From contig CALFBP010000014.1 in the NCBI GenBank assembly GCA_937951625.1, forward strand, positions 1 through 64,000: a stretch of DNA of 64,000 bases. Direction: 5' to 3'. The notes below the pieces were generated by a model. That model was not told the DNA's origin. It ran no database searches and worked only from the letters and a program-made list of their open reading frames with translations. Source of the DNA: an uncultured Thermoguttaceae bacterium. Its GTDB lineage: Bacteria > Planctomycetota > Planctomycetia > Pirellulales > Thermoguttaceae. Positions 1 to 64,000 of this stretch are shown in pieces; position 1 is the stretch's first letter; every line of letters starts with the position of its first letter. The translations under genes and the position numbers were made by a program.

Positions 1-1047
1 ATGCCCCGACTCCGCCAAGCGAAATCCGATCGACTCCTGGAGGTGCTCTCGCGTTACGAAAAAGTCCTGGTCGCCACGCACGACAATCCCGATCCGGACG
101 CGGTGGCCAGCGGCTGGAGCGTGTGGACGCTGATCAGCAAACGCTTGGGGAAGCCAGTTCGACTGGTGGGCGGTGGTTTCATCTCCCGGGCCGAAAATCG
201 CCACATGGTTCGGCTTTTGGAGCCGCCCATCGAGTTGCTCAGCGAGTTGGCCTGCGAGCCTGACACCGCGGTAGTTCTCGTTGATTGCCACCGGGGCAAT
301 CAGAGTTCTTTGCTCTGCGAGGACGGAGCCAACCTCGTGGCGGTGATCGACCATCACGAGAGCAGCGGCCGTGGCAAGCGTCCTGCGTTTTGGGATGTGC
401 GGCCGCGCGTGGCGGCTTCGTCGAGCATTGCCGCCTCGTACCTTTGGGAGCAAAAAATCGAGCCCAACGACCGTCTGGCCACGGCCCTGCTTTTCGCCAT
501 GCGGACCGAGACCCGCGGCGCCGAGACCCATTATTCCCGGCTCGATCGACAGATCCTGACTTGGATCACGCGGCTGGCCGATCCCAGCCGCCTGGCCGAA
601 ATCGAAAGCGCCCCGTTGCCGCTGCACTATTACGCCGACCTCGTCCTCGCCTTGCAGAACACCTTTCTCTATGATGATGCGGCATTCTGCCTGCTTCCCC
701 GCGCGAATGGTCCGGAAATCGTCGGCGAAGTCGCCGACCTGTTGATCCGCTGCAATACGATCGGCCGGGTCTTGTGCGCTGCGGCGTTCAGTGGCGACTT
801 GCTCGCCTCCTTCCGCACGGAACGTGAAAACGACGACGCCTCGGTTCTTGCGCGGAAGACCCTGGCCGGTCTTGGCCGCGGTGGCGGCCATCGTCACCGC
901 GCCGGCGGCAAGATTTCCAACATCGGCCCACGCATCACCGAAGACCTCGAAGAAGAACTCCGCAATCGTTGGTTGGCGGTCTGCGGAGTCGAGCGGCACC
1001 GCGGCAGGCGACTGGTCGCCGTCCGCGAGATCGTCGAGAACCTTTAA
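1..1047 (+). CDS. DHH/DHHA1 family phosphoesterase (NrnA-like)
   Basis: Probably a nucleotidyl phosphodiesterase of the NrnA/RecJ superfamily that degrades nanoRNAs or cyclic dinucleotide products in the cytoplasm. The N-terminal DHH domain shows the metal-binding motif H-D-N-P-D-P-D near residues 27-33, a second aspartate in VDCH (residues 94-97) and the family-defining D-H-H at 117-119. The C-terminal DHHA1 domain carries G-G-G-H-R-H-R-A-G-G at 294-303, the substrate-binding glycine motif. The 348 residues fit the size of NrnA-like proteins. The ATG is the first base of the window, so a longer start or the ribosome binding site cannot be seen. The exact substrate is inference. Confidence 0.88.
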   Translation: MPRLRQAKSDRLLEVLSRYEKVLVATHDNPDPDAVASGWSVWTLISKRLGKPVRLVGGGFISRAENRHMVRLLEPPIELLSELACEPDTAVVLVDCHRGNQSSLLCEDGANLVAVIDHHESSGRGKRPAFWDVRPRVAASSSIAASYLWEQKIEPNDRLATALLFAMRTETRGAETHYSRLDRQILTWITRLADPSRLAEIESAPLPLHYYADLVLALQNTFLYDDAAFCLLPRANGPEIVGEVADLLIRCNTIGRVLCAAAFSGDLLASFRTERENDDASVLARKTLAGLGRGGGHRHRAGGKISNIGPRITEDLEEELRNRWLAVCGVERHRGRRLVAVREIVENL

Positions 1048-1177
1048 GGCCTCACGTTAGGCCGCCATGCCCTTGCCGGACCACTGCGCCGGCTGCGGCT
1101 TCCACCCCACCCGTTTTGGTGGACCACGCTCCCGGTTGGCCGTGTCATTCCGCCCATCTCAACACAAAAAGGACAAA

Positions 1178-1195
1178 AATTTCTTTTGAGAAATT
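1178..1195. repeat. Inverted repeat upstream of capsid cassette
   Basis: Seven-base perfect arms (AATTTCT and AGAAATT) around a four-base centre, in an A/T-rich island between GC-rich genes. It lies just before a second, palindromic site and the first ORF of the phage-type cassette. It could be a regulator site or part of the promoter; the function is inferred. Confidence 0.45.
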
Positions 1196-1214
1196 GCCAA
1201 TAGTGTACTATTGT
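1186..1214 (+). promoter_or_regulatory. Candidate sigma70-type promoter of the capsid cassette
   Basis: TTGAGA at 1186-1191 and TATTGT at 1209-1214 are separated by 17 bases. Each hexamer matches the sigma70 consensus only partly. If used, transcription would begin at about the ATG at 1222, giving a leaderless first message. That fits the absence of a Shine-Dalgarno sequence before that ATG. This is inferred from sequence only. Confidence 0.35.
1198..1213. promoter_or_regulatory. 16-bp perfect palindrome, operator candidate
   Basis: CAATAGT-GT-ACTATTG is a perfect inverted repeat with seven-base half sites and a two-base centre. It overlaps the spacer and -10 of the candidate promoter and ends nine bases before the first ORF of the capsid cassette. 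Its geometry is that of an operator for a dimeric helix-turn-helix repressor. No repressor gene lies in the cassette, so any regulator would act from elsewhere. Confidence 0.5.
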
Positions 1215-1221
1215 TGACCGC

Positions 1222-1404
1222 ATGACGCCGCTCAGCAATACGCCGGTCAATCAGCAGAAGCTCGCCCTGCTGCACCAGGCCCTTCAGGAACTGCTTGCCG
1301 ACACCCTTCGCCGGGGCTTTCACGGGACCGCCGGCATCGAGTTCTGCGTTCAGGACGGCACGATCCAGTTCCTTCGCCGCCGCTTGGAACGGATCGAGAA
1401 ATGA
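1222..1404 (+). CDS. Small protein heading the phage-type cassette
   Basis: A 60-residue, mostly helical protein with Leu/Gln-rich N-terminal half and a basic C-terminus. I do not recognise the family. The ATG directly follows the palindrome at 1198-1213 and has no Shine-Dalgarno sequence, consistent with leaderless translation. It lies 169 bases before the protease gene on the same strand, so it probably belongs to the same transcription unit. Small ORFs of this type are common in phage head gene clusters. It could also be a chance ORF. Confidence 0.45.
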   Translation: MTPLSNTPVNQQKLALLHQALQELLADTLRRGFHGTAGIEFCVQDGTIQFLRRRLERIEK

Positions 1405-1573
1405 CAGGGCCTCGCGGCAGCACAGTGCTTACAGACCAGGCACAGCCTCGGGCGGGGGGCGGATTGCGGCCACAGGCTCGCTGGGTCCTGGCCGGCGGCG
1501 CGGGCCGACGTGGGAACACGTCCCGCGGATCGCGAGCGGCCAAACGCTTTCGTGCCAGCAGGAGAACTGATCC

Positions 1574-2515
1574 ATGTCGGAGTTGCTGCGAGAATACGTA
1601 GATTCGCGAGGGCTGAAGGTCGAGGTGGACCGTCAGGCCGGGCTCATCCGTGGGGTGAAGATCCTCGGGCTGAAGTCCCGCAACGGCCGAATCTACTTGC
1701 CCGAGGCCTTGGAAAAGGCCGCCCCGCTGTACGAGCGGGCGAAGGTCAACGTGAATCATCCCAAGGGCAACGCCGAGGTTCCACGCGATTATCAGGATCG
1801 GCTCGGCGTGATCTGCAACGTCGTCCTTCGCCCCCACGAGGGTCTGTTCGGCGACTTGCAATTCAATCCCAAGCACGCCCTGGCGGAGCAATTGATCTGG
1901 GACGCGGAGCACTTGCCGGAGAACGTGGGCCTATCGCACCACGTCGAGGCGCGAACGCGGCGGAGCGGCGATCAGGTGGTGGTCGAGGAAATCCTTCGCG
2001 TGCAGAGCGTGGACGTGGTGGCGGATCCCGCCACGACCCGGGGACTGTTTGAATCCGCGGGACACTCGGCCGCTCCGCCGCCGTGGGACCAACTGACAAT
2101 CGATAGCTTGAGGCAACATCGGCCAGATTTGGTGGAGGCGTTGTCCCAGGAGGCCGCCGCCGAACTTTGCCGAGTCCGTCAGGAACTGGAGCGACTCCAA
2201 GCAGCGGAGGCGGCGCGGCAAAAGCGGGAGCGTGTGGAACGCCTGCTCAAGGAATACCATCTGCCGGATCCCGAGCAGGCGGAGGGCTGGGCCAAAGCGC
2301 TGGTCAGTCCCACGTTCGTGCAGACGCTATTCGAGGCCCCCGACGAGGCAGCGCTGCGTCGGCTGTTGGAGGACCGGGCAGCCGTGGCCCGAAGTCTGGC
2401 CGCACTGCTCCCGAGAGGATCGCAGGATCCCGCCCGACCGCTTTCCCGAGACGCTGTCGCCCTCGCCGCGCCCACGCCGCTCGATACGAAATCCTTCGTT
2501 GCGGCGATCACCTGA
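1574..2515 (+). CDS. Phage prohead protease with scaffold-like C-terminal region
   Basis: Likely the maturation protease that trims the scaffold or capsid protein during head assembly. The first ~160 residues show a prohead-protease pattern: a His in V-N-H-P-K-G near residue 57, a Ser in G-L-S-H-H near residue 118 and the strand S-V-D-V-V-A-D-P-A-T-T near 142-152. From about residue 180 to 240 the chain is charged, Glu/Arg-rich and predicted coiled coil, like a scaffold domain, and a low-complexity tail follows. AGGAG lies ten bases before the ATG. The neighbouring decoration and capsid genes support the call. The catalytic residues are assigned by pattern only. Confidence 0.72.
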   Translation: MSELLREYVDSRGLKVEVDRQAGLIRGVKILGLKSRNGRIYLPEALEKAAPLYERAKVNVNHPKGNAEVPRDYQDRLGVICNVVLRPHEGLFGDLQFNPKHALAEQLIWDAEHLPENVGLSHHVEARTRRSGDQVVVEEILRVQSVDVVADPATTRGLFESAGHSAAPPPWDQLTIDSLRQHRPDLVEALSQEAAAELCRVRQELERLQAAEAARQKRERVERLLKEYHLPDPEQAEGWAKALVSPTFVQTLFEAPDEAALRRLLEDRAAVARSLAALLPRGSQDPARPLSRDAVALAAPTPLDTKSFVAAIT

Positions 2516-2642
2516 GGGGCCACCCGAACCACGAAGGATGGACGGCAATTCCCCGCGCGAAGGCGAAAACCAACTGCCTTGCGATCTGTTTGTACCCCCG
2601 AATTCTTTTTTCTCAACGGCGACCCGATTCAGGAGAGACGCG

Positions 2643-3128
2643 ATGAGCGACAAGATGCGTTGGAGATACGGCGACACCAACCCGGTGGTCGCCGCGGTCG
2701 ATGCCGCGACCGTGATCGAGATTGGCGACCTGGTCTACCTGGATGTCGACGATGCCAAGCCCGCTTCGTCCCAGGCCGACCAGGGTTCCGAGCCTGCCAA
2801 CCAGGAACTATTCGCCGACCGTTTCCTGGGCGTGGCGATGCAGCGGAGCCGGTCGGGCGACACGGCGCCGATCCGCGTGGCGACCACCGGGGTCTTCGAG
2901 TTCGACTGCCCCGCAAGCACGTTCGAGTTGGGCGATCTGGTGGGCGTCGACGAAAACGCGGCGGGCAATGCCTTGCTCCCTCAGCAGGTCGCCAAGGTAT
3001 CGGCCAGCAAATACGCCGTGGGCCGCGTGGCCAAACGAAGCCCCACGGCGGCGACTTGCGTGTTGGTCGACATCCGCTCCACGGTCATGACCGGCGGTGT
3101 GGAAGGCTCCAGCCCGAGCGGCGTGTGA
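2643..3128 (+). CDS. DUF2190-like capsid decoration protein
   Basis: A 161-residue beta-rich protein resembling the DUF2190 family, small proteins encoded between protease and major capsid in many phages and thought to stabilise the head. Visible features are repeated short beta strands, an early G-D-L-V-Y-L pattern near residues 29-34 and a later G-D-L-V-G-V near 99-104, which look like two copies of one fold. The reading frame extends upstream, but the ATG at 2643 has GGAGAG at a fitting distance and gives the family's normal length. The gene sits between protease and capsid genes, as expected. Confidence 0.65.
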   Translation: MSDKMRWRYGDTNPVVAAVDAATVIEIGDLVYLDVDDAKPASSQADQGSEPANQELFADRFLGVAMQRSRSGDTAPIRVATTGVFEFDCPASTFELGDLVGVDENAAGNALLPQQVAKVSASKYAVGRVAKRSPTAATCVLVDIRSTVMTGGVEGSSPSGV

Positions 3129-3219
3129 ACGGCCAGCCATCCGAAACAAGATCACCGGCCGCTGGCGATTGGCCTTGAATCCTACGAACCTCCCAATCCC
3201 CTTTTCAGGAGAACAACGC

Positions 3220-4392
3220 GTGGCAACGATTCGTTATCGAGAACTGCGAAGGCGGTACCATTTGGACGGCCCGGAAAAGACGGTCCAGCACCTCCGCGAG
3301 GCCTTGGCCGAGGGCACGCTTCGGCCTGAAGACTTCAGCCTCCGCGACTTGGCCGAGGGGCTGGTGCCCGACGGCAGCGAATGGGTCCGCATGATGGACC
3401 CCCGCCATTCCGGCGGAGTGAATTTGTTGGAATCGGCCGAGGCGGTGGACCTGACCGCCTTCCTGAACGTGACCGGCCAAGTGATCTACTCGAAAATCCT
3501 CGAGGCTTATACGCAAGAGGCGTTCGTCGTCTCGAAACTCGTGGACACCGTGCCCACGCGCCTGGACGGCGAAAAGATCCCTGGCGTCGGTCGGCTCAAG
3601 GACGAGGCCGCCGAGGTCCGGCCCGGCATGCCCTATCCGCACGTCGGCTTCGGCGAGGACTACATCGAGACCCCGTCGACGATCAAACACGGCCTGATCG
3701 TGGCCGTGACCCGCGAGGCGATCTTCTTCGACCGCACGAACCTGGTGTTGAGCCGGGCGGCGGAGGTCGGGGAGGTGCTGGGCGTCAACAAGGAAAAACG
3801 GCTGGTGGACCTCGTCATCGGCGCGACGAACAACTACAGGTGGAAGGGAACGAACTACAACACCTACTACGCCTCGGGCGAGTCCGGGCCTTGGGTCAAC
3901 GCCCTCAGCGGCAACGAACTGGTCGATTGGACCAACATCGACGCCGCCGAGCAACTGTTTGCCGAAATCCTCGATCCGCACACCGGGGAACCGGTGCTGG
4001 TCGAGCCGAATACGATTTTGGTTATGCCTGCCTATCGTCATGCGGCGGCGAGGGTGGTCAATGCCGCCTCGATCGAATACGCGGCCGCCAACCGGCCCAC
4101 CACCACCCACGCCCCCAATCCGCTTTCCCGTTACCGCGTGTACGATAGCCGCTTGGTGTATCGCCGGATCGTCGCTTCTGGCGTGACGCCCGCCGCGGCC
4201 AAGAAGTGGTGGTTCCTCGGCGATTTCCGCAAGGCCTTCGCCTACATGGAAAACTGGCCGATCACCGTCACGCAGTCGCCGCCCAACAGCGAGGCCGACT
4301 TCAACCAAGACATCGTCGTCCGTTTCAAGGCCAGCGAACGCGGCGCCGCCGCGGTGATCAACCCGCGTTACGTGGTGAAATGCACGGGCTGA
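3220..4392 (+). CDS. Phage major capsid protein, probable HK97 fold
   Basis: The likely shell subunit of the cassette, 390 residues from a GTG start. AGGAGA lies eight bases before this GTG; the longer in-frame start at 3097 would overlap the decoration gene. The N-terminal ~60 residues are helical and charged. A long mixed alpha/beta domain follows, with segments typical of a capsid E-loop and P-domain, such as D-T-V-P-T-R-L-D-G-E-K-I-P-G (about 103-116) and a C-terminal strand ending V-I-N-P-R-Y-V-V-K. Order and size match head operons. The HK97 fold is inferred, not demonstrated. Confidence 0.68.
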   Translation: MATIRYRELRRRYHLDGPEKTVQHLREALAEGTLRPEDFSLRDLAEGLVPDGSEWVRMMDPRHSGGVNLLESAEAVDLTAFLNVTGQVIYSKILEAYTQEAFVVSKLVDTVPTRLDGEKIPGVGRLKDEAAEVRPGMPYPHVGFGEDYIETPSTIKHGLIVAVTREAIFFDRTNLVLSRAAEVGEVLGVNKEKRLVDLVIGATNNYRWKGTNYNTYYASGESGPWVNALSGNELVDWTNIDAAEQLFAEILDPHTGEPVLVEPNTILVMPAYRHAAARVVNAASIEYAAANRPTTTHAPNPLSRYRVYDSRLVYRRIVASGVTPAAAKKWWFLGDFRKAFAYMENWPITVTQSPPNSEADFNQDIVVRFKASERGAAAVINPRYVVKCTG

Positions 4393-4505
4393 ACGAGCTT
4401 GGCCCAAAGCACCTTTCCTCGTAAATCGCTGGCCTTGCAACGATGCACGGCGAGCGTGACGTTCCCGCACTCCCCCCCGCTTGACTTGTCAACCAGGAGT
4501 CTTCC

Positions 4506-4721
4506 ATGCCGAGCGACTTGGAACAGATCCAGGCGATCAAGAGCCAGGCGTTGGCCCGGATCGCCGAGTTGACCGCCGAGGCCAAACCGACCTATTACCT
4601 CGACGGCCAAAGCGTGTCGTGGAACGAGTATCTTCGGCGGCTTCAGGCCACCGTGGCTTGGTGCGATCGCCAACTGGCGGGCCTGGAGCCGATCGAGGTC
4701 CATTCCCAGGGAATCACCTGA
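4506..4721 (+). CDS. Small phage-cassette protein
   Basis: A 71-residue, helix-rich protein of unknown function. An AGGAG precedes the ATG by eight bases. Its stop codon overlaps the ATG of the next gene by one base, which points to translational coupling with the putative head-completion protein. Small proteins at this position in phage clusters often act in head completion, but nothing in the sequence proves that here. Confidence 0.6.
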   Translation: MPSDLEQIQAIKSQALARIAELTAEAKPTYYLDGQSVSWNEYLRRLQATVAWCDRQLAGLEPIEVHSQGIT

Positions 4722-5365
4722 TGTTCGACCCCGGCAAGGATTTCCCCAACGTGGCTGACGGCCTGGAGGCGGTGACCGTCCACCGTCGGGACAGCACGGA
4801 GGCGATCGCCGTGGCCCATGCCTTGCGTCAGGCCATTCACACGCGCGAGGCTGCTTCCTCGCAGGGTCGGTACACGGCGGCCGACGTGGGTTGGAACCTC
4901 CCCGCCTCGGAGCTAGCCGAACCGCCGAGTCCGGGCGACGTGATCGTCGATGTGCAGGGGCAACGTTGGACCGTCCTCGAGGTCAGCCAGCTTGCCCGGC
5001 GAAGCCGTTGGCGGTGCGTCGCCCGGAACTTGGCCCTCTTCCACGGCTTGGCCGACTCCATCGTTTTGGAAAAGGCCGAGTTCAGCAAAAGCCAGAGCGG
5101 CGCGGAGCAGACCACCTGGCTGGTCTGGCGGTCCGGACTTCGCGCGCGGATCCAACCGATCGAGGCGGAGGTCCGCACCGAGCACGGCCGGGAAACAACC
5201 GCCCGGCGGTTCAAGATATTCCTCGAGGAATCCATGCCGCTGGATGAAACCATGCGCATCCGAGGCCCGGACGGCGCCATCTACCGCATCCAAGGCTTCC
5301 GCAAATCCGAGGCGCTCGACGCGCTGATGGAGATCGACGCCGTGCCAGCGGACGCCCCTTCGTAG
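4721..5365 (+). CDS. Putative phage head-tail connector or head-completion protein
   Basis: A 214-residue protein starting at an ATG that overlaps the previous stop. Beta-rich segments such as G-D-V-I-V-D-V-Q-G-Q-R-W-T-V-L-E-V (about 73-89) and a similar later stretch (I-R-G-P-D-G-A-I-Y-R-I-Q-G-F, about 186-199) suggest a repeated small barrel, as in head-closure proteins. The position after the major capsid and before a tail-terminator-like gene supports a neck role. I cannot assign a named family with confidence. Confidence 0.5.
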   Translation: MFDPGKDFPNVADGLEAVTVHRRDSTEAIAVAHALRQAIHTREAASSQGRYTAADVGWNLPASELAEPPSPGDVIVDVQGQRWTVLEVSQLARRSRWRCVARNLALFHGLADSIVLEKAEFSKSQSGAEQTTWLVWRSGLRARIQPIEAEVRTEHGRETTARRFKIFLEESMPLDETMRIRGPDGAIYRIQGFRKSEALDALMEIDAVPADAPS

Positions 5366-5392
5366 AGTCGATGCTTGCGAGGCACCACCACC

Positions 5393-5794
5393 ATGAAGCT
5401 GGAACAAGCCATCCACGCACGCTGGGCGGCGGCGGCCGGGCTGAGTGCATTGCTCCCGGCAGAGCGGTTCACGACGGGCAGGATACATGCCGTCCTGCGA
5501 CCCTATGCCAATCTGATTCGCAAGCCTGGCCGCACACTGTGCCGCACGCACGCGGGCGAGGCCGTGGACGAAATCCCGCTGGAAATCCATGTCTGGCACG
5601 ACGTGTTCGACGCGGCCCAGGCCGTGGCCCAGGAGGTGAAGGCGGCCTTCGACCGCAGCCGGTTCCCGCTCAGCGATGGCGCCAAGGTCCTACAGATGCG
5701 CCGGGCGGGCGAATCGTTTATCCAGCACCCGGATGGCGTCTGGCAATGGATACTCGGGTTTCACGTGCAAGTACTCCTCCCCTCAGGCTATTAG
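5393..5794 (+). CDS. Tail-terminator-like phage protein (DUF3168-type)
   Basis: A 133-residue protein with the pattern of tail completion proteins: an N-terminal helix, a central I-P-L-E-I-H-V-W-H-D strand near residues 64-73, a helix rich in Ala and Val, then a V-W-Q-W-I-L-G-F-H-V-Q-V strand pair near the end. The ATG at 5393 was chosen; an in-frame TTG six codons upstream is possible. The stop at 5792-5794 lies four bases before the next ATG. The function is inferred from pattern and position. Confidence 0.5.
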   Translation: MKLEQAIHARWAAAAGLSALLPAERFTTGRIHAVLRPYANLIRKPGRTLCRTHAGEAVDEIPLEIHVWHDVFDAAQAVAQEVKAAFDRSRFPLSDGAKVLQMRRAGESFIQHPDGVWQWILGFHVQVLLPSGY

Positions 5795-5798
5795 ACCC

Positions 5799-6335
5799 AT
5801 GACCACCAACTTGCGCAGCAAGATCGACGTGCAATTGGGTTGGAGCTGGCGCGACCGGATCGGCCCGTTCACGGTGATCGACGACAACCGTCTGGCTTTC
5901 CGGCGAGAACTGAGCGATGGGATCGCCGCTTGGCAGGCCGATGTGGTGTGGCACGCGGCCGATCAAAGGCTGCTGGCAGGCCAGTCCACCACCTTCCGCC
6001 TGGCCGCGCTCCGCCAAACCCTGTTTGGCGAGTCGGTGCCCATTCCCTTGGCCAAGGTCAAGGCGATCCTCGTGGTCCATAAGGGCTCGACTGGCGATGC
6101 CTGGCTGCTGGTGGGCGGGGCCGGTGTCGATGAGTGGTCCGCACCCTTCGGAATGCTCGGCGACACGGCCAAAGTCATGCCCGGCAGTCCGCTGCTGTTG
6201 GCCAATGTCCGCGAGGGCTGGGAGGTCGAGCCGGGCTACGACGCCCTCAAGCTCGAAGCCGTCGGCGGCGACGTGGTGTTCGACATCGCCATCCTGGGTA
6301 CAAGCCGAAGCGACGCCGAATCGCCTTCGAGTTAA
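5799..6335 (+). CDS. Phage-cassette structural protein of unknown role
   Basis: A 178-residue beta-rich protein with no signal peptide or membrane segment. It begins four bases after the tail-terminator-like gene, so co-translation is likely. Repeated Trp-centred strands (W-Q-A-D-V-V-W, D-A-W-L-L-V-G-G) suggest a jelly-roll or tail-tube type domain, but I do not recognise a family. Codon use and GC content look like the neighbouring cassette genes. Confidence 0.5.
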   Translation: MTTNLRSKIDVQLGWSWRDRIGPFTVIDDNRLAFRRELSDGIAAWQADVVWHAADQRLLAGQSTTFRLAALRQTLFGESVPIPLAKVKAILVVHKGSTGDAWLLVGGAGVDEWSAPFGMLGDTAKVMPGSPLLLANVREGWEVEPGYDALKLEAVGGDVVFDIAILGTSRSDAESPSS

Positions 6336-6435
6336 AGGCGGCCGTGTTCCACGATTTCCCGGGCGATCCGTCCTAATCAAAAACCAAGCCCCGCGATCGC
6401 AGCTTTGCAAACCACCTTTCTCGAGGTCCGCTCGC

Positions 6436-7284
6436 ATGTCTGTGGCTTTCAAGGAACTCGGCGGCTCGCCCCAAGAGCGTTATACCCCCGATGGTTTCCT
6501 GGCCCGACGGCAGTTTCTCGTGGCCTGGGAAGACCGCGATGCCTTCGCCGCGGAGGTCTTGGGCCGGGCAGGGGATTTTGGGGCGAGTCCCTCGCTCACC
6601 TATCCCGGCAAGCCCTCGGTGTTCGCCACCAGCGTGGCCTTCGAGCCGTTCGATCCCCACAGTCCCGACCCGCAACTCCTCACCGACCTCACCGCAGGCC
6701 TCAATAGCTACAGCCACTCGTTTGCCAAGGCGACGGTCCTCTACCGGACGCTCACCTTACGCGATCGACCGGACGGGCCCGACCACGAACGCGGCACGCA
6801 GCTCACCTACCGCATGGGGCACGACCTCGAATTGCTGAAGCTCTCGCCCCGGGGCTGGCGTTGGGCCGATCAACCGAGTCTGCCTGTGCCCGAAGATTTG
6901 GAAATCGTCAAGACCGTGCCGGTGACCGACCATCTGTTGACTTGGCGGCAGGTGATCCGCCCCCCGTGGGACGCCATCCGCGCCTTGCAAGGCAAAGTCA
7001 ACCGAGGGGAATTTCTAGGCAGCCCCGAAGGCACGGTGCTGTTTCGCGGGGCCACCGCCAACAAACTGTTTCGCGGCGGGTTCGAAAGTGGGGTCTCCGA
7101 GTTCTGCTGGGAAATCCAATACGCCTTTCGCGAGCGGGCCATCAAGGCCAATGGCCAGGTGTATGGTTGGAACCACGTGTACCGCGCCGACCCGCCCGGC
7201 TGGGTCGAGCTCACCCACGGCGAAGATCGCCTTTACGAGTTGGCCGACCTCTCGTTGCTGTTTCAACAGGCGGGGACGGTCTAG
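6436..7284 (+). CDS. Phage-cassette protein of unknown function
   Basis: A 282-residue soluble protein. The reading frame is open far upstream, but the ATG at 6436 is preceded by GAGGT at the right distance and starts after the previous gene. The chain has a central R-M-G-H-D-L-E-L-L-K-L-S-P-R-G-W-R-W segment and a C-terminal half rich in aromatic residues and strands. It shows no enzymatic motif that I can recognise. As the last structural-type gene before a glycosyltransferase, it could be a tail or surface component. Confidence 0.5.
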   Translation: MSVAFKELGGSPQERYTPDGFLARRQFLVAWEDRDAFAAEVLGRAGDFGASPSLTYPGKPSVFATSVAFEPFDPHSPDPQLLTDLTAGLNSYSHSFAKATVLYRTLTLRDRPDGPDHERGTQLTYRMGHDLELLKLSPRGWRWADQPSLPVPEDLEIVKTVPVTDHLLTWRQVIRPPWDAIRALQGKVNRGEFLGSPEGTVLFRGATANKLFRGGFESGVSEFCWEIQYAFRERAIKANGQVYGWNHVYRADPPGWVELTHGEDRLYELADLSLLFQQAGTV

Positions 7285-7391
7285 CCCAAGGCGGCCCAAT
7301 GCTTACTCGCCTCGAGAACGCCGGTTTCCGGCTTGAACGCGAAGCCCAAATCCCCTTGTCAACTGCTTAAGAACGCACAAAGGACCGGAAC

Positions 7392-8429
7392 ATGTGCGGC
7401 AGGCGAGCGGCCGTGTTCGTCGCCGGCTATCCCGGGGCGTTGGGCGGGGCCAACACCGAGTGCTGGCACACGATCCGGCTGTGGCGACGCTTCGGCCTGA
7501 GCGTGCAATGCATTCCCACCTGGCGGCCCGATCCCAACTGGCAGGCCCGCCTCGAACAGATCGGCTGCCCGACCGTCGTCGCCAGTCCGGCGGAACTCGG
7601 CCGTGTTCCTGGACTGCCTGGGAGCACGGTCGTCGCCTTTTGCAATTCGCGATTCCTGGAAGCAGCCGATCGGTTTCGCGAGTTGGGCTGCAAGATCGTT
7701 TGGGTCGGCTGCATGACCTGGCTCTTGCCTCAAGAACGACAGCATTACCAGCGGCGCGGGCCGTTCGACACCTACGTGTTTCAAAGCCAATACCAACAGG
7801 CCCAGGTGCTGCCGCAATTGACCAAGTTCGGGGTGACGCCACGGCAGTGTTTCCTTATCCGCGGGGCCTTCGACTGGCAGGAGTTCCCTTTCCGCCCCCT
7901 AGCCCACCGGCGTGGCGAACCGCTGGTGCTTGGCCGGATCAGCCGTCCGGCCGCCGACAAGTATTCCGCCGCCACGTGGTCGATCTACCGTCGGGTGCCG
8001 CACCCGATTCGGGCCCGCGTCATGGCCTGGGATGAATCGATCGCCCGCAAGCTCGGTCCGCCGCCCGCCTGGGCCGAATGCCTGCCCGCATTGGCCGAGT
8101 CGCCGCGGCAATTCCTCTCTACGTTGCACTGCATGATGCAAGTCAACGGCGGGGCCGAGGAGAATTGGCCGCGATCGGGACTGGAAGCCATGGCCTGCGG
8201 CGTGCCCGTGGTCGCGCCCAACCGCTGGGGATGGAAGGAAATGATCCGTCACGGCGAGACCGGCTTCCTGGCCGACTCGCACGACGAAATGGCCTACTGC
8301 GCGGCACGCCTGGCCTACGACGAGGACCTCCGCAGGGACATTGCCCTTCGTGCTCGGCGTGAACTCGAACAGTGCTTGGCCGAGCCTGCCGCCTTGGCCG
8401 CCGCCTGGAGGGCGGTGTTCGCCGGTTGA
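7392..8429 (+). CDS. Family 4-type glycosyltransferase at the end of the cassette
   Basis: A retaining GT-B glycosyltransferase that would move a sugar from a nucleotide donor to an unknown acceptor. The 345 residues have an N-terminal G-x-L-G-G-A-N-T-E-C loop (about 16-24) of the acceptor domain. The C-terminal donor domain has the E-x-W-P-R-S-G-L-E-A-M-A-C-G-V-P-V-V signature near residues 254-273. AAAGGA lies a few bases before the ATG. It follows the capsid genes on the same strand after about 107 bases, so it may be co-transcribed and modify particle proteins. It could equally be an unrelated downstream gene. Confidence 0.75.
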   Translation: MCGRRAAVFVAGYPGALGGANTECWHTIRLWRRFGLSVQCIPTWRPDPNWQARLEQIGCPTVVASPAELGRVPGLPGSTVVAFCNSRFLEAADRFRELGCKIVWVGCMTWLLPQERQHYQRRGPFDTYVFQSQYQQAQVLPQLTKFGVTPRQCFLIRGAFDWQEFPFRPLAHRRGEPLVLGRISRPAADKYSAATWSIYRRVPHPIRARVMAWDESIARKLGPPPAWAECLPALAESPRQFLSTLHCMMQVNGGAEENWPRSGLEAMACGVPVVAPNRWGWKEMIRHGETGFLADSHDEMAYCAARLAYDEDLRRDIALRARRELEQCLAEPAALAAAWRAVFAG

Positions 8430-8730
8430 CGCCCCCCTACTTGGCTCGCCATCCCGAGCTTGCAGAACGTGCCAATAGGGGAAACCGAGAGGCCCCGATT
8501 GGCAACAACGGACGATGTTATCTTGACGTGCGAACAATCGCGGTACGGACGTGGGCTTACTGTTGCTCGATGGGCTTTTGTCCTAAAATGTGCCCTGAAG
8601 AACGTTGATCGTCCCACCGCCTAGCTAGCTCATTTAGGCTTCGCGCGGTGCAAACACGATCTACAACACCGCGGCAGCAGAAGCTACTACGCTGCCAAAA
8701 GTCGACACGTCGAATCCAGGAACTCCCGAA
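8430..8730. other. Intergenic stretch without a recognised gene
   Basis: About 300 bases between the glycosyltransferase and the heparinase-like gene. I see no supported ORF and no clear terminator. The promoter of the secreted lyase probably lies in its right half, but I cannot point to convincing hexamers. Confidence 0.4.
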
Positions 8731-11541
8731 ATGAGAGATGCGAACATGGTGAAGTTGGGGCTGGGGACGTTGCTCGTCTTGGCGAGCCAGGGATTTTTGG
8801 TAGCGCAGTCGTCGGGCGCCGAGGCAGCCCCGACCAAACACGTCAGCATCTTTTTTTCCGCCGACGCCGTGGCCCGCGCCAAAGAAAACGCCGCGAAGCA
8901 CCGTTGGGCGGCCGCGATCCGCGACAACCTGGTGGCCGCCGCGCAGCCCTGGATCAAACTCAGCGACGACGAGCTTTGGGACTTGATGTTCTCCAACAGC
9001 ATCAAGCGGTCGTGGATGGTCTGGTCCAATGGCCATTGCCCGGCCTGCAAAAAGCCGGTGCCGATGTACAACTGGCAAGTCGATGCACTGACCAGGCCGT
9101 GGAAGATGCAGTGCCCGCATTGCAAGGAACTCTTCCCGAAAAACGACTTCGCGAAGTTCTACCGATCCGGCCTCAACGAGCAGGGGATTTTCGAGCCGGC
9201 GCGGGCCGATCGGTCGCTGTTATTCAACGTCGAACACCCGGACCCCAACGACCCGCTCCATCGCTTCGGCGTCGACGACGGCGAGGGCTATGTGGAGGGC
9301 GAAAAGCGGTGGCGCTTCATCGGGGCGTATTTGATCTATGGGCAGTGGAAGCAAGCGATCGTAGGCGGGGCGCGCAAGCTGGCCGCGGCCTACGTGGTCA
9401 CGGGCGATCCGGTCTATGCCCACAAGGCGGGCGTGATCCTGGACCGCGTGGCCGACCTCTACCCGACCTTCGATTTCCAGCGCGAGGGCGTGTTGTACGA
9501 AGGCCCAGGTGTGCGAGGCTACGTCTCGACCTGGCACGACGCGGAGGTCGAGGTCCGCGACTTGGCGATGACCTACGACCAGGTCTTCGAGGCCCTGGCC
9601 CGCGACCCCTCGCTGGTGGCCTTCCTCTCGGCCAAGGCCCGGCAGCACAAGCTGGCCAACCCCAAGGCCAGCTTCGCCGACATCCAGCGAAATATCGAAG
9701 AGCGGATTCTCCGCGACACGTTGGCCAACCGCCCCAAAATCGAGTCCAACTACCCCTCGACCGATCTAACGCTGACCTTCATCCACGCCGTGCTCGGCTG
9801 GCCGGGCAACCGCGAGCAGGTCACCAACATGGTCGACGCCATGATCCAAAAGGCCACAGCGGTCGACGGCGTGACCGGCGAAAAGGGCCTCGATGCGTAC
9901 TCCACCATCGGGCCCCGCTGCATCGCCGACCTGCTGGGCTGGTTTTCTCGGGCCGACGCTAACTTCGTGCGCGACGCCGTGCGCCGCAATCCCCGGCTCC
10001 ACGCCATGTATCGCTTCCACCTCGATACCTGGTGCCTGGGCCACTATTACCCCAGAGTCGGCGACACCGGCTCGTTCGCCGCGCGAAACGACCATTACGC
10101 GGGCGTCATTTTTACGAGGAATCCCGGCATCGGACCCTCGGCCTACGCGCTGATGTGGGACCTGTATGAGGCGACAGGCGACCAAGACTTCGCGCGGTTG
10201 ATGTTTGCAGCCAATGGCGGCCGGGTGGAGGGCATTCCTTACGATTTGTTCGCCCCCGCCCCCGAGGCCTTGCAGCAGAAACTCCAAGCCCTGATCGACG
10301 AGGTAGGCCCTGAAATCCGCCTTACAAGTGTCAACAAGCCGCAGTGGTGCTTGGCGATCCTACGCTCCGGGCAAGGGACCCACGAGCGGGCGTTGTGGCT
10401 GGACTACGACTCGGGCTTTGGCCACGGCCACGCCGACGGGATGAACCTGGGCCTGTTCGCCAAGGGGCTCGACCTTTTGCCAGACTTCGGCTACCCACCG
10501 GTCCAATACGGCGGCTGGGGCTCGCCGCGGGCCCGCTGGTACACGCTCTCCGTCGCCCACAACACCGTGGTGGTTGACGGCGTGAACTCGCGAAGCGGCT
10601 CGGGCAAAACCACCCTCTGGGCCGATGGCGACCAGTTCCGTGCGATCCGCGCCTCCGCACCCCAGCTCATCGGCGGCAAGCAGTTCGAGCGGACCGCGAT
10701 GCTCGTCGATGTCTCGCCCACCGACTTTTACGTGGTAGACGTTTTCCGCGTGGTCGGCGGCAAGGAACACGTCAAATTCACGCACAGCGCGTTCGGGTCC
10801 GTCACGTCCCAAGGTCTCTCGCTCAAGCCGGTTGAAGCCCTCGCACAGCTCGAACAAATGCGGAATTTCCGCAACGATCCTGCTCCGCCGTCGGTCTGGA
10901 GCGTGGATTGGGCGATCGAGGATCGCTACAAGTACCTGCCGCCAGACAGAAAGATTCATTTCCGCTACACAGACCTGACGAGCGGTGCTGAGGCGATGCT
11001 GGCCGAGGCCTGGGTGTCGGTCGGGATGTTTGGCAGCACGGCGGAGGCCTGGATCCCGCGGGTCCTCGTCCGCCGCCAGGGCACGCAATCGCCGCTGGCC
11101 TCGACCTTCGTGGGGCTCTACGAGCCGTATGAAAAGCAGCCCAATGTGGTTTCTGTGCGCCGGCTCGGGCTGGAGACCGCGGACGGCAAGCCGCTTCCCG
11201 AGGCGAATGTGGCCCTGGAAGTGCGGCTTGCCGACGGGCGGCGCGACGTGATCGTGGCCACCGACGTGGAAAACCCGCTGGCGCTGGTTCCCGCCGCTGT
11301 TGCTGGTCAGGAAGTAGTCCAGCCAGATACAGGACTCCGCCTCGATGGCCAACTTGCCTTGGTGCGCTTTGACGCCGCCGGGAAACCGCAACGGATCGCC
11401 TTCTGCCTCGGTCCATCGCTGACGGTGGGCACGGTCGCCGTTCGCGCGAAGAAGCCAACCGATTTTGTCGAGGTCGCGATCGAGCCGGACGGTGCCAAGG
11501 TCCTCCACGGACCGGCCGACGAAATCGAGGTCCGGCAATGA
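8731..11541 (+). CDS. Secreted heparinase II/III-family polysaccharide lyase
   Basis: Likely cleaves an acidic, perhaps sulfated or uronic-acid polysaccharide by beta-elimination outside the cytoplasm. The 936 residues begin with a hydrophobic signal peptide ending near A-Q-S-S-G-A. An (alpha/alpha) toroid of about 500 residues follows, including Y-x-S-T-W-H-D (about 263-269) and N-Y-P-S-T. The heparinase II/III beta-sandwich domain contains the typical S-G-F-G-H-G-H-A-D-G-M-N-L-G motif near 550-563 and V-A-H-N-T-V-V-V-D-G near 607-616. An in-frame ATG five codons inside is an alternative start. The substrate class is not resolved by sequence. Confidence 0.82.
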   Translation: MRDANMVKLGLGTLLVLASQGFLVAQSSGAEAAPTKHVSIFFSADAVARAKENAAKHRWAAAIRDNLVAAAQPWIKLSDDELWDLMFSNSIKRSWMVWSNGHCPACKKPVPMYNWQVDALTRPWKMQCPHCKELFPKNDFAKFYRSGLNEQGIFEPARADRSLLFNVEHPDPNDPLHRFGVDDGEGYVEGEKRWRFIGAYLIYGQWKQAIVGGARKLAAAYVVTGDPVYAHKAGVILDRVADLYPTFDFQREGVLYEGPGVRGYVSTWHDAEVEVRDLAMTYDQVFEALARDPSLVAFLSAKARQHKLANPKASFADIQRNIEERILRDTLANRPKIESNYPSTDLTLTFIHAVLGWPGNREQVTNMVDAMIQKATAVDGVTGEKGLDAYSTIGPRCIADLLGWFSRADANFVRDAVRRNPRLHAMYRFHLDTWCLGHYYPRVGDTGSFAARNDHYAGVIFTRNPGIGPSAYALMWDLYEATGDQDFARLMFAANGGRVEGIPYDLFAPAPEALQQKLQALIDEVGPEIRLTSVNKPQWCLAILRSGQGTHERALWLDYDSGFGHGHADGMNLGLFAKGLDLLPDFGYPPVQYGGWGSPRARWYTLSVAHNTVVVDGVNSRSGSGKTTLWADGDQFRAIRASAPQLIGGKQFERTAMLVDVSPTDFYVVDVFRVVGGKEHVKFTHSAFGSVTSQGLSLKPVEALAQLEQMRNFRNDPAPPSVWSVDWAIEDRYKYLPPDRKIHFRYTDLTSGAEAMLAEAWVSVGMFGSTAEAWIPRVLVRRQGTQSPLASTFVGLYEPYEKQPNVVSVRRLGLETADGKPLPEANVALEVRLADGRRDVIVATDVENPLALVPAAVAGQEVVQPDTGLRLDGQLALVRFDAAGKPQRIAFCLGPSLTVGTVAVRAKKPTDFVEVAIEPDGAKVLHGPADEIEVRQ

Positions 11542-11550
11542 ACGCCAGCG

Positions 11551-12747
11551 TCAGGCTTCTGCCAGCGAGCGGTAGTAATCCATCAGGATGCGAGCCACCT
11601 CAGGGCGAGCGAACTCGGGCGGCAGTTCCTGGCCCGCGGAAAGCATTTCCCGGACCTTCGTCCCGGAAAGATTGACGAAATCCTCGGGTCGGTGGCCGGG
11701 CGGGGCCTCGCGCATCATGATCACGTCGCCAACGACCTTGGAATAGGCGGTGTGGTCGGCCTCGAAGATCTGGATTTCCAAGGCCCCGGGTGGGACTTCT
11801 TTGCGGAAGATTTCCTGGGCGTCGAAGGGGCCGTAATAGTTGCCTACCCCGGCATGATCGCGTCCCACGATCAAATGCGTCGCCCCCATGTTCTGCCGAA
11901 AGATGGCATGGAGGACCGCTTCGCGGGGCCCAGCGTAAAGCATGTCGAAACCATAGCCCGTGATTTCGCAGGTGTTGGGCTCGAAATAAAGCTCCACCAT
12001 TTTGCGGATCGAGGCATCGCGCACGCTGGCCGGGATGTCGCCCTCCTTCAACTTGCCCAACAGCATGTGGATGATCGCCCCGTCAGCGCCCACCCGCTGC
12101 ATGGCGATCTTCACCAGGGCCTCGTGGGCGCGGTGCATGGGGTTGCGGGTCTGGAAGGCCACCACCTTTTTCCAACCCCTTCGGTGAATGATCTCGCGGA
12201 TCTCCATGGCGGTGCGGAAGGTGTCTGGGAAGTCGGTGGCGAAGTACGAATAGTTGAGCACCTGGATCGGCCCAGCCACCAAAAACCTGCCCGCCGAAAG
12301 GAAATTGTTCACCCCGGGATGTTTCGAGTCTGTGGTGCGGAAGACCTTTTCCGCCATGAACCGCATCTGCTCTTCGGTCGCCTCCTCGATGGAGAGCACG
12401 TCTTGGATCGCCAGCACGGGATGGCCTTCGACGTTGGGATCCAAAAGTGCGATCCGCTTGGCGTCGCGAATGCCGGAAACCTCCGACGCCACATTGAGGA
12501 TCGGGATCGGCCAGAACAGCCCACAGGTCGCTTTCATCTCCCCGGCGACGGCCAAGGCGTCCGCAAGGTTCATGAATCCGCTCAGGGGGGTAAAGTACCC
12601 ACTGCCCAACATCACGGCGTTCGCCGCTGCCTGAGAACACATCAGCAGCTTAGGCAGGTTGGCTGCCTCTCGCACCAACTCCGAGCGAAGCCCCACATCT
12701 TCTACATAGCGGGGTTTGAGCGTTTCCGAACCGTGCGGTCGAATCAT
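11551..12747 (-). CDS. sat: Sulfate adenylyltransferase (ATP sulfurylase)
   Basis: Catalyses ATP + sulfate to adenylylsulfate + pyrophosphate, or the reverse reaction in sulfur oxidation. The 398-residue single-chain type shows the nucleotide motif Q-T-R-N-P-M-H-R-A-H-E at 199-209, G-R-D-H-A-G at 295-300 and S-G-T-K-V-R near 361-366. The ATG at 12747 has AGGAGAG just upstream. No cysC, cysN, apr or cysH lies nearby, so the direction of use cannot be read from context. The gene is convergent with the heparinase-like gene, with only nine bases between the stops. Confidence 0.95.
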   Translation of the reverse strand: MIRPHGSETLKPRYVEDVGLRSELVREAANLPKLLMCSQAAANAVMLGSGYFTPLSGFMNLADALAVAGEMKATCGLFWPIPILNVASEVSGIRDAKRIALLDPNVEGHPVLAIQDVLSIEEATEEQMRFMAEKVFRTTDSKHPGVNNFLSAGRFLVAGPIQVLNYSYFATDFPDTFRTAMEIREIIHRRGWKKVVAFQTRNPMHRAHEALVKIAMQRVGADGAIIHMLLGKLKEGDIPASVRDASIRKMVELYFEPNTCEITGYGFDMLYAGPREAVLHAIFRQNMGATHLIVGRDHAGVGNYYGPFDAQEIFRKEVPPGALEIQIFEADHTAYSKVVGDVIMMREAPPGHRPEDFVNLSGTKVREMLSAGQELPPEFARPEVARILMDYYRSLAEA

Positions 12748-13196
12748 CGATCTCTCCTAGACTCCAGCCAATTACATCACTATCTTGACAATCATTGTAA
12801 CACAAATTGCCCGCTCTATTCTAACCCTTTTGGGACAACTTCCGCCAGCACCGACAGCCCGACAAGCGATACAACAAAGGTCCGCCACAATAGAGTATTC
12901 GAGTATGGCTTGTAGGTGGGGTTCAAGTAACGCGAAACTCAAATCGGCCGTGGAGTTTTCAATCGAGAAACCGCCGTTCCATCGGTCGCCAGGGCAGGCC
13001 AGGTAGCTTCAGCGTGCCGATGCCGCTGAAAGTCCACCGGCGAACCCGCTGCGGCTTGGACTTGAAAAAGGATCGTCTCCGCGCGTTCGTAACGGGGCAG
13101 CCAAAAGAAATCAATCGCGTCCCAAGGTCGGCAAACAGGACGAAACCGGTGCTGAAGAACGTCTCGCTTCGAGACTTGCACCTTGGGCTGAGCAAG
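12748..13196. other. Intergenic stretch between sat and the tRNA gene
   Basis: About 450 bases without a supported gene. The part next to sat is relatively A/T-rich (around 12770-12830) and probably holds the minus-strand sat promoter. No riboswitch, repeat or terminator was recognised. Confidence 0.4.
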
Positions 13197-13270
<74 letters not shown>

Positions 13271-13585
13271 AATCTGTTAAAGTTCTCTACTTACGGTTAC
13301 TTCGGCACGGCCGACGGTCGCGGCGCCACCTGGATTACTACGCCCCGCAAAACGCAGCCCAAAATTTCTAAACGCTGCGCGTCGAGTGAAGCACGCTTAC
13401 GTGATTGCTATTCTAACAAGTCCTGTCTGCCCAAAAAGCCCCACCTCGAATTTCCAATACCCGCGAATTCCACTATTGTTTGTGTACGCAGACCCCACAT
13501 AGGCATGTTTATTGGCGAGTTGGCGCTTGTTTAGGCAAGCCGATTTGGGCGACGTGTAACATTTCGCTGACGGGATTTTCGCGAT
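13271..13585. other. Intergenic stretch between tRNA-Arg and birA
   Basis: About 315 bases, moderately A/T-rich in the middle. It should hold the minus-strand tRNA promoter and the end of the birA transcript. I see no ORF, strong hairpin or repeat that I can support. Confidence 0.35.
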
Positions 13586-14371
13586 TCAGGCGTCGCGCGA
13601 GGGGCTGTGCCGCAGGACGACGCCGCTGGCGATCCGTAGCAGACCTTGGGTCGTTGCCAGCAGCAGCCCTCCATCCGCCGCGATCCCTCGGCAAATGCCT
13701 TGGACGGTCCGGCCACCGGTCTCAACCATCAGCGTCAAGCCGCGTTGGAGGCATAACTCGTCGGCGGCCTTGCTGATGACGCCCGGCTGGGTGGTAAGCT
13801 GCCGGAGCATGGCGGCAAGGCGTTTCAAGAGGTTGATGACGAAATCTGTTGGGTCATGTTCATTTCCAGTGAGGTCGCGGAGCGTTACGGCCGTGGATTG
13901 GAGTTCGGCTGGGGCCTCGGCAAGCGTGTTGTTTAGATTCAGCCCAATGCCAACCACAAAACGTTTTCCTGGGGGGGCCTCGACCAGTACCCCGGCGAGT
14001 TTTTTTTGCCCTACATAGACGTCGTTCGGCCAATGGATCCCAACCCGACCTTGAGGCGCAAGAGGCGCCACGACCCTTGCGGCGGCCACTGCGGCTGCCA
14101 GGGCCAACAACGGACCGGGCTGGGGCTGCTCGGGCCAGGTTCGGCCATCGAGGACCAGGCTCATAGCCACGCTCCCCCTACCAGTCCACCAGCGGTTGCG
14201 GCCCCGGCCTCGCCCCGCCGTCTGTTGGTCCGCCACGACTAAATACGGCAACGGACAGTCCGGCTGGGCAGCGAGTTCCTTCGCCCGATCGTTCGTCGAG
14301 CCAAGCACCCCATGATGTTCCGTCGCTCGGACAAACGTCTCTCGGAGCAAGCGGTCGATGTCCCAGCACAT
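13586..14371 (-). CDS. birA: Biotin--[acetyl-CoA-carboxylase] ligase
   Basis: Attaches biotin to the biotin carboxyl carrier protein of acetyl-CoA carboxylase through biotinyl-AMP. The 261 residues show the biotin/ATP loop G-R-G-R-G-R-N-R-W-W at about 53-62 and the catalytic segment H-W-P-N-D-V-Y-V-G-Q-K-K-L-A-G-V-L near 112-128. A C-terminal BPL_C-type small domain follows. There is no N-terminal helix-turn-helix, so this is a group I ligase without repressor function. It starts 12 bases after the Gfo/Idh gene and is probably co-transcribed with it. Confidence 0.9.
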   Translation of the reverse strand: MCWDIDRLLRETFVRATEHHGVLGSTNDRAKELAAQPDCPLPYLVVADQQTAGRGRGRNRWWTGRGSVAMSLVLDGRTWPEQPQPGPLLALAAAVAAARVVAPLAPQGRVGIHWPNDVYVGQKKLAGVLVEAPPGKRFVVGIGLNLNNTLAEAPAELQSTAVTLRDLTGNEHDPTDFVINLLKRLAAMLRQLTTQPGVISKAADELCLQRGLTLMVETGGRTVQGICRGIAADGGLLLATTQGLLRIASGVVLRHSPSRDA

Positions 14372-14383
14372 GGCGACCTGGCC

Positions 14384-15529
14384 TCAACGCCCGACGTCGA
14401 TCCAAGATCTGCTGGCCGCAGAACGTAAAACGCTGTCCATCAAACGTTCCAAGGCGATGCCTTGTTCGAGGCCTGGGGTGGCGGGCCGGTTTTCGGCCAC
14501 GGCTTGAAGAAAATTGGCCAGGCAAGCCACGTGACCGCGAATCCAGCCGATCGCGGCTTTGGGACTTGGGAAAGTCGTCGCGGGAGCAGAGTACCGATGC
14601 CCGGCGTCGATCCGCGTCCAGCCCCTGAGGCCTCCGTGGGGCCGATCCGCGGCCTGGGCGTCATAAAACTCCACGTGGTGCGGATCCATGCCGTTGAACC
14701 GCAACGCGCCCCGCGACCCGTGGATTTCAAAACGAATCTCATCTTCCGTACCTGTGGCGATTTTCGTGGCCTCGATCGTGCCGACCGCGCCCGACGCCAG
14801 TTCCGCCAACACGACCACGCAATCCTCGGCATCGACCTTTAGACGCAGGGCAGGATTATCGGGGGCGGGCCGGTCGGGATAAGCGATGTGCGTCACCGCG
14901 CACACACGGCGAATCGGCCCCAGCAGCCAATCCACCAGGTCCAGCACGTGGGAGGCGAGGTCGGCCACCACGCCCCCTTTGGCCGCCGCGGTCAGTTTCC
15001 ACTTCAGCGGCGCTTCAGGATCCGCGCTCCCGCCGTGCAGGTAGCAGGCCCGAAACTGGAGCGGTTTGCCCAACGCGCCCGATGCCACCATCTCTTTGGC
15101 CCGCAGCGTCGCCGGGAAGAAGCGATTTTGCAACGTCATCTGGGCAACGCCGCGGTAGTCTTTCAACGCCGCCTCGATCGCCACGGCCTCGGCTAACGAA
15201 CCGGTGAGCGGTTTGTCGCAGTAGATGTGCTTCTGGTTGTGCATGGCCGATAGCACCGCGTCTTTGTGCAGGTGGTTCGGCGTGCAGATATGGACGATGT
15301 CGATGGCCGGGTTTTCGGTCACCTCGCGGTAGTCGGTCGTTGCCACGTCGGCGCCGAGGAGCTGGCGGGCCCTTTCCGCTGTTTCCTGGCGGCTGGCAAC
15401 GACATGCGTGATGCGGGCGACCAAGGGAACAGGATCGCAATAGAACGGCAAGGCCGCGTAACCATAGGCATGGACCTTGCCGATGAAGCCAAATCCTAGG
15501 ATGCCGACGCGATAGATTTTCGCGGCCAT
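14384..15529 (-). CDS. Gfo/Idh/MocA family oxidoreductase (cytosolic)
   Basis: An NAD(P)-dependent sugar or inositol oxidoreductase of 381 residues without a signal peptide. The N-terminal Rossmann fold has G-F-G-F-I-G at about 12-17. The catalytic E-K-P motif of the family appears as D-K-P near residues 100-102, a variant. A beta-sheet C-terminal domain follows with an H-x-x-D-x-x-x-x-L type segment (S-H-V-L-D-L-V-D-W). The substrate is unknown. It precedes birA by 12 bases in the same direction. Confidence 0.88.
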   Translation of the reverse strand: MAAKIYRVGILGFGFIGKVHAYGYAALPFYCDPVPLVARITHVVASRQETAERARQLLGADVATTDYREVTENPAIDIVHICTPNHLHKDAVLSAMHNQKHIYCDKPLTGSLAEAVAIEAALKDYRGVAQMTLQNRFFPATLRAKEMVASGALGKPLQFRACYLHGGSADPEAPLKWKLTAAAKGGVVADLASHVLDLVDWLLGPIRRVCAVTHIAYPDRPAPDNPALRLKVDAEDCVVVLAELASGAVGTIEATKIATGTEDEIRFEIHGSRGALRFNGMDPHHVEFYDAQAADRPHGGLRGWTRIDAGHRYSAPATTFPSPKAAIGWIRGHVACLANFLQAVAENRPATPGLEQGIALERLMDSVLRSAASRSWIDVGR

Positions 15530-15936
15530 GTCTGCTTGCCCTTTTCGGAAATGTCATCCCGCCATCAGCGAGTACTGCTCAACCCGGCACAGCCCATCCT
15601 TCGGCGATTAAGTGGATGATCAATTTTGAGATCTTATTACCACTTTAATAGGCTTCTATTCGCCTAACTAGAAGGGGTTAGCGGCGAAGTCGGACTCACC
15701 TTACACGAAGGCCCGAACCGAAACCAAAGTCTGGACGTAACGTAAGCGGGTGGCAATGCGCGCTGGAGCGTTTGGGCGTCGACAAAAATACCACCCGCTT
15801 GTTCAAACCAGCATAAGATCCACGCCAATGCGAATGTACGTTTCCCGCAAATGCCTCCCTGCTGGGGGTGTTGGCCGTTCGGGATGAGGGGCGCATACAC
15901 CGACTGAATTGATTGGTCAGGGCGACACATCCTACC
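15530..15936. other. Divergent promoter region
   Basis: About 400 bases between the minus-strand Gfo/Idh gene and the plus-strand ABC operon. An A/T-rich block at about 15610-15665 is the likely place for promoters. No palindrome or metal-regulator box was recognised. Confidence 0.35.
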
Positions 15937-16611
15937 ATGCTGCTGCAACTACGCGAGGTCAAGAAGTCGTTTTTCCAGCCCGACGGGAGCGAGCTGCCCA
16001 TCTTAGACATCCCGGAGTTCGACGTCGACGCAGGCGACCAAGTTGTTTTGGTGGGGCGCAGCGGGTGCGGCAAGACCACGCTGTTGCATATTATCGCGGG
16101 GATCAGCCGCCCTACGTCCGGTCGTGTGAAAATCGACGGCTGGGACATCGCGCTGATGGACGAGTCGGAGGTGGATCAGTTCCGCGCGGAGCGGATCGGC
16201 TATGTGTACCAGACCTTCAACCTGTTGCCAAGCTTTACCGCCTTGGAGAATGTGTTGCTGGGCATGACGTTCGGGCGGGAGCGTCCCGACCGCGAGCGGG
16301 CCAAGGCACTCTTGAAGCGGGTGGGGTTGGAGCATCGGCTGACGCACAAGCCGCCGATGCTTTCGGTGGGCGAGCAGCAACGGGTAGCGGTGGCGCGGGC
16401 GTTGGCGAACCGGCCGCAACTGATCCTCGCCGACGAGCCCACGGCCAACGTCGACGTCGGCAACCAGCAGCAGATCATCGACTTGCTGCGCGAGACCTGC
16501 CGTGAGGAAAATGTCGCCTTGATCCTGGTCACCCATGCCCCGGAAGTGGCCGAACAGTTCGATCGCGTGGAGTATTTGGAGAAGATCAACCTCGTGCGAG
16601 GGGGCCGATGA
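15937..16611 (+). CDS. ABC transporter ATP-binding protein (LolD/MacB type)
   Basis: The ATPase subunit partnering the FtsX-type permease encoded next. The 224 residues hold Walker A G-R-S-G-C-G-K-T at 40-47, a Q-loop in Y-V-Y-Q-T-F-N-L-L-P, the signature L-S-V-G-E-Q-Q-R-V-A-V-A-R-A-L (its first G replaced by V) and Walker B L-I-L-A-D-E-P-T-A-N-V-D. The ATG at 15937 gives the family's standard N-terminus; a TTG eight codons upstream is less likely. The stop overlaps the permease start as ATGA, so the two are co-translated. Confidence 0.9.
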   Translation: MLLQLREVKKSFFQPDGSELPILDIPEFDVDAGDQVVLVGRSGCGKTTLLHIIAGISRPTSGRVKIDGWDIALMDESEVDQFRAERIGYVYQTFNLLPSFTALENVLLGMTFGRERPDRERAKALLKRVGLEHRLTHKPPMLSVGEQQRVAVARALANRPQLILADEPTANVDVGNQQQIIDLLRETCREENVALILVTHAPEVAEQFDRVEYLEKINLVRGGR

Positions 16612-18020
16612 GTCTTTGGAAGATCGCCTGGCGAAGCATCCAACAACGGGCGTTGGCCTCGGCGCTGACCGCCTTTTCGATGGCCCTGGGCGTCGCGCTG
16701 GTGGTCGCGGTCATCGTGATCCACGGCGTGATCGATCAGTCCTTCCGCCGCGGGGCCCAAGGCTACGACCTGATCGTGGGCGCTAAGGGAAGCCCGCTGG
16801 AACTGGTCCTTGCGGCTGTTTATCACCTCGGCCGCGTCCCGGCCAACATGTCGTACGACGCCTACGATGAACTCGTCAACGGGCAGTTCGCCGCGGACAT
16901 CGAGGTCGCCATTCCGATCTGTTTGGGCGACAATTTCAAGGGATTCCGCGTGATCGGCACGACGCCCGACATGTTCGCGCGCCTGGAGTACCTCGGGGGA
17001 CGCAAGTACGAGTTCGCCGAGGGACGCAACTTCGACGATGTGGCGCCGCGCGAGGCCGTGATCGGCGCCACGGCGGCGCGCAAGACGGGTCTCAAGGTGG
17101 GCGACACGTTCAGGCCCGTCCACGGCTCGGCAGCTACCCGCGGCGAGGAGCACGAACCGTTCGAGATCGTGGGCGTGCTGGCGCCGACGGGCACCCCCAA
17201 CGATCGGGCCATTTTCGTGAACATCGAGGGGTTCTACCAGATGCATACGAAATCGCCGGAGGAACCCGATCGGGCCCTGCCGGCGATGAAAGCCGAGACA
17301 AAGCCCAAGTCGCAGGCCGCCGATCCCCAGTCCAAGGAACAGGACGAAAACGTTCCTGAAAAGGGTGAGTCTGCGGCAGGGAAGTCGGAAGACGAGCCGG
17401 GCGAGAAGCAAGAGTCCCACGCCGAGCACAAGCACCACCACGAGGGTATCCCCGATGAGCATAAGGAAATCACTGCGGTGCTGGTGGTTTTGAATCCAAA
17501 GATTCCCCCACCACGCCAAATCGCACTACCCAAGCTCATTTCCAAACAGTTGGATGTCCAGGCGGTTGCCCCGGCCGAGCAGATCGACAATATGCTTCGG
17601 GGGATCGTGGGCAACGTGCAGCTCGTGTTGCTGATTCTGGCGGTGATGATCGTCGTCGTGGCGGGTATCGGCATCATGGTGAGCATTTACAATTCGATGA
17701 GCGATCGGCGGCACGAGATCGCCATCATTCGGGCCTTGGGGGCCCGACGCACGACGATCATGGTGGTGGTGCTGTTGGAGTCGATCCTTTTGGCCTTGGG
17801 AGGGGGCGCCGCCGGACTAGTGCTAGGGCACGGCCTGACCGGCGTGCTGTCGCCGATCATTGCCGACCAGACCGGTGTTTCCGTCAATCCCTTCCAATTC
17901 CAATTGAGCGAATTGATCTTGATTCCTGGGCTGATCGTGTTGGCGACGGCCGTGGGCTACTTGCCCGCCGTCGTGGCCTATCGGACCGACGTGGCCCAAT
18001 CCTTGATTGCATCCCCTTAG
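16608..18020 (+). CDS. FtsX/MacB-type ABC permease with His-rich periplasmic insert
   Basis: The membrane subunit of a mechanotransmission-type ABC system, 470 residues. It has one N-terminal membrane helix (about 15-42), a large periplasmic MacB-like domain and three C-terminal helices (about 338-360, 385-408, 433-455) of the FtsX domain. Between residues 215 and 290 lies a highly charged low-complexity insert that ends in a histidine cluster, H-A-E-H-K-H-H-H-E-G-I-P-D-E-H at 271-285. The cluster looks able to bind divalent metals such as zinc. Together with the DUF3299-like protein downstream it suggests metal-linked work in the envelope; this is inference. Confidence 0.85.
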   Translation: MSLWKIAWRSIQQRALASALTAFSMALGVALVVAVIVIHGVIDQSFRRGAQGYDLIVGAKGSPLELVLAAVYHLGRVPANMSYDAYDELVNGQFAADIEVAIPICLGDNFKGFRVIGTTPDMFARLEYLGGRKYEFAEGRNFDDVAPREAVIGATAARKTGLKVGDTFRPVHGSAATRGEEHEPFEIVGVLAPTGTPNDRAIFVNIEGFYQMHTKSPEEPDRALPAMKAETKPKSQAADPQSKEQDENVPEKGESAAGKSEDEPGEKQESHAEHKHHHEGIPDEHKEITAVLVVLNPKIPPPRQIALPKLISKQLDVQAVAPAEQIDNMLRGIVGNVQLVLLILAVMIVVVAGIGIMVSIYNSMSDRRHEIAIIRALGARRTTIMVVVLLESILLALGGGAAGLVLGHGLTGVLSPIIADQTGVSVNPFQFQLSELILIPGLIVLATAVGYLPAVVAYRTDVAQSLIASP

Positions 18021-18026
18021 CGAGCT

Positions 18027-18734
18027 ATGCCGAAACCGTCGCAATTCTCCAGCCAACGTGTCGCGATCCTAAGCGACGATTCAGTGCAAATGCGTCAGAC
18101 GGTGGAGACGTCCTACCGGGCGCTCAGCGGTCTGGCGGTGACCAGCGTGCTTTTCGGCTGTTTGTCGGTCTTGACCTTCTTGGACTGGTCGTTGGCCTTC
18201 TTGCCGGTGGTGGCGATCGTGTTGGGGTGGATCGCATTGCGGCGAATCCGCCGCAATCCCACGGAAAGCTTGGGCGAGCATTGGGCGATGGCGGGAATCG
18301 GATTGGCAGCGTTGTTCTGGATTGCCGGGTACGGTTGGCTTGCCTACGGCTATTTCCACCAGGTGCCCGAGGGTTACCTGTTGATCTCTTTCAAGAGCCT
18401 GCAACCCGATCCCAACCGGCCCGACCAACGCGTCTCGGAAGAGGCGGAAATGCTCGACAAACGCAAAGTTTTCATCTGGGGCTGGATGTATCCCGGGCGC
18501 CAACGTTCGGGCATCAAGGAATTCCTGCTCATTGATGATCCCGGCACCTGCAACTTTTGTGCTGCTCAGCCCCGGCCCACACAAGTCATCCGCGTCAAAC
18601 TCATGAATAACCTCAAGATCGACTTCACCACCCGCCAAATCGGCGTGGGAGGCGAGTTGACCGTGTACCGCGATCCGATGGACGAGGCCTCGGGTGGGGT
18701 TTTGTATCAGATCGAGGCCGATTGTTTGCGTTGA
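18027..18734 (+). CDS. DUF4190-like membrane protein with DUF3299-like C-terminal domain
   Basis: A 235-residue protein with an N-terminal two-helix membrane module (about 33-105) that resembles DUF4190. Its C-terminal domain (about 110-235) has the DUF3299 pattern: G-W-M-Y-P-G near 153-158, K-E-F-L-L-I-D-D-P-G-T-C-N-F-C near 164-178 and Q-V-I-R-V-K-L. DUF3299 proteins in other bacteria are found beside FtsX-type ABC transporters, which matches this operon. It starts six bases after the permease gene. An internal ATG at 18087 is an alternative start. The function is unknown. Confidence 0.7.
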   Translation: MPKPSQFSSQRVAILSDDSVQMRQTVETSYRALSGLAVTSVLFGCLSVLTFLDWSLAFLPVVAIVLGWIALRRIRRNPTESLGEHWAMAGIGLAALFWIAGYGWLAYGYFHQVPEGYLLISFKSLQPDPNRPDQRVSEEAEMLDKRKVFIWGWMYPGRQRSGIKEFLLIDDPGTCNFCAAQPRPTQVIRVKLMNNLKIDFTTRQIGVGGELTVYRDPMDEASGGVLYQIEADCLR

Positions 18735-18782
18735 TCCGCAACCATCTTCCCGCGGCGGCATCCCCACGAAGAGAGTCTCATT

Positions 18783-18802
18783 TTCGCGGGCTTCGCCGCG
18801 AA
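18783..18802 (+). terminator. Hairpin after the ABC operon
   Basis: Perfect seven-base arms TTCGCGG and CCGCGAA with a six-base loop, 49 bases after the last gene of the ABC operon. No T-run follows, so it is a weak terminator candidate or simply an RNA stem. Confidence 0.3.
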
Positions 18803-18995
18803 CCGCGGGATAGCCGTCCGGCAAGCTCTTCGGTCTGAACAGCGCGTGGGCGGCATGCGACCTACCATGCTATGGATCTTTCCCATTGGGGCCTGCGGCC
18901 GGGCGGGCCCAAACGTCGTGGGGTTCGTGCTTTCGCACTCCGCACCGAGCCGATATACTGAGAAAGTCTCAGATTTGCCTTCATGGTGTCGAGGA

Positions 18996-19835
18996 ATGCC
19001 AAGATATATCGTGCGTTACGGGGCCATGCGCCTGGTGGGCAAATTTGCCCCTTCCGGGGAGCAAGCGTTCCGACGGGGCACGCATGTCATTATTCGGACG
19101 GATCGAGGATTGGAGGCGGGCCTGATCTTGTGCGAAGCCCGCCCGCCCCAACAAGAGGAACCTCCCGCCCTTCAAGGGCAGATCCTCCGGGCCATGACGC
19201 CTGAAGATGCCCGGGAACTGGTGAGAATCCACGAACAGGAACGCTCGGAATATGGTGTTTGCCTCCGCTCGATCGCCAAGTTGGGCCTGGACATGCGCCT
19301 GGTGCATGTCGAGCACCTCTTCGGCGGAGAGCGGATCATCGTCTATTATCTCGCAGAGGGGCGCGTCGATTTCCGTGAGCTAGTCAAGCTCCTGGCCAGC
19401 GAGTTTCAGACCCGGATCGAGATGCGGCAAATCGGCGTGCGCGACGAGGCCAAGCTCCTGGCCGACTACGGCGATTGCGGCAAGCCGGTGTGCTGCAATA
19501 CGCACCTGATCGAGATCCCTCCGGTTTCCATGAAAATGGCGAAGCTTCAGAAGGCGACGCTCGATCCGACAAAGATTTCCGGACGTTGCGGCCGGCTCAA
19601 GTGCTGCCTGCGTTACGAGTACGACATGTATGAAAAGATGCTGAAGGAGTTGCCTCCGTTGGGCTCGCGGGTGACGATTCGCGAAGGGCCCGCCCGAGTG
19701 ATCGGACACGAGATCTTGGCCGGCCAACTCCTCGTCGAGACCGACGACCGCCGTCGCCGCCTTGTGCCGGCGGTGGAAGTGTCCCCTCTTGAGTTATCAA
19801 CTCCGAGTGAGACACCGGATCCCGATACCCCATGA
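18996..19835 (+). CDS. PSP1-domain protein (RicT/YaaT-like)
   Basis: A cytoplasmic protein of the PSP1 family; in Bacillus the relative RicT forms an Fe-S complex with RicA and RicF that influences RNA processing. The 279 residues contain the family's conserved cysteines, D-C-G-K-P-V-C-C-N near 161-169 and G-R-C-G-R-L-K-C-C-L-R-Y-E near 196-208, likely cluster ligands. The frame is open upstream, and the ATG at 18996 gives the usual N-terminus. The Shine-Dalgarno-like GAGG lies very close to it, so a TTG at 18975 is possible. The stop overlaps the next gene by four bases. Confidence 0.85.
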   Translation: MPRYIVRYGAMRLVGKFAPSGEQAFRRGTHVIIRTDRGLEAGLILCEARPPQQEEPPALQGQILRAMTPEDARELVRIHEQERSEYGVCLRSIAKLGLDMRLVHVEHLFGGERIIVYYLAEGRVDFRELVKLLASEFQTRIEMRQIGVRDEAKLLADYGDCGKPVCCNTHLIEIPPVSMKMAKLQKATLDPTKISGRCGRLKCCLRYEYDMYEKMLKELPPLGSRVTIREGPARVIGHEILAGQLLVETDDRRRRLVPAVEVSPLELSTPSETPDPDTP

Positions 19836-20266
19836 GCGACCCCTTGAAATCCTTTCACGAGTTACTCCGCCGTGATCGACGCTATCGGCCCGAGGCCTAT
19901 CAGTTCATTTGGGAAGCCCTTCATTTCGCCCAAGAAGAGCTGAAGATGGGCAAACCGCGGCCAAGCGAGGGATCGGCCGGCGAAGGCGCGGACGCTCAAA
20001 CCAAGCTCGAACGCCATGTCACGGGCCAAGAACTTTGCGAAGCGGCCCGGCAGTATGCCCTTCGTCAATTCGGCATGTTGGCCAAGACCGTGCTCAATTC
20101 GTGGGGCATCACCAGCACCAGCGACTTCGGTGAAATCGTGTTCAATCTGATCGGCATCGGGCACATGCGCAAGACGCCGGAAGACCGCCGCGAGGACTTC
20201 GACAACGTCTACGACTTCGACGAGGCCATCGAGGGCCAGTTCCGCATCACCTGGCCGGAGTCCTAA
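19832..20266 (+). CDS. Minf_1886-family conserved protein
   Basis: A 144-residue protein of a family conserved in Planctomycetes and Verrucomicrobia, with no known biochemical role. Recognisable segments are Y-x-P-E-A-Y-x-F-I-x-E-A-L near residues 17-30, G-x-E-L-C-E-A-A-R-x-Y-A near 66-77 and V-L-N-S-W-G-I near 87-93. A short charged insert lies at about 41-60. The start overlaps the PSP1 gene as ATGA, so the two proteins are co-translated and may act together. Confidence 0.8.
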   Translation: MSDPLKSFHELLRRDRRYRPEAYQFIWEALHFAQEELKMGKPRPSEGSAGEGADAQTKLERHVTGQELCEAARQYALRQFGMLAKTVLNSWGITSTSDFGEIVFNLIGIGHMRKTPEDRREDFDNVYDFDEAIEGQFRITWPES

Positions 20267-20282
20267 AAATCGTATTCTCAGT

Positions 20283-20299
20283 TCCGCGTCTGCCGCGGA
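20283..20299. terminator. Possible bidirectional terminator hairpin
   Basis: Perfect six-base arms TCCGCG and CGCGGA around a five-base loop, between the convergent Minf_1886 and YeeE/YedE genes. The position suits a shared terminator. There is no strong T-run on either side. Confidence 0.3.
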
Positions 20300-20329
20300 G
20301 CGGACGAGGGACGGTCAGCAACGTGGTCC

Positions 20330-21610
20330 TCAGCCGCACCCCCCGCCCACGACGCGCCGGGCCATAGGGGCCTTGACCTTGGCGGAAAACGATCGAGCGG
20401 AGGCCACCGTCAAAGGTGGTCGGGAGACATCAAAGCGGTCGCCGAGCGCCGCGGCAAAGCGATGGGCCAATCGGTCTCTACCCAAGGAAGGGATTTCGGG
20501 CCCCGGCACGTCGCCTCGCTCCGCTTGATAAAGATCCAACCAGCGGTTCACGCCGCCGGCCAGCACGTACACACGGCTGCGATCCGTAACCGGGATTTCC
20601 GGCCTCGGGTTCAAAAGGACTGCCAGTCGCTTCCACGCCTCGTGGGCGCCCGCCTCGTCGTTCGACATGACGACCACCACGGCGTTGGACGGGACCCCCG
20701 CAGCCCAACGCGGCGTGAAATCGTCCAATTCCACACGCCGGGCATCCAGCAGGTGAAACACGTTGAAATCGCTTTCCGGGCGGACGTCGAGCAGCACGAG
20801 CGGCATTTGGTTGCCGTGCATCAAGGTCAACAGTTCGGCTGGGTCGACATGCACCGCGCGACTATGGAGTGAGGCCTCCAGACCCGCTTCGGCCCAACGG
20901 ATCTTTCTTTCTAGCGACGGCTGCCCCACAACCCAGGTCATTCCGGCCAGTCCCATAGCGGCCCCCACAGCCGCCCAACGCCAGCGTCGTTCAGAGGGAT
21001 TTTTCAAAGGAGCGGGTCCCGGGTCGTCGAGGGACGACGAGCGGGCGAACTTACGTTCCAACATTTCAGCGAAGGCGAAGGCCCCGACGGCCATGGCAAC
21101 CACCCCCAAGACCACCGAGCCTGCATCCGCTCCCAACAGGTCAGCCAAGGTCATACGGTCCAAGTAACCCGCCGTGTGGTAAAACGACCAAAATCGCGGC
21201 ACCGTTTCGGCGAAGGCCAGCAAGCCCACCGATACGCCCGCCACGAAGGCCATCCCATCGAGTTTCCCTGTGGCCGCCGCCACGAGCGAGGTGCCAGGAC
21301 AGTATCCCCCGATGATGAACCCCACGCCTAATAGCAGGCCGCCGATAATGGCGGGTCCGAGGTACGTGGGCGGAACGGCTACCCGATCGAAATCCAGCCA
21401 GCCCAAAGCCGAGCTGAAAAACACCAAGAGCATGGCGGTCACGATCGCCGTGAACATGACTTTGAGCACCCGCATGTTATGCAGATAGAACTGCGCAGCC
21501 AGATTCAAGGCATTGCCGAAACCCGCCCGTTCCAAGACGAAGCCGAACCCGAAGCCGATCACCAGGGTGACGGCGAACTCGACAGCCGGCGAGAAGCTCC
21601 AAGGGGCCAT
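20330..21610 (-). CDS. YeeE/YedE sulfur transporter half with degenerate rhodanese domain
   Basis: A membrane protein of 426 residues that probably takes up thiosulfate or another reduced sulfur species. The N-terminal ~210 residues have six or so hydrophobic helices with the conserved G-G-Y-C-P-G-T-S-L (about 101-109), whose cysteine is functional in YeeE. After one more helix (about 212-230), a rhodanese-like domain spans residues ~260-370. The catalytic loop there reads M-S-N-D-E-A-G and lacks the cysteine, so sulfurtransfer activity is unlikely. It follows the other transporter half by 20 bases, as the last gene of the operon. Confidence 0.82.
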   Translation of the reverse strand: MAPWSFSPAVEFAVTLVIGFGFGFVLERAGFGNALNLAAQFYLHNMRVLKVMFTAIVTAMLLVFFSSALGWLDFDRVAVPPTYLGPAIIGGLLLGVGFIIGGYCPGTSLVAAATGKLDGMAFVAGVSVGLLAFAETVPRFWSFYHTAGYLDRMTLADLLGADAGSVVLGVVAMAVGAFAFAEMLERKFARSSSLDDPGPAPLKNPSERRWRWAAVGAAMGLAGMTWVVGQPSLERKIRWAEAGLEASLHSRAVHVDPAELLTLMHGNQMPLVLLDVRPESDFNVFHLLDARRVELDDFTPRWAAGVPSNAVVVVMSNDEAGAHEAWKRLAVLLNPRPEIPVTDRSRVYVLAGGVNRWLDLYQAERGDVPGPEIPSLGRDRLAHRFAAALGDRFDVSRPPLTVASARSFSAKVKAPMARRVVGGGCG

Positions 21611-21630
21611 GGTGGCGGTCTCCTATCGAA

Positions 21631-22155
21631 TCAGTTCCAGAGCCTACGGAGCGGATAAGCCAGGGCGTATCCTCCGGCAAACACCATCATCATGAAAACC
21701 CAACTGCCCACGGCGAGCACCGCCCCGCCAGAAAGGGCCTGTCCCGAGGTGCAACCGCGGGCCAACCCAGCGCCGTAGCCCATGAACGCGCCGCCCAGGA
21801 GGGCCAGTCCCCAACGGAGGCGAGGGGAAACGGCTGGTCCTCGAAAGGTCTCCAGCTTCATGCGGCCAGCCAGCCAACCGGAGGTCGCCCCGCCCACCAC
21901 CGCGCCGAGAATCATCCACACGATGCGATGTTGCAGGGCTTGGTTTTCGCCGCCGGCCATGGGAGCGAGGTAGGGGTTGCGGTCCACGCGTTGGGGCGTA
22001 ACCTGCCGCTCGCAAAAGGCGACGATGCGGGCCAATCCGCCCGAGGCCCCAAGGCCGCTGCCTGTCGCGAAAATCGACGCAAACAGGACCAAGCCCAAGA
22101 CCACGCCCGCCGCGTAAGGGTTCCAATAGCCAGAAGTCTTTTCGCTGGGATTCAT
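21631..22155 (-). CDS. YeeE/YedE sulfur transporter half
   Basis: The second half-transporter, 174 residues with four to five hydrophobic helices and the conserved cysteine in A-R-G-C-T-S-G-Q-A-L-S-G near residues 136-147. The reading frame extends upstream, but the ATG at 22155 is preceded by GGAGGT and starts one base after the cytochrome b stop, so the genes are tightly coupled. Split YeeE/YedE pairs such as PmpA/PmpB act as heteromers in other bacteria; that this pair does so is inference. Confidence 0.82.
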   Translation of the reverse strand: MNPSEKTSGYWNPYAAGVVLGLVLFASIFATGSGLGASGGLARIVAFCERQVTPQRVDRNPYLAPMAGGENQALQHRIVWMILGAVVGGATSGWLAGRMKLETFRGPAVSPRLRWGLALLGGAFMGYGAGLARGCTSGQALSGGAVLAVGSWVFMMMVFAGGYALAYPLRRLWN

Positions 22156-22156
22156 C

Positions 22157-22864
22157 TCATACCTCCGAAACGCCAACGGAGAGGCCCTCCCGGCCCGACG
22201 TGGAGCCCTCCTCGGAGCCTGCCTCCCGGCCCACCTCGCCATCTGGCGTGCTTTCCACCGAGTACCCCACGACCATGGTCCTCAAGTACGCCAGCGGCGT
22301 GGGGCCTGTCGTCGTCAAATACACGTGCATCACGAGGAACGCGGCAAACAACCACGCCCCAAGGGTGTGTACCGCGGCCAGGACCGGCAAACCGCCCAAC
22401 CAGTCCACCGAACCCTTCCACGCCTGCCCACTGAACATCAATAAGCCCGTGGCAATTTGCAGCGGTAACAAAACATTAAGAATCGCCAAGTACGTCGCCT
22501 GTTGCAGCGGGTTCAAACGGTGCTCCGGATCGCGTTGCTCCGGATGAGACTCGGCGTGGAAAATGCCGCGCAGATAATACTCGGCCACGCGGGCAGTGCG
22601 GGCGAAGAAGTGGTCTGGATCGGGAAACAACTGACGGATGGCTCCGGACGTCGCGTAGTAGAACAACCCCAAAAACGCGTGGACCGACAACAAAATCCCC
22701 AACGTATTATGAATGACGATCATCCACGCGAAAGGCACGCTCAAGCTCAAGGAAGGCCAGTGGATTGCCGCCCCAGAAAGCAACAAGGCCCCAATCCCAG
22801 CCGCCTGGAGCCAGTGCCAGATGCGTTCATGAATCGTGTAGATCATTCGTCGTTGCTCGTGCAT
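22157..22864 (-). CDS. b-type cytochrome membrane subunit (b561 / formate- or thiosulfate-reductase type)
   Basis: A di-heme membrane cytochrome of 235 residues that would pass electrons between the quinone pool and the multiheme cytochrome encoded upstream. Four hydrophobic helices carry histidines in the expected places: H-E-R-I-W-H-W near 11-17, I-H-N-T-L-G-I-L-L-S-V-H-A-F near 50-63, A-V-H-T-L-G near 167-172 and L-V-M-H-V-Y near 179-184. The ATG at 22864 was chosen over an upstream in-frame start because it gives the family's N-terminus. The C-terminal ~25 residues are low-complexity and charged. Confidence 0.82.
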   Translation of the reverse strand: MHEQRRMIYTIHERIWHWLQAAGIGALLLSGAAIHWPSLSLSVPFAWMIVIHNTLGILLSVHAFLGLFYYATSGAIRQLFPDPDHFFARTARVAEYYLRGIFHAESHPEQRDPEHRLNPLQQATYLAILNVLLPLQIATGLLMFSGQAWKGSVDWLGGLPVLAAVHTLGAWLFAAFLVMHVYLTTTGPTPLAYLRTMVVGYSVESTPDGEVGREAGSEEGSTSGREGLSVGVSEV

Positions 22865-22951
22865 GTTCGTACCCTTGCGGTTGCCCCAAGCGTTTTTGGC
22901 AATGCCTTGCTTCCCCAAGCCCGACGACAGCGACCTCACCGGACGGCGTTT

Positions 22952-25498
22952 TCAATAACGGCGGCCTCGCCGACGTGCGACCCACGCCCGCAAGCTGGCG
23001 TGGATGCCTGCCGTAACCATTACGCTCCCCAAAATCGCCGCACCCAGAGTGTCAACCCATAGCCATCGGCTATAGCCGAACACGTAGGCCCCGGCGCTGG
23101 CCGGATCGGAGAGGATCGAGTCGGGGGAATGGCAGGCCTCGCAACTTCGTAAGGCGGTCCGTTTCGGTCCGACGCCGTGGTGCAGCGGCGACCGCTCCGT
23201 GGACGTCGTCAACTCGGGATTCACCAGGCCGACGGCGATCAAGCGCCGTCGAGCAACGTCAATTTTCTCGGGCGAATCCAGAACCAGTTCGGTTGCCGAT
23301 AAGGCCCCGTCGCCATCTTCGTCCAACGCCTTGAGGATGTCGGGGTGATGGTTCGGCCCTTCCAAAAAGGCCTTTCGAAGCACTTCGTGGGGCACGGCCC
23401 GGGCTTGATCCGCCCCCCCGCCTTCCCCCGAAGCTTCCGTCCAAAACACCGATACCACCTCGTTGGTGGGGGCGAAACGTGTGCGGCCACCCGCCACAGG
23501 CCGGGGAAGCATCTGCGGACGAAAACCGGTGATTCGAACAAGCGGGTCGCGAGGGTCGCCGTCCAAACCTTTCCACTCCGCTTGAGGCTCGCCTCGGGCG
23601 TCGAGCATCGTCCAGTCTACCTTGCGGAGGGCGGGAGCATGGACCTCGGCAATGTGGCACGTCTCGCACGCCACTTTCGCGAAATGGGCCTCACGGTAAG
23701 GCAGCCACTCGTGGGCCGTCTCGGCACGGTGGCAGTCTTCGCACCGCCACGTCCGATCCCTCGAGCGAATGCTCCCCATCGCGTGCCGCCGGGCGGCCTC
23801 AAGCGAGACCCGCAGCGTAGTCACGGTCGCGCCCGGATGATCCATCGTCGGATGACAGCTCGAACAGTCCATCAAGCGTTGGGCATGGACGTCCCAGGGC
23901 CGACTCAAAGAGGACTTGTCCTTCAAATTCAAAGCCGAATCTGAAATCCGCTGTGGCGAAAAGACCATCCCAGTTTCGGCTCCAGGCCACGCCACGGCCG
24001 AAAGGGTAAGCTTCAACGGCTCCGCCGCGACTTCTCCCTCGGACGGCCTTCCGATTCGCACGACGCGGAAACGATCGGCCCCGCTCCAAGTATCGGGTCG
24101 GAAGGCGGGGTCGCGGGGGTAGCCGAGACGCTGCCAATCCAGCACCCCGTTTGGCGAATGGCAGTCGCGGCACTGCAAGGCCTTGTCGGCCGACTGCACC
24201 ATGTGCGACAACGGCCAATACATGGCCGTCTCAACAAAACCATATTCGCCGCTGTACGGCAGCCCTGTGGCTTGGGAACCCAAACGGCACGCCTTGTCCC
24301 AGTCGAATTCCGTCCAATAGCCGCCTTTGCCCCAGGTTTGCGGAGTCAGCAGGTACTTGAACTTCACGTCGTAAATCTGCTTGCCACGATGGACCTTGAA
24401 GGGCCAGATTTTGGCCTTCGGGTCCCGAGGGCCGCCCAAGGGACGATTAATCAGCACGACACTGGACGGATCGATCTGCTCCCCCGTCAAATACCGCTCG
24501 CCCGTCCCATTGTACCAGTAGTATTCCGGCCGGGCGTTTTTCGCGAATCGGAAGCTTCCCTTTCCTTTCAAATACACATAAGGGTCCTCGGGACGGCCGT
24601 CTTGGCCCGCCTCGGACCAATCCCAATACATCTTGGTCGGTGAGTCGATGGCCATGCGCGGGATATGGCAGGTCTGACAGGCCACCGCTTGCGTGTGGGC
24701 GTCCAGTCGGGCATCGCCGTGAGGTTGCTCGCGGTGGCAATCGGTACATTCGACGCGCAGCACCGTATCGTAAGGCGATCCCATTCGGGTTCCCGAGATG
24801 TCGTGTTTCACCGTTCGGTGACAATCGACGCAGTGCAGATTCTCGCGGCCCATGTGGACGTCAAGCCGCGGCGGGGGGAAAAACATCGAGCTGTCCATGT
24901 CGCCATGTTTGACCGCGTCGCCACCGCCGCCCTTGAAGTGGCACTCACCACAGTTTTTCCGCGTCGGACGCCCGACGCTCCTGGCGACTGCCAACAAATC
25001 TACTCCATTTTCGGGGTATCCAGCAAGCCCCTTTTGGTAGTTGCCCGTCTGCTCGTGGCAAACCAGACAGTCGACGTTCTCAGAGTTGCCGAAGTCGAAT
25101 GCGTTGTCTTTCCACCCGTAACCGGCGTGACAGGAGGCGCATTTCTGGATGTTCGGGCCCGCATGGATGCAAAAGTTGTTGATCAAGTTCTTTTTGCCCA
25201 CGGCAATCAGTTCCTGGGATGCTGGCGCCCGCACCTTCAGCCCCGCCCAGGTCCAGTGACCCGTTCGCATCACGTCTTCCGCGGCCTTGGGATGACAGGA
25301 AAGGCAAGCGCGGGTCACCGACGGGCCGTCAAGAAAAGGGCCCTTCAACAAGTTGGAGTGGTCCACATGGCCCGCAGGCCGTGGCACATTTTTCCGCGGT
25401 GCGTCCTTTTTTTCCGAAGCAAAGCCCGAATTGGGCCGCACGCCGCCCACGACTACGAAACAAATCAGTCCTGCAATCGGCCAACGAGCCTTGCGCAT
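22952..25498 (-). CDS. Membrane-anchored dodecaheme c-type cytochrome, octaheme tetrathionate reductase-like
   Basis: A periplasmic multiheme cytochrome of 848 residues with a signal peptide. Twelve C-x-x-C-H sites lie at about 65, 120, 144, 183, 223, 251, 274, 443, 545, 586, 611 and 786. The first eight, with the D-C-L-V-C-H-E-Q-T-G-N-Y segment near 143-154, match the layout of octaheme tetrathionate reductases, which reduce tetrathionate, nitrite or hydroxylamine. The added C-terminal region carries four more hemes and a canonical EF-hand loop (D726-x-D728-x-D730-G ... E737). It ends in a membrane helix (about 815-838) with a basic tail. It heads the operon with cytochrome b and the sulfur transporters. 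The substrate is inferred from context. Confidence 0.82.
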   Translation of the reverse strand: MRKARWPIAGLICFVVVGGVRPNSGFASEKKDAPRKNVPRPAGHVDHSNLLKGPFLDGPSVTRACLSCHPKAAEDVMRTGHWTWAGLKVRAPASQELIAVGKKNLINNFCIHAGPNIQKCASCHAGYGWKDNAFDFGNSENVDCLVCHEQTGNYQKGLAGYPENGVDLLAVARSVGRPTRKNCGECHFKGGGGDAVKHGDMDSSMFFPPPRLDVHMGRENLHCVDCHRTVKHDISGTRMGSPYDTVLRVECTDCHREQPHGDARLDAHTQAVACQTCHIPRMAIDSPTKMYWDWSEAGQDGRPEDPYVYLKGKGSFRFAKNARPEYYWYNGTGERYLTGEQIDPSSVVLINRPLGGPRDPKAKIWPFKVHRGKQIYDVKFKYLLTPQTWGKGGYWTEFDWDKACRLGSQATGLPYSGEYGFVETAMYWPLSHMVQSADKALQCRDCHSPNGVLDWQRLGYPRDPAFRPDTWSGADRFRVVRIGRPSEGEVAAEPLKLTLSAVAWPGAETGMVFSPQRISDSALNLKDKSSLSRPWDVHAQRLMDCSSCHPTMDHPGATVTTLRVSLEAARRHAMGSIRSRDRTWRCEDCHRAETAHEWLPYREAHFAKVACETCHIAEVHAPALRKVDWTMLDARGEPQAEWKGLDGDPRDPLVRITGFRPQMLPRPVAGGRTRFAPTNEVVSVFWTEASGEGGGADQARAVPHEVLRKAFLEGPNHHPDILKALDEDGDGALSATELVLDSPEKIDVARRRLIAVGLVNPELTTSTERSPLHHGVGPKRTALRSCEACHSPDSILSDPASAGAYVFGYSRWLWVDTLGAAILGSVMVTAGIHASLRAWVARRRGRRY

Positions 25499-25616
25499 GG
25501 TGGGTCCCCCGATCCTAACCCGCGCATCACAACGGACACAAACGCATCCCATATAATTCGGATGCGCCGCCGTCGCGTTGGTTACGCAAAAACAGAGGGG
25601 CGGGGGAGGTAATGAA

Positions 25617-25638
25617 AATCCACCATTGTGGGTGGATT
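25617..25638. promoter_or_regulatory. Palindrome in the divergent region of the cytochrome operon
   Basis: Perfect eight-base arms AATCCACC and GGTGGATT with a six-base centre, followed by an A/T-rich stretch. It lies between the minus-strand cytochrome operon and the plus-strand gene at 25772, about 120 bases upstream of the cytochrome start. It may be an operator for a dimeric regulator. Confidence 0.35.
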
Positions 25639-25771
25639 GATTGACATTCCAGCCATTTCCGATTCATACTGCGAGCATTAAAGAAAATAGAAATAATAGC
25701 AAATCAGGGAAAAGAAAATAGTTTGCGGAGATCTTCCGTGGTCTTTGTAGTGATCCAAAGGAACTTTTCCC

Positions 25772-26185
25772 ATGCCTCCCCCCGAACCCGATGCCTTGGC
25801 CCAGGCCGCCTCATTCCGCATGCATTTGACGACGATCGGTTATGACTACTTGTTGCACCGGCAGCTCTTCGGCGAGTTCCTGGATGCCATCGTGCCGTTG
25901 GCCGAACAAGTCCCTTCGCTGATCTTTCATAGCCGGACGGATTCGCAGATCGAGTTCAGCTACCTCGGCCAGGGCTACGCGATCTGGCACCAATACGACG
26001 GCGAGAGCAAGACGAGTACCCTGCGATCAGCGGTGAAGACGCGTGGCGAGAACGGAGGGTACACGCTACGTCATTGGCTGACGATGGACAAGTCGGGCAA
26101 TTTGGCCCGCCCCGATGAGAAACCCATCTGGTCCGTGCGTGGCGGAAGTGAACGAGCGTTCTATTATTTGCTGCTCGGCCAATAA
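25772..26185 (+). CDS. Hypothetical protein
   Basis: A 137-residue soluble protein of unrecognised family. It begins with a short Pro-rich stretch, then mixed helices and strands, with G-Y-D-Y-L-L-H-R-Q-L-F-G-E-F near residues 23-36 and a C-terminal S-E-R-A-F-Y-Y-L-L-L-G. No signal peptide, membrane segment or catalytic motif is seen. Codon use fits the neighbours. It is divergent from the cytochrome operon and 71 bases before the GYF-domain gene. Confidence 0.55.
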   Translation: MPPPEPDALAQAASFRMHLTTIGYDYLLHRQLFGEFLDAIVPLAEQVPSLIFHSRTDSQIEFSYLGQGYAIWHQYDGESKTSTLRSAVKTRGENGGYTLRHWLTMDKSGNLARPDEKPIWSVRGGSERAFYYLLLGQ

Positions 26186-26256
26186 CCCTGGCTGCGTCTG
26201 GGTGGCGAGATACGGCCCGGCAAAGCCGAAAACCCACTGTCGGCGTGGAGGTAGTG

Positions 26257-27009
26257 ATGAACCAGTGGTACGTACAGTTCGCCGAAAAGATTTATGGGCC
26301 GATGTCGTCGGAGGATTTGCGTCGGCGGGTGGCCGCCGGTCAAATCCCGCCCGAGAGTCTCGTCCGTGATGGCCCTACCGGTCCCTGGACTGCCATCTCC
26401 CGTTTGCCAGCGCTGACGGCCGCGGCGTGGCCAGAGGTCATGCAGTCCAGTGCGAAGACCTCGCGCGAGCAAGAGACCTCGGCGCGTCGCGGCCCGACGC
26501 CCTTGCGTCCCTGCCCCGACTGCGGGGAATATGTCTCGCAACAGGCTGCCGCCTGTCCTCGTTGCGGGCGATCGTTGCTGCTGACGACGATCGACGTCCC
26601 TTACCGGGGCGAACACCCGATCGCCGTGATGATCTTTTTCGCCCTGCTGGCGGTGGTTTTCGTTTTGTCCACGCCCGTCATCATCTATTTCGTGGCCGAT
26701 TCCCTTAGCGCCAGCGCCGGCATCAGCGAAGCGGCGCAAGGGCGAATCGCCTTTTTGGCAGCGGCCGCTTACACGGTTTCGATGGTCGTCTGCGCGGTGC
26801 TGGGCCGAGCGGTTGGGGCGGCCCGAATGGCCTTCTACACCGGAATGCTGTTGGGGCTGTTTTTTGGTCCCATGGGCGTGTTGGTCGCCTTCGCCGTGGA
26901 TAAGCGGACCCAATGCCCAAACTGCTTCAGCCGTCTGGACGGACTGGCTCGACAATGCCCATACTGCCGTGTGATCCTCCGCTGGGAACAGCGACCGCGG
27001 TGGTACTGA
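26257..27009 (+). CDS. GYF_2-domain, zinc-ribbon membrane protein
   Basis: A 250-residue membrane protein typical of planctomycetes. The N-terminus is a GYF_2-like domain (W-Y-V-Q-F ... Y-G-P-M-S-S-E-D-L, about 3-55). A zinc ribbon C-P-D-C ... C-P-R-C (about 87-105), three or four membrane helices (about 125-225) and a second C-P-N-C ... C-P-Y-C ribbon near the C-terminus follow. GGAGGT precedes the ATG at 26257. It may sense or scaffold, but no function is established. Confidence 0.72.
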   Translation: MNQWYVQFAEKIYGPMSSEDLRRRVAAGQIPPESLVRDGPTGPWTAISRLPALTAAAWPEVMQSSAKTSREQETSARRGPTPLRPCPDCGEYVSQQAAACPRCGRSLLLTTIDVPYRGEHPIAVMIFFALLAVVFVLSTPVIIYFVADSLSASAGISEAAQGRIAFLAAAAYTVSMVVCAVLGRAVGAARMAFYTGMLLGLFFGPMGVLVAFAVDKRTQCPNCFSRLDGLARQCPYCRVILRWEQRPRWY

Positions 27010-27105
27010 ACGTCGATCGCAGCACTCATATCGCAGCGGCCCGCTCAAGTCGGAGGACGGACGGTTTCCGGCAACGCTGCGTCCTCGGCTTTGGTTGACA
27101 AGTCC

Positions 27106-27837
27106 ATGGCGCTGATCGAACTCCGCGACATCCGCAAGGTCTATCGCCTTGAAGAGACGCAGGTCGAGGCCCTCCGCGGCGTCTCGCTCTCGATCGAGCA
27201 AGGCGAGTACGTGGCATTGATGGGGCCCTCGGGGTCAGGCAAATCCACGCTGATGAACATGTTGGGCTGCCTGGATCGGCCTACCGAGGGCAGCTACCGG
27301 CTGGATGGCATCGAGGTCGCCAAGATGTCCAGCGACGAGCGGGCAGCGCTGCGGAATCGAAAGATCGGGTTTGTGTTTCAAAACTTCAACCTCCTGGCAC
27401 GAACCAGCGCCCTGGAAAACGTCGAACTCCCGTTGCTCTACTCGCGGAGGATGACTAGCCGCCAGCGACGCGACCGTGCCCGCCAAGCGCTCGAACTCGT
27501 CGGCCTGGCCGATCGCTTGGACCACCATCCTGGCCAACTCTCGGGCGGACAGCAACAACGGGTGGCTATTGCCAGGGCCATCGTCAACCAGCCTGCAATC
27601 CTCATGGCCGACGAGCCCACGGGCAATCTCGACTCGCGCACCAGCAAAGACGTCATGGCCATGTTCCGCGAGTTGAACGAAAACCAAGGCATCACGATCA
27701 TCGTCGTGACCCACGACCCCAGCATCGCCCGGTGCGCACGACGCATTCTCGTGCTGCGCGACGGACAGGTGGTCTCCGACACGAGCGACATCTCCCAGGC
27801 CATCCAGGCCCTGCATTTGACTAACGGCGAGGAATAA
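27106..27837 (+). CDS. MacB-type ABC transporter ATP-binding protein
   Basis: The ATPase of a tripartite-type exporter, 243 residues. It has Walker A G-P-S-G-S-G-K-S at 40-47, Q-loop F-V-F-Q-N-F-N-L-L, signature L-S-G-G-Q-Q-Q-R-V-A-I-A-R-A-I near 145-159 and Walker B I-L-M-A-D-E-P-T-G-N-L-D. No MacB permease or MacA adaptor lies next to it; the next gene encodes a TolC-like outer-membrane protein. The ATG at 27106 gives the normal N-terminus. Confidence 0.9.
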   Translation: MALIELRDIRKVYRLEETQVEALRGVSLSIEQGEYVALMGPSGSGKSTLMNMLGCLDRPTEGSYRLDGIEVAKMSSDERAALRNRKIGFVFQNFNLLARTSALENVELPLLYSRRMTSRQRRDRARQALELVGLADRLDHHPGQLSGGQQQRVAIARAIVNQPAILMADEPTGNLDSRTSKDVMAMFRELNENQGITIIVVTHDPSIARCARRILVLRDGQVVSDTSDISQAIQALHLTNGEE

Positions 27838-27845
27838 GCCGCCAT

Positions 27846-27878
27846 CCCCCGGTTAGTAAAATACGGTTCTGCCGGGGG
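27846..27878 (+). repeat. Inverted repeat between ABC ATPase and TolC-like genes
   Basis: Seven-base arms CCCCCGG and CCGGGGG separated by 19 bases, starting eight bases after the ATPase stop. It could act as a transcript-end stem or attenuator between the two genes. No T-run follows. Confidence 0.3.
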
Positions 27879-27953
27879 GGATTGGCTCGCGTCTGCTACC
27901 CTTGATCCACCGCATCACGTTTTTCCAATGGACCATCTGCGACGGTCGTGACG

Positions 27954-29852
27954 ATGCTAACGGATATGAGGCATCGTCTGATGGGGGTGGCATGGGGCGT
28001 TTGGGTTGGCATGGGCCTTCTGGTGGGGGCATATCCTACCCCATGCCAGGAGCCCTGGCGATTTGCCCTTCCCGAACAACGCCAATTGGAAATTCGCGAT
28101 CCCTCGCAGTTTGCCAAGGTTCGCTTTCCTGACTTGCCACCACCAACGACAGTGAAGACACCCGAAGAGGATGTCGTGTCTCTGCACCTCTCGCTAGACG
28201 AGGCCATCCGCATGGCCCTGGACCGCACCGAGGTCGTTCGGGTGTTGGCTGGTGTCACGGCGGTCTCCAGCGGTCGCACGATCTACGATCCTGCCATTTC
28301 CAATACCCAGATCGACGCGGCCCGGGCTCGTTTCGACCCCCGCTTTGGACTGAACAACAACTTCTTTCGGAACGACGATCCCAGCCTCGTGGTAACTCCC
28401 CCAGCTCCCGCCCCCCCGTCGGTCACCGGGGTCCCGCAACACGCTTACGACATGCAGATGGGCTTGGCCAAGGACACGGCGACCGGCGGCACGGCGAGCA
28501 TGAGTGTACGCGCGTCGCCGATCCGGGATCGCTTCATGCTGCCGGGCCAGACGCTGAATCCGCGGGCGCCTTCCAGCACGGAACTCAGCTACACGCAGCC
28601 GCTTCTTCAGGGCGCAGGGGTGCGGGCCAACACCGCCCCAATCGTCATCGCACGGATCGACACCGAGCGATCTTTTTTTCAACTCAAGGACAGCGTACAA
28701 CGGATGGTTCGCGGCGTGGTGGAGGGATATTGGGCGTTGGTGCTAGCGCGGGTCGAAGCATGGGCCGTGCGCCAGCAAGTTGAGCAAGGCCAGGAAGCTT
28801 TCGAGCGTGCGGCGGCCGCGTTGGAGGCTGGGCTGGGCACGGCTGCGGAACTCGCCCAGGCCCGCTCCGCGCTCGCCACCTTTCGCGCCAATTTGATCAC
28901 TGCCGAGGCCAACGTACTCCAGCGCGAGGCCGCACTGCGCAACCTGTTGGGCCTGCCTCCGGCGGGCAAAGAGATTCTCGTGCCTGTCACGCCCATGGCC
29001 ACCGATCGCGTCGAGCCCCAATGGGACGCTCTGCTTGAATTGGCTGCCCAGCAGCGGCCCGACCTGATTGAATTAAAGCTGATCCTCGAGGCCGATCAGC
29101 AGCGACTCGACCTTGCCCGCAATCAAGCTCTGCCACGCCTGGATGCCGTGGCCCTTTACCGTTGGAACGGCTTCGAGGGAAGGCTTCCCGACGGCGCGTT
29201 CCTTCGGGCGGACCCCAACGACTTTACGGAGTGGCAGCTCGGCGTGAACTTCTCCGTGCCGTTGGGATTGCGTCGGGAACGGGCGGCCCTGCGGCAGCAA
29301 GAGCTGCTGATCATGCACGATCGGGCCAACCTGGAGCAAGGCCTCCATGCCGCCGCGCACGAGTTGGCCGAAAGCCTCCGCAACCTGGCCCAATATTACG
29401 AACAATACCAAGCTTTCTCCGAGGCCCGGCAAGCCGCTTGGGCCAACCTCGAGTATCAATTGGCCGATTATCGCGAGGGTCGGGGCACGCTCTACTTGAA
29501 CGTGCTTCAGGCGATCACCAATTGGGGCAATTCCGTCAGCGCCGAGGCGCAGGCCCTGGCCCGCTACAACGTCGAACTCGCGTACCTCGAAGAGCGGACT
29601 GGCACGATCCTCGAATCGCACGGGATTCGTTTTTTGGAAGAGCGTTTCTACACCATCGGCCCCCTCGGTCGAGCATTTCGGGATCGGCCTTATCCGCAGT
29701 CTTCACCGCTTAGCGCCAGTGTGGACCGCTATCCATCCAGCGAAGAGGCCTCGGAAAAAGCCTTGAAGATCGACGGCCCCGCCCCGCCCCGCCGCGGGCA
29801 AGCCGAACCTCCCGCCGCTCCGCTGCCAAGTCCGAACCCGCAACTCAGGTGA
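27954..29852 (+). CDS. TolC-family outer membrane efflux protein
   Basis: A periplasm-spanning channel protein of 632 residues. It has a signal peptide (hydrophobic run about 12-27, cleavage near T-P-C-Q-E) and two long coiled-coil helical repeats (about 215-310 and 440-540) as in TolC. The proline-rich tail from about 570 is likely disordered. The ATG at 27954 was chosen over a GTG two codons earlier. It follows the MacB-type ATPase, so both may serve an exporter whose permease lies elsewhere. Confidence 0.82.
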   Translation: MLTDMRHRLMGVAWGVWVGMGLLVGAYPTPCQEPWRFALPEQRQLEIRDPSQFAKVRFPDLPPPTTVKTPEEDVVSLHLSLDEAIRMALDRTEVVRVLAGVTAVSSGRTIYDPAISNTQIDAARARFDPRFGLNNNFFRNDDPSLVVTPPAPAPPSVTGVPQHAYDMQMGLAKDTATGGTASMSVRASPIRDRFMLPGQTLNPRAPSSTELSYTQPLLQGAGVRANTAPIVIARIDTERSFFQLKDSVQRMVRGVVEGYWALVLARVEAWAVRQQVEQGQEAFERAAAALEAGLGTAAELAQARSALATFRANLITAEANVLQREAALRNLLGLPPAGKEILVPVTPMATDRVEPQWDALLELAAQQRPDLIELKLILEADQQRLDLARNQALPRLDAVALYRWNGFEGRLPDGAFLRADPNDFTEWQLGVNFSVPLGLRRERAALRQQELLIMHDRANLEQGLHAAAHELAESLRNLAQYYEQYQAFSEARQAAWANLEYQLADYREGRGTLYLNVLQAITNWGNSVSAEAQALARYNVELAYLEERTGTILESHGIRFLEERFYTIGPLGRAFRDRPYPQSSPLSASVDRYPSSEEASEKALKIDGPAPPRRGQAEPPAAPLPSPNPQLR

Positions 29853-29992
29853 AAGTCACCGGAGGGCGGGGGGGACTCACCTCCAAGGTGCTTGTCACTT
29901 GGCGAAAAGCCCGCACGGCCACGCGTGGCCAGCGAGCGTTATTTGGTTGCGGCCTTTGACCAAGGGAGCACCCCCCTCGGGCCGCAAGTCCG

Positions 29993-30736
29993 TCACTTCA
30001 TGGAGATGGTCCGGGCCAGCGGCCGAAGGACGTGATCCACCACGTGGTTGTCGAGAATGTCCTGGCAAATTTCCGCCAGTTTGTCGAGCGTCTCCGCAAA
30101 CGTCCGGCCAGGGCCCAGGCTTCCGTACTGTCGGGCGGTGACGTAGACACTCAACTGTTCCTCGGGAAAATCGCCGGTGCGGATTTGATAGGCGTTCGTT
30201 CGGGTCTCGACACTCACGCGACATTGCAGACGGCAATCTTCGTCCAGGGCGATGGTCACCGAGGGTTCGTGGTTAATCACCGTGGCGCCCGGGATGTCCA
30301 GCAGTCGTTCCAGCGACGGAGGCACCCCAAGGGCCTCCGCCACCACGTGGTTGTGGTTGCCCCGATACGTGAAGTCGAAACCGAACAGAAGGTCGAGGGC
30401 CTCGCAATCCAAAGGGCTCACCGACAAGCTGTAGGGGGCAAGTTCCAAAACCAGCCTATGTTGGTCCAGCGCGGAGCGAACGTCCTCCGGGTTCACATGG
30501 CCTGAGCACACCCGGCGCGGTTCGATCGTACACCAGCGGTACGAGCCGTCTTCTTTGTCCTCCTCCAGCACGATATCGCCGCGGTCGCGACAATAAAAGT
30601 TTCGCATCGTGGGATAGCTTTTCTGGATCCTCTCGAAGAAATGCAGAATCGTTTCCCGGTTGTTCGGCAGCTCCATCTCCGTGCTGAGGTTCATATTGAC
30701 GTAAAAATCGTCACACAAGGAACTGTAACGGTTCAT
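29993..30736 (-). CDS. Conserved hypothetical protein
   Basis: A 247-residue soluble protein that I do not recognise. The frame is open further upstream, but the ATG at 30736 gives a compact start. Segments of note are R-N-F-Y-C-R-D-R-G-D near 45-54, L-L-F-G-F-D-F-T-Y-R-G-N-H-N near 115-128 and a C-terminal helix. There is no signal peptide. It resembles lineage-specific planctomycete proteins and is convergent with the TolC-like gene. Confidence 0.6.
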   Translation of the reverse strand: MNRYSSLCDDFYVNMNLSTEMELPNNRETILHFFERIQKSYPTMRNFYCRDRGDIVLEEDKEDGSYRWCTIEPRRVCSGHVNPEDVRSALDQHRLVLELAPYSLSVSPLDCEALDLLFGFDFTYRGNHNHVVAEALGVPPSLERLLDIPGATVINHEPSVTIALDEDCRLQCRVSVETRTNAYQIRTGDFPEEQLSVYVTARQYGSLGPGRTFAETLDKLAEICQDILDNHVVDHVLRPLARTISMK

Positions 30737-30869
30737 GCGAAGAGTCCCTGCTGATCGAAATCGTCGCGCCGGCCTGACCAAAATAGGGGGTATATACCAC
30801 CGCAAGGCCGTTCCTTAGACTGTTTAAGTATAGGGTGAATCGGTATTCAGTGTCAAAGCAGCCTACCCA

Positions 30870-31493
30870 ATGGCTGAAATCGCCCCCTCCTTTAGAACCA
30901 CTCGCCATTGTAAACCGCAGCGACATGACTCCGACTTCGGTCGGTTGGGAAAAACAGCGGAAATCTGCGTTTTTTCCACCGCGCTCGGTTGGATGGCGAT
31001 CGTCGGCTCCGCGGGGCGTTTGCAGGCGCTGAGCTTCGGTCATGCCTCCGAGGACGACGCCTGGAACGCCCTGGTGGGCCTGTGCCGTCGCGGCGCACGC
31101 TCCCGCCGCTGGGACGAGTCCTTGATGCGAAAGCTCCAAGCCTACGCTCAGGGGGAAAAGCAGGCGTTCCTTGACGTCGCCATCGACTGGAGTGGTTACA
31201 CCGCGTTCCAACGCGCTGTCCTGGAGGCCTGCCGCCGCATCCCTTGGGGCGAAGTGATCTCTTATGGAGAACTGGCACGTCGGGCCGGGCATCCGGGCGC
31301 GGCCCGAGCCGTGGGCCAGTGCATGGCAGCCAATCGAACCCCTTTGGTCATCCCATGCCACCGCGTAGTAGGGACGGATGGGCGGCTTTGCGGCTATTCA
31401 GCCCATGGTGGTTTGGCAACCAAGCGTCGCCTGCTTGAACTCGAAGGCGTCCGATGGACTGGTACGACGGTCAATCGCCAAGCCGGGCGATGA
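30870..31493 (+). CDS. ogt: Methylated-DNA--protein-cysteine S-methyltransferase
   Basis: Repairs O6-methylguanine by transferring the alkyl group to its own cysteine. The 207 residues carry the active-site motif V-I-P-C-H-R-V-V near 157-164 and the helix-turn-helix DNA-binding part with I-P-W-G-E-V-I-S-Y-G-E-L-A near 122-134. The Arg finger region A-A-R-A-V-G-Q-C-M-A-A-N lies near 141-152. The N-terminal ~30 residues are less conserved, so the true start may be downstream. Its 3' end overlaps the convergent dehydrogenase gene by 23 bases. Confidence 0.9.
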   Translation: MAEIAPSFRTTRHCKPQRHDSDFGRLGKTAEICVFSTALGWMAIVGSAGRLQALSFGHASEDDAWNALVGLCRRGARSRRWDESLMRKLQAYAQGEKQAFLDVAIDWSGYTAFQRAVLEACRRIPWGEVISYGELARRAGHPGAARAVGQCMAANRTPLVIPCHRVVGTDGRLCGYSAHGGLATKRRLLELEGVRWTGTTVNRQAGR

Positions 31494-32538
31494 CCGCGTC
31501 GGCAAAGGCGTCCGTACTCAGCGTCCCGCCCAAATCCCGGGTCTTCTGGCCCTCAGCCAGCGCCCGGTTATAGGCCGCCTTGATCCGGTCGGCGGCTTGC
31601 TGACAACGCGGATCGCTCCGCGTTTCGGCCAAGTAGTTGAGCATCATCACGCCCGACATCAACAGGGCCAGCGGGTTGGCCAGCCCCTTGCCGGCGATGT
31701 CCGGGGCGGAGCCATGCACCGCCTCGAAAACCGCCAGGTCGTCGCCGAAATTGGCCCCTGGCACCACCCCCAGCCCGCCCACCAAACCGGCGCACAAGTC
31801 GCTCACCACGTCGCCGTAGAGGTTTTCCAAGAGAAGCACGTCGAATTGCGAGGGGTCTTGCACCAGCTTCATGCAGCCCGCGTCGATAATCAGTTCCTGG
31901 TACTCGAGGTTGGGGTAATCTTGTTCATGGACCTTTCTCGCGCAGCGGAGAAAAAGCCCATCGGTCACCTTCATGATGTTGGCCTTGTGGAAAACCGTGA
32001 TCCGGCGACGGCGGCGACGGTTGGCGAAGCGGAAGGCCCAACGCGCGATCCGCTCGCAGGCCACTTGGGTGGCCACCTTCATGCTCATCACCACGCCGTC
32101 GGTGACCTGATTTTCCACGCCGCTGTACAGCCCCTCGGTGTTCTCCCGAATAATCACCAGATCGACGTTCTCGAATCGCGTGGGCACGCCGTCCAGGCTG
32201 CGGACGGGCCGCACGGCGGCGAAAAGATTCAGCTTTTTTCGCAACTGGACATTGATCGAGGTGAAGCCCTCGCCGACCGGCGTGGTGCAGGGCCCCTTCA
32301 ACGCCACACGGTGATGACGAATGGCGTCGATCGTCTCCTCGGCCAGCAGGGGTCGGCCCGCTTGCACCGCGGCCAGGCCCGCCTGATGCTCCTCCCAAAC
32401 CACCGGCACCGAGGCAGCCTCGAGAACGCGGCGGACCGCCGCGGTCACCTCGGGCCCGATCCCATCTCCCGGGATCAATACCGCTTGATGCATCTGTGGG
32501 TTGTCGCCCATGAACTCGAACTCCTCCAGCTCCTTCAT
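31471..32538 (-). CDS. NAD-type isocitrate/homoisocitrate dehydrogenase family protein
   Basis: A beta-decarboxylating dehydrogenase of 355 residues. N-terminal I-P-G-D-G-I-G-P-E-V-T and the substrate loop R-E-N-T-E-G-L-Y-S-G point to isocitrate or homoisocitrate dehydrogenases, not isopropylmalate dehydrogenase. The metal-binding region includes E-N-L-Y-G-D-V-V-S-D and the nucleotide loop H-G-S-A-P-D-I-A-G-K-G. GGGAG precedes the ATG at 32538 at a proper distance; the upstream in-frame start adds only a basic tail. The exact substrate is undecided from sequence alone. Confidence 0.85.
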   Translation of the reverse strand: MKELEEFEFMGDNPQMHQAVLIPGDGIGPEVTAAVRRVLEAASVPVVWEEHQAGLAAVQAGRPLLAEETIDAIRHHRVALKGPCTTPVGEGFTSINVQLRKKLNLFAAVRPVRSLDGVPTRFENVDLVIIRENTEGLYSGVENQVTDGVVMSMKVATQVACERIARWAFRFANRRRRRRITVFHKANIMKVTDGLFLRCARKVHEQDYPNLEYQELIIDAGCMKLVQDPSQFDVLLLENLYGDVVSDLCAGLVGGLGVVPGANFGDDLAVFEAVHGSAPDIAGKGLANPLALLMSGVMMLNYLAETRSDPRCQQAADRIKAAYNRALAEGQKTRDLGGTLSTDAFADAVIARLGD

Positions 32539-32649
32539 CGCAAACTCCCACCGCCGACGACGGCTCCTCAAACGATGCCGGCTGCGTCGATGGTCACCGC
32601 AACTATTGTCGCACGCGGCTGCAAAAAATCGAGCCCCCTGCCAAAGGCA

Positions 32650-33267
32650 TCAAGGCCCCGAGATTTGGCGCGAAGCATCCTTTGCAGCTCTCAAAAGTTC
32701 AGTCAAGCGCTTATAAAGGCGATTGAAAGAGTGATTCGCTCGGGCCTTTTGGAGATCGAAGCGCTTCGTGAAATCGCGCTGGTGCATGAGTGGATCATAA
32801 CCGAATCGCATCCGCTCTCCGAGCCAACCTTTCGCATCCCGTATCTTTTCGGGACAGCGCGGTGCTTCCGAATCCTGAGACAATCCCTGGAGGCCGCGCA
32901 ACGACTCGGCCGCAGCAACGAACCACGTTTCATATTCGCGGTACGCAAGCGCAACGAGAACGACGACGTCGTCGCGCACGCTTTTGGCGCGGCGCAAGAG
33001 ATCGGGCCCAAGTTCGGCAGGACACGCATCCTCGCAGTCGAGCAAGATCAGCACCGCGCCACGCTGCTGCGCCGCTTTCTCCGCCGCCAGCGCGACATAT
33101 TTGCGGAAATATCCCTCATCGCGGAGAAATGAGGAAGCCTTCACTCGGATGGGCGGATTGACCCGCAAATTGCAGGCAAGCTTCTCGGTCTCGAGAATCC
33201 GATAGAGCAAGGCGGGGACCGCCTCGACCTCGCCGTGACCTTCCACGATGGGAGCGACGAAGTCCAT
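32650..33267 (-). CDS. DUF4276 TOPRIM-like protein, partner of AAA ATPase
   Basis: A 205-residue protein of the DUF4276/RloB-like group, which has a TOPRIM-type fold: V-E-G-H-G-E near residues 8-13 and I-L-L-D-C-E-D near 73-79 would be the metal sites. It starts two bases after the ATPase stop, so the pair is co-translated. AAA ATPase plus TOPRIM-type pairs such as PARIS (AriA/AriB) and AbiL-like systems are anti-phage defence modules. The role here is inferred by that analogy. Confidence 0.75.
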   Translation of the reverse strand: MDFVAPIVEGHGEVEAVPALLYRILETEKLACNLRVNPPIRVKASSFLRDEGYFRKYVALAAEKAAQQRGAVLILLDCEDACPAELGPDLLRRAKSVRDDVVVLVALAYREYETWFVAAAESLRGLQGLSQDSEAPRCPEKIRDAKGWLGERMRFGYDPLMHQRDFTKRFDLQKARANHSFNRLYKRLTELLRAAKDASRQISGP

Positions 33268-33269
33268 GA

Positions 33270-34484
33270 TCAGCGTCCGTTCGTCTCGAAGAGTTTGAGT
33301 TGCCGCTCATGGGTCACGTCGGCCACGGATTTCGGGTCGGGGGCCAACTGATTCTGCCGTAGCAGTTCCCCTGGAGTAAACAGTTTTTCGTGGAGTATCT
33401 TGCGGCCGGCGGCATCGATCGGGCCGATCCGCGTCAATCCATCCTGATTTTCCACGGCGAGGATCGAATCATCGCGAATGTCTGGATTGTCGAGCAGATC
33501 AGGGCTATGGCTGGTAACCAGAATCTGGCATTGCTGAGCGCCTTCGCGCAAGGCAGAGAGCAGCACGCCCGCGGCCGCCGGGTGGAGGGCCATTTCCGGT
33601 TCCTCCAGCCCGATCAAGCGCGGCGTCAGACGCCCTGGCCGGGCCGCCGCAGCCTGGAAAACAGCCAACAGGTTCCCGAAGGCCCGCAACGTCCCGTCTG
33701 ACATCGACCCGGCCAGGAATCGCCACGGGTGTTCCTGTCCCCTGACACTCTGGCGGAACTCGATCGTTTCCTGAGAACCCAGCGTCTTCGCCGCCACGTC
33801 CGAGATGCTTGGAACGATTCGGGAAAGGTGTTCCGTCACGCGCTGGCGTGCTTCGGGCGTAAACTGCTGGAGAACGCTGGCCGCATTGCTGCCGTCGCGA
33901 CGGAGCAGATCGCCAGGATCGGGTTTTTGCATCGCGCCGATCTGGCGCGGGTTGAGGTTGTAGACCTCGACCCGGGAAAGAGCGTCGAAGACTGGCCTGA
34001 ATTCATGGAACCCCGAAGCGGCCACCAGAAATAGCCGATCTTTCAGAATCGCTGGTAAAGGCGACACCGAGGCCTCCACTTTGCCCGACCGGACGCTGAA
34101 GTAATGACGCCGGCCAAACGCTTCTTCGCTGTCGAGGCAACATTCTTCCGTTTGGACCTCGTAGGCCCCGGCTGGTTTCGCCCCTATTCGGAAGGCGTAG
34201 TGCCCAGACTGTCCCGACGGTAATGAAAAGTCCAAACGCAAGGCAAAGTGATTCGGATGCCCGCCGCTCCGCCGCCGCACCTCCTTGATCGTGCCGCGCT
34301 CGCGCAGCGCGTGATCAAGCGAAGTGCGTAAGGCGTCTGCCACGAATCGCAGGGCGTCGAGAAAATTGCTTTTGCCGGATCCATTGGGTCCAACGAGAAA
34401 CATCAGCGAACCGAGGTCCACCTGGCAGGCGGCAATGCTCTTATAGTTGCGAATCGTGACCCGATGAAGAAACGGCTCTCTCAT
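33270..34484 (-). CDS. AAA family ATPase (AAA_15/AAA_21 type), defence-associated
   Basis: An OLD/RecF-like ATPase of 404 residues. It has N-terminal I-R-N-Y-K-S-I, Walker A G-P-N-G-S-G-K-S at 32-39, an S-x-S-D-G-T-L-R-A signature-like segment near 263-270, Walker B L-I-G-L-E-E-P-E-M-A-L-H-P and the H-loop L-V-T-S-H-S-P-D-L-L-D. It is followed after two bases by the DUF4276 gene. The likely job is sensing invading phage and controlling the partner effector; this is inference from the gene pair. Confidence 0.82.
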   Translation of the reverse strand: MREPFLHRVTIRNYKSIAACQVDLGSLMFLVGPNGSGKSNFLDALRFVADALRTSLDHALRERGTIKEVRRRSGGHPNHFALRLDFSLPSGQSGHYAFRIGAKPAGAYEVQTEECCLDSEEAFGRRHYFSVRSGKVEASVSPLPAILKDRLFLVAASGFHEFRPVFDALSRVEVYNLNPRQIGAMQKPDPGDLLRRDGSNAASVLQQFTPEARQRVTEHLSRIVPSISDVAAKTLGSQETIEFRQSVRGQEHPWRFLAGSMSDGTLRAFGNLLAVFQAAAARPGRLTPRLIGLEEPEMALHPAAAGVLLSALREGAQQCQILVTSHSPDLLDNPDIRDDSILAVENQDGLTRIGPIDAAGRKILHEKLFTPGELLRQNQLAPDPKSVADVTHERQLKLFETNGR

Positions 34485-35050
34485 GCAGGAACCTGCGATC
34501 CACTCGTGTTTGGCGAGATTTTGCTCAATGCCTATCTTAAAAAACCTGTCGTGTCCAACGTCCCGTTGCCTATGTCATGAGGTCTTGGCGCTGTTTCAGC
34601 GTGGTTTTGGGATAAGCTCTAAGTCGCCTAAGGCTCCTTTCCCGGCTCATCCTCTCCCCGTTTGGGAAGGCCCCAAAACAGATTAGCCCCCGAACAGGTA
34701 AAATACCCGGCACCGCTTTTACGTTCAGGTCTGATATCCAGTGCCATTTCGCGTGTCAAGCGAACGCTGCATCGACGAGGCGGCCCCGGCAACCTGCCGA
34801 GCGGCCTTTGAACAACGCGACGTCGAATCCTTCGGCAACTGGCCAACGTCCTCGTGTGGTAGTGCGAAAATGGCGATTTTCTTAGAATATCACTTCCCAA
34901 TGCCGCCGGAAAGAAGGCTTTGGTCGATTGGTACGCAGCACGGTGCGCACCGTTCGGTAGCTTGGAGTTGACCGCAAGTCGCTCTCCCCTCAAGATTCCT
35001 CGGCCTTACCAGACGAATCTCCGCAAACAGAATTTGGCGATTTCCTTTGA
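34485..35050. other. Intergenic stretch upstream of the defence pair and phosphatase
   Basis: About 570 bases between the minus-strand ATPase and the plus-strand phosphatase. Promoters for both should be here. Short open frames exist, but none has a ribosome binding site or a recognisable domain. No repeat or recombination site was found. Confidence 0.35.
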
Positions 35051-35731
35051 ATGAGCGGACGCATCATTGCCATCGGAGACATTCACGGTTATGCCACGGC
35101 GCTGGCCGCGCTGCTCAAGGCCATTGCGCCGGGGCCGGACGACACGATCGTGGCGTTGGGCGATTATGTGGATCGCGGGCCGGAGACCCCTGCCGCCTTG
35201 GACATGCTGATCGCCCTGGGCGAACGATGCCGCTTGGTGGCCCTGCTGGGAAACCATGATGAGATGTTGTTGGACCTGCATTACGGCGGGCCGGGACTCA
35301 ACGCGTGGTTGGACTGGGGTGGCCGAGAGACGCTGGACGCCTACGGCTGCGATCACCCCCGCGACATCCCCGATCACCACATCGCCTTTCTCGAAAACTG
35401 CGTAACGTATCACGAGACCGAACGCCACTTCTTCGTCCATGCCAGTTACGATCCCAACCTCCCCCTCGATTGGCAGTCGCCTCAAGTCCTCCGTTGGGCG
35501 TCGATCCGGAACGATCCGCCCGGCCCTCATATCTCCGGCAAAATCGCCATTGTGGGGCACACCGCCCAACGCGACGGACGGATCCTTGACCTGGGCCACC
35601 TCAAGTGTATCGACACGGGCCTGTATTGTGGCGGGTGGCTTACTGCCCTGGAAGTCGAGTCTGGATACGTCTGGCAGACCGACGTCGTTGGAAATTTGTA
35701 CAAACCGGACGCGTCTGGCGAAACCTTGTAG
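35051..35731 (+). CDS. Serine/threonine protein phosphatase (PPP family)
   Basis: A cytoplasmic metallophosphoesterase of 226 residues. The metal motifs are all present: G-D-I-H-G at 9-13, G-D-Y-V-D-R-G at 37-43, G-N-H-D at 67-70 and G-H-T near the C-terminus. The length matches bacterial PrpA/PrpB-like phosphatases. The substrate could be a phosphoprotein or a small metabolite. Confidence 0.88.
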   Translation: MSGRIIAIGDIHGYATALAALLKAIAPGPDDTIVALGDYVDRGPETPAALDMLIALGERCRLVALLGNHDEMLLDLHYGGPGLNAWLDWGGRETLDAYGCDHPRDIPDHHIAFLENCVTYHETERHFFVHASYDPNLPLDWQSPQVLRWASIRNDPPGPHISGKIAIVGHTAQRDGRILDLGHLKCIDTGLYCGGWLTALEVESGYVWQTDVVGNLYKPDASGETL

Positions 35732-35857
35732 ACGTTTTCAGGGTTTGATCGTTAGGAGAGAATAGAAACTCCGAGGTTGTGTAGCGCGGCGAGATTCGGA
35801 ACTACCACGCGGCACACGCATCGACGATCCGATGGGTGGAACGGGAAGAGGCAAGAC

Positions 35858-36778
35858 ATGCCCTACCTCGACGGTACGGGACTTTTGTTGCTCGTTTGGT
35901 GCGTTGGTGTTGGTGGGGCGGTCCTCGGTCTAGCCTGTTTATTGCTTGAGAAGTATGCGGGCTGGCGTTACGTTAGCTTAGCTTCGGCCATAGGGGGATT
36001 GGCGTTCTCTTTCGCAGCCGTTGCGGTGAGGCTCGCGAATCGGCCCGTCGAGGTTTGGGCCCCTTTGGCCGCCTTGGGAGTTTTGTCGCTGTTTGCTTGG
36101 GCCGCGTACTCCTCCTACTTTTTGCGACTCTCACGCCTCGTCCGGCGATTGGCCCGGCCGAGATTGATTTGGCTGGCCCTGCTGGTCGGCGGTCCGCTGT
36201 ACGCCAGCTACGCCGTTACGAAACTTGTGGATCCGCCCGACACGCTGGAGGGGATTGATTCAGTCATTCTCAGCCGGGAGCAGATTCCCGGCATTCGCCT
36301 GGTCACTGATCGCGGCCGAATGCTCAAGCTCTACCGTTTCGTGGTCAGCGACGAGGCCGAAGAAGCCGAACGGCAATGGGTCGCTGAAGGTCGCCTAGAG
36401 TTTCGCATCATCCGAACCGGCGACGTCGATCCGGCAAGCAATTGCCACGGTTGGGTGTTCACCGGCGGGCGGTACGCCATTCACCCCGAGGACGTCGAAA
36501 CCATCCTTGACGATAATGGTTACCAGCCAGTCGAATCGCCCTCCAAAGGTGACCTCATCGTTTACCGCAACGAGGCCGGCGTGATCACGCACACGGGACT
36601 CGTGCTCGAGGTGGTTCACGAGAATCTCGTGCTAATCGAGAGCAAGTGGGGGCCTTTGGGCCGTTACCTCCATCCCCCAGAATACCAGCCTTATGGCGTC
36701 AACTATACGTATTACCACAGCAACCGCGAGGGCCATCAAATGCCCATCGTGGAGACCACCGAGCGCGACGGCCGATGA
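35858..36778 (+). CDS. Membrane protein with NlpC/P60-like cysteine domain
   Basis: A 306-residue protein with three or four N-terminal membrane helices (about 5-32, 40-62, 70-90, 103-125) and a C-terminal soluble domain. In that domain, N-C-H-G-W-V-F (about 197-203) and G-V-I-T-H-T-G-L-V-L (about 243-252) supply the Cys and His of an NlpC/P60- or amidase-type catalytic pair. Whether it cuts peptidoglycan peptides or another amide is not known. The ATG at 35858 has GGAAGAG upstream and removes a basic, unlikely extension. Confidence 0.65.
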   Translation: MPYLDGTGLLLLVWCVGVGGAVLGLACLLLEKYAGWRYVSLASAIGGLAFSFAAVAVRLANRPVEVWAPLAALGVLSLFAWAAYSSYFLRLSRLVRRLARPRLIWLALLVGGPLYASYAVTKLVDPPDTLEGIDSVILSREQIPGIRLVTDRGRMLKLYRFVVSDEAEEAERQWVAEGRLEFRIIRTGDVDPASNCHGWVFTGGRYAIHPEDVETILDDNGYQPVESPSKGDLIVYRNEAGVITHTGLVLEVVHENLVLIESKWGPLGRYLHPPEYQPYGVNYTYYHSNREGHQMPIVETTERDGR

Positions 36779-36820
36779 ACGGCAAGATGCGTTGCCCGGC
36801 AAAAACCTCTTCCTTCGCCG

Positions 36821-38494
36821 TCACCCAAGCTGTGCCGACTGGTACGATTTCATTCCGCCAGAGAGGTTGCGGACTTGGAATCCGTTTTGGCGGAGCACCC
36901 GCGTCGCATAGTAGGACCGTTGGCCCACGCCGCAATGGACCCAGATTTCCCGATCGCGGGGCAGTTCCCCGAGTCTCGCCCGCAATTCACCCAACGGAAT
37001 ATTGACGCTCCCTGGTACCGCGCCCCGGGCAGCCTCGGCAGTGGTGCGGACATCGAGCACGAGCGGTTCCTGATTGCCTTCCGCACGACGCGCCCGCCAG
37101 TCGTCCCAATGGGCCACGTTCACGTCGCCGCGCACGATGTTGGCGGCCACGAAGCCGGCCATGTTGACGGGGTCCTTGGCGCTGCCATATTGCGGGGCAT
37201 AGCAGAGTTCGGCCTCTTCCAGATCGAAGACCGTGGCTTGCTTTTGCAGGGCCATGGCCAAGACATCGATCCGTTTGTCGACGCCAGCCCCGCCCACCGC
37301 CTGTGCCCCCAGGAGCCGACCCGTGTCTGGCGCGAAAAGCAACTTGATCGTCATCATTTCCGCGCCGGGGTAGTAGCCAGCATGGTGAGTGGAGTGGGTG
37401 TAGCTTTTTTCGTAGGGTATCCCGGCGGCGCGAAGCCGTTTCTCGCTAGCGCCCGTCATCGCCAAGGTGAGGCCGAACACCCCGACAATGGCCGTGCCTT
37501 GGCCGCCGCGGAACACCGTGGCCCGGCCGCAAATCGCGTCGGCCGCGACGCGGGCCTGACGGGCAGCCGGCCCGGCCAAGGCCAAAAGACACCACTGTCC
37601 GGTGACGACGTCGCGGACCTCGACCGCGTCGCCCACGGCCCAAATCGCCGCATCCGACGTCCGCATCTGCTCGTCCACACGGATCCCGCCCAGGGCGCCG
37701 ATTTCCAAGCCGGCGTCGCGGGCGAGGTCCACGTCGGGCTTCACGCCGACAGCCAACACGGCCAATCCCGCCGCGATCCGCTCGCCCCCAGTCGCCAGCA
37801 CTTCAAGCTGCCCGGCCTGGCTCTCAGCGAAGCCGGCCACGGCGCAGTTCAAGCGTAAATCCACGCCTTGGCGGCGGAGTTCCGCGTGGACTGGCGCGAC
37901 CATTTCGGCATCCATCGGCGACATGACTTGGGACGCGGCCTCGAGCAACGTCACGTGGATGCCGCGGCGATGCAGGTTTTCCGCCATCTCCAATCCGATG
38001 TACCCACCGCCTACGACCACCGCCCGATCCGGACGATGCTTCTCCAGCCACGCCTGCATCCGATCGGCGTCCTCCAGGCTCCGTAAGGTGAAGACGCCCG
38101 GCAGGTCGATGCCCGGCAGGGGCGGGCGCACGGGCTTTGCCCCGGGCGAGAGCACCAAGGCGTCGTAACGCTCTACCGAACAGGCCCCCGTTTGCAGGTT
38201 TTCAACCTCGATGCTTCGCCCGGCCCGATCGATCCGGCGGACGCAATGCCGCGTGCGGACCTCGACATTGAGCCACTCTTGAAAGCGTTGTGGGCTGGCC
38301 ACCAGCAGGTGTTGCCGCTGGGGGATCGCCCCGCCTAGATAATAGGGCAGGCCGCAATTGGCGAACGAGATGTCCGGTCCCCGCTCGAAAAGCACGATCT
38401 CTGCTTTTTCATCGAGTCGCCGGAGCCGGGCAGCGCACGCCGCTCCGCCCGCCACCCCGCCCACCACTAAATATCGTTTTGGCACCACGAGCAT
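36821..38494 (-). CDS. CoA-disulfide reductase with C-terminal rhodanese domain
   Basis: An FAD- and NAD(P)H-dependent persulfide or CoA-disulfide reductase of 557 residues. The FAD motif V-V-G-G-V-A-G-G-A starts the chain, and the single redox cysteine is in F-A-N-C-G-L-P-Y-Y (C47). The NAD motif V-V-G-G-G-Y-I-G-L-E and the A-V-G-D-A-V-E FAD motif follow. The C-terminal rhodanese domain has its active cysteine in V-H-C-G-V-G-Q-R-S (C521). This matches CoADR-Rhd/Npsr enzymes that reduce per- and polysulfides, and complements the sulfur transport genes in the window. Confidence 0.9.
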   Translation of the reverse strand: MLVVPKRYLVVGGVAGGAACAARLRRLDEKAEIVLFERGPDISFANCGLPYYLGGAIPQRQHLLVASPQRFQEWLNVEVRTRHCVRRIDRAGRSIEVENLQTGACSVERYDALVLSPGAKPVRPPLPGIDLPGVFTLRSLEDADRMQAWLEKHRPDRAVVVGGGYIGLEMAENLHRRGIHVTLLEAASQVMSPMDAEMVAPVHAELRRQGVDLRLNCAVAGFAESQAGQLEVLATGGERIAAGLAVLAVGVKPDVDLARDAGLEIGALGGIRVDEQMRTSDAAIWAVGDAVEVRDVVTGQWCLLALAGPAARQARVAADAICGRATVFRGGQGTAIVGVFGLTLAMTGASEKRLRAAGIPYEKSYTHSTHHAGYYPGAEMMTIKLLFAPDTGRLLGAQAVGGAGVDKRIDVLAMALQKQATVFDLEEAELCYAPQYGSAKDPVNMAGFVAANIVRGDVNVAHWDDWRARRAEGNQEPLVLDVRTTAEAARGAVPGSVNIPLGELRARLGELPRDREIWVHCGVGQRSYYATRVLRQNGFQVRNLSGGMKSYQSAQLG

Positions 38495-38635
38495 TTACCT
38501 CGGTTACTGAAGGATTCTTTTCTTAAGGTCTGACCCTAGCATTGCAAACCCAGCCAGTTGCAATTGTCGCGGCTCCGCTGCCTTGGTAGGCATAGCTGCA
38601 ACTGGGGGCCCCTCGGCCCGGCAGGGAACCACACT

Positions 38636-38893
38636 TCACCGCTTCGCATGCTGGGCTTCAAGCTCGGTCTTGATCTGGCGGAGTTCATCCCAGGCATCCC
38701 GGTCGAGAAGTGCCGGTTTACCCGCCCGACGATACCAATAACTGCTATTGCCCAAGTCGCCCTCGATCTTATGGAGTACCGCGTGAATCCAACAGGCCGC
38801 GGCGTCGGTCTCGTGATTTTGGACGATACGATGGGCCGTGTCCCATTGTCCAGCCAATGCCTCGTCGATCGCTCTCAAAAGCTCCTTAAGCAT
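38636..38893 (-). CDS. Small conserved protein of unknown function
   Basis: An 85-residue helical protein with A-A-C-W-I-H-A-V-L-H-K-I-E-G-D-L-G-N-S near residues 33-51, followed by S-Y-W-Y-R-R-A-G. This pattern is shared by a family of short, uncharacterised bacterial proteins as far as I recall. The frame extends far upstream, but the ATG at 38893 gives that normal length and has GGGGAG upstream, although somewhat far away. Confidence 0.6.
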   Translation of the reverse strand: MLKELLRAIDEALAGQWDTAHRIVQNHETDAAACWIHAVLHKIEGDLGNSSYWYRRAGKPALLDRDAWDELRQIKTELEAQHAKR

Positions 38894-38966
38894 GGCATTT
38901 AAGTCTCCCCGGGCTTGGTCTAGGAACGTTTTGTGAATTGCGAGCCAACGGCCCCTCTCAGACCCA

Positions 38967-39155
38967 TCAAACCGTCGATCCGAGACCCGGCGCGGCAATG
39001 GCCCGAGTCTCACCCGCGGCCAAGCAAGGGAATTGCGACGGGCAAGGCCCTTCGCCGGCCAAGGCCGAAACCGCATGAGCAGCAACCATCCCCAAAACGA
39101 CCCAGGACACGAACAACGCTTTCTCCGCAACACTTCGGTTGCCGTGTGTCTTCAT
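38967..39155 (-). CDS. Possible small secreted protein
   Basis: A 62-residue ORF whose N-terminus looks like a signal peptide: basic start, hydrophobic core (about 13-26) and a possible A-L-A cleavage site near residue 33. A short mature part with two cysteines follows. An AGG lies before the ATG at 39155. It could be a chance ORF. Confidence 0.3.
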   Translation of the reverse strand: MKTHGNRSVAEKALFVSWVVLGMVAAHAVSALAGEGPCPSQFPCLAAGETRAIAAPGLGSTV

Positions 39156-39840
39156 CACTTCAACCTGTGCAGCGATTGTTCTCACAGAACTCCGAAATGA
39201 AGTCAAAGCCTTCAATCGTCGATCCAAGCGGGCCTGAGCATGACGCTTCCGAGAATCGGAGCCATCCCCATCGCTCCTCGGCCGCGGCGAGCACGTCATA
39301 GCAAGGGCGACTCCCACAACAGCGCCGGTTCGATATTTTGATTTCAAACCACTTGCCGGGCAAGCCACGCCATAGCTTCGGATGGCAGCAAAAGACTGGG
39401 GCGCGAAAAGATTTTATAAAAACTGCGACGTTGAAAGAAAGTTCGGCACTTAAAAGGGGGATGGCTATTTGTTTTAGGCAATCTCGGAAATTGGTGCAAA
39501 GAAGGTTGTTACATACACCCCAATATACCCTAGCAACCCAAATTTCCTCGTTGGAAGCTTTCTGATCGATACTGAGATTCCGAACAATTGTCGTGGAGCT
39601 GCTTCGTTTGCATGGACCGGGCGACAGCCTCGCCCCCCTGTGTTGCCGCCATTTGTTTGTCGGCGGGATTTTGAACGGCCCAGGAACCCCAGGGATGGTG
39701 GGTTTTTAAAGCCAGCTCTTCGCTCTCGGCTCCCCGGCTCCCCCAAAAATCGGGAAATTGCTATCCCCTCGAAACCAGGACATCTGACATAATCGTGCCC
39801 GTTTTGGATTGCGGCACCGTGAGGACAAGGGTGGTGGTCC
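39156..39840. other. Intergenic stretch upstream of the CsrA-like gene
   Basis: About 685 bases with a notably A/T-rich centre (about 39400-39560), the most A/T-rich part of this region. It probably holds the promoter of the CsrA-like gene. I see no supported ORF, RNA gene or repeat. Confidence 0.35.
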
Positions 39841-40323
39841 ATGCTCGCGCTCGGACGAAAAAGGCATCAAAGTGTTGTGATTGGAGACGAGATCACGCTG
39901 ACGGTCGAGGAAATCTGTGAAACCGGCACTGGGGAACGCATCTTGGGAGCGACAGTACGCCTGGGGTTCCAGACGCCACCGACGATTCCTATTTATCGGA
40001 GCGAGTTGCGTGATGACCAACGGCGCAAGCGTCGAGGGGATAACTCGGAACGAAAATCGCCACAGCAAAGACAAAATCGCGTCTTGCTTCCAGATGCCCA
40101 AGTGCAGCTGCGAATCCAAGTGCCGCCCAAAGTGCCCGTTTGTGTCAACGGAAAAGCAATTTTGGCAGTCGAATCGAGAGCCGGAACCTCTCCCGAAACC
40201 CATGCGCCGCGATCAGTGTATCGAGTCACCTGCCGCATAAACGACCGCATTGCAATCTGCAACAACATCATGATTTCCGCGATCAAGTTCCACCGCGTCG
40301 TATCCCGCGAGGCCGCGGCCTAG
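39841..40323 (+). CDS. Extended CsrA-like protein
   Basis: A translational-regulator-like protein of 160 residues, over twice the usual CsrA length. Residues 1-58 match CsrA: M-L-A-L-G-R-K-R, S-V-V-I-G-D-E-I, V-R-L-G-F and the RNA-binding Y-R-S-E-L. A basic linker (about 59-80) follows. Residues 81-110 include V-Q-L-R-I-Q-V-P-P-K-V-P-V, and 124-152 include I-N-D-R-I-A-I. These look like CsrA strands 4-5 and 2-3 in swapped order, a possible degenerate second domain. The nearby motAB genes fit the link between CsrA and motility. Binding ability of the second part is unknown. Confidence 0.72.
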   Translation: MLALGRKRHQSVVIGDEITLTVEEICETGTGERILGATVRLGFQTPPTIPIYRSELRDDQRRKRRGDNSERKSPQQRQNRVLLPDAQVQLRIQVPPKVPVCVNGKAILAVESRAGTSPETHAPRSVYRVTCRINDRIAICNNIMISAIKFHRVVSREAAA

Positions 40324-41072
40324 TCGCAAAGGCCGAGCGATCTCGCCGCGCCAATCAATAATTTGCCTGCACTCGGCGACCGAAAAGGGGCTTTCTGCAT
40401 ACCGCTAAGTTGCCGCCCGGTGACGGAGTCTCAGCTTCGCAGCAACCGGAATGGCCAATGCGGGCTACAACGGGCCACGGCACTGTCTTGGGGCGCGCTG
40501 AAGAGTCACGGGCCATCCGGATGACTCTTTGATTCATTGGGCTTATCCCGCAGAAGAAAGCCGCCTCCTTTTCTCGCCCCTGACATAAATCACGACTGCC
40601 CAGATAAACTTTACACCCCACCTTGGGGGTTGCCTATCCTAACGTTGCCCTGCTTTTTTGGCTTTCCCAGCAGCAGGCGGAGTTCCCAAAAAAGCCACGT
40701 AAAATCTTCTCGGAACCGTCCCTTTTCTGCGGGGGGCGGTAAAGTTGTGTTGAGACGAATAATTAGGAAAGAAGGGGTGGTTCCGTCGAACCGTCCCGAT
40801 CTATGGGCTTTTAGGTCTGTCAGGGGCTGCAGTGGCCGCTTTTCGGAGAAGCTCCCGGCAGACCAAGGGCAATAGGCGGAGTGGCCGAAAGTTCGGCAGG
40901 CCCCGGTTTACGTGGGCCTTAAGTGGCGGCCGGCGAGCATTTCCGCCTGATAAGCTGCGCCTTGGACACGGTTTTTATGCTAAATAACTGTTGAGATGCC
41001 GTTCTTCGGAATAACGTCGGATCGCGGCGGCAAAGCAACTTTGAGTTCGCCTCGAAGGTCAACGAGCGCAAG
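40324..41072. other. Intergenic stretch between csrA-like gene and motA
   Basis: About 750 bases. It contains a ten-base inverted repeat at 40652-40695 and a small hairpin around 40617-40630. No supported ORF is visible; a 112-codon open frame here has biased composition and no ribosome binding site. The motA promoter should lie in the last 150 bases. Confidence 0.35.
40652..40695. repeat. Ten-base inverted repeat
   Basis: Perfect arms GCTTTTTTGG and CCAAAAAAGC separated by 24 bases, about 330 bases after the csrA-like gene. In RNA it would form a stem rich in A-U pairs. It could be a terminator on either strand or a regulator site. Confidence 0.35.
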
Positions 41073-41933
41073 ATGATAGTTATTGTCGGCTGCATCGTGG
41101 TGATCGCGGCAGTCCTGACCGGTTTTACCTGGGCAGGGGGGCACTTCGCCGCGCTGATTCATCCCTCGGAGATCGTGACCATTGGCGGCGCGGCGTTGGG
41201 CTCGTTGATCGTCATGTCACCGAAGAAGGTTCTCATCGACCTGGTACGAGGCTTGGTGCAGTGTGTCAAGGGCACGCCATACAACCAACGGGCCTATGAA
41301 GAGCTGTTCAAGGCGCTGTACGACTTGTTCCGCTTGGCCCGCCGCGAGGGATTGATCGTGCTGGAATCGCACCTCTCACGGCCCGAGGAAAGCGCCTTGT
41401 TTCAGAAGTATCCCGCGATCCTGCGGAATCACCACATCATGGAATTCATTTCCGGGGCGTTGACGCCACTCATCGAAGGGACCGTGCGGCCGGAGCAATT
41501 GCCCTCCCTCTTGGAGGCCGAGTTGAAAGTAATCGAAGAAGAGCACCACGGGCCCCAGGGGGTGCTGTCGAAGACCGCCGATGCCCTGCCAGGCTTCGGC
41601 ATTGTGGCCGCGGTGCTGGGCATTGTGATCACGATGGGTGCGATCGACGGACCGGTGGAGGAAGTGGGCGAAAAGGTTGGCGCTGCTCTGGTTGGTACCT
41701 TCCTTGGGATCCTCCTGTCCTATGGATTCTTCGCCCCGCTCGCCGTGCGCATGGAATTCCTCGGCGCGGCGGAACTCGCGTTTTTCCGCACCATCGCCAC
41801 GGCCATCCAAGGATTTGCCAACGACCTGCCGCCCAAAGTCGCCGTGGAGCAGGCTTGCCGAGGAGTAATGTCGGAGATGCGGCCAAGCCGGGCGGAGCTC
41901 GACGAGTTGTTCGCGGCCGTGGAAGCGTCCTAA
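41073..41933 (+). CDS. motA: Flagellar motor stator protein MotA
   Basis: The proton-channel stator subunit, 286 residues with four membrane helices (about 1-25, 31-50, 168-192, 201-225) and a cytoplasmic loop for torque generation. G-A-A-L-G-S-L near 39-45 and P-G-F-G-I-V-A-A-V-L-G-I-V near 171-183 are typical MotA segments. It is followed by motB after 15 bases. This implies a swimming stage, as in many planctomycetes. Confidence 0.93.
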   Translation: MIVIVGCIVVIAAVLTGFTWAGGHFAALIHPSEIVTIGGAALGSLIVMSPKKVLIDLVRGLVQCVKGTPYNQRAYEELFKALYDLFRLARREGLIVLESHLSRPEESALFQKYPAILRNHHIMEFISGALTPLIEGTVRPEQLPSLLEAELKVIEEEHHGPQGVLSKTADALPGFGIVAAVLGIVITMGAIDGPVEEVGEKVGAALVGTFLGILLSYGFFAPLAVRMEFLGAAELAFFRTIATAIQGFANDLPPKVAVEQACRGVMSEMRPSRAELDELFAAVEAS

Positions 41934-41948
41934 GGAGGAGCCAAGGTA

Positions 41949-42698
41949 ATGGCAGGCAAAGGCGGCGGCGCATGGAAAGTGGCGTATGCGGACTTCGTGA
42001 CCGCCATGATGGCCTTTTTCATGGTCATGTGGATCACCGCCCAGGGAAAGGAGGTCAAGCAGGCCATTGCTTACTATTTCAACTATCCCACGAAATCCAA
42101 GGCCAAGAACCTGAACCTCGTCCCGCCCTCAGGCGATAATGAGGCGGGAAAAGGAAAACGACAAGAGCCTGGACCGCTCCCGCCAGGACGCGAGTTGGGT
42201 ACGCCGGGGCTGAATCCCTCGGCCAAAGCGGGAAACAAAGGCGATGGGGTGCGCAGACCCACCGTGTCCGCTCTTCACGACGGCGACCGCCGCATGGACG
42301 GAATCGTGATCACGTTTCCAGAAGGCTCCGCCGAGTTGTCCGACGAGGCCAAGGAAAAACTCAAGCAAATCCTTCCGTTAATCCTTGGTAAGCAGAACAA
42401 GATCGAGCTGCGCGGACACGCCACGCGACGACCGTTGCCGCAGGGAGCCACGCATCGCGATGCCTGGGAGCTCTGCTACGCGCGAAGCCAGGCCGTGATG
42501 CAGTTCCTCCAAGCGCAAGGCATCGCCCCGGAACGCATCCGCCTCAGCCAGGCTGGTTTCTTCGAGCCGTACACCATTCGCCCCGATCCCGCCAAACAGG
42601 CGTTGAACAACCGCGTCGAGGTCTACGTCTTGACCGAGACGGCCGACGAACTCATGGGCACGCGCGAGGAGCGCGCCGAGCGACTGAAAAGCCTTTAG
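41949..42698 (+). CDS. motB: Flagellar motor protein MotB
   Basis: The peptidoglycan-anchored stator subunit, 249 residues. The N-terminal helix has W-K-V-A-Y-A-D-F-V-T-A-M-M-A-F-F, with D15 as the proton-binding aspartate. A plug/linker region (about 45-115) precedes the OmpA-like domain (about 120-235) with E-L-R-G-H-A and N-N-R-V-E-V-Y. AAGGAGGAG lies about ten bases before the ATG. It works in a complex with MotA. Confidence 0.93.
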   Translation: MAGKGGGAWKVAYADFVTAMMAFFMVMWITAQGKEVKQAIAYYFNYPTKSKAKNLNLVPPSGDNEAGKGKRQEPGPLPPGRELGTPGLNPSAKAGNKGDGVRRPTVSALHDGDRRMDGIVITFPEGSAELSDEAKEKLKQILPLILGKQNKIELRGHATRRPLPQGATHRDAWELCYARSQAVMQFLQAQGIAPERIRLSQAGFFEPYTIRPDPAKQALNNRVEVYVLTETADELMGTREERAERLKSL

Positions 42699-42843
42699 AC
42701 GGGGTTCCCTCTGGCTAGAAAATCGACAGGACGGCTTCCCGCGCCGCACCACGCTGCCAGCCTGGAGGGCCGCTCTTTCGGCCACGAGGGATTCTACTCG
42801 GGGCCAGGCCGGCCGCTGCCGTTGCGGGCGGAACGGTTTCCCA

Positions 42844-43770
42844 TCACTTGCCAGTCCCCAACAGCCCCCGGCCGCGGAGCCATGCCTCGCACTGTTTCGG
42901 CCAGTTGCAAGTCCCGGGTATTTTCGCGGCCAGCCCGACCCCGTGCGGCCCACGCTCGTAAAGGTGCATTTCCGCCGGCACGCCCGCGGCGTGCAAGGCC
43001 CGGTAAAACGCAATGCTGTTTTCCGGCGGGACCCCTTTGTCTTCATCGGTGTGAAACAGGAACGTCGGCGGCGTCTGTTTCGTGACCTGTTTCTCACTGG
43101 ACATCTTCACCACGAGGGCTGGGTCAGGGTCCTTTCCCAGAAGATTCTGCTGGGAGCCGCGATGGGTGAAAGGCTCGCCGAAGGCGATTACCGGGTAACA
43201 GAGGATGAGAAAGTCGGGCCGGCAACTGACGCGCTGAATGGGATCGGCCGCATCCGGTTGGCCGTTGTCGAAATGGACGCCGGCGCTGGAGGCCAGGTGT
43301 CCGCCCGCTGAAAATCCCATGATGCCGATCCGGTTGGGATCGACGCTCCACTCCGCGGCCCGAGCGCGAACCGTGCGAATCGCTCGCTGCGCGTCTTCCA
43401 ACGGGGCTGGGTGCCCGTAGCCCTTATTGCGATGTCGGTAATCCAGGATGAATCCCGCCACGCCAAATGAATTGAGCCACTCCGCGATCTGATGGCCCTC
43501 ATGGTCCATCGCCAAGAAGCCGTACCCCCCGCCCGGACAAATCACCACCGCGCACCCGTTCGCCTTTTCCGGCGGAGGAAGATACACAATCAGCGTGGGC
43601 TTGTCCGCTGGGGCGTTGCCTTTGGCTCCTGGCGCCCCTTGCGGCCAAAGCAGCTCCACCTTCGCTTCGCCAGCCCTCGCGGACGAAAGGCAGAGAGCGC
43701 ACCAAAACAGGAAGATGGTGGCCAAAAGAGGCACGGGGCATCGAGCTCGACGAAAACCGTTCATCAACAT
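42844..43770 (-). CDS. Secreted alpha/beta-hydrolase, acetylxylan-esterase-like
   Basis: An exported esterase of 308 residues with signal peptide (hydrophobic run about 12-28, cleavage near A-R-A-G). The oxyanion loop C-P-G-G-G-Y, the nucleophile G-F-S-A-G-G (about 151-156), the Asp in H-T-D-E-D-K-G-V-P and the His in G-P-H-G-V-G complete the catalytic set of the BD-FAE/Axe group. It likely removes acetyl or feruloyl groups from plant or algal polysaccharides. Two close ATGs (43770 and 43764) are possible starts. Confidence 0.82.
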   Translation of the reverse strand: MLMNGFRRARCPVPLLATIFLFWCALCLSSARAGEAKVELLWPQGAPGAKGNAPADKPTLIVYLPPPEKANGCAVVICPGGGYGFLAMDHEGHQIAEWLNSFGVAGFILDYRHRNKGYGHPAPLEDAQRAIRTVRARAAEWSVDPNRIGIMGFSAGGHLASSAGVHFDNGQPDAADPIQRVSCRPDFLILCYPVIAFGEPFTHRGSQQNLLGKDPDPALVVKMSSEKQVTKQTPPTFLFHTDEDKGVPPENSIAFYRALHAAGVPAEMHLYERGPHGVGLAAKIPGTCNWPKQCEAWLRGRGLLGTGK

Positions 43771-43845
43771 GTTGCGACTCCTGGATACAAACGTTCGCCC
43801 TGGGCGCACAAAAAGGCCCCCGGAAAGGCCGCGTCCCGCGGAATC

Positions 43846-45210
43846 TTACACTTGGTCCGGCACGACGTAAGGTTTTCGGTACTCGCGGGTCAGAAACCGA
43901 TCGGCCTCGGGATCGTTGACGAATCGCTCGGTGTTGGGATCGAAATGTACGCTGCGGCCCAGCTTGGCCGAGATCTTCGCCAAGTGGCAGATGGTGCAAG
44001 AGAGGTGCCCTTCCTCGACATCGGCGGTCAAGTCTTTGTAATTTCCGCTGCGAATGGCCTTGGTCCAATTGCGGAAGTGCGGGATGCTTTCCGTGCGCCA
44101 GTCGATTCCCGGGCCCGCCGTCTTGAACGGGCCCGGCTCGTTTTTGGGGCCGAGGAATGTGTAGTAGCTGCTGTAGTCGGGAAAGATCATGTAGCCCTCG
44201 CTGCCGAAAAAGATTTCGCCGACGCACTGGTTTTCGGCCACAAAGGGATACTTGTCGCGCATGCCCGCCTCGCTGTTGGTGTACCAATGGCGGATCTCGA
44301 AAGTCACCAGAATGTTCTTGCCCGCCCATTGGCACAGAAAAGCCTGGGTGTTCGGCGTGTCGGCGTCATCGTCTTCGGCCGGGACGAAGCGTCCGCCAAG
44401 GGACATGACGGTCGTTGGATGGGTGTCCAGGCCGAGTCCCCAACGCAGCTTGTCCACGTCGTGAACCGTCTGGTTGGCCACGTCGCCGCTGGCGAAGTTC
44501 GAGATCCAATACCAGCGGTGGTGATGGAAGCTGGAGTACTCGACCATCTGCGCCGGCCCGACCCAGGCATCCCAGTCCAGTCCCTTGGGCACGGGACGAG
44601 GCCGATGCTTTCCCAGATTGCCGCGGAGTTTGTAAGTCATGCCGCGGCCCATATACAGTTTGCCAATCACCCCCTCCTTCAATTTCTGCATCCCCTCAAT
44701 CACGTTCGGACTGGACCGGTTTTGGGTACCGATCTGGACCATGCGTTTGTACTTTCGGGCAGCCTCGACCATCTTGCGTCCTTCGGCGATGCACCAGGTT
44801 GGCGGCTTTTCCACGTAAACGTGTTTGCCTGCCTGACAGGCCCAAATGGTTTGCAAGGCGTGCCAATGATCCTGAGTCGAAAAACTGACCGCGTCGATTT
44901 CCTTGTCGTCGAACAACGCCCGTTGATCCTTGAAGACCTTGAGTTTCTTTCCCGCCAGGTCTGGGTAACGTTTTTCCGCGGAGGCCAACTTCTCCTCGTC
45001 GCAGTCGCAAATCGCGACGATATCCACTTCATCCGGCATGTTGGCCAGGGAACCGATGTGCGAGGCCATGCGGCCGCCGAGCCCCACCAGCCCCACGCGG
45101 ATCCGTTCGTTCGCCCCGGCCGCGCGCGAAACCAACGACGGTGCCGCAAAAGCCATTGCACTTGCCGTCGAGGAAACCTTGAGAAACTTCCGGCGATTGC
45201 TGGCTGCCAT
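43846..45210 (-). CDS. Tat-exported Gfo/Idh/MocA family oxidoreductase
   Basis: A 454-residue oxidoreductase with a Tat-type leader N-R-R-K-F-L-K followed by a hydrophobic stretch. The Rossmann fold shows G-L-V-G-L-G-G-R near residues 39-46, and the catalytic motif V-E-K-P-P-T near 134-139 is intact. AAGGAG precedes the ATG at 45210; the longer in-frame start lacks the leader at its N-terminus. Exported members of this family are numerous in planctomycetes and act on sugars or glycosides, with the folded cofactor bound before export. The substrate is unknown. Confidence 0.87.
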   Translation of the reverse strand: MAASNRRKFLKVSSTASAMAFAAPSLVSRAAGANERIRVGLVGLGGRMASHIGSLANMPDEVDIVAICDCDEEKLASAEKRYPDLAGKKLKVFKDQRALFDDKEIDAVSFSTQDHWHALQTIWACQAGKHVYVEKPPTWCIAEGRKMVEAARKYKRMVQIGTQNRSSPNVIEGMQKLKEGVIGKLYMGRGMTYKLRGNLGKHRPRPVPKGLDWDAWVGPAQMVEYSSFHHHRWYWISNFASGDVANQTVHDVDKLRWGLGLDTHPTTVMSLGGRFVPAEDDDADTPNTQAFLCQWAGKNILVTFEIRHWYTNSEAGMRDKYPFVAENQCVGEIFFGSEGYMIFPDYSSYYTFLGPKNEPGPFKTAGPGIDWRTESIPHFRNWTKAIRSGNYKDLTADVEEGHLSCTICHLAKISAKLGRSVHFDPNTERFVNDPEADRFLTREYRKPYVVPDQV

Positions 45211-45551
45211 CTTCGTGCTCCTTGTTTCGGGAATCGCGATTCGGTTCTTTGTGCTCTTTTCCATGGCCACAGCCTCCGGCGGGTCTTGCCCGAGGCCTGC
45301 TCAACTTTGTCCGGAAAACGAGCCTCTGGGCCCTCTTGTTAAAGCATTTCGGCCCGACTTGCAATCGCCAGACTTGGAATTCCGTGGAAGCACACCCCTC
45401 GATTGATCGACACAGGCAACGCAAACGGGTGCATTCAAGCCTCGGCGAGACTGAGGCGATCGTCAGACCGCGAATGCCCGACCATGAAATCCAGCGAGGC
45501 AAACGCCATTGACAGAGGGCAAAGGACTCGGGACTCGTTCTCCTCTTTGGC

Positions 45552-45584
45552 GGACGATTTTTTTGCCTCGATACAAAATCGTCC
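45552..45584. repeat. Ten-base stem-loop
   Basis: Perfect arms GGACGATTTT and AAAATCGTCC around a 13-base loop. It may serve as a transcript-end stem for the glycosidase gene, although that gene ends about 390 bases away, or be part of a repeat element. Confidence 0.4.
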
Positions 45585-45687
45585 CCAGCGACGTAACTAC
45601 ACAGTCGCGACCTCGTAGCTTGGGCGGTTTCTCATGGGACGAGGAACCACGCTCTGCGTGCTCATGCTGTTTAGGGCCTACAATATG

Positions 45688-45738
45688 GGGTCAGAATTAT
45701 TTTCTCTCGCCTATCCTGCCGTGAAATAGTTCTGATCC
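45688..45738. repeat. REP-like imperfect palindrome, possible transposase relic
   Basis: GGGTCAGAATTATTTT and GAAATAGTTCTGATCC pair at 13 of 16 positions around a 19-base centre. The GGGGTCAGAAT core resembles ends that I associate with REP-type elements mobilised by Y1 (RAYT) transposases. No transposase gene is adjacent, so it may be a remnant. Confidence 0.35.
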
Positions 45739-45977
45739 GTTCGTGTTGCCTGACCCGTTTGTCTTGCCTATCGTGGAACGGGTTTCCCGTCGCCGGAAAC
45801 GCGTTCTGGCGGACCGTGGTTCCTCGATTATCCCGCACGCAGTTCACCCTGCTGGACAAGCCAGCAGTGACATCGATGCTCTTGCGTGAACCTCGTCTTG
45901 CCGCCACAGAGTTCGAGCTATTCGCTCGGTGCTATCCCAATCAAGTCTTCTCTATGATCATGGAGGGAGAAAGACTT

Positions 45978-47195
45978 TTACGGAGCTGATTGTTTCGGGG
46001 TGACTGTCACCCGGCTCGGGGCGGTGCGGATGGTCATGAGACTGTCTTTGATTTCGCACTCGTAAACGCCAGCGTTTTCCAGCGTCACCGGGCACAATTT
46101 CAGGGATGGCTGGTCCTGCCCCCCGGGCAAAGGCTTGCCATCCTTGAACCAGGCGTAAAAAACCGGCCCCAGAGCCCCAGTGATCCTGACCTCCAGGGTG
46201 TGACAGGCGTTTTCCTCCAAGGTGAGGTCGCCTGGGGCGCTTACGACATCCAGGTGAGGAACCACTACTCCCAAGTTGTTGCCGTTGTAGCGTTCGGTAG
46301 GTTCGAAAACCAACTGTTCGACACCCACCGGGAGCTTGAGCCAATTTTGGCCGGTGCCCACGGGCCTATTGACCAATTGGGCTTGGCCCCGGCCAGGCAC
46401 CCAGCGGACCAAGGTGGTCGAGCCACCGCCGTCCAAGTTGATGCCGTTCCAGGCGCCGAAATGTTTCAACCACGCCCCGACTTCTTGGATGGTGGCCCCC
46501 TGGCTGGCGTGCCGCCGACCGTCGATGACCAAAAGGTAGACCACCCTGCCATCTTGGGACACGCCGGCGCCGGTCCGAGGCGCCAAATCCGAACTCGAAG
46601 CATCGGGATTGCCCGCGTCCAGGCAGCGATAACCACTGACCGCGGTGTGGATGTTTTCAAGTGGCGTGGTGGGTCCGGTCGCAAGAATCGCCGCCTTGTT
46701 GTCGTTGTAGAAAACTAAGGAATACGTGACCGATTCGGCCGGAGAAACCACGTCGCCGTCGGTGATGGCCAGACCGATGAGGTAAGACGGCGTTGCTGCG
46801 TTCCACGGAGCCGGCCAGGGAGCGAAGAAATTGGCATTGATCGCGAAGACCATGGGCAGGCCAGCCTTACGGCAGCGAATCAGGAAGTCCCGGGTAGTTT
46901 CGCGGATGGTCTCCCGCTGGCCGGCCACCCAATCCGACGCCCGGTCGGAATTCCGGAACCGCAGGCCCGGCGTGGTGAGGTCCACTTGCAAACAGAAAAC
47001 ATCCATGGGCCGCGGCGTTTCCACCCGAATCTCAGCAAGTTTGATTCCTGGATACTCCGCCTTGACGCTGCTCCAATCGTACTTCCCGCTTTGGCCCCAC
47101 GCCGACCATGTTGCGCCGCACAACCATGCCAGCAGCACACTGATCCGCACGACCCGGCTCATCATCGTTCGCACGACAAACAAATCAATACGCAT
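45978..47195 (-). CDS. Secreted phosphodiester glycosidase-like protein with Ig-like domain
   Basis: An exported protein of 405 residues with a signal peptide (about 15-35). Residues ~60-300 match the phosphodiester glycosidase domain (NAGPA type), with V-F-A-I-N-A-N-F-F near 116-124 and G-A-W-N-G-I-N-L-D-G-G-G-S-T-T-L near 247-262 as its hallmark. The C-terminal ~90 residues form an Ig-like domain with the Y-E-C-E-I strand. Such proteins remove exposed sugar-phosphate groups, e.g. from exopolysaccharide or teichoic-like polymers; the substrate here is unknown. Confidence 0.8.
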   Translation of the reverse strand: MRIDLFVVRTMMSRVVRISVLLAWLCGATWSAWGQSGKYDWSSVKAEYPGIKLAEIRVETPRPMDVFCLQVDLTTPGLRFRNSDRASDWVAGQRETIRETTRDFLIRCRKAGLPMVFAINANFFAPWPAPWNAATPSYLIGLAITDGDVVSPAESVTYSLVFYNDNKAAILATGPTTPLENIHTAVSGYRCLDAGNPDASSSDLAPRTGAGVSQDGRVVYLLVIDGRRHASQGATIQEVGAWLKHFGAWNGINLDGGGSTTLVRWVPGRGQAQLVNRPVGTGQNWLKLPVGVEQLVFEPTERYNGNNLGVVVPHLDVVSAPGDLTLEENACHTLEVRITGALGPVFYAWFKDGKPLPGGQDQPSLKLCPVTLENAGVYECEIKDSLMTIRTAPSRVTVTPKQSAP

Positions 47196-47452
47196 AGAAC
47201 ATCTCTCCCTTGGTTGACATTTTCGACAGGCTTCCCCCTCTGGGAAACTTCGGTCATCACGGCGAACAGCCTAGGAGAAAACCCATGGAAGCCTCCACCT
47301 TCCCAGCCCGCAATCGCGCTGTCTCATCGCGGAGTTAGCAAGCAAGCCGTCTCTTCAAGGAGTTCGAGCGGGCCAGCCAGTCGAGAATGCGGCGTTACGG
47401 AGGGATTGCAGTTCAGGGACTGTGTTTTGATCGAGAACCAAGCTCCTTTGCC

Positions 47453-47923
47453 TCAGCTTCCAAACATCGCCTTGATCCGGGCCTTGTCAGCCGAGCCCGT
47501 GTGATCGGCCACAACTTGCCCGCCGCGGAAGACCATCAATCGCGGGATCGCCGTCACGCCGTAAAACCCCGCTATAGCCGTTTCCCGATCGATGTTGACC
47601 TTGACGAACCGGGCTTGCGGCATCTCGCGGGCCAAGTCCTCGATCACCGGATCCAGTTCTTTGCACGGGCCGCACCAATCTGCGTAGAACTCGACCAACA
47701 CCGGCACTGGCGAGCTGAGCACTTCCTGAGAGAACGTAGCGTTGCCGGCGTAACGTACGCGCCCGGCGGTCGCGGAATTCGCCGCCTCGTCGGTCGTGGT
47801 TTTGGACACATACGGCCTGGGAGGTGGCTCGGGGATGAAGAACCAGCCCAACGCCGCGCCCAGCAAAACCATGAAGACGAAAAGAGCCGGCCCCTGAGCC
47901 GCTTTCCAGGAATTTCGACCCAT
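47453..47923 (-). CDS. Membrane-anchored thioredoxin
   Basis: A periplasmic thiol-disulfide protein of 156 residues: one N-terminal membrane helix (about 13-32), a linker, then a thioredoxin domain with the active site A-D-W-C-G-P-C-K (about 81-88) and the cis-proline segment A-I-P-R-L. It probably reduces or exchanges disulfides of exported proteins, possibly helping cytochrome maturation. It stands alone between two minus-strand genes. Confidence 0.9.
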   Translation of the reverse strand: MGRNSWKAAQGPALFVFMVLLGAALGWFFIPEPPPRPYVSKTTTDEAANSATAGRVRYAGNATFSQEVLSSPVPVLVEFYADWCGPCKELDPVIEDLAREMPQARFVKVNIDRETAIAGFYGVTAIPRLMVFRGGQVVADHTGSADKARIKAMFGS

Positions 47924-48111
47924 GGGTAACTCTCCCTACCATGCGGCTTGCTATGGATTATAGACTTCGGTCCTCGTGTCGGGGAGCCGGATGGTTATGT
48001 CGTTAGAGTTCTCGCGACTGGGCCTTCGCAGAGGCCATCAACTGGCAACCGCTTGCGGCGTGTTGCGCCAAGCGGCCGAAGTCCCGAAGCCGCCGATGAA
48101 ACTCGCCATCG

Positions 48112-49104
48112 TCAGCCGAACAGGATCGAGGCAAGGCCAAGGTAATAGAACAACGTGGCGATGTCGGTCATGGCCAAGGCGATGGGACCGGAAGCGGCCT
48201 TCGGGTCGCGCTGGGCAGCGCGGAGCGCCGTGGGCACGGCGAATCCGAAGAGGGCGGCCGTGGCAACGGCCAGGGAAATGCTCACCAGCAGGCACACGGC
48301 CACCCGATGCTGCCCTTGCCACAACCAAGCCACCAAGCCAACCAACATGCCGCAGGCCAACCCCAGTAAGCCGCCGACCAAAACCTCGCGTCGCCCCCCC
48401 GCTACGATCCTTTTGAAGCTGAACTGGCCCGCCTCATGGACCTGAAGGGTCAGCGTGAGAGACTGGATGCTGACGCTTTCCGCCAACGCCAGGACGATAG
48501 GAATGAACATGGCCAACACAACGACCTTGGCCAGGACTTCCTCGTACCAGGCTGCCAACAACGCACAGGCCAAACCGCCCGCGATATTGCACAGCAACCA
48601 AGGAAACCGCCCGCGAAAGGCGGCGGGCAGTTTGGCCTCGCGGACCGCGGCCAGCCGAACCCCGATCAGTTGGAAGATATCCTCGCTCTCTTCCCGGGCG
48701 ACCAAATCGGTGATCTCGTCGGTATACAGTTCAACATCGACGATGCCCTGAATGCGTCCCTCGTGGTCCACCACAGGTAGGGCCAAGAGTCGATGCATGA
48801 TGAAGAACTCGCAGGCATCAAAAAGCGTGGCCGTGGACGGTAAGGTGATGACGTTTCGTTGCATGATTTCGGCCACGGGAGTGTCAGGGGGGTTGAGAAG
48901 CAGCCGCCGGGTGGGGAGCACGCCCCGCAGTCGCTCGGCCTCGTCCACCACGTAAAAGTACACGATTCGCCCCTCTACCTGACTCCGTTGAATCCGCGCC
49001 AGGGCCTCGCCCACGGTGTCCGTCTCCAAAATCCGCACAAAATCTTTGCGCACGTGCTTCAGCACCGGCTCATCGTGATGGCCCGACTGGGACAACCTGC
49101 CCAT
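48112..49104 (-). CDS. mgtE: MgtE-family magnesium transporter lacking the N domain
   Basis: A Mg2+ channel of 330 residues. The first ~150 residues hold two CBS domains (G-R-I-V-Y-F-Y-V-V-D near 43-52 and L-A-L-P-V-V-D-H-E-G near 104-113). The rest is the five-helix membrane domain, with P-I-V-L-A-L-A-E-S-V near 191-200 and a Q-R-D-P-K-A-A-S-G-P-I-A segment near 297-308 typical of MgtE. The superhelical N domain found in most MgtE proteins is absent. AAGGAAGGA precedes the ATG at 49104. Confidence 0.88.
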   Translation of the reverse strand: MGRLSQSGHHDEPVLKHVRKDFVRILETDTVGEALARIQRSQVEGRIVYFYVVDEAERLRGVLPTRRLLLNPPDTPVAEIMQRNVITLPSTATLFDACEFFIMHRLLALPVVDHEGRIQGIVDVELYTDEITDLVAREESEDIFQLIGVRLAAVREAKLPAAFRGRFPWLLCNIAGGLACALLAAWYEEVLAKVVVLAMFIPIVLALAESVSIQSLTLTLQVHEAGQFSFKRIVAGGRREVLVGGLLGLACGMLVGLVAWLWQGQHRVAVCLLVSISLAVATAALFGFAVPTALRAAQRDPKAASGPIALAMTDIATLFYYLGLASILFG

Positions 49105-49487
49105 CAAGTCCTTCCTTTCGCGTAATGGTAAGCCACCCAAATTTGGTTCTTTTAGCCTTTGCTCTCCCGCAACTCGTGAACCAACCTGTCCGGCGGCGTT
49201 TACGTCAGAAAACGAGCCTGGCAAATCCGTTGATCTTTCCGATTTAGTGAACTTTTTCGATTATGGTGTCGTTGACGAGTTTTAGCTACCCTTTGCGTGT
49301 TGCACGGATACCGCGGTCAAGCCGTTCGGCGTCATGGAAAAGGCAGACAAACCAGAGGATTGCAAATTACATCGATTCCGATGAGTGCCGGCGCGCGCTC
49401 GCGCCAAGCTCGTGCAACCAGTCGGTAAGCCTGGACTAGGCCAAGAACGCCCTGCTTCGGCCTGTCTATTTATGCTCACGCCCGGCG
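49105..49487. other. Intergenic stretch between mgtE and the protease gene
   Basis: About 380 bases. The mgtE promoter should lie around 49200-49290, which is A/T-rich. I looked for a Mg2+-responsive leader and did not recognise one. Confidence 0.35.
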
Positions 49488-50693
49488 TCAGTAGTACCGC
49501 CGACGCCGTCCGGCGTGTTTGGCCTCGGTAAGAAACTTTGCCAAGTGGAAAAGTATGGCTGCCACTCCCACGACGGCCAGGTAGTTCCTGAGGTCGTTCC
49601 ACAGCGAGTCATGCTGCGGAGAGGGCAAGTCGGCCAGGTCCACGCGGGGCGCGGGCGGGGACTCGGCGGGAGGCAATGGCGATGGAACAGGGACCAAACG
49701 ATCCGTGCCGGCGTCGCTCGGCGGCGCGGAGGCGTTGACTGCAATCGCCACACTCGGACTCGACAAGGGAGTGTTGGGCCAGGTAGCCGCGGAGGGCAAG
49801 GCGCCTGAGTCCGCATTTTGGGATTCCAATGCTGACCCACGGGTGGGGGCCTGAGCTGGAGAGCTGGCTTGTCTTGCCAGCGCGGCAGGATGGGGTGCGA
49901 GCCTGTAAAAATCGTCGCGGACCGACTCCAAAAATGCCCGCACTCGCCCACAATAACTGCCGGAGGTCTGCCCTCTGGCCGTCCCGAAAAGCACCCCTGC
50001 CAATTCGCCACGACTATTGAAGATCGGCCCCCCCGAATCCCCCTGCCGTGCGGGTGCAGAAAGCTCCACCATTTCGAATGGCTTGTTCAAGCCTGGCGCC
50101 ACGTATTGTGTGCAGCGGCCGGTGATGGTCCGGTATTGGCCGCTGCCGTAGCCGGCAATCGTCAAGGGTTCTCCCGGTCGGGGCGCGGTGTTCGAGAGCG
50201 GCACAGGCTCCACGTTCGGCCGCCAGATCGCCAATGCCGCCAAGTCCCAGACGGGATCGGTCTTCAGCACCAAGGCTTGGGAGCGGAATCCGTTCGGAAA
50301 GACCACGGCAATCGGACCGGCCGCGTCGCGGACCACGTGCCAGTTGGTGACCACCAGCCCATGATGCTCGCTGACCGCCACCAGCGTGCCGGAGCCGAGT
50401 GAAAACCCGTCGCGATCCGTAGCCACTACCCGGACGACCGCCGGATGAATCCCGTTGCGAGGTTCGCAATCTGCCGTCCGCTTTAGCAGGACCGCGCTCA
50501 GGGCAAGCGCGACGGCCAATGCCCGTATTCCCAGCCCCTCCGCTGAAAGCCGTCGAACGGTGCGGAATTGAAATCTTGCGATCTTTAGGCCGAGGCTTCG
50601 TTGGGTATCCAATCTAGGGGAATCAAGGCCCACGACCGTTGTTGAAAAACAACCCGGCTGAACACGCCTCATGAGGGACCATGTCTCGGACAC
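49488..50693 (-). CDS. Membrane-anchored trypsin-like serine protease
   Basis: An envelope protease of 401 residues with a membrane helix near 55-70 and a second one near the C-terminus (about 373-390). The catalytic triad is visible: His in T-N-W-H-V-V (H119), Asp in D-P-V-W-D-L-A-A-L (about 150) and Ser in R-Q-G-D-S-G-G-P-I (S220). A proline/serine-rich linker of ~100 residues separates the protease from the C-terminal helix. No PDZ domain is present, unlike HtrA/DegP. The GTG at 50693 is the start; an ATG eight codons inside is also possible. Confidence 0.8.
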   Translation of the reverse strand: MSETWSLMRRVQPGCFSTTVVGLDSPRLDTQRSLGLKIARFQFRTVRRLSAEGLGIRALAVALALSAVLLKRTADCEPRNGIHPAVVRVVATDRDGFSLGSGTLVAVSEHHGLVVTNWHVVRDAAGPIAVVFPNGFRSQALVLKTDPVWDLAALAIWRPNVEPVPLSNTAPRPGEPLTIAGYGSGQYRTITGRCTQYVAPGLNKPFEMVELSAPARQGDSGGPIFNSRGELAGVLFGTARGQTSGSYCGRVRAFLESVRDDFYRLAPHPAALARQASSPAQAPTRGSALESQNADSGALPSAATWPNTPLSSPSVAIAVNASAPPSDAGTDRLVPVPSPLPPAESPPAPRVDLADLPSPQHDSLWNDLRNYLAVVGVAAILFHLAKFLTEAKHAGRRRRYY

Positions 50694-50708
50694 CCATCTT
50701 GCGGGGGA

Positions 50709-50834
50709 TCATTTGGCTGCGGCCAGGGGTGCGGCACGGCGCTGGGCCTCATTTTGCACGATCCTCCGCAGCAATTCGCGGCGGAGCCGCTCCAATTCGG
50801 CAGAACGAACCGTTGAAGTCTTAATGGTTTGCAT
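50709..50834 (-). CDS. Small helical protein upstream of the protease
   Basis: A 41-residue ORF with a good GAGG before its ATG, ending 15 bases before the protease start. The sequence is mostly Arg/Leu/Glu with heptad-like spacing and predicted helical. I do not recognise it. Its tight position suggests one transcript with the protease and perhaps a regulatory role, but this is inference. Confidence 0.45.
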   Translation of the reverse strand: MQTIKTSTVRSAELERLRRELLRRIVQNEAQRRAAPLAAAK

Positions 50835-51115
50835 AGCCTCAGTTTCGGCCGCGGCGGGCCCGAAAGCTGAATTGTCGCACTGGCCCTGACATACGCCTCG
50901 AAAGCTGAAAAGCTATCCAAGGCGCAAAATCCTTTGCCGAATCGCCAGTTTCTCCGTCTTACGGAGCCTACAAATCTGGCGTTAATGGAATGGCCTTTTC
51001 AACCGAATCGGCGCCCACCCCTGGGACTCGCCACAAACCGTGCGCCTTGCGTATCCCAGGAATCGTGCTTCACCCGATAGGCCCATCCAGATCGCTCAAA
51101 CACTTCGCCGCAGGA

Positions 51116-51559
51116 TTACAACCGGGCCTTGAGAAGGTCGCGGATCTCGGTGAGCAGTTCCTGGTCCTTGGTCAACTGGGGCGGCGAGGAAGCCGCCTGC
51201 TTTTTCGATTTCAAAATCATACCAAGGAACTTCACGATGAACAGGTACAACGCCGTCGCCACGATGAGGAAATTGACCACCTCGCCAAGAAACAGGCCGT
51301 AGGGGATTTCCTTGCCGTGGATGACCCATTTCCACCCCAAATAACTCTGTTGACTTGGCACAATCAAGCTGATCAGGGGCATAATCAGGTGCTTGACCAA
51401 CGAATCGACGATCTTACCGAACGCGCCGCCGATGATGACGCCGACGGCCAAATCGACCACGTTGCCTTTGAAGGCGAAGGTCTTGAACTCCTCGAACAGC
51501 GTCAGTGCGCTCTTGCTGGAGGCATCAAAAAACCGTTTGGGCGGAAACGGGTCTGGCAT
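51116..51559 (-). CDS. mscL: Large-conductance mechanosensitive channel MscL
   Basis: An osmotic safety valve of 147 residues. TM1 has the G-N-V-V-D-L-A-V-G-V-I-I-G-G-A-F-G-K-I-V signature (about 31-50), a periplasmic loop follows, and TM2 spans about 90-110. A cytoplasmic helix with L-T-K-D-Q-E-L-L-T-E-I-R-D-L-L follows. GGAGGG precedes the ATG at 51559. The length is normal for MscL. Confidence 0.95.
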   Translation of the reverse strand: MPDPFPPKRFFDASSKSALTLFEEFKTFAFKGNVVDLAVGVIIGGAFGKIVDSLVKHLIMPLISLIVPSQQSYLGWKWVIHGKEIPYGLFLGEVVNFLIVATALYLFIVKFLGMILKSKKQAASSPPQLTKDQELLTEIRDLLKARL

Positions 51560-51844
51560 GGTATTCCCTCCAATGGAATCGGGCTGGCTTGGTCGGCACA
51601 ACGGAGCCGTCGATCTTCGACGGCTTCCAACATGCTGGTCAGGTTGATCGAGTCTGCAACTCAGACTGCTTGCTGAAAAAATCCGAGCGGTAAGCTTCAG
51701 TTGCCGAAGTATCGGCGAGCGCGTTGCGCACCGTCTGGCCGTGCTCCGACGAGAAAGCCGCCTTCAAAAAACGGTTAAGTCGCTTTTGCGAGGCCTCGAT
51801 CGTTGGCCTCGCCGCGGCGGCCTCCGCCCGCGTGCCGTACAAGG

Positions 51845-53125
51845 CTAGAGGTAGTTTTCCGGGAACTTCCACGGTTCGCGGTACTGCGGCTTGGCGAGCC
51901 GGGCGGCTTCTTCGTCGCCCACGATCTTTTCCGCCACAGGGTCGAAGCGGACGGCGCGTCCGAGTTTGAAGGCGATATTGGCCAAGGCGATGGCCACGTC
52001 GATCTTGTAGTGATAGCCCACGTGGCAACTCGGCGGCTTGCGGCTGAGGATCGAGTCGATCCATTCGTGTTCGTGGCCGGGCGAGGGGGGGATGGTCTCC
52101 TTCGGTTTTTCCACGCCCTTCATGCGATCGCCCTCGGGCACGATCCGGTGTTCGTTATAGTTGGCGAACAGCGTTCCCCGCTCCCCGTGGAAATACACGC
52201 CCAATCCGCGTCCCATTCCTTCCCGGTGGAAATCGAAACTGTAGCCGTTGACCAGCGAAAGCATCCACGTCATCACGAGCTGCGGGTATTGCCAGAGCAC
52301 TTGTTGGGTGTCGTAGGCGTCGCCCGCGTCGCGGGTGACGAAGCGTCCGCCGCTGGCCGCGGTCACCAGGGGAAATCCCAAGTCCAAGGCCCAGTAAGGC
52401 AAGTCGATGATGTGCGGGGCCATGCCGGGAGTGTAGCCGCCGCTGAAGTCCATGAACGAGCAGTTCGGACCAGCCGACTCGATCATTTTGGGATGGCATT
52501 TGGTCATGCGGGCGGGCCCAACCCACAGTTCCCAATCGAGGTCCTTGGGCGGATCGCCCGCCGGGGCGTTGCCGATTCCCTCTACGCCTTGATTCGCGGC
52601 GAGGAAGGTCCGCACCAGGGGGATCGGCCCCAGCGCCCCGGATCGTACCCACTCCACCACGCGGCGATAGTTCGCCCCGGCGTGGATTTGCGTGCCGATT
52701 TGCGTGATCCGCTGGTGCTTCTCGGCGGCCCGCTTCACCGCCAAGGATTCGGCCAAGTAGATCGTCATCGGCTTCTGCAAATAGAAATCCTTGCCCGCCT
52801 CGGCGGCGAGAATCGCTTGCAAGGCGTGCCAGTGCGGCGGCGTGGCGATGATCACCGCGTCGATGTCCTTGCTGGCGAGCATCTCCCGGAAATCGTGATA
52901 CGCTTTGGCGGTGCTCTTGTATCGTTCGAGAACGGCGTCGCGGCGCGACTTCCAAACGTCGCACACGCCGGTGACCACCGCGTGGGGATGCCGCGCCGCG
53001 GCGGCGAGATTTGCAGCCCCCATGCCTCCGCAACCGATCAGTCCGATCTGTACTTTGCTATTGACCTGCGCCAAAGTCGACATGGCAATGGCCCCCATCA
53101 GAGTGAACAGACATAGTTGCCGCAA
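51845..53125 (-). CDS. Sec-exported Gfo/Idh/MocA family oxidoreductase
   Basis: A 426-residue oxidoreductase with a short signal peptide (about 1-19). The Rossmann motif is G-L-I-G-C-G-G-M-G-A-A near 28-38. The catalytic E-K-P motif reads Q-K-P near residues 117-119, a substitution of the acidic residue. A second domain follows with W-V-G-P-A-R-M typical of the planctomycete exported group. It likely acts on sugars or sugar acids in the periplasm. Confidence 0.86.
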   Translation of the reverse strand: MRQLCLFTLMGAIAMSTLAQVNSKVQIGLIGCGGMGAANLAAAARHPHAVVTGVCDVWKSRRDAVLERYKSTAKAYHDFREMLASKDIDAVIIATPPHWHALQAILAAEAGKDFYLQKPMTIYLAESLAVKRAAEKHQRITQIGTQIHAGANYRRVVEWVRSGALGPIPLVRTFLAANQGVEGIGNAPAGDPPKDLDWELWVGPARMTKCHPKMIESAGPNCSFMDFSGGYTPGMAPHIIDLPYWALDLGFPLVTAASGGRFVTRDAGDAYDTQQVLWQYPQLVMTWMLSLVNGYSFDFHREGMGRGLGVYFHGERGTLFANYNEHRIVPEGDRMKGVEKPKETIPPSPGHEHEWIDSILSRKPPSCHVGYHYKIDVAIALANIAFKLGRAVRFDPVAEKIVGDEEAARLAKPQYREPWKFPENYL

Positions 53126-53470
53126 TGCGCCCGCTATCCTAGCGATGTCGAATCCGGCGGTCTAGTGCCAACGGCCTGAACGACCCGCACCCAAAAACAG
53201 CCTTCAGCGGCCACGCTCCACCGCGCCGGTGCTTGGCAAAGACCCAAGGGCACAAAGCCGCTAGGGGAGTTCTGCGGGCACAGAGTATGGACCGAATCGT
53301 CCCATTTCAACCCGGCCGCCTTGCTGATTGCTATCCACCCTTCAAACCCTGCCCCCGATCACTCCAGGCAAGGCAGGAAGGGATTCCTGCTGACCCTTGC
53401 GGGGCTTTGGGAAAATCTCTATGATCCACGATTCCCGTCTCTTGGCCTGCGGCGTTTTGGAGCGGCGTTG
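53126..53470. other. Divergent intergenic stretch before the thiolase gene
   Basis: About 345 bases between the minus-strand Gfo/Idh gene and the thiolase gene. Promoters for both should be here. No clear operator, ORF or repeat was recognised. Confidence 0.35.
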
Positions 53471-54685
53471 ATGAGCGATAGCATTTCGATGTTTCCTCGG
53501 GCCTGGATTCCCTACGGTGCCTGGGGAAGCAGTTTCTTTCCCGCCTGGCAAACCTCGGCCCTGGCGGAGGTCAACATCGGCCAGTTCGCCGGCGAGGCGA
53601 TGAACCGCATCCTGGGCCTCCGTAGAGTGCCGAAGAGCGAGCTGGAGTATTTGGTCATCGGTTCCACGATCCCGTGGCATTGGAAGTTCTGGAACGCGCC
53701 GTTGGTGGCGAGCTGCCTTGGCGTGCGGATTCCCGGCTTCCATCTGGAACAGGCCTGCGCCACAGGCCTTCAGGCCGTGATTCACGCGGCGGCGGAGGTA
53801 CAGAGCGGCTCGCACGACGTGGTGGGCGTGCTCACCTTTGACCGCACGAGCGATTCGCCCGTGGGCGTGTTCCCCGAGCGGCGGGCCCATCGCCGCACGA
53901 TGGCCTTGTGCGATGTCTGGGACAACTTCGGCTTCGATCCGGCGGCCGGGCAGGCGATGATCGCCACGGCCGGCAATGCGGCGCGGAAACACGGCCTCGA
54001 TCGCCGCGAGGTCGAGGAGCTGGTGCTCTGCCGCTACCAGCAATACTTCGACGCCAAGGCGTCCGGCTTTTTGGACCGGGTGTTGGTGCCGCTGGACGTG
54101 CTCAACGCCCAAGGGCGTCTGCTGGGCAGGATCGACGCGGACTTGGGAGTGCGACGGATCACCCGCGATGGTCTCCGCGCGATGCGGGAATTGGATACCT
54201 GCGTGACCACGGGCCTCCAGACGCACGCCGCGGACGGCATGGCGGCGCTGTTGGTGACCACTCGGGACAAGGCCCAGCAGCTCAGCCCTCGTCCGGAGAT
54301 TGCCATCCAATGCGTGGCCAAGGCCGAGGCCCGGGCCCATCCGGCCCTCATGCCCGAGGCCCCTACGCTGGCCGTGCAAAAATTGTTGGCCAAGACCGGC
54401 CTCACGTTGGCCGACGTGGCGGTGGTCAAAAGCCACAACCCGTTCGCCGTCAACGACGCGATTTTCGCGAAAGTGATGGGCTACGATTGGAGGAACATGA
54501 ACCGAAGCGGCTGTTCGTTGGTGTGGGGACATCCCCAGGGGCCGACCCTCACTCGCCTGTTGATCGAAGGCCTGGAAGAAGCGGTGGATCGGGGCGGCGG
54601 ATTGATGCTGTTGTTTGGCTGCGCGGCGGGCGACGTGGGCATCGCCGCCCTGTTCCGCGTTTCGGAGGGAGGGCGTTCGCAATGA
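53471..54685 (+). CDS. Thiolase-family protein
   Basis: A 404-residue thiolase-fold protein that would cleave 3-ketoacyl-CoA. The nucleophile cysteine lies in E-Q-A-C-A-T-G near residue 96. The later catalytic motifs appear as S-H-N-P-F-A near 320, W-G-H-P-Q-G-P near 353 and F-G-C-A-A-G-D-V-G near 388. The frame is open upstream, and the ATG at 53471 with GGAG nearby was chosen. The ATGA overlap with the next gene signals co-translation with the dehydrogenase/hydratase, so both form a beta-oxidation-type pair. Confidence 0.82.
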   Translation: MSDSISMFPRAWIPYGAWGSSFFPAWQTSALAEVNIGQFAGEAMNRILGLRRVPKSELEYLVIGSTIPWHWKFWNAPLVASCLGVRIPGFHLEQACATGLQAVIHAAAEVQSGSHDVVGVLTFDRTSDSPVGVFPERRAHRRTMALCDVWDNFGFDPAAGQAMIATAGNAARKHGLDRREVEELVLCRYQQYFDAKASGFLDRVLVPLDVLNAQGRLLGRIDADLGVRRITRDGLRAMRELDTCVTTGLQTHAADGMAALLVTTRDKAQQLSPRPEIAIQCVAKAEARAHPALMPEAPTLAVQKLLAKTGLTLADVAVVKSHNPFAVNDAIFAKVMGYDWRNMNRSGCSLVWGHPQGPTLTRLLIEGLEEAVDRGGGLMLLFGCAAGDVGIAALFRVSEGGRSQ

Positions 54686-56769
54686 CCAAGGCCATCCGCC
54701 AACCCACGCTCGCTACGCTCGGCCTCGGTACGGTGCTCGAGATTTTCCGCAACGGCCGCCTGCCCGTCGATGCCGGCGAGCTGGTCGACCGGGTATTCGG
54801 CCCGCCCACTGATCGGGGTTCCTTGGTGATCTCCGGGGCCAACGGCATCGTTGGGGCGGGGAAGATGATCCAGCTCACGGCCCGATTGGAGCCGTTCGGC
54901 GTCACGTCGATCGGCCTGGCCCGGCCGCGCACGCCCGACGGCATCGCTCGGCATTATCGCGGCCTGGTCGAGGCGGTCGGCCAGCAGCGCGCCGATCGGA
55001 TCATGAGCCGCGTGGTGCGCATGACCTACGATGGCCGCACGCTGCCTGCCGAACTCGCCCGCTGGCGGCCCAAGTTCCTTCTCGAGTCCATTCCCGAGGT
55101 CCTCGAGGTCAAGCGGGCCCATTACCAGCTCTTCCGCGAGGCGTTTCCCGACATCGAAATCCGCTCGGTCACCTCCGGATTCCCCAGCTCAGAACTCGGG
55201 GTGGGCGTGCTCCACCCAGCCTTCCCCCATGAAATCAACAAGGTCTGGGAAGTCGTCGAGCCGAAGACCTCGCCGATCACGCAGCTCCTCTGGGCCTTGG
55301 GGCTCATTCCCATCCCGGTCAGCGACCACTGGTCGTTCGTGCTCGATGTGTTGTTCTGCGGCATTACGCTGGCGGGCGTCCGCTATCATCGCGCCACGAA
55401 CATGCCTTTTTGGAAGATCGACAAGTATGTGCGCAAGCAGGTGGGACCGAATCCGTTTCGGGCGCACGACGTGATCGGGGCCAAGGGCGCGAACTTCCTC
55501 ACCTGGTCTTGCCTGCACCACTTGGCCGCGAAATACGGCCCGTTGTTCCAGCCCACGCCCGAATTGGTCGAACGTCAGGCGAGCGGCCAGAACTGGTACC
55601 CGCCCGACCACTTCCGCCCCCTCGTCGATTGGCCCTTGGACCGCGAGGGCGAAGAAGAGTTCGCCGATTGGATTCAGGGGGCCTTGTTCCAAATGGCCGC
55701 TTTGATCGTGCAGGAGCGGCGGTCCCACCTCGCCCATATCAACGCGATCGGAGAGCTTTGCGCTCAGTTCCGCCGGGGGATTTTGGCGTTGATTCGTCGG
55801 GTCGGCGCCGCGGAGGCGATCCGCCGGGTCCAGCGCTATCACCGCCTCCATCCCGAGGCTGCGCGTGCCGCCTGGCATCCCGAGGCCTTCGACCTGATTG
55901 CCACTCCCGAGTGGCAGCAGCTTTACGTCAATGCCGAGCACGACGGCCAGGTCGGCGTGATTACCATTGGCCGGGAAACCTACAACGGCGACGTGGACGC
56001 CGAATTGAACCGGGCCATCGATTGGCTGAAGGCCGAGGGTGTGAGCCGGGTGATTGTGACGGGCGATTTCCATCTAGCCACGCAGATGATCGGGGCGGAC
56101 ACCAGCGAGTTCTTTCCCGCCCTCGACGACGCGGAGCACGGTCGCCGCCTCGCCGCCGCCTGGTCCGCGACCGCCCGGCGGCTGCACGACGAGTTCCAGG
56201 TCTCTGTCGGGTTCATCCACGGGAAGCGATGCCTGGGGGGATTTCTCGAATTGCTGATCCACTGCCACTACCTGGTCGCGGTCGAGGATGCCCTGCTGGG
56301 AATGCCGGAGGTGACGCTTCCGGTCGTGCCCGGAATGGAAGGCTGCCATTGGCCTTTCCGCAAGACGGCTCCGGAACACTGGTCCAAGTTGGTCCGCCTG
56401 CTGCTAGGCGGCGAGGCGGTTCGGGCCGCGGACGCGGTGGGCTGGCTGGTCGATGGTGCGGCGCCGCTCGACGAGGCCCTGCGCACCGCGTGGCGATTGG
56501 CTTCCAACGCCCCAGGGGACTGGCCTCCGCGACGGTTGACGCCAGGGCTACTCGAGGGCATTCCCAGCGACGTCGGCCTCGGCGTCTCCGACAATCCGGC
56601 CACCGAGGCGGCCCGAAAGGCCATCATGGAGTCGATTGTAGCGGCCTGCGGGGCTCCTTTGGCCGAAGCACTCGACATTCAGGCCCGGCATTCCGGAGCG
56701 TTCTTTGCCACGACCTTCTGCCGCGAAGGAGCCATCGGGACCGAACACCAGCGGACCATGAGCGTGTAG
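54682..56769 (+). CDS. 3-hydroxyacyl-CoA dehydrogenase / enoyl-CoA hydratase fusion
   Basis: A 695-residue bifunctional protein. Residues ~45-400 resemble 3-hydroxyacyl-CoA dehydrogenase, with H-P-A-F-P-H-E-I-N-K-V-W-E-V-V near 175-189. Residues ~415-690 form a crotonase fold with V-I-V-T-G-D-F near 455-461 and G-K-R-C-L-G-G-F-L-E near 515-524. The domain order is opposite to FadB/FadJ and like FadN-type proteins. The NAD site reads S-G-A-N-G-I-V-G-A-G-K-M (51-62), longer than the classical G-x-G-x-x-G. Together with the thiolase it could degrade fatty acids or related acyl-CoAs. Confidence 0.78.
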   Translation: MTKAIRQPTLATLGLGTVLEIFRNGRLPVDAGELVDRVFGPPTDRGSLVISGANGIVGAGKMIQLTARLEPFGVTSIGLARPRTPDGIARHYRGLVEAVGQQRADRIMSRVVRMTYDGRTLPAELARWRPKFLLESIPEVLEVKRAHYQLFREAFPDIEIRSVTSGFPSSELGVGVLHPAFPHEINKVWEVVEPKTSPITQLLWALGLIPIPVSDHWSFVLDVLFCGITLAGVRYHRATNMPFWKIDKYVRKQVGPNPFRAHDVIGAKGANFLTWSCLHHLAAKYGPLFQPTPELVERQASGQNWYPPDHFRPLVDWPLDREGEEEFADWIQGALFQMAALIVQERRSHLAHINAIGELCAQFRRGILALIRRVGAAEAIRRVQRYHRLHPEAARAAWHPEAFDLIATPEWQQLYVNAEHDGQVGVITIGRETYNGDVDAELNRAIDWLKAEGVSRVIVTGDFHLATQMIGADTSEFFPALDDAEHGRRLAAAWSATARRLHDEFQVSVGFIHGKRCLGGFLELLIHCHYLVAVEDALLGMPEVTLPVVPGMEGCHWPFRKTAPEHWSKLVRLLLGGEAVRAADAVGWLVDGAAPLDEALRTAWRLASNAPGDWPPRRLTPGLLEGIPSDVGLGVSDNPATEAARKAIMESIVAACGAPLAEALDIQARHSGAFFATTFCREGAIGTEHQRTMSV

Positions 56770-56893
56770 AGGCGGCGCCACGGCGTCGCCGTTTCGGCTC
56801 GGCAGAAGTCATTCCCGGATCGCCGCGACGCCTTGCCACCGCTCCACTGCGGCGGTTAGACTCAACGGTCTCCAAGCGTGCCAGGAGACTGCG

Positions 56894-57904
56894 ATGGTCA
56901 GTGTTAGCGATTGCCCGTTTTGCGGACAAGCGGCCACGATTCCCGAGGACCTGGAGCCCGCCGCCACAGTCCAATGCCCTCATTGCCAGTACGAGTTCCT
57001 CGGGGACCGGGCGTTGATGTACGCCGTCGAGGCCCCGCCGGAACACGTGGCGGAATTGCCGCCAGCCCTGATCCCCGTGCTGGCCTCCGAGGCGGGCGCA
57101 TCGGCGCAGGCGGCGCCCTCGGACGATGGGCCGGCGGCGGCAGGCCAACACGGCGAGGCTGCCCCGACGCCGACTCAAGCCGACCAGCCTCCGCCGGCGG
57201 CGGGACCAAGCGAGCCTGCGTTGGAGGCCCCCTCCGTAGCTGCGGCGGTAGGCGGCAGTGACGCGGAATCGGCGAAGGAATTGGCGAGGGAATCGGCGGA
57301 GGAATCGGCGGAGGAGCCGCCCGGGGAACTCGCCTCCCGCTTGGATGCATCTCAACCTGAAGGCGTGGAAACCGCGTCGCAGGAAGCTCTCGGAGCACCA
57401 TCCGCGACCGTGGAGTCGGTTGCAGCATCGGGGAGGGAGGACGCAGGCACATCATCCATCGAGATGGCCGCGCCGCCTTCGCCGCCAGCGTCCGATGCAT
57501 CGGAAACGCAGGTCGCGGCTGTGCCTCCAACCGAAGCGTCCGCGGCTGCCATCGTGCCGACCTCGACTTGGTCCTCGCCAATCCAACGCGAGCGTCGCAA
57601 GCCCAATCCTGTGCGAACCGCGATCGGCGTGGTGATCTCGGGCCTGTTGGGCCTGGCGGTTGCCTATGGGGCCTTGCTGGGGTTGTCGAAACTTGGCCTG
57701 ATGGGTCGCGGGCGAACGCCCGCCGCCACGAGGAACCACGTCCCGAGCAAATCCAACGGAAAACACGCCGAGGCAACGATGGTCCCGCCGCCTCAACCCA
57801 CGGAAGACGACGAATGGCCCGGCCTGGATGAAAACCGCTTCGATGTCGATCCCAAGGAAAAGAACAACGCAAAGCCCTCCGGACGAGCAAAAAAGGGACC
57901 GTAA
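56894..57904 (+). CDS. Zinc-ribbon protein with long disordered region and membrane helix
   Basis: A 336-residue protein with an N-terminal C-P-F-C ... C-P-H-C zinc ribbon (about 7-31). A low-complexity region rich in Ala, Glu, Pro and Ser (about 60-240) contains repeats of E-S-A-E-E. One membrane helix (about 247-270) and a charged tail follow. Such architectures are common in planctomycetes and of unknown role. It lies upstream of the ABC genes on the same strand but 185 bases away. Confidence 0.65.
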   Translation: MVSVSDCPFCGQAATIPEDLEPAATVQCPHCQYEFLGDRALMYAVEAPPEHVAELPPALIPVLASEAGASAQAAPSDDGPAAAGQHGEAAPTPTQADQPPPAAGPSEPALEAPSVAAAVGGSDAESAKELARESAEESAEEPPGELASRLDASQPEGVETASQEALGAPSATVESVAASGREDAGTSSIEMAAPPSPPASDASETQVAAVPPTEASAAAIVPTSTWSSPIQRERRKPNPVRTAIGVVISGLLGLAVAYGALLGLSKLGLMGRGRTPAATRNHVPSKSNGKHAEATMVPPPQPTEDDEWPGLDENRFDVDPKEKNNAKPSGRAKKGP

Positions 57905-58089
57905 ATCGAGGGCCCGCCTCACAGCCAGCCGGCTCTCGTTCCGCGGAAGATGGAGGGCAGTCGCGCACGCCTTGCGGGCCGCCGAGCGAACCTCGCAGAA
58001 CTCGCGGCGGGCGGTGCCCCGGCTAGCGGATACGCGATCGTCCGACCAGCAATAGACGCTCGAGCCAAGTCGCGTTGAACTCAGGCCTC

Positions 58090-58947
58090 ATGACCACCGC
58101 ACACCCACCCGTTTCATCCGCCGATGCGTCCCCCGCCGCTGGCGGCACCACGGTCCCGATGCACTGCGACCGACTGTTCTTGGCCGGCCTGGCGACGCTT
58201 TTAGGGACCTACGTCCTTTTGATCGCCGCCTTGCTCGTGGCGTTGGGGTCGTTCACCTCGCCTGTGTATCTGGTCCGCGCATTGTCCAGTCCGGAAATCC
58301 AGTATGCGTTCCGGCTGAGTTTGATTTCCTGTACGCTTTCGACGCTCCTTTCGCTGTGGATCGCGGTCCCGGCTGGCTATTTGCTGTCGCGGTTTGGTTT
58401 TCGCGGGAAGAACTTGGTGGACACGTTGCTCGACGTACCCATCGTGCTGCCGCCCTTGGTGCTCGGCTTGGCCTTGCTGATCCTTTTCCAGACGCCGCCG
58501 GGCCGGGCCATCGAGCGTGTGGTGCCCGTGACCTTCGCTGTGCCAAGCGTGGTTTTAGCTCAGTTTTCCGTGGCCTGTGCGTTTGCGGTGCGGACCATGC
58601 GGGTGACGTTCGACCAGATCAGCCCGCGCTCGGAAGAGGTGGCCATGACCTTGGGCTGTAGCCGGGCCCAGGCGTTCTGGATGATCGCCTTTCCCGAGGC
58701 CCGGCGGGGAATGCTGACCGCAGCGACCTTGGCCTGGGCCCGCTCGCTGGGCGAGTTCGGGCCGATCCTGGTGTTTTCCGGGGCCACGCGGATGCGGACC
58801 GAAGTCCTCCCGACCACGGTCTTCTTGGAACTGAGCATCGGAAACATCGAGGCCGCGGCGGCTGTCTCCCTGGTCATGGTGGTCGCGGCGATGGTCGTAC
58901 TGCTTTTGGCCCGCGCGTTCGGGCTGCGGGGAACAGGACTGATCTAG
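58090..58947 (+). CDS. ABC permease of molybdate/tungstate/sulfate type
   Basis: A membrane subunit of 285 residues with about six helices and the EAA-type loop E-E-V-A-M-T-L-G-C-S-R-A-Q-A-F-W-M-I near 185-202, followed by A-W-A-R-S-L-G-E-F-G-P near 218-228, a segment typical of ModB/CysT/TupB permeases. The ATG at 58090 was chosen over an upstream TTG. The ATPase gene follows after 26 bases. No periplasmic binding protein is encoded nearby, so the substrate is open. Confidence 0.85.
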   Translation: MTTAHPPVSSADASPAAGGTTVPMHCDRLFLAGLATLLGTYVLLIAALLVALGSFTSPVYLVRALSSPEIQYAFRLSLISCTLSTLLSLWIAVPAGYLLSRFGFRGKNLVDTLLDVPIVLPPLVLGLALLILFQTPPGRAIERVVPVTFAVPSVVLAQFSVACAFAVRTMRVTFDQISPRSEEVAMTLGCSRAQAFWMIAFPEARRGMLTAATLAWARSLGEFGPILVFSGATRMRTEVLPTTVFLELSIGNIEAAAAVSLVMVVAAMVVLLLARAFGLRGTGLI

Positions 58948-58973
58948 TTCGGCCCTGTGCCTGGGAGCCTGCC

Positions 58974-59615
58974 ATGATTTCCCTCTCGCACGTCAGCATC
59001 CGTCAGGGCGCCTTCCGGCTGGAGGACATCTCGCTGGAAATGGGAGAGGGTGAGTACGGGGTGTTGATGGGCAAGACGGGATCGGGCAAGACCACGATTT
59101 TGGAGGCGATCTGCGGCCTGCGGCCCGTGGCCTCGGGCTCGATCCGTCTTCTCGGTCGCGATGTAACCTCGCTGCGGCCCGCCGCTCGCGGCATCGGCTA
59201 TGTCCCCCAAGACGGCAGCCTCTTCTCGCAGCTTAGCGTGCGCCAACACCTGGCCTTTGCCCTGGTCGTGCGGCGGTGGCCCCGGCCGGAGGTGGAACGC
59301 CGGGTGGCGGAGCTGGCCGAAATGTTGGGAATCGAGTATCTTCTGGATCGAAAGCCCAAGGGGCTTAGCGGGGGCGAAATCCAGCGGGTAGCGTTGGGGC
59401 GAGCCTTGGCCATGCGACCCGGCGTGCTCTTGCTGGATGAGCCTCTCAGCGCGTTGGACGAAGACACCCGCGGCGAGATGCACGAGCTGCTCCTCGCCGT
59501 GCGGCGGCAAACTCGCGTCACCGCCTTGCACGTGACCCACAATCGCTCGGACGCCGAACGCCTGGCCGACCGGCTGTTCGAACTCCGCGACGGCGTCCTC
59601 CGCGAGGTCACGTGA
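58974..59615 (+). CDS. ABC transporter ATP-binding protein (ModC/WtpC type, short form)
   Basis: The ATPase partner of the permease, 213 residues. Walker A is G-K-T-G-S-G-K-T near 33-40, the signature is L-S-G-G-E-I-Q-R-V-A-L-G-R-A-L and Walker B is V-L-L-L-D-E-P-L-S-A-L-D. The C-terminal regulatory TOBE/MOP domain of ModC is absent. The gene is 26 bases after the permease, so an operon is likely. Confidence 0.88.
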   Translation: MISLSHVSIRQGAFRLEDISLEMGEGEYGVLMGKTGSGKTTILEAICGLRPVASGSIRLLGRDVTSLRPAARGIGYVPQDGSLFSQLSVRQHLAFALVVRRWPRPEVERRVAELAEMLGIEYLLDRKPKGLSGGEIQRVALGRALAMRPGVLLLDEPLSALDEDTRGEMHELLLAVRRQTRVTALHVTHNRSDAERLADRLFELRDGVLREVT

Positions 59616-59676
59616 ATTGCGTCATGAACACCGTTTCGCCGCGCGACGATTTCAACATCGACATGGAGGAAATCTC

Positions 59677-61497
59677 ATGATGCGAGTCCTGTTTTGTTTG
59701 GCCACCGCGTTCCTGCTTGCCTCGAGTCCCATGGCTGTTTCGCCCGTCGGTGCAGCCGATCGTATGACTGCCCTCGATCCCCGCGAGGTCCAAGTGGGCG
59801 GGGAGATCGGGCGGCGGATCGACATCACCATCCGCAACAATCTCCTCAAGCTCGACGTGGACAAGGACTTTTTGAAGCCGTTTGTGAACAAAAGCGCGAA
59901 GGAGGGATTTATCGGGCTGGGAATGCTGTTGGACGCGACGGTCCGCCTGGCAGCCTACTGCCGCGACCCGGAAGTCCTCGCCCTGAAAAAACGTCTCGTC
60001 GGCCAGGCAATCCAGGCCCAGGAACCCGACGGGTATCTCGGCATGTTGGCCCCGGCAAGCCGGATGTGGGAGCTTTGGGACATCCACGAGATGGGCTACT
60101 TGATCTATGGGTTGACGAGCGATTACCGCTTCTTCGGGGAGACCGCGTCGTTGGCTGCGGCCCGAAAGCTGGCCGACTACATCCTCGCCCACTGGTCCGA
60201 CAAACCGGATTGGCAACCCCAACCCATCAATGTCCACATGGCCGTCACCGGCTTGGAGCGGGCCCTGTTGACCCTCAGCGATGCCTCTGGGGAGCCGAAA
60301 TACCGTGAGTTTTGTATTCGGGAGCGAAAGTTGCCGGAGTGGGACCTGGGAATCGTGGTCGGGCGATGGGGCACGGTCGAGGGACACGCCTATGCCTACA
60401 TGGCCCACAGTCTCGCCCAACTTCGCCTTTATCGCATGGACCCCAACGACCGACTCCTGGTTACTACCCGACGCGCCATGGACTTCCTCACCCGACACAA
60501 CGGCCTGGTCGTGACGGGCACGTGCGGAGATCACGAGTGCTGGCACGATAGCCAGGCCGGCACAACCAATCTGGGCGAGACCTGCACCGTGGCCTACCTG
60601 ATCCGGTTGCTCGATGACCTGTTGCGTTTGGAAGGCAATCCCTTCTATGGCGACATGATGGAACGGGCGATCTACAACGCCCTGTTCGCCGCCCAATCGC
60701 CCGACGGACGCCGGATCCGTTACTACACCCCCTTCGACGGCCCACGCAAGTACTTCGATGGCGACACCTACTGTTGCCCGAACAATTACCGCCGCATCGT
60801 CTCCGAGCTGCCAACCTTGATCTATTATCGCGCCGAGGGCGGACTGGCGGTGAATCTTTACACGGCCTCTTCGGCCAAAGTAAAGCTCGATCAAGGAATC
60901 GATTTAGCCGTGCGTCAGGAAACCGAGTATCCCAGCGATGGGCGTGTGACGCTCCGCCTCGATCCCTCGCGACCAGCGTCATTCCCTGTGCTTCTTCGCA
61001 TCCCGCGATGGTCTGCTGGCGTGAAAGTCGCGGTCAACGGAGAACCACTGGGCGAGGCGATTCAGAGCGGCCGGTTCCTTGCCATCCGACGGGAATGGAG
61101 ATCGGGCGACCGCGTGGAGATCGACATGCCCATGCCCTGGCGTTTGGTGCGGGGACGCGAGGCCCAGTCCGGCCGCGTGGCGATCCTCCGCGGCCCCCTG
61201 GTCTTCTGCCTCAATCGTGCCCGGCACCAGGAGCTGGCAAACCTCGACCTCCGTCTCTTGACGCTGGTGCCCAGCTCGCTTGAGCCGCCCGTTCGGGACG
61301 ACTCCGTCCGCCCCAACGGCTTGGCTTGCAAGGTCCGAGCCTGGGGGCCAGGCGCGTGGTATCCTCACGCCAAACCGAGCTTGCAGCTCGTGCTGACCGA
61401 GTATCCCGATCCCTCGGGCGAGCTGGTCTATTTCCATGTCCCCAACCCGCGCGACGAGGCGTTTGTTGCCGACGAACTGATCGAGAACGCCAAGTGA
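59677..61497 (+). CDS. Glycoside hydrolase family 127-like (beta-L-arabinofuranosidase type)
   Basis: An exported glycosidase of 606 residues with a signal peptide (about 1-27) and an (alpha/alpha)6 barrel. Residues of the GH127 active site are in place: Glu in C-G-D-H-E-C-W (E287), the Zn ligands in G-E-T-C-T (E301, C303) and the C-C pair in Y-C-C-P-N-N (C366, C367). A beta-sandwich domain follows with G-P-L-V-F-C. GGAGG precedes the ATG at 59677. It probably releases L-arabinose or related sugars from plant polysaccharides. Confidence 0.85.
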   Translation: MMRVLFCLATAFLLASSPMAVSPVGAADRMTALDPREVQVGGEIGRRIDITIRNNLLKLDVDKDFLKPFVNKSAKEGFIGLGMLLDATVRLAAYCRDPEVLALKKRLVGQAIQAQEPDGYLGMLAPASRMWELWDIHEMGYLIYGLTSDYRFFGETASLAAARKLADYILAHWSDKPDWQPQPINVHMAVTGLERALLTLSDASGEPKYREFCIRERKLPEWDLGIVVGRWGTVEGHAYAYMAHSLAQLRLYRMDPNDRLLVTTRRAMDFLTRHNGLVVTGTCGDHECWHDSQAGTTNLGETCTVAYLIRLLDDLLRLEGNPFYGDMMERAIYNALFAAQSPDGRRIRYYTPFDGPRKYFDGDTYCCPNNYRRIVSELPTLIYYRAEGGLAVNLYTASSAKVKLDQGIDLAVRQETEYPSDGRVTLRLDPSRPASFPVLLRIPRWSAGVKVAVNGEPLGEAIQSGRFLAIRREWRSGDRVEIDMPMPWRLVRGREAQSGRVAILRGPLVFCLNRARHQELANLDLRLLTLVPSSLEPPVRDDSVRPNGLACKVRAWGPGAWYPHAKPSLQLVLTEYPDPSGELVYFHVPNPRDEAFVADELIENAK

Positions 61498-61537
61498 AAA
61501 GGTTTCATCGTAACGGCTGACCCAGGCGGAGTCTCGA

Positions 61538-61990
61538 TCACTCGTCGCTCAGCCCTTCGAGGCGGATAGCACCTGCGGCCAGGGCATCGAGAAAGTCATG
61601 ATTGCTCTCCAACAAGCCAGCCAAGCCAGTCATTTCGTCGGGCGTGAGCCAGTGAATGGATTCCACCTCGTTGGGGTTGGGCATCAGCGGGGGCGTAGGC
61701 TCCAGGTCGCATTGCCACCACGCCAGGGCCACACCCCACGGCGTGACGCTTTGCCAAACACGCCGCACCGGGCGGATCGCCGCCCCGAGTTCTTCGCGAA
61801 GCTCACGCACCAACGCCATCGGCTCCGATTCGCCCGACTCGATCGCCCCGCCAGGGAAACAATAGGTCCGAGGCGCCTCGACGTAACGCGACCGCCGAAT
61901 AACCAGCATCCGACCTTGTCGCACAACAACCGCTACCGCGCCGCGCCGGATTTGCGGCTCGCAGTTTTCACAACAATTTGATTTTGGCAT
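61538..61990 (-). CDS. Nudix hydrolase
   Basis: A pyrophosphohydrolase of 150 residues. The Nudix box G48-x5-E54-x7-R62-E63-x-x-E66-E67-x-G69 is complete. A short C-C-E-N-C motif at residues 6-10 resembles a partial zinc-binding site. The natural substrate (a nucleoside diphosphate derivative) is unknown. Confidence 0.88.
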   Translation of the reverse strand: MPKSNCCENCEPQIRRGAVAVVVRQGRMLVIRRSRYVEAPRTYCFPGGAIESGESEPMALVRELREELGAAIRPVRRVWQSVTPWGVALAWWQCDLEPTPPLMPNPNEVESIHWLTPDEMTGLAGLLESNHDFLDALAAGAIRLEGLSDE

Positions 61991-62114
61991 CGTTGGACAG
62001 ATTGCACGAGCTTATGGTTCGGGGCTGGGCTTGCTCGGCCCTAATCTGCCCCCTTCCTAGTGTGGATTGAATACACGCACGTTTTCGGGTGATTCCTAGC
62101 GCATCCTAACTTTA

Positions 62115-62136
62115 TGGTGGGGAATCAAGTCCACCA
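62115..62136. repeat. Inverted repeat upstream of ftsH
   Basis: TGGTGG and CCACCA arms around ten bases, about 150 bases upstream of the ftsH start. It may be an operator or a 5' UTR stem. Other pairings with the adjoining GTGTGGT are possible. Confidence 0.3.
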
Positions 62137-62282
62137 CGTTGTGTGGTCGCGCGTCGAAAAAGTTCTGCGAATATCGTACAATTGGCTAGTCTCGAGGTAG
62201 AGTACGTGTCGATTGCTCGCGCAACAGGTTTCGTTCACGGCGTTCGCCACGTGCGGCAGAATTCGTTAGGGAATAAGTGTCA

Positions 62283-64000
62283 ATGGAAAACACTTCTGGA
62301 AAAAGCCCTTCTTCAGAAGGCAAAAAGACGCCTCGTCAGAGGGTAAGTGGCTCAACCCTCGTGTTGGTGGCTGTCTTGGCGGTTGCAATCATCTTCTTGC
62401 TTTCCCGACCGGGGACGGGGACGCGAAACGAGGTCCCCTACGGCGTGTTTCGTGCCGAGCTGGCTCAGGGTAACGTAGCGCGGGCAAATGTGAAGGGCAT
62501 GAAAGTCTATGGCGAGTTCAAGACCGCGCCGGTCATTCCCCACGGCAAGTCAGGGCGGGATGGCGCCGCGGAACGCTACGACTTGAAGTTCGTCACCACC
62601 CTTCCACCCCAAGTGCTGGATGATCCCGCCTTCGACGAGATGATGCTCAAGGCCCTCGGGCCCAACTATTCGGCGACCGAGCCAAGCGACAACACCGGCT
62701 ACATGTTGGGTGTGTACTTGCTGGTGACGGTATTGCTCTTCGCGGCGATTTGGATCATGTTCCGTCGTACCCGCGACCAAGTGCTCGGCGGCGGATTGCT
62801 CACCGGCTTCGCCAAGAGTCCCGCCCGGCGTTACGAGGCCGGCGACACCCGAGTGACCTTCGACGACGTGGCGGGCCTGGAAGGCGTCAAGCACGAATTG
62901 GAAGAAGTGGTCGAGTTCCTCAAGAGCCCGGAAAAGTTCCGTAAATTGGGCGGTCGCGTGCCCAAGGGGGTGTTGCTGATGGGACCACCCGGTACCGGCA
63001 AGACGCTTTTGGGCCGGGCAGTGGCGGGCGAGGCGGGCGTGCCGTTCTTTTCCATTAGCGGTTCGGAGTTCATCCAGATGTTCGTCGGCGTGGGCGCTAG
63101 CCGCGTCCGCGATCTGTTCGGCACCGCTAAGGAAAACGCCCCCTCGATCCTGTTCATCGACGAGATCGACGCGGTGGGCCGTCACCGCGGGGCAGGACTA
63201 GGCGGTGGTCACGACGAACGCGAGCAGACCCTCAATCAAATCCTCAGCGAAATGGACGGCTTCACCCCGACCGAGTCGGTGATCGTCATGGCCGCCACCA
63301 ATCGGCCCGATATCCTCGATCCCGCCCTCCTCCGGCCCGGCCGCTTCGACCGCCATATCACCGTGGATCGGCCCAATTTCCAGGGCCGATTGGCGATCTT
63401 CAAGGTCCATACCCGCCAAGTCCCGTTGGGCGACGATGTGGACCTGGAGCGTTTGGCGGCAGGCTCGGTGGGGCTGACCGGGGCCGACATCCGCAACCTG
63501 GTCAACGAGGCGGCCATTTGGGCGGCGCGACACGACAAGGAGCGGGTCGATATGAGCGACTTCGAATACGCCCGCGACCGCGTCATCATGGGCTCGAAAC
63601 GCGAGGAAATCCTCACCGGGAAAGAAAAGTCGATGACCGCCTATCACGAGGCCGGCCACGCCCTGCTCGTTTGGCTAGCCCCCTGCCGCGACCGTGTCCA
63701 CAAAGTGTCGATCATTCCCCGCGGGCGGTCGCTCGGCGCCACCCAACTCTTGCCCGAGGAAGACCGCGTCAACATCAGCGAGTCCGAACTGCACAACCGC
63801 CTGGCGTTCCTTTTAGGCGGTCGGGCCGCGGAAAAACTGGTCTTCGACGAACTCAGCGCGGGCGCCGAGGACGACTTGAAACAAGCCACCCAACTCGCCC
63901 GACGCATGGTCGCCCATTGGGGCATGAGCGAACGGCTCGGGCCGGTGGCCTTTCGGGCGGGCGAAGAACATCCGTTCTTGGGCAAGGAAATCGCCGAGCC
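62283..64000 (+). CDS. ftsH: ATP-dependent zinc metalloprotease FtsH (3' end outside window)
   Basis: A membrane AAA+ protease that degrades misfolded and short-lived proteins. The 572 residues present include TM1 (about 25-42), a periplasmic part, TM2 (about 140-160) and the AAA module. The module has Walker A G-P-P-G-T-G-K-T (234-241), pore loop F-V-G-V-G, Walker B I-L-F-I-D-E-I-D and the second region of homology R-P-G-R-F-D-R. The zinc motif H-E-A-G-H is at 455-459. The frame runs off the window end, so the C-terminus is missing here, not truncated in the genome as far as can be told. Confidence 0.95.

Follow-up and report, generated by a model that had tools for sequence, protein, structure and literature searches.

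In the window, a stretch of 64,000 nucleotides from an uncultured Thermoguttaceae bacterium, a minus-strand gene cluster probably encodes an extracytoplasmic, quinone-linked sulfur oxidoreductase that is coupled, via a thiol or selenol arm, to a transmembrane sulfur conduit. The arrangement suggests that a multiheme enzyme and an importer hand sulfur to each other. At the level of sequence, this proposal draws on the parts themselves, the conservation of the operon, the clade formed by its cytochromes, the conservation of a short C-terminal tail, UGA codons at conserved cysteine positions, and a module held in common with PsrABC-like operons. A literature search found no description of a cluster of octaheme tetrathionate reductase (OTR), cytochrome b and YeeE genes.

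The operon and its multiheme cytochrome

All genes (Table 1) were found where the initial annotation had placed them, at 20330-25498 on the minus strand. Read from the sequence, the genes are separated by about 87 nt (up to the cytochrome b ATG), 1 nt and 20 nt, in keeping with its description of a tight operon; a promoter and terminator scan gave no signal above shuffles. In the ORF list the cytochrome frame, taken from its first ATG, spans 22952-25552 (866 aa). A Pfam scan found no molybdopterin subunit among the four operon genes, which are therefore not of the PsrABC type.

Table 1. Genes of the cluster, in window coordinates
Gene	Position	Strand	Remarks
12-heme cytochrome	22952..25498	-	start at the likely signal-peptide Met
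b561-type cytochrome b	22157..22864	-	PF01292
YeeE C-terminal half (PmpA-like)	21631..22155	-	pore motif RGCTSG; PF04143 profile 172-309
YeeE N-terminal half (PmpB-like) + pseudo-rhodanese + C-terminal arm	20330..21610	-	PF04143, PF00581

The cytochrome contains 12 CXXCH motifs, the number first reported, as well as a signal peptide and a C-terminal transmembrane helix recognised by eye. Its N-terminal half had been called OTR-like, and this assignment is borne out: the whole protein scores 606 bits against TIGR04315 (NCBIfam cut-off 375), with residues about 64-478 covered; residues 64-478 match S. oneidensis OTR (PDB 1sp3) with an E value of 8e-147; and the eight CXXCH motifs of this part lie within residues 83-465. 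Shared with the S. oneidensis protein are the fold family, as judged by sequence, the eight hemes, a lysine in place of histidine at heme 2 (VKHGD) and the cysteine of an NNFC motif. The lysine, a predicted heme ligand, is aligned in 114/114 OTR rows, the window included, and the cysteine is conserved in 113 of the 114. A grouping of the eight-heme part with nitrite or hydroxylamine enzymes had been named as the outcome that would count against the annotation; the OTR model match and the heme-2 lysine point the other way. No nitrite or hydroxylamine catalytic-subunit model of NCBIfam or Pfam matched the window protein at E values up to 0.1; none of the ONR, HAO and NrfA family models did so, and the nearest model, NrfH, reached 15.9 bits where its cut-off is 134. 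Identity as a nitrite or hydroxylamine enzyme was rejected, since no family match speaks for it and the protein sits in the OTR clade.

Four further hemes follow the OTR part, in a segment with homology to the C-terminal portion of what in relatives is a separate heptaheme protein (HEP); positions 197-525 of the 529 in the HEP model are matched within the window OTR ORF. Relatives encode OTR (8 hemes) and HEP (7 hemes) as two separate genes. The fusion is seen in the window only, in 1/99 OTR ORFs, and none of the 48 HEP ORFs in the relatives' loci compared (L037-L136) is in one frame with OTR. The dodecaheme architecture was thus rejected as the core of the system, and the initial emphasis on it as a defining feature does not stand, since relatives have two proteins (8 + 7 hemes). 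Other large OTR-containing ORFs carry 13 hemes (two ORFs) or 15 hemes (two ORFs), with no HEP match above 100 bits in the same ORF. The fusion in the window could conceivably be the product of an assembly deletion; elsewhere in the window genome, the missing N-terminal heptaheme part has no counterpart other than a more distant 8-heme cytochrome, which it matches weakly.

The cytochrome b scores 66.6 bits against PF01292 (cut-off 30.1) and is likely the quinone site; its 113 bits against the thiosulfate reductase cytochrome b model NF011582 fall under the cut-off of 204. HEP and cytochrome b are fused in 30/48 HEP ORFs of relatives. Together with the OTR–HEP fusion, this points to a single complex and supports an electron path between the b cytochrome, the multiheme protein and OTR.

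Conservation of the cluster extends over Planctomycetota, Chloroflexota, KSB1, Calditrichota, Krumholzibacteriota, Gemmatimonadota and Myxococcota, so that the association goes far beyond chance. In the OTR tree, which was built without L112 (a duplicate of L054), the operon OTRs form one clade of 67 rows (SH-aLRT 99), apart from Shewanella. The Shewanella OTR loci that were fetched group in a different clade, and neither HEP nor cytochrome b nor YeeE was matched nearby. Within the 67-row clade, 56 rows have a YeeE half in the locus, eight have HEP only and three have neither. Ten of the 11 rows lacking a YeeE half are cut short by contig ends; L058, with OTR, HEP and cytochrome b and no YeeE, is a real exception and counts against the mechanism proposed below.

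The transporter halves and their C-terminal arm

Both YeeE halves exceed the PF04143 cut-off of 27 bits (C-half 71.5, N-half 66.5), which upholds their annotation as two sulfur-transporter halves. The C-half pore motif is RGCTSG, RGCTSS or NGCTSG in 58/59 C-half matches, and the N-half pore cysteine, Cys104 in the motif GGYCPGTS, is kept in all 31 aligned copies. Two features of the N-half had been overlooked: it continues into a fused rhodanese domain (29.3 bits against PF00581; cut-off 22.2), and its last residues are GGGCG, with a tail cysteine at Cys425. Cys104 and Cys425 are the only conserved cysteine columns among the 31 copies.

Further transmembrane helices lie between the pore part of the N-half and the pseudo-rhodanese. 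The rhodanese fold of the extension was found by structure search (Foldseek on an AF2 model); model confidence is modest in the YeeE part, where nine of the first 20 blocks, of ten residues each, have pLDDT <70, and residues 419-426, the C-terminal arm, have pLDDT <50. The catalytic cysteine of rhodaneses is present in 0/31 copies, its place being taken by Ser, Gly or Ala (Ser316 in the window copy), and the domain is thus not an active rhodanese. Wolinella Sud is a rhodanese-fold protein that hands polysulfide sulfur to Psr; it uses its rhodanese cysteine and is not known to have a membrane tether. Sud (1qxn), a structure-search match at rank 47, has the rhodanese fold in common with the pseudo-rhodanese, from which that cysteine is missing. 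The mean net charge of successive loops (-0.35, +1.06, -0.90, +0.97, -1.97, +0.61, -0.94) alternates in sign, which places the rhodanese outside, in a predicted periplasmic position.

A GG(C/U)G tail is present in 49/49 complete N-half copies of OTR loci, with Cys in 45 and UGA in four. This count leaves out copies cut by contig ends (L039, L061, L066, L079, L093, L175), duplicates (L102 and L108, of L052 and L053), a copy with broken frames and no OTR match (L181), and entries other than the rhodanese protein encoded at an OTR locus (L055, L182, L183 and the second pair of L063). Among 2691 distinct ORFs of at least 150 aa, 44 end in GGCG(G) and all 44 are the YeeE N-half/rhodanese protein; the tail was accordingly rejected as a chance string.

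Nor is the tail exclusive to OTR operons. In all five non-OTR cases fetched, from five planctomycete genomes, a YeeE pair with a C-terminal cysteine lies behind PsrABC/PhsABC-like genes, and the tails of YeeE-rhodanese proteins in such positions read GGCG, GGCS, GGDCS, GGGCS and EGC. PsrABC/PhsABC (PDB 2vpw) is a quinone-linked periplasmic sulfur reductase family and a molybdoenzyme, whose place in the window cluster is taken by the multiheme enzyme. The sulfur role originally suggested is strengthened, because the same module of YeeE pair and cysteine arm follows both kinds of operon. Tail-less YeeE-rhodanese proteins also occur outside OTR loci (L055, L196, L202, L203, L205).

A metallo-beta-lactamase/rhodanese protein adjoining a second YeeE pair ends in AGC.

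The layout has precedents in part. As in the split PmpA/PmpB and the full-length SoxT/TsuA (PMC11582611), the N-half in the cluster carries a Cys91-like pore cysteine and the C-half the second pore cysteine, with the two-gene layout of PmpA/PmpB. Compared with PmpB, SoxT and TsuA, the window N-half is longer, with extra helices, the pseudo-rhodanese and the GG(C/U)G tail. With SoxY, whose GGCGG binds sulfur (PMC6067878, in part), it shares a glycine-flanked cysteine at the extreme C-terminus of a protein predicted here to be extracytoplasmic. A Pfam scan found no SoxY domain and the fold is that of rhodanese, leaving the tail motif as the one SoxY feature; the arm is moreover tethered to a transporter, and the proposed resemblance is in working only.

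Candidate selenocysteines at the conserved positions

In four Chloroflexota copies (L063, L064, L075, L085) the codon of the tail cysteine is UGA, which makes selenocysteine (Sec) a candidate at this position; L064 and L075 have UGA at the pore cysteine as well. The UGA tails read GGG-UGA-GGN-stop in 4/4, and in each a hairpin follows 15-16 nt after the U. Sequencing error was rated unlikely, since the UGA codons are in frame at two conserved cysteine positions and GGN and a stop follow the tail UGA in 4/4. SelA was found in all four genomes. SelB is above cut-off in two of them, with partial matches under cut-off in the other two; since it is above cut-off in 15/20 genomes, mostly with Cys copies, its presence is permissive rather than specific. 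A tRNA-Sec scoring 65-69 bits is present in three of the four, the fourth being at the level of non-Sec matches. All four copies thus combine UGA at a conserved cysteine with Sec machinery in the genome. The window copy has Cys codons and no in-frame UGA, and so is not itself a candidate selenoprotein; its genome has no SelA match, and its SelB matches are under cut-off.

The hairpins, which may be SECIS elements, are on their own no proof of Sec. Tail hairpins have z-scores from -1.3 to -3.6, but those of the two pore sites (-0.7 to -0.9) fall among the values of eight control sites, which span +0.6 to -1.1, and in the Cys-tail controls L073 and L083 a TAA or TAG stop is followed by a strong hairpin. 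Sec-containing YeeE/YedE (PF04143, GUxSG) and OTR (TIGR04315) are already listed in the available portion of PMC13188914. The YeeE motif given there, GUxSG, corresponds to the C-half pore, whereas the UGA codons described here are at the tail and the N-half pore; Sec in a GGUG tail or in GG(F/Y)UPGTS was not found in that portion of its table.

A proposed sulfur relay and its alternatives

From these features we infer a complex, its topology and the chemistry of its arm, together with substrate, direction and import. Electrons would move along a chain made up of quinone, the b561 cytochrome, a wire of hemes and the Lys-ligated, presumably catalytic heme 2 of OTR; the wire would be the heptaheme protein or, in the window, its last four hemes, fused to OTR. 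The YeeE pair would form a Cys-lined pore. The periplasmic pseudo-rhodanese would extend its N-half, and the flexible GG(C/U)G tail may act like a SoxY arm: sulfane sulfur bound to its thiol or selenol, in persulfide or thiosulfonate form, would travel between the active site of OTR and the pore cysteine. An S-S compound (polysulfide or polythionate) would be cleaved reductively and the sulfane sulfur captured and imported; this is the most likely course, favoured modestly over oxidative loading. Dsr-linked cytoplasmic oxidation found no support as the general purpose of import, with DsrA above cut-off in 2/14 genomes and TusA in 6/14, although several DsrA-negative genomes may be incomplete. 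Neither a TusA nor a DsrA match was found in the window genome, which counts against the proposed mechanism.

An oxidative, SoxXA-like system is rather unlikely, and yet would need the same parts. Here OTR would couple thiosulfate, sulfide or polysulfide to the arm thiol, electrons would flow via heptaheme protein and b561 to quinone, and YeeE would import the bound sulfur, as proposed for SoxYZ and SoxT. The tail is the SoxY motif, b561 and heme wires run in both directions, and movement of sulfur from the SoxY cysteine along the SoxT channel cysteines is termed conceivable in the available text of PMC11582611. In lucinid symbionts, which are sulfur oxidisers, a soxYZ variant adjoins otr (PMC11237559, in part), an independent case of OTR beside a carrier of the GGCGG type. 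These published observations on SoxY, SoxT and otr speak for the preferred relay as well. Against oxidation, the enzyme paired with the module in the other context belongs to a reductase family, 12/14 genomes have no DsrA above cut-off for downstream oxidation (some perhaps through incompleteness), and OTR heme potentials, which resemble the -100 to -450 mV of MmcA (PMC11024163, in part), are low for thiosulfate oxidation.

That the module instead serves to detoxify or transport a different chalcogen or a thiophilic element (selenium, arsenic, mercury), whose oxyanion or elemental form OTR would reduce, is improbable. NCBIfam names link YeeE/YedE relatives to selenium metabolism, an ArsR-family regulator lies near OTR in 24/45 loci, and several Sec-containing transport proteins in PMC13188914 are tied to metal resistance, as far as its available portion goes. 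However, sulfane sulfur is also sensed by ArsR-type repressors (PMC12423496, in part), and a tail cysteine in most operon copies together with a window genome lacking SelA argues against selenium supply as a common purpose. More improbable still is a nitrite, hydroxylamine or NO reductase with the sulfur genes as mere neighbours. In vitro, S. oneidensis OTR does reduce both nitrite and hydroxylamine, and it has STC as an interaction partner (PMC4484225, in part), so that the name OTR alone is no proof of sulfur respiration; but YeeE halves are kept across the clade save mainly at contig ends, the YeeE module is otherwise paired with PsrABC-like genes, and an arm in which Cys is exchanged for UGA/Sec fits no evident step of nitrite reduction.

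A broader proposal is put forward tentatively, and at somewhat less than even confidence. Rather than simply reducing tetrathionate or nitrite, the operon-clade OTR would serve a swinging thiol/selenol arm, tethered to the membrane, as its redox partner. The arm, a docking domain of pseudo-rhodanese type and the split YeeE pore would form one machine that loads or unloads periplasmic sulfane sulfur and takes it across the membrane without ever setting it free. Such a system would be the heme-based equivalent of SoxXA-SoxY or Psr-Sud, and the arm module would be a plug-in shared with PsrABC-like enzymes.

Through the operon, one OTR clade is linked to a predicted sulfur conduit whose Cys/Sec arm looks essential, and this makes the job of OTR directly testable. 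If the proposal is true, a sulfur carrier arm forms part of the very transporter that it serves, with a bearing on the passage of sulfane sulfur across membranes in the SoxT/YeeE family; Chloroflexota and Planctomycetota are flagged as possible players in sulfur-intermediate cycling.

The dodecaheme cytochrome and the heptaheme protein of its relatives

As read from the sequence, the four operon genes occupy positions 25498–20330 of the window on the minus strand, with intergenic gaps that we read as approximately 87, 1 and 20 nt; the tight minus-strand arrangement proposed in the initial annotation is thus upheld. Its suggestion that the N-terminal half of the first protein resembles octaheme tetrathionate reductase (OTR) also holds. 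Within this 866-residue ORF, whose 12 CXXCH motifs span residues 83–804, an OTR domain (residues 64–478) scores 606 bits against TIGR04315 (cut-off 375) and matches PDB 1sp3 at E 8e-147.

Genome G167, from the same family, carries at locus L042 the genes for OTR (481 aa, 8 hemes), a separate heptaheme protein (HEP; 748 aa with 7 hemes), cytochrome b, YeeE C-half (PmpA-like) and YeeE N-half (PmpB-like) with rhodanese, in that order. The extra four hemes of the window protein correspond to the last four of this heptaheme protein, and the window OTR frame contains positions 197–525 of the 529 in the HEP model. On its sequence, the dodecaheme protein is a fusion, found only in the window among the 99 OTR ORFs of loci L037–L136 plus the window. 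Among 48 HEP ORFs of relatives in loci L037–L136, none shares a frame with OTR, 43 have 7 hemes and 30 are joined in frame to cytochrome b. Together, the OTR–HEP and HEP–cytochrome b fusions argue that the three proteins would form a single electron-transfer complex.

Features of the window operon and of related loci
Feature	Locus	Position	Strand	Remark
b561 cytochrome	window operon, second gene		minus	PF01292
YeeE C-half	window operon, after b561 gene		minus	
YeeE N-half + rhodanese, one protein	window operon, last gene		minus	
Isolated CXXCH (SCTICHLAK)	window, outside operon	43998	minus	
8-heme cytochrome, 842 aa	L056 (own contig C14, ~85.6–88.1 kb, beyond window)	9592–12120		distant HEP relative; weak matches also to HEP N-terminal part absent from window fusion
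15-heme OTR-like cytochrome	L071, upstream of OTR operon	4999–7215		
15-heme OTR-like cytochrome	L081, upstream of OTR operon	4513–6771		
ArsR-family regulator	L067	9230–9733		
ArsR-family regulator	L064	9070–9426	minus	
Rhodanese-free PmpB-like half	L063, second pair	15756–16040		pore UGA
Second YeeE pair without OTR	L055 (window genome, contig C91)	~755–5409		

Distribution and gene neighbourhood

A search of GTDB species genomes with the OTR alignment found at least 540 relatives. Among the best 80 of these loci, which were kept (L102, L108 and L112 being repeats of loci L052, L053 and L054), a YeeE half lies downstream of OTR in 37, HEP occurs without YeeE on the fetched piece in 7, and neither is found in 36, mostly Shewanella and Desulfuromonadales. 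Named carriers, all MAG records, belong to Planctomycetota, Chloroflexota, KSB1, Calditrichota, Krumholzibacteriota, Gemmatimonadota and Myxococcota, with one gammaproteobacterium; judged by gene neighbourhood, the OTR/YeeE module is widespread. At E 1e-20 the N-half/rhodanese alignment has hits in 21 of 400 genomes drawn from Chloroflexota (the phylum of L064), and 15 (L166–L180) of the 18 places fetched hold OTR, HEP and YeeE C-half matches.

A tree of 114 rows places the operon OTRs together in a single clade of 67 (SH-aLRT 99), composed of 56 operon rows, 8 with HEP only and 3 with neither. Ten of these 11 non-operon rows end at contig ends and are incomplete loci; L058, a Latescibacterota chromosome, is a genuine exception. 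No such operon genes were found in the 36-row Shewanella/Ferrimonas/Desulfuromonadales-type clade of the same tree, and the 15-heme OTR-like rows of L071 and L081 fall outside the operon clade. Every one of the 114 rows has the heme-2 Lys, and all but one (113) have the NNFC Cys.

Of 45 loci compared, 24, mainly from Chloroflexota, have an ArsR-family gene in the neighbourhood of OTR (five proteins scanned); by eye, one Cys is conserved in these proteins, which are candidate sulfur-responsive repressors. The window genome gave no match to TusA or DsrA, and of the 14 operon genomes in which TusA was sought, 8 (G000, G167 and six others) gave none, with the YeeE pair present.

The cysteine arm and its selenocysteine candidates

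The window N-half/rhodanese protein ends ...RRVVGGGCG. A GG(C/U)G(G) terminus is found in all 49 complete copies from OTR loci (45 Cys, 4 UGA; incomplete, duplicate and non-OTR rows left out). A GGCG(G) ending is shared by 44 of the 2691 distinct ORFs (150 aa or longer) across the loci, and every one of the 44 encodes this protein or, in L041 and L110, its rhodanese part, which is there a gene product of its own and by eye starts with a signal-anchor-like segment. Only two Cys columns are conserved in a 31-row alignment, pore Cys104 (31/31) and tail Cys425 (29/31; the exceptions, L063 and L085, end at the tail UGA), and no row has Cys at the catalytic site of the rhodanese, where Ser, Gly or Ala stands instead. 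The AlphaFold2 model has a mean pLDDT of 78.8, falling below 50 at residues 419–426; Foldseek matches it to rhodanese domains, the top one with probability 1.0 and E 1.5e-3; no match reaches E 0.001.

With segments set by the helices of this model, mean net charge over the 31 rows alternates between successive inter-helix segments (-0.35, +1.06, -0.90, +0.97, -1.97, +0.61; -0.94 after the last helix), and the pattern is also visible, if less clear, in the K+R counts (0.45, 2.26, 0.45, 0.97, 1.29, 2.35, 3.55). The positive-inside rule predicts that the N-terminus and rhodanese lie outside. This is consistent with PMC11073785, in which R98 and E101 of S. thermophila YeeE, just past Cys91, are placed in the cytoplasm.

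Four Chloroflexota loci (L063, L064, L075, L085) carry GGG-UGA-GGN-stop tails at the exact site of the others' GGCG-stop, and in L064 and L075 UGA also replaces the pore Cys of GG(F/Y)CPGTS. With truncated L091 they form one OTR clade (SH-aLRT 97). A hairpin of 6–7 bp with a 3-nt loop lies 15–16 nt downstream of the U at each tail UGA. Its z-scores are -1.3 to -3.6, against -0.7 to -0.9 at the two pore sites. Eight control sites gave +0.6 to -1.1, a range that includes the pore values, and the hairpins at the pore are therefore not distinctive; strong hairpins also follow the ordinary stop in two Cys-tail controls. SelA exceeds its cut-off in all four UGA-copy genomes, with no match in the window genome. 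SelB does so in two of the four, with partial matches below cut-off in the others, and in 15 of 20 genomes searched, Cys-type genomes included. Nominal tRNA-Sec matches exceed the gathering score in all five genomes searched, the window genome among them; full 95-nt matches (65–69 bits) occur only in G392, G393 and G395, G394 being at the window-genome level. The UGA-for-Cys swap at precisely the tail and pore positions argues that both cysteines would be chemically active. Rhodanese-free PmpB-like halves with a pore UGA (GY/GF-UGA-PGTC) occur in Chloroflexota loci L063, L153, L154, L156, L157 and L163 and are candidates for further selenoproteins; PMC13188914 lists YeeE with Sec (GUxSG) as well as an OTR annotated as containing Sec.

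A putative conduit shared with a sulfur reductase family

Operon-clade OTR occurs in 10 of 392 planctomycete genomes, all ten with a GGCG-tailed protein (in four on another contig). Tails were read in 30 planctomycete loci, out of 73 genomes with a match. Among those 30, five further YeeE N-half proteins carry a Cys tail without operon-clade OTR: G229 (GGCG), G218 (GGCS), G346 (GGDCS), G309 (GGGCS) and G113 (EGC). Tail-less YeeE-rhodanese proteins are found in L055, L196, L202, L203 and L205. At L055, a protein having a signal-peptide-like start, a metallo-beta-lactamase domain, three rhodanese stretches and the end ...KKKSAGC is followed by a YeeE C-half and an N-half with three rhodanese stretches; L225 resembles it by eye.

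In all five Cys-tail cases without operon-clade OTR a molybdoenzyme operon with an NrfD-type membrane gene precedes the YeeE pair. The Fe-S subunit was profile-scanned in L214 and L218 and recognised by motif in L215, L216 and L217. The best NCBIfam model of every molybdenum subunit is thiosulfate reductase PhsA, at 458–503 bits, below the cut-off of 694. For the L214 subunit, the one compared with PDB, 2vpw ranks first (E 9e-221); the entry bears the label thiosulfate reductase, and we take it to be Thermus polysulfide reductase.

The OTR/HEP/YeeE cluster and the GG(C/U)G tail were not found described in the literature searched; preprints and subscription papers beyond it may differ. According to PMC11237559, a soxYZ variant adjoins otr in lucinid symbionts, an arrangement compatible with a partnership of OTR and a carrier arm. 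In the scheme of PMC12142623, Psr reduces sulfur in the periplasm, and YeeE-type proteins carry into the cytoplasm sulfur that they receive from polysulfide or transferases of the periplasm.

As the Cys-tailed YeeE pair lies behind both OTR and PsrABC-like (polysulfide/thiosulfate-reductase-type) genes, gene order points to one arm-bearing conduit that plugs into two different quinone-linked enzymes, one from a sulfur reductase family. Among the arguments that the OTR complex, too, would act on sulfur, this sharing is the strongest.
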